Source: a virus. From it: a DNA stretch of 21,958 nucleotides. Where the stretch lies: positions 1-21,958 of IMG/VR virus record IMGVR_UViG_3300030520_000116, one strand, 5' to 3'. A program made the position numbers and the translations under genes. Below are positions 1-21,958 of this stretch, one piece after another. Under the pieces are notes generated by a model. That model was not told the origin of the DNA, ran no database searches, and saw nothing but the letters and a program-made list of their open reading frames with translations. The stretch's first letter is position 1. Each line of letters begins with the position of its first letter.

Positions 1-18
1 CAAGGTGACGGTCGCCAT
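1..18 (-). CDS. possible start of next phage gene, cut by window edge
   Basis: An ATG (18-16) lies five bases after the stop of the small membrane protein gene and opens a frame reading M-A-T-V-T-L to the left edge. The spacing fits the tight packing of this operon. In tailed phages the genes after the tail fibre are often lysis genes (endolysin, holin, spanin), but six codons give no support for any product. The upstream purine-rich stretch is only a weak ribosome binding site. Confidence 0.3.
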
Positions 19-23
19 CGCCG

Positions 24-323
24 TCACTCGCCGCCGGACAGGTGCCGCTCGATCTTGTCGAGCGTTTCATGGACGGCATCGAGCCGGTTCTCGATGACGG
101 CGAGGCGCCGGTCCGTCGCCTGATTCTGGCGCACCCAGCCGTCCAGCATGTCGAGCCGCGCTTCGGTCCGGCCGAACCAAAGGCCGGCGACCAGGACCTG
201 CAAGGCCAAGCTCCCGATCATGGCGACGGGAATACGCTTGTCGAGTAACCAGCCGCGCGGCGGCGGCGTATCGGAAACGGCATCGAGCGCCGCCTCCGGC
301 ACGGAGGGGTCGTAGGGGGACAT
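24..323 (-). CDS. small membrane-anchored coiled-coil protein, possibly lysis-related
   Basis: A 99-residue protein. The start at 323 is preferred over a longer upstream frame because GGAG lies seven bases before this ATG, and the longer frame would run through two hairpins. Residues 1-32 are a polar, proline-rich head. Residues about 33-53 form one hydrophobic segment (IPVAMIGSLALQVLVAGLWFG). The rest is a charged helix with heptad spacing (RRLAVIENRLDAVHETLDKI), likely a coiled coil. One membrane helix plus a coiled coil, placed directly after the tail fibre, resembles small proteins of phage lysis cassettes such as spanin-like or XhlA-like proteins. XhlA, however, has its coiled coil before the membrane helix. 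No family was recognised, so the lysis role is an inference from position and topology only. Confidence 0.7.
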   Translation of the reverse strand: MSPYDPSVPEAALDAVSDTPPPRGWLLDKRIPVAMIGSLALQVLVAGLWFGRTEARLDMLDGWVRQNQATDRRLAVIENRLDAVHETLDKIERHLSGGE

Positions 324-343
324 GGGCGATCTCCTGAAACGAA

Positions 344-378
344 GAAGACCGCGCTGCCGAGATCGGCAGGCGGTCTTC
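344..378 (-). terminator. long hairpin before small membrane protein gene
   Basis: The arms 344-352 (gaagaccgc) and 370-378 (gcggtcttc) pair perfectly. A second pair, 354-359 with 364-369, closes a four-base loop, so the stem has 15 pairs with one bulged base at 353. On the minus strand it is followed by TTCGTTTCA and then the GGAG ribosome site. The U-rich tract is weak, so it may be a terminator, an attenuator or an RNA-stability hairpin. Confidence 0.5.
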
Positions 379-390
379 CAGAAATGAAAC

Positions 391-410
391 GGCCGCCTCG
401 AGAGGCGGCC
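391..410 (-). terminator. perfect 8-bp GC hairpin after tail fibre gene
   Basis: ggccgcct (391-398) and aggcggcc (403-410) are perfect reverse complements around a four-base loop. Read on the minus strand the hairpin is followed by GTTTCATTTCT, a moderately U-rich run. It lies between the tail fibre stop and the next gene and is the better terminator candidate of the two hairpins here. Confidence 0.55.
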
Positions 411-454
411 GGGTTCGAGACTGATAAGCAAAGGGGCAGACCGGAACCGACCGG

Positions 455-526
455 CCCGACGAGCTACGCTCGCGGGTGCCCGACGAGCTACGCTCGCGGG
501 TGCCCGACGAGCTACGCTCGCGGGTG
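455..526. repeat. three perfect tandem 24-bp hairpin units
   Basis: The same 24-bp unit occurs at 455-478, 479-502 and 503-526 without a mismatch and ends two bases before the tail fibre stop codon (528-530). Within each unit cccg plus cgagc pairs with gctcg plus cggg around a TAC loop, with one bulged A. Each unit can therefore fold by itself into a 9-pair hairpin. No other copy was noticed in the window. It may be a REP-like repeat, a 3' RNA-protecting structure or part of a terminator cluster. Confidence 0.9.
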
Positions 527-527
527 A

Positions 528-3203
528 TCAGCCGGTCTTGACGTTGACCAGCGGGCGGCCATCGGCTCCGATCATCTCGATCGTACCAAGACTGTCGATA
601 TATTGGCCGAGGGTGAGATTACCCTTGGCGACCGCGCTGGCCGTGATGGTGCCGTCGGCGGCCGCACAGGGCACCAGATACTTGCCGATGTCGGCCGCCG
701 TCAGTCCGGCAATGTTGACGGGCACGACACCGCAAAGGGCGATGCGGTCCCACTTGACCCGCTCCGTCTCCAGCGCGGCATTGAAGGCCGTCAGGTTGGC
801 CTGATAGGTCGCCTCGGCGGCGACATAGGCGGTATAGGCCGCGAGCTGCTCGGTATAGGCGGTCTCGGCGGCGACATAGGCCTCGTAGGCCGCTTCCTGC
901 TCGTCGTAGGTGGCAAGGTCCGCCAGATAGGTCACGTAGGCGTTGGCCTGATCCGTCGTCGCGTCCGGCCCGGGGTCCGCCACGGCGGCGGGTGCGGTCG
1001 GCTGCACCACGGTCGTAGGGGCGGCGGGTTTGGCAACGGTCGCGGGCTGCTGATCCGGCGCCGTGACACCGTAAGCAGCGACAATCGCCGCCTCGGTCCC
1101 CCAAGTGTCGTTGCCGACGTAGCTCGGCAATGTCGACTTGGGCAGCACGCGGCCGACGACGTTGGCGAACACATTGGTCATCAGGCCCGTGGCGTCATAG
1201 CCCAACAACGCACCCTTGGCGACGGCACCATACAGCGACGGGATCACCTGGCGATATTCAGCGTAGTCCGCACCCGAGGCCGCATTCACACCAGCCGATC
1301 GGATCGAATAACCGGTAACGGCGTCCCTGTTGAATTTGGAAGCGGAATTTCCAGCATTCGCGCCGAGAGCACTGACACCATAGAAGACGGCCGAAATAAC
1401 ACCGCTTCCGCCAATAACATTAAGAATTGGGCTTCCAGCATCGTTCGTTACTGCTTTGGAGATTACGTGATTGCCGCCGCTCGTCGCGCCGACGAGCAGA
1501 TTGCCGCTGGTATCCAGCTCCATTACCGACGTGAAGGTAACGGTCCCGCCCGCGGTGCCGGATGGCGCACTCTGCCAAACATGCGTGCCGCCGACCTGCA
1601 AATATTTATTAGCGAAGCCGGTGCCCTGGTAAATATCGTTGGTGCCGTTGTAATAATGGTTAAAGCCGACGAGCGTGGCCGCATTATAGGATGCCAGCAC
1701 CGCTAGACTGCCGATCTGAAGAATCGAGGGCGCTGCGCCTCCCCAGTTGCTCGGGATGACGCCGATGCCCAGGCGCCCGTTGGTATCGAGCCGCATACGC
1801 TCAGATGTGCCATTGCTGACCGTAATCGGCATGCTGCTAGCGAGGCCAACGGTTCCGGAAGCAATCCCGTTGAAGGCCGACCCGGAATTATTTGCTGACA
1901 GAATGAAGTTGGAGCCACCGGACGAGTTCAGATTGAGAAACGCATTGCCCGTGCTTGTCGCATTGACCTGCATCCCATTGGTTGTATCGGTCGTGGCGCC
2001 AAGGGTGAATCTCGCAGCCGGAGTCGACGTGCCGATCAGGAAATTACCACCCGCATCGAACTCGGCAACTTGGGCACTGTTGATCGCAACATAAATCGGT
2101 TGCGCACTAGTAGAAGCCAAGGTGAGGCCGCCAACGCCGCCGGCTTGTAGCTGCGTTCCATTCGCCCGGTTGATACCGGTGGATGTGTAGTCGGCACCGT
2201 ATTGCACCAGAACGGTCGAGCTGGTGCCATTCGTCAAGACCAGAGCGGATGCCGCGGCAGTGCTGGAATTGCTGTTCAAGAGCGAGATTTCGGCATTACC
2301 GTTCAGGTTTTGCGTGATGTCCAACACGTTCGTAGGCGCCATACCAATACCAAGCCTGCCGCCTGACGCGAGCGACACGAAGCCTTGATTGTCCATCGAC
2401 ATTTTCTGGACGTAGTTCGTCCCCACGCCCCACGAGAATGCGGTGCCGCTGGTGACGGCGCTGGCGCAGTCCACGCCGTTCGGGCCTTCAACGAAGCCGC
2501 GCGAGGCGGAGAGGACGCCGTTGGTGGTGAAGCTGGCGCCGTTGACGCCGAGGTTCAGCACTTGGGCGGCGGCACTGGTGTTGCCGATTTGGAGGGCGGC
2601 GCGCGCCGATGTCCCGGCGGAGCCGTTCTGGATACGGGCACCATAGAGCGCGTTGTTGGTCGTGAACACGTCGAGCGCGTTGGCGGGCGCGGTCAGGCCC
2701 AGGCCCAGCATGGCCGGGACGCCGGCGGCCGTACCGACCGCGCGTAGGAACTCAGCCCCCTGGACCGCCAGCGCTGCGCTGCCGGTCGCCGGATGGAACA
2801 GGCCGGTCGAAGCCTCATTCAGGAAGGCGATGCCGGGCGTCGCCGCGGCACCATTGCCGAACAGGCCGGCGAGCGGCCCGTTGCTGTTCGCCTGGTATTG
2901 CGCCACAAGTGACGCCACCGAAGCCGCGATATTGGCGTTCAGATTGTTGGTGAAATTGCGGTCGATGGCATAGGCGACGTTCGACGCGGTCGTGCCGGCG
3001 AAGGCCCCGGAGCCGCCGACCGACAGCAGCGCCAGATGGGTGTCGTCGGTGATGGTATTGACCTCATACCAGTTCTCGCCGTCGACCGTGAAACGGTCGC
3101 CGGGATTGCACTGGCTGGTCCAGAAGGTGCCGGTGCCGACGACATTGACCGAGCCATTCGTCACCGCGACGGTGCCGACGCGATACCAATTGCCGATGCT
3201 CAT
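528..3203 (-). CDS. phage tail fibre with G2-like C-terminal domain
   Basis: An 891-residue protein that should form the receptor-contacting fibre at the tail tip. The start at 3203 is chosen because its ATG overlaps the stop of the upstream chaperone gene (ATGA) and AAGGA lies upstream. Residues 1-85 look like a common fibre attachment domain (VGTVAVTNGSVNVVGTGTFW). The middle is rich in Asn, Ser, Gly and Thr, with repeated LGIG-x-x-P motifs near residues 278 and 476, typical of trimeric beta fibres. From about residue 643 the motif SGADYAEYRQV, then VGRVLPKS and VGNDTWGT, then KWDRIALCGVVPVN, resemble the Peptidase_G2 (intramolecular chaperone) domain of phage tail proteins. A proline-rich and Ala/Tyr-rich repeat stretch (about 716-815) is inserted inside this domain. 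The middle of the gene is much less GC-rich than its ends, suggesting a swapped segment. Assignment as a fibre is firm; the G2 match was made by eye. Confidence 0.85.
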   Translation of the reverse strand: MSIGNWYRVGTVAVTNGSVNVVGTGTFWTSQCNPGDRFTVDGENWYEVNTITDDTHLALLSVGGSGAFAGTTASNVAYAIDRNFTNNLNANIAASVASLVAQYQANSNGPLAGLFGNGAAATPGIAFLNEASTGLFHPATGSAALAVQGAEFLRAVGTAAGVPAMLGLGLTAPANALDVFTTNNALYGARIQNGSAGTSARAALQIGNTSAAAQVLNLGVNGASFTTNGVLSASRGFVEGPNGVDCASAVTSGTAFSWGVGTNYVQKMSMDNQGFVSLASGGRLGIGMAPTNVLDITQNLNGNAEISLLNSNSSTAAASALVLTNGTSSTVLVQYGADYTSTGINRANGTQLQAGGVGGLTLASTSAQPIYVAINSAQVAEFDAGGNFLIGTSTPAARFTLGATTDTTNGMQVNATSTGNAFLNLNSSGGSNFILSANNSGSAFNGIASGTVGLASSMPITVSNGTSERMRLDTNGRLGIGVIPSNWGGAAPSILQIGSLAVLASYNAATLVGFNHYYNGTNDIYQGTGFANKYLQVGGTHVWQSAPSGTAGGTVTFTSVMELDTSGNLLVGATSGGNHVISKAVTNDAGSPILNVIGGSGVISAVFYGVSALGANAGNSASKFNRDAVTGYSIRSAGVNAASGADYAEYRQVIPSLYGAVAKGALLGYDATGLMTNVFANVVGRVLPKSTLPSYVGNDTWGTEAAIVAAYGVTAPDQQPATVAKPAAPTTVVQPTAPAAVADPGPDATTDQANAYVTYLADLATYDEQEAAYEAYVAAETAYTEQLAAYTAYVAAEATYQANLTAFNAALETERVKWDRIALCGVVPVNIAGLTAADIGKYLVPCAAADGTITASAVAKGNLTLGQYIDSLGTIEMIGADGRPLVNVKTG
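792..944 (-). repeat. 51-bp tandem repeats in tail fibre gene
   Basis: Two adjacent 51-bp units (792-842 and 843-893) encode 17-residue repeats of the form AAY-x-AYVAAE-x-x-Y-x-x-x-L. A third, more diverged unit (894-944) encodes AYVTYLADLATYDEQE. The repeats make an Ala/Tyr-rich helical segment inside the C-terminal domain. Slippage here could change the length of the segment. Confidence 0.7.
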
Positions 3204-3628
3204 GCTGGCAGATCCTTGGAACAGAGAATGTCGGGAATTGTGGGGAGATCGCACATGGCTTCGGCGCCGAGGCACGCCCGTAGCGCGTACCGATAGTCGG
3301 CTATCGACAGGCGCTGCTGGTCGCTAAGGCGCTGCCATCGGTCGGGCTCCATGAGATCGTCCGACGCCCGATAGCGCTCGCGCACCTGGCGCCGAAAGGC
3401 GTGGAATTCGGCTTCTGTCTGCGCCACCGCCATCGTGGCCGGATCGGCTGTTCGTTCACGAACCACCCCGTCGATCACCTGGATCGTGTCCGGATGATGA
3501 TGCAGATCCGCCGGTAGAATCGCGTGACCACCCGGCAGCAGATGGTGCGCAATGTCCCGCGCCTGCGAGCAGCTGTGTGTTTCGAGCACGCGGCCGGTCG
3601 CGATCTCGTAGATGACGAAGTGTTTCAT
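3200..3628 (-). CDS. tail fibre assembly chaperone-like protein
   Basis: A 142-residue protein. Its ATG overlaps the stop of the hub gene (ATGA at 3628-3625), and its own stop overlaps the tail fibre start in the same way, so it is probably translationally coupled to both. The C-terminal part carries the pattern W-x-x-L-S-x-x-x-x-x-x-x-x-x-YR-x-AL (DRWQRLSDQQRLSIADYRYA) followed by a proline pair. This is typical of small phage tail assembly chaperones encoded beside fibre genes. The N-terminal half (MKHFVIYEIATGRVLETHSC) looks like the beta-rich start seen in such proteins. It would help fold or attach the fibre encoded just downstream. The chaperone role rests on motif and position, and no partner specificity can be read from the sequence. 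Confidence 0.65.
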   Translation of the reverse strand: MKHFVIYEIATGRVLETHSCSQARDIAHHLLPGGHAILPADLHHHPDTIQVIDGVVRERTADPATMAVAQTEAEFHAFRRQVRERYRASDDLMEPDRWQRLSDQQRLSIADYRYALRACLGAEAMCDLPTIPDILCSKDLPA

Positions 3629-6600
3629 GCGGCACGGTTCTCCACGCAGGTGATCGTGTTGTTCTGGCAAAACAGATTGGCGCCGGTGACGCCGGTGCCG
3701 GAGGGCGGCGTGCCGCTGATCTGGAAGGCGTAGGTGTGGCTGCCGGCGGCCGGCGTGTCGTAGATGACGAAGGGCGGCTGCTGGAAAATGTCGTTCTGGT
3801 TGCGATCGACCATCGTCGAGGTCTGCGACCAGATCGTCGCGCCATCGCGGGTCAGTTGATAGGACAGCGTCCCTTGGCCCGTGACCGTAATGGCACTGCC
3901 CAGAACGACGGCGCTGATCGAGGCGCCGGGAACGATCTGGACGCGGTCGCCGATCGTCGAGAGCGTCGCCGAAACCAGCGTTGTCCAGCCGGCAGAAACG
4001 CCGATCGTCTGGTTGGCACCGGTCGCACTGACCGATCCGGAGATGGTGCCGGCGACGATCTGGGCAGATCCGACCGTGCTGACGCCCAGGCTGTTGGCGG
4101 CCATGATTTCCTTGCCGGTGCCGTCCCAGATCCAGCAACCCCAATCATTGCCGTAGCGGCCGATAATTGAGCGGATCGTGCCGCTGGTATCTTTTGTGAG
4201 GAAGTAGGGCCCATTGCCGTTGCCGTCGTCGGCGCCGTGCAGCAGCAGTTGGCCGTTGCCGATGAACAGATTGCCGGTATAGGTCGTGCTGGCCGAGATC
4301 ATGTCCGCCGTGATCGTGCCGATCACGGCCTTGGTCATCAGCACCTCGCCGCCGACCACTTCGAACGGCGAGACCGGGTTGATCGAGCCGTCGCCGTTGA
4401 CGGCGGCAACCAGGAAATCCCCCGCGGTCACCACGACCTGGCTGAGGCCGCCGGACCCGGACGCGAGGCCGATGCCGCTGATGTAGCGCGTGCCGCTGCC
4501 GGTCGCGACCGAGGTCTGCAGCGTATAGTTGGCCGAGGAGCCCGTCAGGCCGGCGATCACCGAACCCTGGCTGGTAATCGAGGCGCTGTTGGCCGCGACC
4601 TCCGCCTGCAGCGAGGTAATATTGGTGGCCGACGCGCTCGATTGGGTGGCGATGGCACTGACCGAGCTTTGCAGCGCCGCCAGACTGCCGGTGAAGCCGG
4701 CGGTCAGCGTTGTCAGTTCGCTGACCGCCGTGCTGGCGCTGCTGGCGGCCGCCGTGATCTGGCTTTCCAGGCCGGCGAGGTTGCCGCCATAGCCGGCAAT
4801 CAGACTGATCAACTGGGTGGCGGTCGTGCTGGCCGAGGTCGCGACCGTCGAGATCTCGGTCGAGAGCGTGGTGTAGTTGCCGTTGACCGTCGCCGACAGG
4901 CTGGTGATCGCGTCCGAGTTCGCCGTATCGCCGGTGACGCGTGCGCTCTGTTCGGTCGCGAGGCTGGCATTGATGCTGGTGCTGTTGGCCGTGACGGTCG
5001 CCGCCAGAGTGATGATCGATTGCGCATTGGCGGCATCGCCGGCGGCGCGCGCGCTCTGTTCGGTCGCGAGGCTCGCAGAATTGCTGGTGCTGTTGGCATT
5101 GACCGTCGCGGTCAGGTTGGCGATCAACGACGCGGTCGCCGCATCGGCCGTGGCGCGCGCCAGCGCCTCGGTCGTGATCGCGGCGGTATTGGTATTGACC
5201 TGGGTCGAGAGCGCCAAGCGCTGCGCCGCCTCGGCCAGGGCCTGGTTGTCTGAATGGGCCTGGAGCTGCTGGCGCGCCTGGGCGATGGCGCCGGTGAAGC
5301 TGAGCGCCTGGTTGGCCTGGTCGACCAGGGCCGCCAGGGTCGCCGCCCCGGCATCCTCGGCGCCGGGCACGGTGACCGAGGTGATGTTCTCTGTGATCTG
5401 GCCTTGCAAACTGTCGATCACCAGTTCCGCTGCGGTGAGCGCCGTCGACAGGTTGGTGAGATCGGTCTGGTTGGCCTTGAGCGCGATCTCGCCGGTCAGC
5501 GCATTCACGTCCGTGGTCAGCGTGGCGATCTGCACGCCCTGACCGGTGACCGTGGTTGCGGATGCCGCCTGAGTGACCGAGGCCTGCAGGCCGGAGATCG
5601 CGACCTGGGCGCTGGCGATCTGGCCCTGCATGCCCGAGAGCAGCAGCTGCTGCACCACGTTCTTGGAGACCTGGATCGACTGGATCTCGAAACTGTCGCC
5701 GGACGCGGTCGACAGCGCGAACTGCAGGCCGATGATGGTGCCCCCGATCCAGTCGGCATTGGCCGACAGGTCCCAGGCAAGCGTCTGGAAGCTGCCGAAC
5801 CCGGTCGGTACCGGCGTCGCCGCCTGGTTGGCCGACGAGAAGCCATGGGCACTCGTCGACCATTGCACCAAGCCCGACCAATCGGTGCCGGCATCCCTGC
5901 GGCGCACGACCATGACGACCTGGTTGTAGGTATTGCCGGCGATCGTGAGACCGGTCTTGGCCAGCAGCGGCGTGGTACCGGTCGAGAGCGTGGTGATCGA
6001 GGCGGCATTGACGGTCAGGCTGCCGCCGGTCATGACCCAGCTGACGGCCGAGTTCTGGAACAGGTCGTTGAGGATCGGCTGGTTACCGGCGATGACGGCG
6101 GCCAGCTGGTTGGTGACGGTGGCGGCGTCGGCCTTCAGCAGGATCGAGGCGTCGGCGGCGTTCAGCTGCGCCTGGACGCTGGTGATCAGCGTGTTGGTCG
6201 ATGTCACGACCTGGTTGATGGCGTTGTAGACCAGCGCGCCGGTCTTGGGGTTGATGACGAAGCCGGCCGACTGGAACGCGCTCGACAGCTGGCTCAGCTG
6301 CCCGGACAGCCAGAGCACGCCGGTCGCCGCCGCGTCGATCGCCGCCTTTACGTCGCTGTCGGCCTTCAGCGCCATGTCGCCGATGGTTTGGCCGGCCAGC
6401 TGGGCGACCTGGGCGACCGAGCCCGTGGTGCTGGCCGGCGCCGTGATCAGCGGGATCAGGGCGACCTCGGCCTGCAGCGCGGTCACCAGCTGGCTGTTGC
6501 TGATCGAGTTGGCCAAGATGCCGGACGGGTCGTAGCCGAGCGGCGTCGTGACCGTGACGCCGGCCGAGAAGGCACTTTCGTTGCCGGCCCGGCTGATCGC

Positions 6601-9102
6601 CGCGACCCAATAGGTCCAGATCGATCCTGCAGTAAAGCCGCCATGAAGGAATTGGGTCGCCGGTCCCTTGTAGAGCGTGGTCGCGGCCGAGATCACGGCG
6701 CCGGCGCCCTGGGCCGCCTTCAGCTCGTATTGCGAGACACTCGGGCTGGCGTCCGCCTGCCACAGCACGTTGACGTTCGGGTAGCTGGCCGCGGCCTGCA
6801 ACCCGGCCGGCACCGCGGGCGTCGTCGTGTCGTAGAGCACGGCGGCACTGGTGCCGGGTGTGGCATAGGCCGAGTAGGTCGGCGGCGTCAGGCCGGAGAT
6901 CGCCCGGACCTGGACATCATAGACCGCTCCCTCGACGGCCGGCGTCAGCGTCCAGGAGGTCGCCCCCTGGCCGATCTGGACGGAGATCCAGGGATTGGTG
7001 CCGCCCGTCGTGTGGATGCGGTAGTCCAGCTCATAGCCGGCGAGCAAAGGTCCAGGCGAGGCCGTCCAGGCCGCGATCAGGGTCGAGATCGCCGTGCCGT
7101 CCGCCGCCAGCCGATTGGCCGAACTGACGAGGAGGTTGGTCGGCGGCGCGATATAGCCGCCCTTGCCGGTCGGCACGTAGCTGTAGGCCGGCACGGTCGA
7201 GATATCTTCCTCGGCGGCGCCGTAGATATTGAGGCTGGTGAATTTCAGATAGAGGGTCTGCCCAATGTAGGCGGACGGCAGGTCGTACTCAAACAGGCTG
7301 CCGTCGAGCCGGGCGAAGGCCGAACCCGAGGCATGGGCCGCAACCGCGGTGCCGTAGAGACCACGGCGCAGATAGGAGAGCGCGTACTGGCCGACGCCGG
7401 TCAGCGTCGCCGTCTCATAGGCCATCAGCTCGCCGTCGACATAGATCAATGTACGATGGGCGTCGGCATCGGCCTGGGTGCCGGACAGCAAAGTGGCGCC
7501 CGGGCTCTCCGCGAGGCTCACCGACAGGGTCGAGCTCGTATCCGGATCGGCGACGGCGCCGATCGCGGAGGTCAGCACGCCCAGGCGTGCCGGCAGGCTG
7601 ATCTGGCCGATCCGCGTGTAGGTGGCGCCATCGACCGAGAGATGGACGTTGCAGCCACCCCAGTTGGCGCCGCCGGAAGCAGCGATCCAGACCTGGGGTG
7701 CCGACATCGCCAGGTCGGACGAGGGCTCGAAGATCACCGGATTGTTCACCGAGCCCGGCGCCACGTCGTAGTTGGTCGTGTAGGCCGTGCGCGCCTGCTT
7801 CGGATAGGCGGTCGCGGTCGCGATGCCGGCCGGGAATTCCTCGGCATTGATGGTGAGGTTGCCCTGGTCGTCTTCCTCGACCGAGGTGATGCGCACCGGC
7901 AGCTTGGCCATGCCGAGCCGGGCATCGCTCAAGGTGACGATGTCCATCGGCTCCAGCAGGCAATATTCCCAGCCGAGCGTGAATTGATAGCTGTTCCGGA
8001 TATAGACGGAGCGCTGCAGAATCAGCTGCGCCGAGATCGCGCCGACCGTGGGGTCGCAGATCTCGTGCGCGGTGATCTGGTCGGCCGGCAACGGGCCGTT
8101 CAGGTCGATCTGGGCCTGGTCCTTGGCCTCGATCGGGTCGGTCGCATATTGGTTCGACCGGTTCAGGATCTCGAGCTTGACCCAGTTCTTCGCGTCCGCA
8201 GTGTCCGTGCGGGTGACGATGACCGGGTCGGCGCTGCTGTCGCCGACATAGTCGTCGTCGTTCAGGTCGTAGACCGGCGTGACATCGGGGGTATAGCTGT
8301 GGCCGTTGGCGGTGATCGCGGTGTCGCCATAGGGCACGATCTTCATGAGATCGCCCGACCAGAAGGCGGTCGAATTGGTCAGCTGCAGCCAGCGGGTCAG
8401 CGTATCGCGGGCGGCTTCCTGATCGGTCAGGGCCGCCGACAGCCACAGGCCGGTCGCCTGGCAATAGGCCTGGTAGCTGGCCGGCCCGGTCTGCAACGCC
8501 ACCAGATCGATGTTCGCCGCCGGGAAGCCCAGGCCGTACTGAGGGTTGGTCAGGAAATCCAGGATCATCTGGGACGGATCGGCATCGTAGAGCGAGCCGA
8601 CACCGGTCTTCCAGAACGCGCCCTGCAGTTCGAAATTATGATTGGGCAGCCCCGCCGACGAGCCCAGGTCGTAGGGGGCGACCGCGACATAGGCGGTCGA
8701 CGGATAGGCCAGCGCCTGGCCCGGGTGATGGCTGGTGAGATAGCCCCAATCCGACTGGGTCGCCGTACCGTCGAACAGGCTCATGTTGAGCGCGGCCAGG
8801 GTCGTGATCGTCTTGTCGGCCCAGACATTGGCGACCGCCGTGATCGGCCCTTCGCACAGCGCCAGCACGACGGCGGCCTGATAGGTGTAGGTCGCACTGG
8901 ACGCGTTGCCGCCCTTGCCGCCCTGGTTCTGCTGATGCTTGATCGCGGCGAAATCGCCGTACCAGATCACGTTCGGCGCCAGCTTGGTCTGGCCATAGAC
9001 GATCGGAATGGCGAGGCCATTGGCCGAGGTCTGCAGCTGCAGGCCGGTATAGACCGGCTTCGCCTGAGCCTGCTTGGTGCCGCCACCGAGAATGCCAGCC
9101 AT
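3625..9102 (-). CDS. J-like tail tip hub / host specificity protein
   Basis: An 1825-residue protein, the largest gene here, expected to form the tail-tip hub and central fibre as lambda J and GTA gp15 do. The ATG at 9102 uses the last base of the NlpC/P60 stop codon. Residues 1-560 are the hub region (GLQLQTSANGLAIPIVYGQT near the start). Two fibronectin type III-like domains lie at about 655-760 and 768-865. A beta-rich segment at about 1014-1147 (WDLSANADWIGGTIIGLQFA) looks like a jelly-roll or carbohydrate-binding insert. Residues about 1290-1500 are Ala/Ser/Thr-rich coiled-coil repeats containing SLATEQSAR twice. A DUF1983-like stretch (FEVVGGEVLMTKAVIGTITA) follows, and the last 130 residues are beta-rich, probably the receptor-binding tip. 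No glycoside-hydrolase TIM barrel of the GTA type was recognised. Domain borders are estimates. Confidence 0.9.
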   Translation of the reverse strand: MAGILGGGTKQAQAKPVYTGLQLQTSANGLAIPIVYGQTKLAPNVIWYGDFAAIKHQQNQGGKGGNASSATYTYQAAVVLALCEGPITAVANVWADKTITTLAALNMSLFDGTATQSDWGYLTSHHPGQALAYPSTAYVAVAPYDLGSSAGLPNHNFELQGAFWKTGVGSLYDADPSQMILDFLTNPQYGLGFPAANIDLVALQTGPASYQAYCQATGLWLSAALTDQEAARDTLTRWLQLTNSTAFWSGDLMKIVPYGDTAITANGHSYTPDVTPVYDLNDDDYVGDSSADPVIVTRTDTADAKNWVKLEILNRSNQYATDPIEAKDQAQIDLNGPLPADQITAHEICDPTVGAISAQLILQRSVYIRNSYQFTLGWEYCLLEPMDIVTLSDARLGMAKLPVRITSVEEDDQGNLTINAEEFPAGIATATAYPKQARTAYTTNYDVAPGSVNNPVIFEPSSDLAMSAPQVWIAASGGANWGGCNVHLSVDGATYTRIGQISLPARLGVLTSAIGAVADPDTSSTLSVSLAESPGATLLSGTQADADAHRTLIYVDGELMAYETATLTGVGQYALSYLRRGLYGTAVAAHASGSAFARLDGSLFEYDLPSAYIGQTLYLKFTSLNIYGAAEEDISTVPAYSYVPTGKGGYIAPPTNLLVSSANRLAADGTAISTLIAAWTASPGPLLAGYELDYRIHTTGGTNPWISVQIGQGATSWTLTPAVEGAVYDVQVRAISGLTPPTYSAYATPGTSAAVLYDTTTPAVPAGLQAAASYPNVNVLWQADASPSVSQYELKAAQGAGAVISAATTLYKGPATQFLHGGFTAGSIWTYWVAAISRAGNESAFSAGVTVTTPLGYDPSGILANSISNSQLVTALQAEVALIPLITAPASTTGSVAQVAQLAGQTIGDMALKADSDVKAAIDAAATGVLWLSGQLSQLSSAFQSAGFVINPKTGALVYNAINQVVTSTNTLITSVQAQLNAADASILLKADAATVTNQLAAVIAGNQPILNDLFQNSAVSWVMTGGSLTVNAASITTLSTGTTPLLAKTGLTIAGNTYNQVVMVVRRRDAGTDWSGLVQWSTSAHGFSSANQAATPVPTGFGSFQTLAWDLSANADWIGGTIIGLQFALSTASGDSFEIQSIQVSKNVVQQLLLSGMQGQIASAQVAISGLQASVTQAASATTVTGQGVQIATLTTDVNALTGEIALKANQTDLTNLSTALTAAELVIDSLQGQITENITSVTVPGAEDAGAATLAALVDQANQALSFTGAIAQARQQLQAHSDNQALAEAAQRLALSTQVNTNTAAITTEALARATADAATASLIANLTATVNANSTSNSASLATEQSARAAGDAANAQSIITLAATVTANSTSINASLATEQSARVTGDTANSDAITSLSATVNGNYTTLSTEISTVATSASTTATQLISLIAGYGGNLAGLESQITAAASSASTAVSELTTLTAGFTGSLAALQSSVSAIATQSSASATNITSLQAEVAANSASITSQGSVIAGLTGSSANYTLQTSVATGSGTRYISGIGLASGSGGLSQVVVTAGDFLVAAVNGDGSINPVSPFEVVGGEVLMTKAVIGTITADMISASTTYTGNLFIGNGQLLLHGADDGNGNGPYFLTKDTSGTIRSIIGRYGNDWGCWIWDGTGKEIMAANSLGVSTVGSAQIVAGTISGSVSATGANQTIGVSAGWTTLVSATLSTIGDRVQIVPGASISAVVLGSAITVTGQGTLSYQLTRDGATIWSQTSTMVDRNQNDIFQQPPFVIYDTPAAGSHTYAFQISGTPPSGTGVTGANLFCQNNTITCVENRAA
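4943..5073 (-). repeat. 23-bp direct repeat pair in hub coiled coil
   Basis: The same 23 bases occur at 4943-4965 and 5051-5073, exactly 108 bp apart, in frame with a 36-residue protein repeat that includes SLATEQSAR. The surrounding codons are similar but diverged. The repeats are part of the fibre stalk and are a likely site for length change by recombination. Confidence 0.75.
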
Positions 9103-9539
9103 CAGTTATCCCACAAGCTGAAGAAACGGGGCGTACGCGAGGCAAGCGGTTCATCCCGGCGAGCATCGGCCAGCACGCAGCCGACGCGGGCCTGGGCGTG
9201 GATCACGCGCGGCCAGGCGATGACGAGCGCCGAATGGCTGAGCGTCCGGCCGAAACGATAGAGCGCAATGTCGCCGGGACCCGGCCGATCGACCTCGTGG
9301 GCGCGATCCAGCACGGTACCCAGATAGCGCTCCTCGCCGCGATGCAGGTGCCAGTCGGTCGGATAAGGCCGCGGATCGAACGCCGGCACCAGGCCGCTAT
9401 CGACGAAGACACGGACCAGGAACATGGCGCAATCGACGCCGGCGCCCTTCACGTCGCCCAGATGGTGATAGGGCGTGCCGAGCCATTCGAGCGCAGACGC
9501 GACGACGCGTCCACGCTGGACAGTTGCCAGATCGGTCAT
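9102..9539 (-). CDS. NlpC/P60 family tail-tip peptidase
   Basis: A 145-residue protein, the usual length for the peptidase encoded just before the hub gene (GTA gp14 type). Such proteins cleave peptidoglycan peptides, probably during DNA entry. The catalytic cysteine is C37 in GAGVDCAMFLV. The histidine is H102 in TLSHSALVI, and H114 in RVIHAQ is a candidate third polar residue. The segment RPGPGDIALYRFG is also typical of the fold. The ATG at 9539 has only a weak upstream AAGG, so coupling to DUF2163 (28 bases upstream) may matter. The stop overlaps the hub start by one base. No signal peptide is present, as expected for a structural tail protein. Confidence 0.88.
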   Translation of the reverse strand: MTDLATVQRGRVVASALEWLGTPYHHLGDVKGAGVDCAMFLVRVFVDSGLVPAFDPRPYPTDWHLHRGEERYLGTVLDRAHEVDRPGPGDIALYRFGRTLSHSALVIAWPRVIHAQARVGCVLADARRDEPLASRTPRFFSLWDN

Positions 9540-9567
9540 GATGCAATGAACCTTGGGCTAAGCCTGA

Positions 9568-10470
9568 TCAGTAGGCCGTCTCGGCCGCCGGCGTGTACGG
9601 GAAGCCTCGGAAGCGTCCAAGGTTGTTGAAGCGCGCGGTACAGGTCGCAGCCGTCTTGTCGCAGCCGGGCCAGATCATGAAGCTGTCGCCCGACGCCGGT
9701 GGCGCCTCCAGCGGATAGACCAGATCGAGCGCATGGGGCAGTGAGGCGTTGGCGCCCTTGATGGTGCGATAGAGACCGTCGTTGACGCCCGAGGTGAACA
9801 GGATCGTGCCTTGGGCGAAGATCGCCAGCCCCTCCGCATTGCCGGCGAGTGCCGCCGGCAGCGGTGGCGTGCCGGACGGCACCGGGATCGTGCCGTTGGT
9901 CGGTCCGGCCGCCACCGTCCAGCTCATCTGATAGGCGGCCTTGGTCAACCCGCAGCCGACGTCGAACAGACCGTGGATGCAGCCGGTCTGGTAGGTGTTC
10001 TTCGGCATCAGCGTGTCGAGCAGCAGCGGCATCGATTTGATCCGGACCTGCGCCTCGATCCGGCCGACCTGGTCGACGGTCGAGACGCGGCCGGCGAACA
10101 GCGGCACGACGCCGACAGGCGGCTGGTTCCAGGCCGTGTAGAAGGCCCGGCTGCGGCGCAGATAGCAGCCGTCGAGCACGCCGGTGCGCAACGCTTGGCC
10201 CCAGGGCACGCCATCCACGAGATCCGCCGGTCCATAGGCGAGCGTGATGGTCTGCTCGTCGACATCGAGCCCGACCGAAACCTTGTAGCGCATGCCATCG
10301 AACCGGACCTGATCGGCCCGGTAGAGCGTGCCGCCGACGGTGAGCGAGACGTCCTTGTCGGTGACGCTCAGCACCGTGCCGTCGGCGAGCGTGAAGCTGA
10401 ACAGATCGGCATAGAGATGCTGGTCATTGTCGGCCAGATAGGCGATCAGGGCGGAAGAGGCGGATTTCAT
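9568..10470 (-). CDS. DUF2163 tail protein (GTA gp13-like)
   Basis: A 300-residue protein. The start at 10470 (MKSASSALIAYL) is chosen because GGGAG lies upstream and because the longer frame begins in unrelated sequence. DUF2163 proteins form part of the distal tail hub in GTA-like siphoviruses and sit between DUF2460 and NlpC/P60. Recognisable features are the N-terminal DLFSFTLADGTVLSVTD, the cysteine cluster TGCIHGLFDVGCGL near the middle, and the C-terminal CTARFNNLGRFRGFPYTP, which corresponds to the conserved cysteine-containing ending of the family. Cysteines in these positions may bind iron-sulfur or metal in relatives, which cannot be shown here. The gene is separated from DUF2460 by the inserted metallopeptidase gene and a 192-base gap. 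Confidence 0.85.
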   Translation of the reverse strand: MKSASSALIAYLADNDQHLYADLFSFTLADGTVLSVTDKDVSLTVGGTLYRADQVRFDGMRYKVSVGLDVDEQTITLAYGPADLVDGVPWGQALRTGVLDGCYLRRSRAFYTAWNQPPVGVVPLFAGRVSTVDQVGRIEAQVRIKSMPLLLDTLMPKNTYQTGCIHGLFDVGCGLTKAAYQMSWTVAAGPTNGTIPVPSGTPPLPAALAGNAEGLAIFAQGTILFTSGVNDGLYRTIKGANASLPHALDLVYPLEAPPASGDSFMIWPGCDKTAATCTARFNNLGRFRGFPYTPAAETAY

Positions 10471-10662
10471 GCTGATCTCCCAGGAGAGCTTGACTGGTCC
10501 GAACCGGCCTTTTGAGACAACGATGCCGACCGCACGCGGCCTCATCCCGTCTTGAGCAATGGGCTATGGAGAGTCGTGGCCTTCAGGCCACGACATGTCG
10601 CCCGCAGCGGCGAACACGCCGTCGTTGTCCTGACCTGCCCTTTGGCGGGAAGGAGGCTTTCG
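10471..10662. other. noncoding gap between peptidase and DUF2163 with hairpin
   Basis: This 192-base gap is one of the longest inside the structural operon. It contains a perfect hairpin at 10573-10594 (gtcgtggcc paired with ggccacgac, four-base loop). Neither side of the hairpin has a clear U-tract. The rest holds only the DUF2163 ribosome site near 10475-10482. No open frame with convincing codon use was seen. It probably marks one edge of the insertion that brought in the metallopeptidase gene. Confidence 0.6.
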
Positions 10663-12138
10663 TCAGTTCGACGAAGACGGCTCCACCGCCGCGTCGCCCT
10701 GTTCGCCGCCCGGCTCACCGGCCCCGGCCAGCGCCCGCTTCCGGGCGGCCGCTCGTTGCGCCAGGGTGTCGCGCTTCATCTGGAAGGCGGTGCGCCGTCC
10801 GATCAGCGATGCCGGCTTGGCGGTGCCCTGGGCCACCAGATACTTCCCATAGCTTTCGGTCAGCGACAGGTCGATCTGTTCGGCATTCTCCAGCAGACCG
10901 ATCGCCCGTGGCACTCCGGCTTCGAGCGTCAACAGGTCGATGTCGAGAGCCACCTCCAGGGCAGCCGCCCGGGCCGCGAGCGACGGATGTGTGTCGGTCG
11001 GATGCGGTTGATGCGTCGCGGCAATGGCCGCGATGAGCGTTTGTCCCGGAACTGTCGCTATGAGCTGCCGACCGGCCCCGGAAAAGGCCCGACCGATGTT
11101 GTCGACCGGCTGACGTTGGTTGAGTGCGGCGATGCTGGACACCATGACCTGCTGCCAGGCCTGATCGGTTGCGGCGGACTTGGCCAGCGCGCCGACCATG
11201 GCCCGGCTGCTGGAGAGGCTAGCACCGATCCGATCCGCTTCGATCTCGCGGGTGCGGCCGATCGCCCGTTCGGCCCGGGCGAAGCGGGACAGAGTAAATC
11301 CCAGCACGGCCCGGGCCGGCAGCAGCGCCAGATTATGGCTTCTGCCACCCTGGTCGGTGGCTTCCAACGCCTGCATCAAGCCCTGATAGACCGGCTGGAA
11401 GCGCAGGCTGTAGGCCGTATCGGCCTGGAAGAAATGCGCGAGCTCGTGGCCGACGACCGCATTGAACTCGTCTTCGGAGACCAGTTCCATAAGCGACGCC
11501 GACAGATACATGGTTTCGCCGGTGAGTCGCTCCTTCGATCCGACTAGGCGAATTCCCGCCGCGGTGACAAAAAAATTGGGCAGCAGCCCGAGAACGACAT
11601 GGTCCGGCACCCGGGCACCAATCCGCGTCGCGACCGTTCGGACCCGATGCCAAAGTCGCGGCTGGTCCACCTCTGAGACTTCGACGCCAACGATCGGCGA
11701 TGCCGCGGGTCGCACCGCCCGGAACACCGACTGCACGATCTCCCAGGCGCCGTATAGGGCACCGCCCGCGACCGGCAGAATCAAGCCGATGCTGACGGCA
11801 TGAATCAGCACGATTTCCAGCAGCGCCACGCCGCAGACGACGATCGCCGCCTGGGCGAGGACCAGCAGCGCCAGGATCAGGGCGACGAAGCGCACGAGAT
11901 GGCGAAACACGACGACCAGTCGCTCCCGCCTTTCGCCGCATACCAACGCCGCGAGCCACACGGACAGGACGAGCCCGCAACCGGCCACCGCGGCGAGGAC
12001 CGAGACGCATGCCAGGATCAGGGCAATCCCGAACATACCGAGCTTGAAACCGAGCGCATAGGAGGCCGCAAGACCGAAGCCAGGAATACCGAACAATATC
12101 AACAGAAACGCAAAGGTACGGCGGAGATTCGCAAGCAT
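10663..12138 (-). CDS. membrane-bound M48 family zinc metallopeptidase
   Basis: A 491-residue protein with an N-terminal membrane domain and a cytoplasmic or periplasmic peptidase domain. Hydrophobic helices lie at about 9-30, 34-58, 84-110 and 112-130. The zinc site is VVGHELAHFF, with H231, E232 and H235 forming HExxH. The third ligand is E298 in TREIEADRIGA, as in HtpX/Ste24-type M48 enzymes. The last 60 residues are polar and probably disordered. The ATG at 12138 has AAGG upstream. M48 enzymes cleave membrane or periplasmic proteins, often in envelope quality control. Nothing in the tail machinery is known to need one. It interrupts the conserved DUF2460-DUF2163 order and is flanked by gaps of 76 and 192 bases while its neighbours overlap. 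It therefore looks like an accessory (moron) gene. The function in the prophage is unknown. Confidence 0.9.
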   Translation of the reverse strand: MLANLRRTFAFLLILFGIPGFGLAASYALGFKLGMFGIALILACVSVLAAVAGCGLVLSVWLAALVCGERRERLVVVFRHLVRFVALILALLVLAQAAIVVCGVALLEIVLIHAVSIGLILPVAGGALYGAWEIVQSVFRAVRPAASPIVGVEVSEVDQPRLWHRVRTVATRIGARVPDHVVLGLLPNFFVTAAGIRLVGSKERLTGETMYLSASLMELVSEDEFNAVVGHELAHFFQADTAYSLRFQPVYQGLMQALEATDQGGRSHNLALLPARAVLGFTLSRFARAERAIGRTREIEADRIGASLSSSRAMVGALAKSAATDQAWQQVMVSSIAALNQRQPVDNIGRAFSGAGRQLIATVPGQTLIAAIAATHQPHPTDTHPSLAARAAALEVALDIDLLTLEAGVPRAIGLLENAEQIDLSLTESYGKYLVAQGTAKPASLIGRRTAFQMKRDTLAQRAAARKRALAGAGEPGGEQGDAAVEPSSSN

Positions 12139-12214
12139 GAGCGGCCTTCATCGACAGATTGACGTCGCACGCTAGCACGGCAAATCCGCTCGCGACAGTT
12201 GAGAAGACACAGCA

Positions 12215-12808
12215 CTACACCTTCACACTGGTGAACTTGCAGCTCTTCAACAGCCACAGAGTGCTCGCCCAGTTCTCGTACTCGTGCACGTCGTCGAGGA
12301 ACCGGCAGACGAAATAGAATTCCAGGTTCAACACCTGGATCTGCGCGCCGGCGGCGGGTGCCGCGGCAAACGTCAGGACATTCGGCAGCGTGATGCCCCA
12401 GTTGGTGACGGTGGCTCCTGCGACAGTGACCGTCGGCTGATTGGCGGCCTGGCCGATCGGTTCGATCCAGCCGCCCAGGTCGCGGATCAGCGGGAATTGG
12501 GTCGTGATGCCGTCGCCGACGCCGATCACCTGGGATGCCACGAGATTGTCGGTCGGGTCCATGTAGAGAAAGCTGTCGAACTGGCCCTGGCGCTGCAGGA
12601 AGAAGCCCATCAGCTGCTGCAGTTCCTGATACGCCGTCGCCGCGCGCAGCACCTCGTAGGTCAGTTCGAACTCGTAGAGCGGATAGGCATAGTTCGCCGC
12701 CCGCACCTCACGGCCGGACGTGCGTTTGGAGATGCGCGTCGAGAAGGTCGGCCGCTTGAAGCTGGACCAGGCGAGGCTCGGCAGATTGGGAAAGATCGCC
12801 TGGCTCAT
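12215..12808 (-). CDS. DUF2460 tail protein (GTA gp12-like distal tail protein)
   Basis: A 197-residue protein whose ATG overlaps the stop of the tape measure gene (ATGA). The N-terminus FPNLPSLAWSSFKRPTFSTR and the segment ELTYEVLR, followed by LMGFFLQRQGQFDSFLYMDP, are characteristic of DUF2460, the distal tail protein of GTA-like and related siphoviruses. It forms a ring between tail tube and hub. Later residues include the beta-rich VGDGITTQFPL and the ending FLDDVHEYENWASTLWLLKS. Length and place after the tape measure match the family. The next expected gene, DUF2163, is displaced by the metallopeptidase gene. Confidence 0.88.
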   Translation of the reverse strand: MSQAIFPNLPSLAWSSFKRPTFSTRISKRTSGREVRAANYAYPLYEFELTYEVLRAATAYQELQQLMGFFLQRQGQFDSFLYMDPTDNLVASQVIGVGDGITTQFPLIRDLGGWIEPIGQAANQPTVTVAGATVTNWGITLPNVLTFAAAPAAGAQIQVLNLEFYFVCRFLDDVHEYENWASTLWLLKSCKFTSVKV

Positions 12809-13848
12809 GCGAGCGCTCCCTTGGACCCGAGCTTGCCGTTGCGGTGCCAGTTGCGGACGTTCTTGATGAAGATGTCCTGATGCTGCTGCAGCAACTGGTC
12901 GACCCCGGTCGCATCGATCGCCGAGACGGTCGGCGCGAACTGGAATTGCATGGTCGTGCCCTGGCCCCCTGCCCGCGCCTGCGGCTGTGCCAGCGACTGG
13001 CGCAGCGGCGAGGCGATCGAGGCCGGCAGCACCATTTCGTCCTTATGCAACTCGGTCAGCGCGCCGTCATAGGGCACCTGGTCCCAGCCGCCGGCGGCGG
13101 ACGCGAGCGTGGCGTAGGCCATGCCGTTGGCGTAGGTCGCGGCCGCCACCTCCGGTGCCATGCTCCAACCGATCAGCGGAATGGCCGCGACCGAGGCGCT
13201 GGCGGCGACCGCGGCAACCGCTGCCCAGGATGCGGCATTGCTGACGGCCGCCGCCTTGGTGTCCAGCAGGGCTGTGGCACTCGCCATGGCGTCCGCCGTC
13301 GTGCGCGCGGTGGTGCCGGCCGTGCTGGCCGCGGTCTTGCCAGTTTCCAGGCCCAGCCATTGCGCGATCGCCTCGCCGATCCGGCTGAACAGGCTGGAAT
13401 TTTCGCTATCGCCGATGGCATTGCGCGCAGCAGCGCCCGCCTGGGCGGCAGCAGTCTTGCTCCCCTCCGTGCCTTGCGTCAGCACCAGGCTTTTCAGCTG
13501 GCCGCTGGCCCAATCCTCCGGAACCTTCAGCGCCATATCGAGGAAGCGCTGCTCGATGCCGACCGCGATCTTGTCCATACCGGCCTTGAAGCTGGTCGTG
13601 CCGCGCAGCATGCCGCCGATGGTCGTGTTCATCGAGGTTTCGATACTCTTGGCCGTGCGATCCCAGGCCAGCGACGTGGCGCGGGCCGACTGATCCTGCG
13701 ACTTGCCGGCATTCGCGGCGCCGCTGCCCACCGTTTTCGCCATACTGGCGGCGAAATCGCCGACCAGCTTGCTCGCCTCGGCCAGCTTCTGTTCCAGATC
13801 GTCCAGATCCGCGCCGATCTGGACCGAGATCGCGAGATCGTCGGCCAT
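12805..13848 (-). CDS. short tail tape measure protein
   Basis: A 347-residue protein. The ribosome site AAAGGAGA lies well placed before the ATG at 13848. It starts with a helical segment (DLDDLEQKLAEASKLVGDFA), has an Ala-rich helical core with one hydrophobic stretch near 205-225 (AAVAAVAASASVAAIPLIGW), and carries GGWDQVPYDGALTELHKDEM. This last motif, continuing as VLPASIA, is common at the end of tape measure proteins in this phage group. Tape measures set tail length at roughly 1.5 angstrom per residue, so this one predicts a tail near 50 nm. That is short for a siphovirus and close to GTA tails. The gene lies at the expected place between the assembly chaperones and DUF2460. Confidence 0.75.
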   Translation of the reverse strand: MADDLAISVQIGADLDDLEQKLAEASKLVGDFAASMAKTVGSGAANAGKSQDQSARATSLAWDRTAKSIETSMNTTIGGMLRGTTSFKAGMDKIAVGIEQRFLDMALKVPEDWASGQLKSLVLTQGTEGSKTAAAQAGAAARNAIGDSENSSLFSRIGEAIAQWLGLETGKTAASTAGTTARTTADAMASATALLDTKAAAVSNAASWAAVAAVAASASVAAIPLIGWSMAPEVAAATYANGMAYATLASAAGGWDQVPYDGALTELHKDEMVLPASIASPLRQSLAQPQARAGGQGTTMQFQFAPTVSAIDATGVDQLLQQHQDIFIKNVRNWHRNGKLGSKGALA

Positions 13849-13860
13849 TCATGTCTCCTT

Positions 13861-14097
13861 TCAGCGGATCGGGCTGGCACCGAACAAGGCGATCAAGTCA
13901 CCCAAGTCCGCGGGCTCGGGCTCCGGTTTCGGGCCGACGCCCAGCCAGGCAGCGATCAGCAGGTGGGTCGGCGGATGCCGGGCCCAGTAGCGCTGCAGGG
14001 CGCGGTAGTGATGCAGGGTCATGGTCCGGGCGATCATGTCCCAGCTGCCGGCGCCGCACGCCACCAGCTCGGCCACAAGATCGTCCGGGTCGCTCAC
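13861..14097 (-). CDS. small tail assembly protein, second chaperone frame
   Basis: A 78-residue protein starting with GTG at 14097, inside the end of the preceding gene (GTGA overlap), in the -1 frame relative to it. It contains ARTMTLHHYRALQRYWARHP and an ending rich in Pro and Asp. Its position directly before the tape measure is that of the second tail assembly chaperone product (lambda GT or GTA-type small chaperones). The frame stays open upstream to 14451, so a -1 ribosomal frameshift could fuse it to the first chaperone. No classical slippery heptamer was found; a run of five G (14118-14114) is the only candidate. It may simply be made by translational coupling. No family was recognised with certainty. 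Confidence 0.65.
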   Translation of the reverse strand: MSDPDDLVAELVACGAGSWDMIARTMTLHHYRALQRYWARHPPTHLLIAAWLGVGPKPEPEPADLGDLIALFGASPIR

Positions 14098-14417
14098 GAC
14101 CCTGCCGCGGGCTCCCCCGGCGCGGGCTGCTCCGCCGGCATCAGCCCGGACGCCTGCAGCAGTGCCGGCAGCTGGGTGACGAGGCCGACCAGCTCCGAGC
14201 CCTTCAAGCGCTCCTCGATCGCGGCCTGGGTCAGCTCCGGGCGCACCCCGGCCAGAGCGGCCGCGACGATCTCGATCGAGGTCGAGGCCTGGTCGATCAG
14301 GTTGGTCCGGGTCGGCATGGCCTGGATCGCGGGCCAGGCGCGTTTCAAGGCGGCGAAGCACATGGCCGGCACGGCGACCGCCTCGCCGCCGATGGTCACG
14401 GTGACGCTCTGGTCCAT
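14094..14417 (-). CDS. tail assembly chaperone
   Basis: A 107-residue protein starting at 14417, six bases after the tail tube stop and with GGAG from the end of that gene as ribosome site. It begins with a short beta-rich part (SVTVTIGGEAVAVPAMCFAA), continues as a helical domain (IDQASTSIEIVAAALAGVRP, then ELVGLVTQLPALLQASGL), and ends in a Pro/Ala tail. Small proteins of this size between the tail tube and tape measure genes coat the tape measure before tube assembly. Assignment is by size, position and general composition. The downstream frame overlaps it by four bases. Confidence 0.65.
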   Translation of the reverse strand: MDQSVTVTIGGEAVAVPAMCFAALKRAWPAIQAMPTRTNLIDQASTSIEIVAAALAGVRPELTQAAIEERLKGSELVGLVTQLPALLQASGLMPAEQPAPGEPAAGS

Positions 14418-14422
14418 GGCGC

Positions 14423-15160
14423 CTACTCCGACAGGCTGAGGAAGCCGACATTGCCGGCCGGATCGCTCTGCGCCTGGAAATCCAGCTCGCTGATCGACCA
14501 ATCGTCCTGCTTGGTCGGGAAGCTGAGCTTGGAGGCGACGCAGGCGTTCAACTGCAGGGTCAGCTGCTTTCCGGCGTACTGCTCGCTGAAGGTCGCCTGG
14601 AACGTCGGCGTCAAGCCCATCAGCGGATTGCCGAGCGTGATGCGCGTGCCGGTCGTGCTGGTATATTCGTAGTTCAACAGCAGGGCGGCGCCCTCGTCCG
14701 CCGCAGCGAAGCTGTAGACCCCGCCGGTGGCGACCGCATATTGGCCCTGGGTCGGCGCGCTCGCGACCTTGGTCAGCGGCGCCCCGGTCTGGGCGTAGAA
14801 CACGCCGAGGTCGGTCGCGAAATTGGCGCCGTTCTGCGCCGTCACCTGAAACGGCGAGGACGCCGGCACCACCCCCGCCTCGCTCTGCGCCACCAGGCTC
14901 TGGCCCGTGGTCAGCGTCTGGCCGAAGAACAGGTTGTTGAAGATGGCGCCGTTGATCTGGGCGAACTTGGCCTTGCCCTCGATCTTGGCCTTGCCGCGGG
15001 CCAGCGCCAGGGCGAACTGGCCCTGGCCGTAAAGCTCCTTCAGGTCGCCCGAGAAATCGAGCTGCACGTCCTGCAGGGCACCGAACTTGGTCGGCGTGGC
15101 GTTGGCGATGTCGGTGCGCAGCGCATAGAGCGCGCCGCCGCCGAAGGCGAACTGGGGCAT
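14423..15160 (-). CDS. major tail tube protein
   Basis: A 245-residue beta-rich protein beginning MPQFAFGGGALYALRTDIAN. Features typical of tail tube subunits are the early VQLDFSGDLKELYGQGQFAL, the Lys/Gly segment GKAKIEGKAKFAQINGAIFN, and the C-terminal half around TPTFQATFSEQYAGKQLTLQ that completes the tube beta barrel. It stacks as rings to form the tail tube through which DNA passes. The upstream gene ends 21 bases away at 15182 and the next gene begins six bases downstream. The ribosome site (AAAGAGAA) is modest for a protein needed in many copies. No immunoglobulin-like decoration domain was noticed. Confidence 0.82.
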   Translation of the reverse strand: MPQFAFGGGALYALRTDIANATPTKFGALQDVQLDFSGDLKELYGQGQFALALARGKAKIEGKAKFAQINGAIFNNLFFGQTLTTGQSLVAQSEAGVVPASSPFQVTAQNGANFATDLGVFYAQTGAPLTKVASAPTQGQYAVATGGVYSFAAADEGAALLLNYEYTSTTGTRITLGNPLMGLTPTFQATFSEQYAGKQLTLQLNACVASKLSFPTKQDDWSISELDFQAQSDPAGNVGFLSLSE

Positions 15161-15181
15161 CGGTTTCTCTTTTGGGGGAAT

Positions 15182-15613
15182 TCAGGGAACGAGGATTTCG
15201 ACGGGCAGGATGGCGACGGCCTGATCGCCCAGCAGGCCCTCGTCGCTTTCGATCCGGCCGGCGATCCAGGCATGCTCGACCAACCCGCCCAGGGTCTGGG
15301 TGACCTGGCCCGGATCGGGCGCGAGCGCCGCCTCGATCGCATCGATCAGCGGGTTCATGACTTGGCTGGGGGCGACGGTCGGGTCGGCTGCGGTATTGAC
15401 ATAGACGAACAGCTCGACCGACAGGCGGCGGGCCGGCGGCAAGCCGTCCTTGCGGGTCCAGCTTTCGCCCTTCTGCACCTGGAACAACGCTGGCTGCTCG
15501 GCCGGCGTCACGTCGGCCCAGTGTTTCAGCCGGCGGCTGGAGGTGGTGAAACCGGGGATCGCGGCCAGCCGCTGGAACAGCGCCGCCTGGATCGTCTCGC
15601 GCGCCGCACTCAT
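15182..15613 (-). CDS. DUF3168 tail terminator/completion protein
   Basis: A 143-residue protein. Its ATG at 15613 overlaps the stop of the gp10-like gene (ATGA). It starts with an amphipathic helix (ARETIQAALFQRLAAIPGFT) and contains RRLSVELFVYVNTAADPT and NPLIDAIEAALAPD. These match the helix-strand pattern of DUF3168 and gpU-like proteins that cap the tail and end tube growth. The place between the gp10-like gene and the tail tube gene is the standard one for this role in HK97-type modules. The last 25 residues (LLGDQAVAILPVEILVP) form the final strand. Confidence 0.75.
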   Translation of the reverse strand: MSAARETIQAALFQRLAAIPGFTTSSRRLKHWADVTPAEQPALFQVQKGESWTRKDGLPPARRLSVELFVYVNTAADPTVAPSQVMNPLIDAIEAALAPDPGQVTQTLGGLVEHAWIAGRIESDEGLLGDQAVAILPVEILVP

Positions 15614-16032
15614 GATGCGATCGCCCGGCCGATGGCCGCCACGAAGCTGTCCGGCAGATCCACCGCCGCGAGCGCCGGCACCAGATAGGGGCGGCCCGGC
15701 CGATCGACGTTGCGCTGAAACGCGCCGACCGCGATCGGATGCGGCGCCACCGCGCGGCCGAACACTTCACGGATCTCCCGCAAATAGGCCTTCACGCTTT
15801 CGCTGCCCTGGAAGCCCATTTCCTGCAGCCTTGCATAGGGCAGATCGGAACCGATTGCGGCCCGCAGCCCATCGGGCTCGGCCGTGATGGAATCGCCCAA
15901 CGCACCGCCGGCAATGCCGCCTGCCTGATCCGCCAGGGCCGCAGCCTGGGCCTGGATCTCCAGCGTCAGTTCCGCCCGGATCGCGGCCCCCAGCCCTTGC
16001 AGCCGCGACTGGAGCTGCTCGATGCCGCTCAC
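15610..16032 (-). CDS. HK97 gp10-like neck protein
   Basis: A 140-residue protein with a GTG start that overlaps the connector stop (GTGA). It has a long N-terminal helix (GIEQLQSRLQGLGAAIRAEL). The conserved YARLQEMGFQGSESVKAYLR follows, and the C-terminal FQRNVDRPGRPYLVPALAAV matches the R-P-x-x-x-L-x-x-AL pattern of HK97 gp10 proteins. These proteins join head completion proteins to the tail and belong to the neck. Spacing and overlap with both neighbours suggest coupled translation in the order connector, neck, tail terminator. Confidence 0.82.
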   Translation of the reverse strand: MSGIEQLQSRLQGLGAAIRAELTLEIQAQAAALADQAGGIAGGALGDSITAEPDGLRAAIGSDLPYARLQEMGFQGSESVKAYLREIREVFGRAVAPHPIAVGAFQRNVDRPGRPYLVPALAAVDLPDSFVAAIGRAIAS

Positions 16033-16577
16033 AGCGGCACGACCTTGCGATAGCGCTGCAGCGCAGTCGCGACGTCGGCCGGCATGTCCTTCTGAGCGAA
16101 GCTGGTGGTCTCGCCGGCAAGCCCCTTGGACACCAAGCCGATGCGTTCCCGCTCACGATAGCGCAGTGCCGCCAGCGCGATCGTCGCCTGCTCGACCTCG
16201 GGCGGGACCCCGGCATAGCCGGCCTGATAGCTGAGCTGGATATTGCCGAGCCCGCGCCGGAAGCCGCCACCGAGTAGGGCAAGCCGGGTCGGGCTGAAGA
16301 CATAGCCGGGCGCCACGCCATCGGGCGACGGCAAGATTGGATGACCGTCGATCGCGAGCGCGGTCACGGCCGTGACCGGCGTCACGGTGAAGGCCAGTGT
16401 CGTCCCTCCGGTGCCGTCGCGGGTCTCGACGAAACCCGTGAGCCCGATCGGCCGCCCCAGCCAATTCTCGACGAAAGCGGAGGCGGCGGTGACGAGCCGG
16501 CCCAGCAGCGCATCGTCGCCGGTCGCGGTCAGATTGAGCCAAGCCTTGAGGTTGGCGAGCGTGGTGAGATCGGCCAT
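16029..16577 (-). CDS. head-tail connector (gp6-like adaptor)
   Basis: A 182-residue protein. The start at 16577 has AAGGGGAT upstream and follows directly after a hairpin with U-tract. The N-terminus LTTLANLKAWLNLTATGDDA and the segment LVTAASAFVENWLGRPI are typical of the head-tail connector family that adapts the portal to the neck. The middle is a beta-rich insert (TLAFTVTPVTAVTALAIDGH) and the C-terminal helices start at VPPEVEQATIALAALRYRER. It is longer than the roughly 100-residue HK97 gp6 because of the beta insert, as in many alphaproteobacterial phages. The portal to which it should bind is not encoded in the window. Confidence 0.83.
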   Translation of the reverse strand: MADLTTLANLKAWLNLTATGDDALLGRLVTAASAFVENWLGRPIGLTGFVETRDGTGGTTLAFTVTPVTAVTALAIDGHPILPSPDGVAPGYVFSPTRLALLGGGFRRGLGNIQLSYQAGYAGVPPEVEQATIALAALRYRERERIGLVSKGLAGETTSFAQKDMPADVATALQRYRKVVPL

Positions 16578-16591
16578 GGCTATCCCCTTCG

Positions 16592-16626
16592 GAAAAAGGC
16601 AGGCGGGCGACCCAAGGCCGCCCGCC
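16592..16626 (-). terminator. hairpin with U-tract before connector gene
   Basis: ggcgggcg (16602-16609) pairs perfectly with cgcccgcc (16619-16626) across a nine-base loop. On the minus strand the stem is followed after four bases by TTTTT (16597-16593) and then by the connector ribosome site. This looks like an intrinsic terminator or attenuator after the capsid gene. Confidence 0.7.
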
Positions 16627-16633
16627 GCCGCCG

Positions 16634-18109
16634 TCAGCCGTTGGAGATGTTGGTGATCATGCCGAACGCCGGCGGGAAGTAGTTCTGCAGCACGCCGTCG
16701 GCATAGATGCCGTACTCGTACTTGCGCGTCCGGCGCGGCCATTCGATCGCGAAGAAATCCTGCCGCATGCGCATCTGCAGCACGTTCGCCACGTTCGACA
16801 GCGGATAGGGAATGGTCGCGGTCGTGAACAGCACCGTGCCCGGCGGCATGTTCGGGTGCAGCCGGACCGGGATCGCCTGGGCCCCGTCCATCGAATATTT
16901 GTTGAGGTAGGACGTGACCAGATCGCCGCCCTTGATCTGGCCCTGATCGACGTTGATGACGAAGCGCTGGGCCGCTCCGGTCGTGGCCGACAGGACCTTG
17001 CGGGTGATGTTGCGCTGCTCCTGGCTCGACACCCAGATCGTGTCGGGCGCCAGGCGGTAATTGTCCCAGAAGCTCTGCAGCGCCTGATCGATCTCGACCA
17101 CGCCGCCGACGCCGTCCGCGGTCAGCGTCGCACCGTTCGCCAGCGTGTCGATGTAGGAGCCGCTGCCGGGCTGCAGGATCTGCGAGAACAGCCCGTCGAA
17201 GATCAGCCGGTTCTGGCTATGGTCGGCGGCGAACCCGGCCGTGGCCGGCTGCGCACCGGTGCCGGCCGGCGCCGTCAGCGTGACGGTCGCGACCGAGGTG
17301 ATCGCGGCCAGCTTCTCCGATCCCGCCGTCCCCAGGAACCAGGCATAGCCGAACGCGCCCGGCACCGGCGTCAGCGACGCGGTGACCGTCGAGCTCGCGC
17401 CGGTCGTGGCGATGGTGGCGTTGGCGGATTGCTGGGCCGTGCCCTGATTGACCTGCTCGGTCGTGCCATCGGCGAGCGTACGGGTGCCGGAAAGCGGCAG
17501 ACCGCCGGCAACCGAGGATGCCAGGAACCCCTCGTAGCTGAGCGCCACGGCGATGACGCTTTGGGTACCGGATGCGATCGTGCCACCGGAACCGGCCGTG
17601 GTCAGGCTGGGCGTCGGTGTCGTGCCCAGCGCCAGCGAGGTATTGGCGCCCAGCACGATCTTCTCTTCCTGGATCATCAGGGACTTGATCAGCCCCTCCA
17701 TGGTCCGGGCTTTCAGATCGTCGAAGCCGTCGGCGGCGTAGCTCGCCTCGAAGCTGGCGAAATCGTCGAAGCCGTAGCCGCGGTAGACCGCGTAATAGTC
17801 CTTGGTGCTGGTGATCAGCACCGGGCCGCGATTGCCCTCGCTGACGCCGAAGGTGGCGTTGCCGACATTGACGCCGGTGATGGCGCGCCAATTGGCCTGG
17901 ATGCCGCCGGACGCCGTGACGCGCGGGATCATGTTCCTGAGCGGCGTGATGACCGGCACCAGCGACTTCGCCGGCTTTTCCAGGTCGTACCAGGTGATGC
18001 CTGAGATCGGGTTCGTCGACTGCGTGAAGCTCTTGGTGAGGCTGCCGAACGGCATGGGCGTGGCCAGCGCCTCGCGGGTCAGGCTCAAGGTATCGTCGGT
18101 CGTGGTCAT
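16634..18109 (-). CDS. HK97-fold major capsid protein
   Basis: A 491-residue protein and the main head shell subunit. The ATG at 18109 (MTTTDDTLSL) is preferred to an upstream TTG because GAGGAAA lies seven bases before it. The segment GYGFDDFASFEASYAADGFD at about 111-130, followed by a long helix to about 155, and the C-terminal part from about 296 (RLIFDGLFSQ, later FFAIEWPRRTRKYEYGIYAD) fit capsid proteins of this phage group. Residues about 163-295 are Gly/Ser/Thr/Ala-rich and beta-like (GAFGYAWFLGTAGSEKLAAI). They look like an inserted surface domain. The N-terminus is short, without the long scaffolding delta domain of HK97, so scaffold function may be elsewhere, perhaps in the protease C-terminus. 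Hairpin terminators sit on both sides of the gene. Confidence 0.85.
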   Translation of the reverse strand: MTTTDDTLSLTREALATPMPFGSLTKSFTQSTNPISGITWYDLEKPAKSLVPVITPLRNMIPRVTASGGIQANWRAITGVNVGNATFGVSEGNRGPVLITSTKDYYAVYRGYGFDDFASFEASYAADGFDDLKARTMEGLIKSLMIQEEKIVLGANTSLALGTTPTPSLTTAGSGGTIASGTQSVIAVALSYEGFLASSVAGGLPLSGTRTLADGTTEQVNQGTAQQSANATIATTGASSTVTASLTPVPGAFGYAWFLGTAGSEKLAAITSVATVTLTAPAGTGAQPATAGFAADHSQNRLIFDGLFSQILQPGSGSYIDTLANGATLTADGVGGVVEIDQALQSFWDNYRLAPDTIWVSSQEQRNITRKVLSATTGAAQRFVINVDQGQIKGGDLVTSYLNKYSMDGAQAIPVRLHPNMPPGTVLFTTATIPYPLSNVANVLQMRMRQDFFAIEWPRRTRKYEYGIYADGVLQNYFPPAFGMITNISNG

Positions 18110-18125
18110 CGGGCGTTTCCTCAAT

Positions 18126-18150
18126 AAAAAACCCGGCTGAACAGCCGGGT
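18126..18150 (-). terminator. intrinsic terminator before capsid gene
   Basis: acccggct (18131-18138) and agccgggt (18143-18150) form a perfect 8-bp stem with a four-base loop. On the minus strand it is followed at once by TTTTTATT. This is a textbook intrinsic terminator between the protease and capsid genes, and it lies only 17 bases before the capsid start, next to the capsid ribosome site. Confidence 0.85.
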
Positions 18151-18181
18151 CGGACGAGCGGGGATGTCGGGAGGCGAGCGG

Positions 18182-18961
18182 TCAGAAGATGCGCGGCCGG
18201 CTGAGCGCCGCCTTGATCAGGCCGTTGGTGTCGCTGGGCTCCTCGGCCGGGTAGCGGCCCAGGTCCTCCTGCTTGGCGATCGCCCGCAGATTGCCGCGCG
18301 CCGGCGCCGGGTGATCCTCGATCCGGCCGATGCGGGCGGCGAGCCGGGCATAATCCTCGGTCAGGCGGCCGAGCGTGCGGGCCAGCTTCGCGACCGTGTC
18401 ATCGTCGTCGCCGTCGGTCGCGTCGTCGCCCGCGGCACAGCCGGAGCAGTCGGCGCCCAGCGAGGCGGCATGGTCATGGATCGCCTGGATGTGCGACAGG
18501 TCGGCCCTGGAATTGCGCCGCCCGACCTTGATGAGCGGGTCCGCCGACTTGAACATCTCGAACACCGCCTCCGGGTTCGACGGCCGGTCGACCAGGCTGA
18601 TTTCAGAGAGCGAGCAGCCGGTGATGACATGCTTCTGCATCGGGTCGCGCGCGGTGACCTGGCCCGCGACCGAGAAGCCGGAATAGACGCCTTCCTTGAC
18701 CTTGGCCCAGGCCTCGTCATCGACGATCTTGGCGGCGAGATAGAGGCCCTTGTCGTCGATGGTAGCGCCCTTGGCCTTACCCACGGCGGAGGGTTGATGC
18801 ATCTCGCGGATATTGCCGAAGCGCATGAAGCCGGGCAGCGCCGCCTCGATCGCATCGCGCTTGATGATCTCGCCCTGGCTGTCGAGCGCCTCGGTCGAGG
18901 CATAGCCGTAGACCATGCGCTGCTCCTCGTCGATCTTCTGCAGCGGCGCGTAGATCCTCAT
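18182..18961 (-). CDS. XkdF-like prohead protease, possibly fused to scaffold
   Basis: A 259-residue protein. The start at 18961 (MRIYAPLQKIDEEQRMVYGY) has a strong GGAGGAG upstream. Residues 1-140 match XkdF/Peptidase_S78_2: DSQGEIIKRDAIEAA near 27-41, H55 in IREMHQPSAVG, S97 in VYSGFSVAGQ, and the strand SLSEISLVDRPSNPEA at about 117-132. H55 and S97 are the likely catalytic pair. It would trim capsid or scaffold during head maturation. Residues about 145-235 are helical and charged. They contain a small Cys pair (GADCSGCAAG) and an acidic run, then a coiled-coil-like stretch (AKLARTLGRLTEDYARLAAR), which could serve as an internal scaffold. The usual upstream partner, a portal, is missing from the window. 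Confidence 0.83.
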   Translation of the reverse strand: MRIYAPLQKIDEEQRMVYGYASTEALDSQGEIIKRDAIEAALPGFMRFGNIREMHQPSAVGKAKGATIDDKGLYLAAKIVDDEAWAKVKEGVYSGFSVAGQVTARDPMQKHVITGCSLSEISLVDRPSNPEAVFEMFKSADPLIKVGRRNSRADLSHIQAIHDHAASLGADCSGCAAGDDATDGDDDDTVAKLARTLGRLTEDYARLAARIGRIEDHPAPARGNLRAIAKQEDLGRYPAEEPSDTNGLIKAALSRPRIF

Positions 18962-18990
18962 GGTTCGGAACTCCTCCGGATGTGGGAAAT

Positions 18991-19021
18991 AAAAAACCCG
19001 CCGCGGCAGGAGCCGGGCGGG
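18991..19021 (-). terminator. intrinsic terminator before protease gene
   Basis: On the minus strand CCCGCC pairs with GGCGGG, with an inner GGC-GCC pair around TCCT, followed by six T and ATTT. The structure ends about 30 bases before the protease start and directly precedes its GGAGGAG ribosome site. It can stop transcripts coming from upstream, or act as an attenuator in the protease leader. Confidence 0.8.
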
Positions 19022-19059
19022 CACAATTCGAACGATGGGTATTTTCTGTCAGATAACTC

Positions 19060-19101
19060 GGAACGGGTCAAGCAAAAAGTTCTTGTTTCGTTCCTATTAT
19101 A
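19060..19101 (-). promoter_or_regulatory. candidate promoter region upstream of protease
   Basis: The minus strand has a perfect TATAAT at 19101-19096 inside the small palindrome cctattatagg (19093-19103). No good -35 hexamer lies at normal distance. Just downstream, ggaacg (19060-19065) pairs with cgttcc (19089-19094), with an inner caag/cttg pair (19069-19072 with 19082-19085). This could be an operator or a leader hairpin. With the terminator at 18991-19021 it may form a promoter plus attenuator for the head operon. Support is weak. Confidence 0.28.
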
Positions 19102-19205
19102 GGTCTCCCGTCGACCCTCCTTGATCCTGACCGAAGACCATACCCCTTCCAAGGGGTGGTTCGGCGTGGCCGTCCAAAGGTACGCGTCCGGTGCGGAAGG
19201 TCCGC

Positions 19206-19640
19206 TCAGCGGTAGCTGCGTCGCATAGACAGGCCGCGTTTGACCACGAAGAACAACCCAATGGTTATGAGCGCGAGGGCGAGCCAGGCCTCGCACCAAA
19301 GCTCATACATTCCTGCGTCGTAGGCCGCCTCACCGTCGAGATGAAACACAGGCCCAACGATGTTCGGTATCGGGACGCGGAAGGCGGTATATGGCGGGAA
19401 ATGGCCCACGATAGTCGATGTCGAGAGTGCGAGTCCTGCACCCGTAGCGGCCCATCCAAGAATTCTCAATCGCGTCCGCCAGCGCTGAAGCATAGCCCAG
19501 CGCAATATGGCGCCCACGATCGCGGGCACGAGGAGGAGCTGATAGGGGTCGATTGCCGGGATTGGCACAAGGAGGAAAGGAACGAGCCCACATGCGGCCG
19601 CAATAGCCAACGCAAGCCAGTAGGCGACGCTATTGATCAA
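19206..19640 (-). CDS. hypothetical four-helix inner membrane protein
   Basis: A 144-residue protein with hydrophobic helices at about 5-27 (AYWLALAIAAACGLVPFLLV), 32-50 (YQLLLVPAIVGAILRWAM), 60-78 (ILGWAATGAGLALSTSTIV) and 117-133 (AWLALALITIGLFFVV). It ends in a positively charged tail. A loop between helices 3 and 4 holds PNIVGPVFHLDGEAAYDAGM. The frame begins with TTG at 19640, inside an old transposase remnant, and no good ribosome site is visible, so the start is uncertain. No family was recognised. It is not a normal member of a head module and may be a host or cargo gene left beside an insertion scar. The strong membrane pattern argues against it being a chance frame. Confidence 0.5.
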   Translation of the reverse strand: MINSVAYWLALAIAAACGLVPFLLVPIPAIDPYQLLLVPAIVGAILRWAMLQRWRTRLRILGWAATGAGLALSTSTIVGHFPPYTAFRVPIPNIVGPVFHLDGEAAYDAGMYELWCEAWLALALITIGLFFVVKRGLSMRRSYR

Positions 19641-19757
19641 TCCGTGACGTGTCGTCGCCCACTCTTTTTATCCAAGGCATGAGCTCGTCGATTCGGCTGA
19701 TCGGATGCCCTTCGGCGATCGACGAAGCACATCGCGCAGATAGGTGACGATATATCT
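19630..19757 (-). pseudogene. IS66-type transposase C-terminal remnant, frameshifted
   Basis: Read from 19757 on the minus strand the sequence gives YIVTYLRDVLRR. After loss of about one base it continues in another frame as IAEGHPISRIDELMPW, then to a stop at 19632-19630. Together these read YLRDVLRR-IAEGHPISRIDELMPW, the characteristic end of IS66 family transposases (usually HPINRIDELLPW). The frames meet around 19714-19724. No other part of the element and no terminal inverted repeats were identified. This is a decayed fragment, recognised by eye from about 28 residues. Confidence 0.65.
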
Positions 19758-19813
19758 AGTTTGGCAGCGCTAGGCTAACGCCAAAGCTAACGAACAGGTC
19801 GCCGCTCAAAATT

Positions 19814-19856
19814 CATCCTTGCATTTACGGAATATAATTCCATAAATGCAAGGATG
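19814..19856. promoter_or_regulatory. 43-bp near-perfect palindrome at ATPase start
   Basis: The arms 19814-19827 and 19843-19856 are perfect 14-bp reverse complements. An inner pair, ggaat (19829-19833) with attcc (19837-19841), surrounds ATA. Only 19828/19842 mismatch. The centre includes a perfect TATAAT (19833-19838) on the plus strand, and the right arm ends in the ATPase start codon. A TSS set by that box would leave a leader of only about ten bases. The likely role is an operator for autoregulation. Confidence 0.8.
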
Positions 19857-21017
19857 ATAGAGCGAAAAATCGAGCCCCATCTCATCGAACTGCTGGATCG
19901 ATCGCCCGCCGTCGCACTGCTCGGGCCGCGGCAGGTCGGCAAGACGACGCTGGCACTCGACGTCGCCGAGGTCCGTCCGTCGATCTATCTCGATCTCGAA
20001 TCCGACAGCGATCGGGCCAAACTTGCCGATCCCGAACTCTATCTGGCGGGCCACGCCGACCAGCTGGTCATCCTGGACGAGGTTCATCGTCTGCCGGACT
20101 TGTTTCGCGCGCTTCGCGGCATCATCGATCGTGGCCGCCGGAGCGGACAAGGCCTGTCGCGCTTCCTGCTGCTGGGATCCGCGTCGATCGATCTGTTGAA
20201 GCAATCGGGCGAATCGCTCGCCGGCCGCATTGCCTATCTCGAGCTCGGCCCGGTCGGCATCGCCGAGATCGACGCGGGCCAACGGGAAACCCTATGGGTC
20301 CGCGGCGGCTTCCCCGACAGCCTGCTGGCGCAGAGCGACGCCGACAGCGTCCGCTGGCGGCGCGATTTCATCCGCACCTATCTGGAGCGTGACATTCCGC
20401 AATTCGGCCCCCGGATCGCGGCCGAAACGCTCCGGCGGTTTTGGACCATGCTCGCCCATCATCACGGCGGCCTGCTCAACGCGGCCGAACTCGCACGCGG
20501 GCTCGGCGTCGATGGCAAGACGGTCGCGGCCTATCTGGATCTGCTGGTCGACCTGCTGCTGGTCCGGCGCCTGCCTTCCTGGCACGCGAATGTCGGCAAG
20601 CGGCTGGTCAAGTCGCCCAAGGTCTATGTGCGCGATAGCGGACTGGTGCATGCGCTGCTCGGGCTCGGCGATCTGGAAAGCCTACTGGGTCATCCGGTGG
20701 TCGGCACCAGTTGGGAAGGCTTCGTGATTGAGAACGCGATCGCCGCCGCACCGGCCGGAACCGAAGCCTCATTTTATCGAACCGCGGCCGGTGCCGAGAT
20801 CGATCTGCTGCTGACCCTGCCCGGCGGCCGCCTCTGGGCCATCGAGATCAAGCGCAGCCTGGCGCCCAAGGTGGAAAAGGGCTTCCACCTTGCTTGCGAC
20901 GACCTGAAACCCGAGCGCCGGTTCGTCGTCTATCCGGGAACCGAACGTTTCCCACTGAAGGGCGACACCGAGGCAATCGGTTTGGATGCTTTCATCAAAA
21001 CCGTGTCGGCGGCGTAG
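19854..21017 (+). CDS. AAA_14/DUF4143 family ATPase with nuclease-like C-terminus
   Basis: A 387-residue protein. The N-terminal ATPase domain has Walker A GPRQVGKTT (24-32) and Walker B LVILDEVHR (71-79), then the sensor-like FLLLGSASIDLL. A winged-helix-like region follows (LLNAAELARGLGVDGKTVAA). The C-terminal DUF4143 part has FYRTAAGAEIDLLL and WAIEIKRS. Their spacing (E315/D317, then E331-I-K333) resembles the core of PD-(D/E)XK nucleases. Members are widespread, often single genes with unclear roles, and are often near mobile elements. The ATG at 19854 is the right end of a long palindrome and lacks a properly spaced ribosome site, so translation may be almost leaderless. It is the only clear plus-strand gene in the window and is not a phage structural gene. 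Confidence 0.88.
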   Translation: MIERKIEPHLIELLDRSPAVALLGPRQVGKTTLALDVAEVRPSIYLDLESDSDRAKLADPELYLAGHADQLVILDEVHRLPDLFRALRGIIDRGRRSGQGLSRFLLLGSASIDLLKQSGESLAGRIAYLELGPVGIAEIDAGQRETLWVRGGFPDSLLAQSDADSVRWRRDFIRTYLERDIPQFGPRIAAETLRRFWTMLAHHHGGLLNAAELARGLGVDGKTVAAYLDLLVDLLLVRRLPSWHANVGKRLVKSPKVYVRDSGLVHALLGLGDLESLLGHPVVGTSWEGFVIENAIAAAPAGTEASFYRTAAGAEIDLLLTLPGGRLWAIEIKRSLAPKVEKGFHLACDDLKPERRFVVYPGTERFPLKGDTEAIGLDAFIKTVSAA

Positions 21018-21061
21018 GTTGTCCTTCTCGGCAGATGATTTCCTGTGTCCTTCGAGAACGG

Positions 21062-21481
21062 TCAGTGCGCTGAGCCAACGAAATCGAAACCACCGACCGC
21101 TAGCTTTTCGAGAAAATCGGCCACGGACGCGGCCAGTTCCCGACGCTCATGAAGCAGGTACACCGGCAGATTCGCGTTATTCGGGCACCACATGACGAAA
21201 TCCGAGTCGATCAATAAGTCGCCAAAAACAGCATATATTTTATCATCCATCTTCGATTCCAGAGATTTTTCCTGAACTATTCTGTCAATAGACCATAAAG
21301 AAATCTGACTTTTCTGGTCACATCCTTCAAATCCATTGAATGTCGAATACAGATCCAAAATATACTTGTCCACTTTCCCCTCACCGACGCTGGCAAGCCT
21401 CGTCAGTTCGGCCTGACTGGCTGGAGGTGATAGCTTCGTCTCCCGCGCCAAGAGCGCCGTTTGTACTTGCAGTGCTTCCAT
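21062..21481 (-). CDS. SUKH/SMI1-KNR4-like immunity protein
   Basis: A 139-residue protein starting one base after the stop of the upstream toxin-like gene, with GGAG from that gene's end as ribosome site. The pattern ILDLYSTFNGFEG, then ISLWSIDRI, then VFGDLLIDSDFVMW and ELAASVADFLEKL follows the order of conserved segments in SMI1/KNR4 (SUKH) proteins, which neutralise polymorphic toxins by binding them. Local GC is low: 21 of 60 bases at 21241-21300 by hand count, against well over 60 percent in the phage genes. That suggests recent arrival. The family match is by eye, and the immunity role follows mainly from the paired arrangement. Confidence 0.6.
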   Translation of the reverse strand: MEALQVQTALLARETKLSPPASQAELTRLASVGEGKVDKYILDLYSTFNGFEGCDQKSQISLWSIDRIVQEKSLESKMDDKIYAVFGDLLIDSDFVMWCPNNANLPVYLLHERRELAASVADFLEKLAVGGFDFVGSAH

Positions 21482-21482
21482 C

Positions 21483-21958
21483 TCAGCGTCTCCGCATTTG
21501 ATCCAGAATAGTTTGAATAGCTTGCCGTCGCAGGGCTTGGGTTCCGATCTTGTCGATTCCTCGCTCGATGGCTTGCTGAGCGATCTGTTGGTAACTCTGC
21601 AGAGTTTGTATTGTTACCTCGGGTGGAAGATCCACGGAACCCTGGGCGGCCCGATCCAACAGACTTTGGGCCCCCGCTGGGCCTTGGCCAAACAGCTCCC
21701 GTAGGCCCGCTCTTTCGGCGAGCGAAAGTATGGGCGCGCTATCGACCGCCACCGGAGCCAGCAAACTCGCCGCCCTGACAGCCAACGGAGTGGCAACCGA
21801 CACCGCCGCCCCGATAACCGCCTCTTTGCCCGTCATCGTCCCGTAAGTGGTCGGGCTCATGCCGTCGTAGTAGGGCACCGGTGTGTTCCAAAAGCTGTAC
21901 CCGTCGCTCTTGCCGGCGGCTCCATCCGGACTCCATCGCCCATCCTGGTCACGTGCCT
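21483..21958 (-). CDS. C-terminus of large toxin-like protein, enters from right edge
   Basis: The frame is open from the right edge to the stop at 21483, giving 158 residues. It first reads RDQDGRWSPDGAAGKSDGYS and VPYYDGMSPTTYG, then a hydrophobic Ala/Val segment (AVIGAAVSVATPLAVRAASL), then a helical end (TIQTLQSYQQIAQQAIERGI and ALRRQAIQTILDQMRRR). This layout, a hydrophobic linker before a small terminal domain and an immunity-like gene one base later, is that of polymorphic toxins such as Rhs or contact-dependent systems. A GTG inside the frame (21878) could be mistaken for a start, but the coding pattern continues upstream. The toxic activity cannot be named from what is visible. It could also be the tail of another large secreted or phage protein. 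Confidence 0.6.
   Translation of the reverse strand, partial: ARDQDGRWSPDGAAGKSDGYSFWNTPVPYYDGMSPTTYGTMTGKEAVIGAAVSVATPLAVRAASLLAPVAVDSAPILSLAERAGLRELFGQGPAGAQSLLDRAAQGSVDLPPEVTIQTLQSYQQIAQQAIERGIDKIGTQALRRQAIQTILDQMRRR

Follow-up and report, generated by a model that had tools for sequence, protein, structure and literature searches.

A tandem hairpin array just past a prophage fibre stop codon probably derives from a REP-like repeat of the bacterial host lineage

The described repeats that come closest to the locus studied here are the tagged REPs, for which Di Nocera et al. (2013; PMC3733652) give an unpaired GTAG or CGTC end as the defining feature. With regard to function, E. coli REPs located <16 nt downstream of a stop codon are reported to reduce translation and to cause ribosome stalling (PMC12306157, citing Liang et al. 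2015). Here we describe a virus record of 21,958 bases (the window, that is, the whole stretch of DNA that was analysed) in which three identical hairpins stand directly behind the stop codon of a fibre-like gene. We consider it fairly probable that this array is a REP-like hairpin of the bacterial host lineage that inserted immediately after the stop of a prophage fibre gene and subsequently expanded to three copies. In Pseudomonas, mobile elements tend toward REP-free regions (PMC3390384), which makes it slightly unexpected to meet a REP-like array in a prophage.

Tandem Repeats Finder, run on the window, reported a repeat at 454-526 with a period of 24, 3.0 copies and 100% matches, and a direct-repeat search agreed with it on the 24-base array. 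Repeat finding and folding together bear out what the sequence-only reading had described, namely three identical tandem 24-bp units that each form a 9-pair hairpin, and its count of five hairpins in about 180 bases also stands (the three units plus 390-411 and 343-379, all within 343-526). That reading had placed the array two bases from the stop codon, but the distance is one base (527), the stop codon being 528-530. On the minus strand, the fibre gene ends in its TGA (530-528) and is followed by one base, the array (526-455), about 43 bases, the hairpins at 411-390 and then 379-343, and the next gene from 323 (Table 1); three bases separate the stop codon from the first array stem. The array unit reads, on the minus strand, CA followed by CCCGCGAGC-GTA-GCTCG-T-CGGG, and folds with four pairs in the lower stem and five in the upper, the two being separated by a bulged T on the 3' side, and with a loop of three bases. 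A single unit on the gene strand has 9 pairs and one bulged base at -14.6 kcal/mol (z -2.9; equalled by 3 of 200 shuffles), and on the opposite strand 10 pairs at -15.5 kcal/mol (equalled by none of 200). Folded as RNA, the whole array (440-535, minus strand) reaches -64.2 kcal/mol (z -5.15, 0/200 shuffles), and as DNA its fold has a z of -3.92 (0/200 shuffles). The 22-base hairpin core has three matches in the window at ≤3 mismatches versus 0 in 100 shuffles. Rfam models at the gathering score gave 0 matches in the window, and the exact 22-mer had no match elsewhere (0 in viral contigs, 0 in the genome contigs searched). No phage DNA similarity was found for positions 1-3300, and no similarity to plasmids for the whole window.

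Table 1. Features at the end of the fibre-like gene (positions in the window)
Feature	Position	Strand	Remarks
Tandem array, three identical 24-bp units	455-478, 479-502, 503-526	minus	hairpins at 455-476, 479-500, 503-524
TGA stop codon of fibre gene	528-530	minus	with the following bases reads TGATCACCCGCGAGC; also in both relatives
Fibre-like gene, 891 aa	528-3203	minus	label from gene position and the sequence-only reading
Terminator-like hairpin	390-411	minus	ancestral; same place in related prophage
Second strong hairpin	343-379	minus	ancestral; same place in related prophage, pairing-preserving exchange
Next gene, 99 aa	24-323	minus	90% identical in related prophage

Neither a Pfam family for the fibre-like gene nor useful relatives of this gene and of the next gene in viral contigs were found. 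The history of the locus can be read from related prophages in bacterial genomes. Three genome loci encode a relative of the window tail-tip protein, and one of them is close: L038, on a contig of a Rhodospirillales MAG (genome G001), whose tail-tip protein is 77% identical in its best segment and whose DNA identity with the window takes in most of positions 6-19,093. At this locus, a homologous fibre gene ends in the same way and with the same stop, the next gene is shared, and both distal hairpins are present; the 390-411 hairpin keeps its place and stem, and in the second distal hairpin a T-A to C-G exchange leaves the pairing intact. The three array units, however, are missing between its conserved fibre end and next gene. 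A decayed prophage copy in a second genome (G002), which the search tool puts in the same genus as G001, retains the fibre end, the TGA stop and the start of the next gene with a hairpin and a T-run between them, and it too has no array repeat. As two loci are without the array and one is with it, gain in the window is the simpler history, though not a proven one, and we infer gain rather than loss in both relatives. Because the relatives have the stop codon and lack the array, the hairpin need not have supplied the fibre stop. On this comparison, the five hairpins are of two kinds, the array units being variable and the two distal hairpins being kept in the related prophage, so that what looked like one cluster would split into conserved, phage-owned hairpins and a variable, moved-in repeat of bacterial type.

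Several other features of these prophages were noted. In the decayed copy (L137; G002:C7:295000-314000), large pieces are gone between window-like segments, and the next gene is split into two parts that lie about 4.3 kb apart on opposite strands. Window positions 10472-12221 (about 1,750 bases) are absent from L038, where the tail genes continue without a gap; a gene with a Peptidase_M48 match, a cargo gene within the tail module, occupies 10663-12138. Within the tail-tip gene, a 108-bp repeat is present in 2.7 copies at 73% match (4869-5160). At the far end of the window, an AAA_14/DUF4143 ATPase gene (19854-21017, in the region 19813-21017) has a near-perfect palindrome, CATCCTTGCATTTA...TAAATGCAAGGATG, over its start, which is perhaps an operator.

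The hairpin recurs in the bacterium that holds the closest relative. In a sample of 385 genomes drawn from the class of G001 (the genome holding L038), the strict core CCGCGAGCNNNGCTCGTCGG occurs in one genome only, G001, at six places; the reversed-pattern control gave 0 matches in G001 and one match each in two other genomes. With 3 mismatches allowed, the 22-mer has five identical places in G001, and the G001 copies differ from the window 22-mer at 3 or more positions. Wider patterns found other places only at 3 mismatches, namely 4 places in 3 of 39 genomes of the family sample and 1 place in 1 of 43 genomes of the order sample. A loose pattern with ≤2 mismatches gave 25 real versus 26 reversed matches in G001, control matches to the wider patterns turned up in many genomes of the family sample, and loose-pattern matches beyond G001 were not used as evidence because the control matches were about as many. 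An outer palindrome (GACATGAGGCC...GGCCTCATGTC or a variant of it) encloses five of the six core places in its loop and bears a sister form of the hairpin at its foot. Two such hairpins are part of a 101-base element with 22 matches in G001, the single one of 39 family genomes that was matched at E≤1e-5. Altogether, about 24 hairpins of the window architecture were found in G001, mostly nested in a palindromic repeat of about 100 bp; this copy number is low for a REP, and no listed ORF spans any of the matches, the list holding codon-biased ORFs only. At six of 22 G001 loci (L098, L099, L101, L116, L117, L118), the stop of a codon-biased ORF lies ≤3 bases from the matched edge. The hairpin family is absent from the same-genus genome G002 in pattern, element and model searches (model R1, described below; 0 at E≤0.01); completeness is stated for neither G001 nor G002. 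In the viral contigs of the collection, the core has 11 single matches, none of them tandem and none with the window flanks when 60 bases on each side were viewed, and these were taken as chance or coding matches and set aside as family members. It was also seen at many G001 loci (e.g., L098, L101, L109, L117) that nested palindromes are modular, with smaller hairpins set in the loop or foot of an outer palindrome of about 60 bases. Judged by these matches, the array core belongs to a repeat that is dispersed in the genome of the closest phage relative's host and restricted to that lineage. The family is seen only in the host of a relative, and the window's own host presumably carries it as well.

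Fifteen different 22-mers (nine of form B, five of form A and the window unit) align gap-free; 129 of the 135 cells are paired, and every row has the bulged T. Two-sided changes occur at four of the nine pairs. When the 3' letters were shuffled, none of 500 trials reached the observed pairing and covariation score, 25 had at least as many two-sided pairs and 400 at least as many pair types; these values are to be read with the fact that the rows were chosen by patterns fixing much of the outer stem and that the G001 copies are kin to each other. The inner pairs 8-14 and 9-13, which were free in the form-B pattern, show two-sided changes in 5 of the 15 rows, and between the window and form A the only two-sided change is at pair 1-22. 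The model built from these 22-mers (R1) has 33 matches in G001 at E≤1 and 25 at E≤0.01, and in G002 it has 11 and 0, respectively. Twenty-one of the 25 lie at loci from which the model was built. The four new ones comprise two adjacent matches on C124, whose starts are 23 bases apart, one at C80:216169, and one on C35 that was set aside since it resembles coding sequence. Each window unit scores 33 bits, partly by construction because the window unit is itself a row of the model, the independent result being the strict-core pattern search. Among viral contigs, 33 distant tail-tip relatives were found, and in the 18 that were searched with the model (L005-L022) the best score was 19.2 bits versus 33 bits for the window units. 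The window unit fits the G001 family in its 22-base hairpin with 4 + 5 pairs, 3-base loop, bulged T at position 18, and core CGCGA...TCGTCG. Architecture alone was rejected as a family signature: in 800,000 bases of G001, with overlapping registers counted, a 3' bulged T is not favoured (90 T, 71 A, 120 C, 106 G), and hairpins 18-30 bases apart that share their bulged base number 5 for T, 6 for A, 8 for C and 10 for G. The family therefore rests on sequence together with structure. Short tandem hairpins of other sequence also stand at gene ends in G001, at L199 17086-17140 and L203 14426-14475 with 23 and 24 bases per unit, respectively, and they are not claimed as family since the bulge-bearing architecture alone is not enriched.

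The placement behind a stop codon is repeated in G001. The match at C80:216169 opens a tandem array of 23 bases × 6.1 copies directly behind the stop of mlaC (identified by a Pfam MlaC match), whose 3' end reads TGA TCA GCCGCGACC...; the array is followed by a terminator-like hairpin, and by eye its later units lose part of the lower stem. At L052, a single unit lies at a TGATCA behind a 202-aa ORF and adjoins a hairpin with a T-run. The fibre gene, mlaC and the L052 ORF have TGATCA[C/G]CCGCGA in common, with the same stop register and the same hairpin orientation.

We propose that a REP-like hairpin of the bacterial host lineage would have inserted directly behind the fibre stop codon, upstream of the phage's own older intergenic hairpins; that this single hairpin would have become three identical copies, most simply, we infer, by replication slippage; and that the array would be transcribed with the fibre gene as hairpins. 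Because just three bases lie between stop and stem, the E. coli REP rule would predict reduced fibre output. The effect of the array would be passive or mildly regulatory. By analogy with that rule, a mild attenuation of fibre synthesis by the array is plausible, and the array may perhaps protect the upstream mRNA as well. If it is true that such arrays change translation, a bacterial repeat would set the dose of a phage fibre protein.

An alternative is that the array, whatever its origin, is a selected, phage-borne RNA device kept for tuning of the fibre dose or for protection of the transcript. Its very stable fold (z -5.15) and its exact register behind the stop, a geometry shared with mlaC and the L052 ORF in G001, would suit such a device. 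Against it, both relatives lack the array despite conserved flanks, the three copies, being identical, offer no compensatory change, and most occurrences of the hairpin are outside phages, in G001; we regard this alternative as unlikely. The sequence-only reading had held that a phage-specific role would be unlikely if the unit were an abundant genome-wide repeat, and this is largely the situation in G001, the host of the closest relative. Since the unit core is an interspersed repeat in the bacterium holding that relative, a phage-specific role for the array is unlikely.

That reading had also suggested strong termination of transcription, and GC-rich hairpins behind the last structural gene and ahead of a small gene are indeed where a terminator of the structural operon might be expected. 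However, none of the array units (455-526) has a T-run directly after its stem, the sole match in a terminator search is the separate hairpin at 390-411 (shuffles average 0.5 such matches over the same stretch), which is kept in the relative, and the relatives have a hairpin, or a hairpin and T-run, at this place without the array. It is therefore very improbable that the array is itself the terminator. That the threefold repeat is an assembly artefact, as the identity of all three copies might suggest, we hold to be equally far from probable, if not further: the separately assembled G001 has a comparable, imperfect array of about six units, and the window array, at 72 bp, fits within the length of one ordinary short read. 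A recombination hot spot for exchange of fibre modules, which repeats at the end of a mosaic fibre gene with a middle unlike that of the relative might bring to mind, is extremely unlikely, because the divergence from L038 sits within the gene (27% identity over residues 276-640 and 36% over 721-805) and identity is high on both sides of the array (87% over the final 86 residues of the fibre and 90% for the next gene).

Insertion of a host-lineage hairpin followed by multiplication thus remains the explanation that we prefer. A much broader generalization, for which we would claim little probability, is that one Rhodospirillales lineage has an untagged family of palindromic elements that would settle at TGATCA stops and in the loops and feet of palindromes, move without a Y1 transposase, and form arrays which lower translation of the upstream gene, prophage genes included.

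With respect to known systems, searches of the literature found no account of tandem stop-codon hairpin palindromes in Alphaproteobacteria, and nothing beyond PMC3733652 on intergenic palindromic hairpin repeats in Rhodospirillales, neither of which is proof of absence in print. By eye, no unpaired GTAG, CGTC, TGTC or CCTC end was found at the window or G001 form A hairpins. The window hairpins have CA on either side, and form A has (G)ATCA on one side and A on the other; CGTC is confined to the 3' arm of the hairpin, where it is mostly paired. The Y1 transposase (RAYT, PF01797) gave 0 matches in the draft G001, the control genomes being positive in 5 of 14. Because neither a tag end nor, in the draft, a Y1 transposase was found, we regard the hairpin as a REP-like variant and not as a REP member. 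The roughly 100-bp repeat of G001 resembles MITE-like or ERIC-like composites in being interspersed and built of nested inverted repeats; the window differs in having the small inner hairpin only, without outer arms. Like E. coli REPs near stops, as far as PMC12306157 describes them, the hairpin lies within 15 nt of the stop codon, a likeness of placement across bacterial classes. Compared with tagged REPs in the account drawn from PMC3733652, the array shares the size of a 20-40 bp palindrome (here a 22-base hairpin in a 24-base unit), an intergenic position mostly behind genes with predicted transcription as a hairpin, two-sided stem changes between units, and an occasional place inside other palindromes; it differs in lacking an unpaired GTAG or CGTC end and in its 3-base loop, constant bulged T and low copy number. 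With the CGTC REPs, which according to the same source are typical of Alphaproteobacteria and have no dedicated transposase, it has in common that none was found in the draft G001, and unlike them it is arranged head-to-tail in tandem, such dimers being called negligible there. What the present locus adds to these systems is an untagged hairpin family, restricted to one lineage, which is set within other palindromes and is repeated behind stop codons.

Follow-up and report, generated by a model that had tools for sequence, protein, structure and literature searches.

In the Q systems of lambda and phage 21, late genes are served by the late promoter PR' and the terminator tR', and lambda Q binds between the -35 and -10 elements of the promoter. 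Promoter spacers normally drift freely. GafA of Rhodobacter and its homologues are annotated as DUF6456 (PMC9638019), and Caulobacter GafZ is the counterpart of the C-terminal half of GafA. This anti-terminator depends on a site lying between -35 and -10 and mediates terminator read-through in the gene transfer agent (GTA) cluster (PMC11150451). Binding of RNA polymerase and Nus factors, together with anti-termination, has been shown for Caulobacter GafZ alone (PMC11150451). The Caulobacter cluster, which requires GafY and IHF, has one late promoter and, behind its first gene, a terminator, terGTA, formed by 150-bp repeats (PMC11150451), and gafYZ is repressed by the HTH+S24 protein RogA (PMC9632790).

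The locus described here shares with the Caulobacter GTA (PMC11150451) a regulator of the GafA/GafZ family (DUF6456), a promoter whose -35/-10 spacer contains a conserved block, terminator-like signals within the capsid cluster, a RogA-type HTH+S24 repressor beside or near the regulator, and RcGTA-like tail genes. It differs from the Caulobacter GTA in having several late promoters, each with a short leader hairpin, and LexA-type boxes, and the sequence of the spacer block and the head genes are also distinct. As for Q of lambda and phage 21, a putative anti-terminator gene lies just 5' of a late promoter, followed by a spacer element, a short terminator-ended leader and late genes, whereas the protein family is unrelated, three operons each have a copy of the unit in front of them, and a search for a pause element found none.

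Hairpins within the head-tail operon

The window, by which we mean the whole stretch of DNA analysed (21,958 nucleotides, IMG/VR record IMGVR_UViG_3300030520_000116), is a 22-kb fragment that ends inside the portal/cargo region, short of the terminase region. Its only close relatives by DNA in the phage record collection are two Brevundimonas phages. The minus strand carries, in order, protease, putative capsid, connector and tail genes, with the following elements at the start of the operon:

19079-19093, minus strand: LexA/SOS-type box GAACGAAACAAGAAC (GAAC-N7-GAAC), without mismatch in 9 of the 11 leader copies
19043-19071, minus strand: promoter-like unit, with TTGACC at 19071-19066, spacer TCCGA-N3-ATCTG at 19062-19050 and a weak putative -10, CAGAAA, at 19048-19043 (11 copies aligned)
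19022-18996 (18990-19022 with T-tract), minus strand: hairpin 1, -22.8 kcal/mol, bulged stem CCCGCCCGGC/GCCGCGGCGGG, a leader terminator-like element
18182-18961, minus strand: head maturation protease gene, start 18961 (Pfam Peptidase_S78_2, 8e-9, also Peptidase_S78; PHROG head maturation protease)
18151-18130 (18126-18151 with T-tract), minus strand: hairpin 2, -15.5 kcal/mol, about 20 nt 5' of the capsid start
16634-18109, minus strand: putative major capsid protein gene, start 18109 (phrog_13692, E 8e-130, PHROG function unknown)
16629-16598 (16592-16629 with T-tract), minus strand: hairpin 3, -28.7 kcal/mol, directly 3' of the capsid stop codon
16029-16577, minus strand: head-tail adaptor (connector) gene, start 16577 (Pfam Phage_connect_1, 1.4e-9; phrog_442 head-tail adaptor, 4e-36)

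The putative capsid gene is placed between the protease and head-tail adaptor genes, and one of its matches, in Alicyclobacillus phage MMB025, carries the label major head protein. Profile matches in the cluster identify RcGTA-like tail genes (DUF2460, Gp84_N/BR0599, Phage-tail_3 and Rcc01698_C), and an NlpC/P60 match stays below its cut-off.

A sequence-only reading of the window had placed terminator-like hairpins directly before three successive head genes, in an operon whose other genes overlap by four bases. Such overlaps are indeed present (for example 16029/16032, 15610/15613 and 12805/12808), and the three minus-strand hairpins are confirmed at positions within a few bases of those proposed, each followed by a T-run, a ribosome site and the start codon of the protease (18961), capsid (18109) or connector gene (16577). 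A GC-rich stem with a T-run immediately after it, the form of an intrinsic terminator, is found at all three sites. Judged by their sequence, hairpins 1-3 are real terminator-like signals, at which RNA polymerase would be predicted to stop. The proposal of a single repeated layout fares less well: all three hairpins carry a T-run and a ribosome site, but hairpin 1 is part of a promoter-leader unit repeated at operon starts, whereas hairpins 2 and 3 are intercistronic and show no sequence relationship, and the closest relatives do not conserve hairpin 3.

Counts alone make the hairpins only partly exceptional. In dinucleotide shuffles of the whole window, with sites followed by at least four T considered, 0.36 sites of -22 kcal/mol or below are expected, and the window has three, including an unrelated palindrome. 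For sites of -15.5 kcal/mol or below the expectation is 3.3, and support for hairpin 2 therefore comes from position and conservation rather than rarity. A simple terminator scan of the window returned 11 sites against 9.5 expected, and a general enrichment of terminators was rejected as not significant relative to the shuffles. An Rfam search across the window gave no match of interest.

A search with the capsid protein gathered relatives from 68 viral and 7 genome loci; those with a named source are mostly Rhodospirillales. Conservation, on which the sequence-only reading had made its proposal depend, extends to hairpin 1 (8 of 8) and hairpin 2 (9 of 9) in close relatives with sequence; hairpin 3 is not kept, being absent from L009, L073 and L074 (75-79% capsid identity), where the connector gene begins directly after the capsid gene. 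The close group for hairpin 2 comprises the window, L072, L006, L008, L046, L009, L073, L074 and G284. Over five stem types, two of which come from the more distant L010 and L050 with the register set by hand, changes on both sides of the stem are seen at 7 of 7 pairs and 35 of 35 cells are paired, a result matched by 0 of 5000 column shuffles, while the tails remain T-rich. Such stem changes with a retained T-run are what selection for a terminator would be expected to look like. As a family-wide trait the pre-capsid hairpin was rejected (6 across 49 distinct relatives, 2.85 expected), and it marks the close group together with L010 and L050. In these two loci hairpin 2 is present, yet the protease gene follows another gene and has no leader unit.

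A repeated promoter-leader unit

Hairpin 1 forms the end of a conserved unit of ~95 bp that consists of the LexA-type box, TTGACC, a spacer block, the bulged hairpin and the T-tract; the stretch 5' of the hairpin is conserved and non-coding. Eleven copies were aligned (window, two from G001, three from G284, and L006, L091, L081, L073 and L074), and the copies share GAAC-N7-GAAC, TTGACC, TTCCGANNNATCTG, a weak -10, CCCATCGTTCGAATT, the stem CCCGCCCGGC/GCCGCGGCGGG, a variable loop and a T-run. The stem is almost invariant across the 11 copies, making a paired-change test uninformative. The -10 of the near group, CAGAAA, is weak and its assignment tentative; from the putative transcript start, the leader would run for ~15 nt to hairpin 1.

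Most copies precede the protease gene, where they sit 3' of a variable cargo stretch in the window and its relatives, and others precede terminase small subunit-like genes (G001 C42, G284 294200) and a portal gene (G284 301554). The names terminase and portal rest on sequence reading and gene order, neither protein having reached a Pfam family. Since copies lie before terminase, portal and protease genes, the leader unit is best read as an operon start repeated within the cluster.

The cargo between portal and protease differs in each relative (window 19100-21958; L072 1-3000; L074 600-3700; L241), and several of its genes look by eye like immunity or toxin-immunity pairs. A plus-strand AAA_14/DUF4143 ATPase gene has a near-perfect 45-bp palindrome of about -30 kcal/mol at its start (window 19800-19870).

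Beyond the perfect boxes, a tenth leader copy has a LexA-type box one mismatch off, and the boxes of L074 and L081 are shifted and in the opposite orientation. The recA boxes of G001 and G284, GTTCTTATTGTGTTC and GTTCCTATTGTGTTC, are of the type matching the leader box, which carries the operator of the alphaproteobacterial LexA regulon (GTTC-N7-GTTC, as in host recA). LexA would thus probably repress transcription at the leader box. While the direct repeat is the same as that of the recA promoters in G001 and G284, the boxes here lie directly at late structural promoters and not just at repair genes or an antirepressor. Of 9 distant relatives, 7 have a perfect LexA-type box 5' of DUF6456.

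The bulged hairpin was also considered as a general host terminator and rejected, as it is carried by 2 of 289 genomes of the class of G001, with all three copies in this cluster. A tRNA-like attachment site, considered for the resemblance of GTTCGAATT to a T-loop, was discarded, since L046, L073 and L074 do not retain these letters. A pattern search of GC-rich viral contigs, which speaks to recurrence and not to frequency, placed the same bulged hairpin with a T-run in many contigs among the matches listed, often, again among the matches listed, 5' of terminase, HNH, portal or holin genes. The hairpin and a terminase gene lie 3' of a DUF6456-like gene in viral contig L146, with a poor T-run, and the hairpin alone follows such a gene in L111/L203. 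In L123, a NusG-domain gene is followed by the bulged hairpin and a terminase gene, and in L079, L155 and L183 GTTC-N7-GTTC stands directly before TTGACG, the bulged hairpin and then a gene at the terminase position. We note that L109 and L144 encode phrog_9306 (PHROG function unknown) directly 5' of the leader hairpin; by position, these proteins are candidate anti-terminators.

The DUF6456 gene and the spacer block

In G001 and G284, a DUF6456 gene is located immediately 5' of the terminase leader copy. A divergent HTH+S24 repressor gene accompanies it, which parallels the repression of gafYZ by RogA in Caulobacter (PMC9632790). The two DUF6456 proteins score 27.7 and 27.6 bits against Pfam PF20057 (DUF6456; curated cut-off 26.3), and among 14 control genomes Caulobacter was the sole match. 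In the eight genomes first reached, the gene was present in 4 of 4 with the leader unit and in 0 of 4 capsid relatives without it. Across 39 genomes of the family, 16 have both the capsid gene and DUF6456, 2 the capsid gene only, 5 DUF6456 only and 16 neither (Fisher p = 7e-5, with related genomes counted as independent). The linkage is not exclusive, because the five genomes carry DUF6456 without this capsid gene. In the distant relatives G313, G298 and G301, DUF6456 is encoded 10-16 kb upstream of the capsid gene, with both genes sharing one strand. The window ends before the region where its own DUF6456 gene would be visible, and we infer this gene from relatives with capsid identity of up to 96%.

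In G002 C422 and G003 C100 (L262, L263), a DUF6456 gene and an S24-type repressor gene are found apart from the capsid contig; like gafYZ of Caulobacter, these detached genes are flanked by host genes, the same ones in each of the two genomes.

In distant relatives (~40% capsid identity), a clear promoter of the form TTGACA-AATCCGGATCGATCTGA-TACAAG lies directly behind the DUF6456 gene or overlaps its end. These TTGACA-TCCGGATCGATCTG-TACAAG promoters are homologous to the promoter unit of the near group, and their spacer is recognisably the near-group block TCCGANNNATCTG. Within 4.4 million strand-bases of fetched DNA, the promoter pattern returned these sites and one other (L134). Hairpin 1 is generally lacking right after the promoter in distant relatives that have the DUF6456 promoter, and the letters of the spacer block are unlike the Caulobacter GafZ site (GCGCCCG-CTGGCGC). 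The spacer is retained at the position bound by GafZ and lambda Q, in a part of the promoter that normally drifts, and conservation of the block therefore points to a candidate loading site for an anti-terminator.

Probable read-through of the hairpins

Hairpin 2 is ~20 bases from the capsid start, which leaves no room for a promoter, and transcripts of the capsid gene must therefore pass hairpin 2; thus, read-through is needed in any model. The sequence-only reading had expected transcripts to be cut off between the head genes unless antitermination acts. This condition gains indirect support from the linked DUF6456 gene and from the spacer block at the place used by GafZ and lambda Q, with read-through itself the predicted outcome. 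We consider it fairly probable that a GafZ-like protein loads at the leader promoters after DNA damage, enabling polymerase to pass hairpins 1-3. In the quiet state, LexA and the neighbouring S24-type repressor would silence both the promoters and the regulator, and leaky transcripts would end at hairpin 1, or else at hairpin 2 or 3. Upon DNA damage, the DUF6456 protein would, like GafZ and lambda Q, board RNA polymerase at the spacer block. Polymerase modified in this way would read past hairpins 1, 2 and 3, such that the entire head-tail operon is made. As in late operons of this kind, G001, G284 and several distant relatives have a putative anti-terminator gene directly 5' of the late promoter, and a terminator-like element, hairpin 1, lies 3' of the late promoter in near relatives. 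Several observations weigh against anti-termination by a GafZ-like protein, namely the poor -10 of the near group, the absence of hairpin 1 in distant relatives, the lack of conservation of hairpin 3, the presence of hairpin 2 without a leader unit in L010/L050, the dissimilarity of the spacer to the Caulobacter site and the five genomes with DUF6456 but not the capsid gene.

The other option in the sequence-only reading, a stepwise adjustment of protein ratios, is less likely: it finds no support in these data, and termination ahead of the most needed protein would count against it. In this rival account the hairpins would be partial terminators that need no dedicated anti-terminator; a constant fraction of polymerase would read on at each of them, which would set the protease:capsid:connector ratio. 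The usual place for such a step-down is after the capsid gene, as with the T7 terminator after gene 10, and post-capsid hairpins are widespread at this place: 19 of 53 distinct loci have one where shuffles predict 2.7, about seven times fewer (coding controls, 14 of 216). The T7-type position is that of hairpin 3 and, in many relatives, of their own post-capsid hairpins, whereas hairpin 2 precedes the capsid gene and the promoters here are of the host polymerase type. Partial termination at hairpin 2 would reduce the most needed protein, and neither the location of hairpin 1 inside a promoter unit, nor the DUF6456 link, nor the conserved spacer block is explained in this way, making partial terminators a rather unlikely account. 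A role in RNA processing or stability, with the hairpins protecting 3' or 5' message ends or shielding the ribosome site rather than terminating, would suit their placement ~20-40 nt 5' of each start codon and the start of hairpin 1 ~14 nt after the putative transcript start, but would not need the T-run that hairpin 2 keeps while its stem changes; we regard such a role as distinctly unlikely.

That the hairpins arose by chance in GC-rich DNA, as might be thought from the weaker terminator-like sites being as numerous as in shuffles, is highly improbable given their position, conservation and paired changes; chance is refuted for hairpins 1 and 2 and is possible for hairpin 3 only. A cos-like DNA packaging site containing hairpin 1 is scarcely credible despite the GC-rich dyad 5' of terminase genes in several contigs, because the unit recurs three times in one cluster, before portal and protease genes as well and always with T-run and promoter boxes, and similar hairpins lie elsewhere 5' of holin and other genes.

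Returning to anti-termination by a GafZ-like protein, we tentatively raise the possibility of a wider scheme, in which these phage-like clusters, possibly gene transfer agents, have packaging, portal and head operons each behind an SOS promoter and a leader terminator, with a single GafZ-type anti-terminator, encoded in cis, to release them all. In that scheme, the bulged GCCCGCCCGGC/GCCGCGGCGGG hairpin would be a recurrent leader terminator of unrelated phages with different anti-terminators (DUF6456, NusG-like, phrog_9306). If so, anti-termination of the GafZ type, described in a single domesticated gene transfer agent, would extend to a broader phage-like family and be coupled with LexA acting directly on structural genes, and a reason would be given for terminators within capsid operons. 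The promoter block, leader hairpin and DUF6456 gene would furthermore provide short portable pieces with which to ask how GafZ works, a question left open previously (PMC11150451), and phrog_9306 proteins would be named as candidate anti-terminators by position.

No integrase was recognised by eye among the called ORFs of the G001 and G284 clusters. The clusters in G001 C140 and G284 C7 have the same host flanks (TPR protein, response regulator, ECF-type sigma factor and FAD oxidoreductase), which suggests long-term residence as in gene transfer agents. The G284 cluster (C7:297957-310469; L249, L250) is broken, with an inversion that splits the portal gene beside a transposase-like gene, and no tail genes remain between the capsid gene and the last gene. 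In the window, the tail module includes a Peptidase_M48 gene flanked by DUF2460 and baseplate hub genes (10663-12138).
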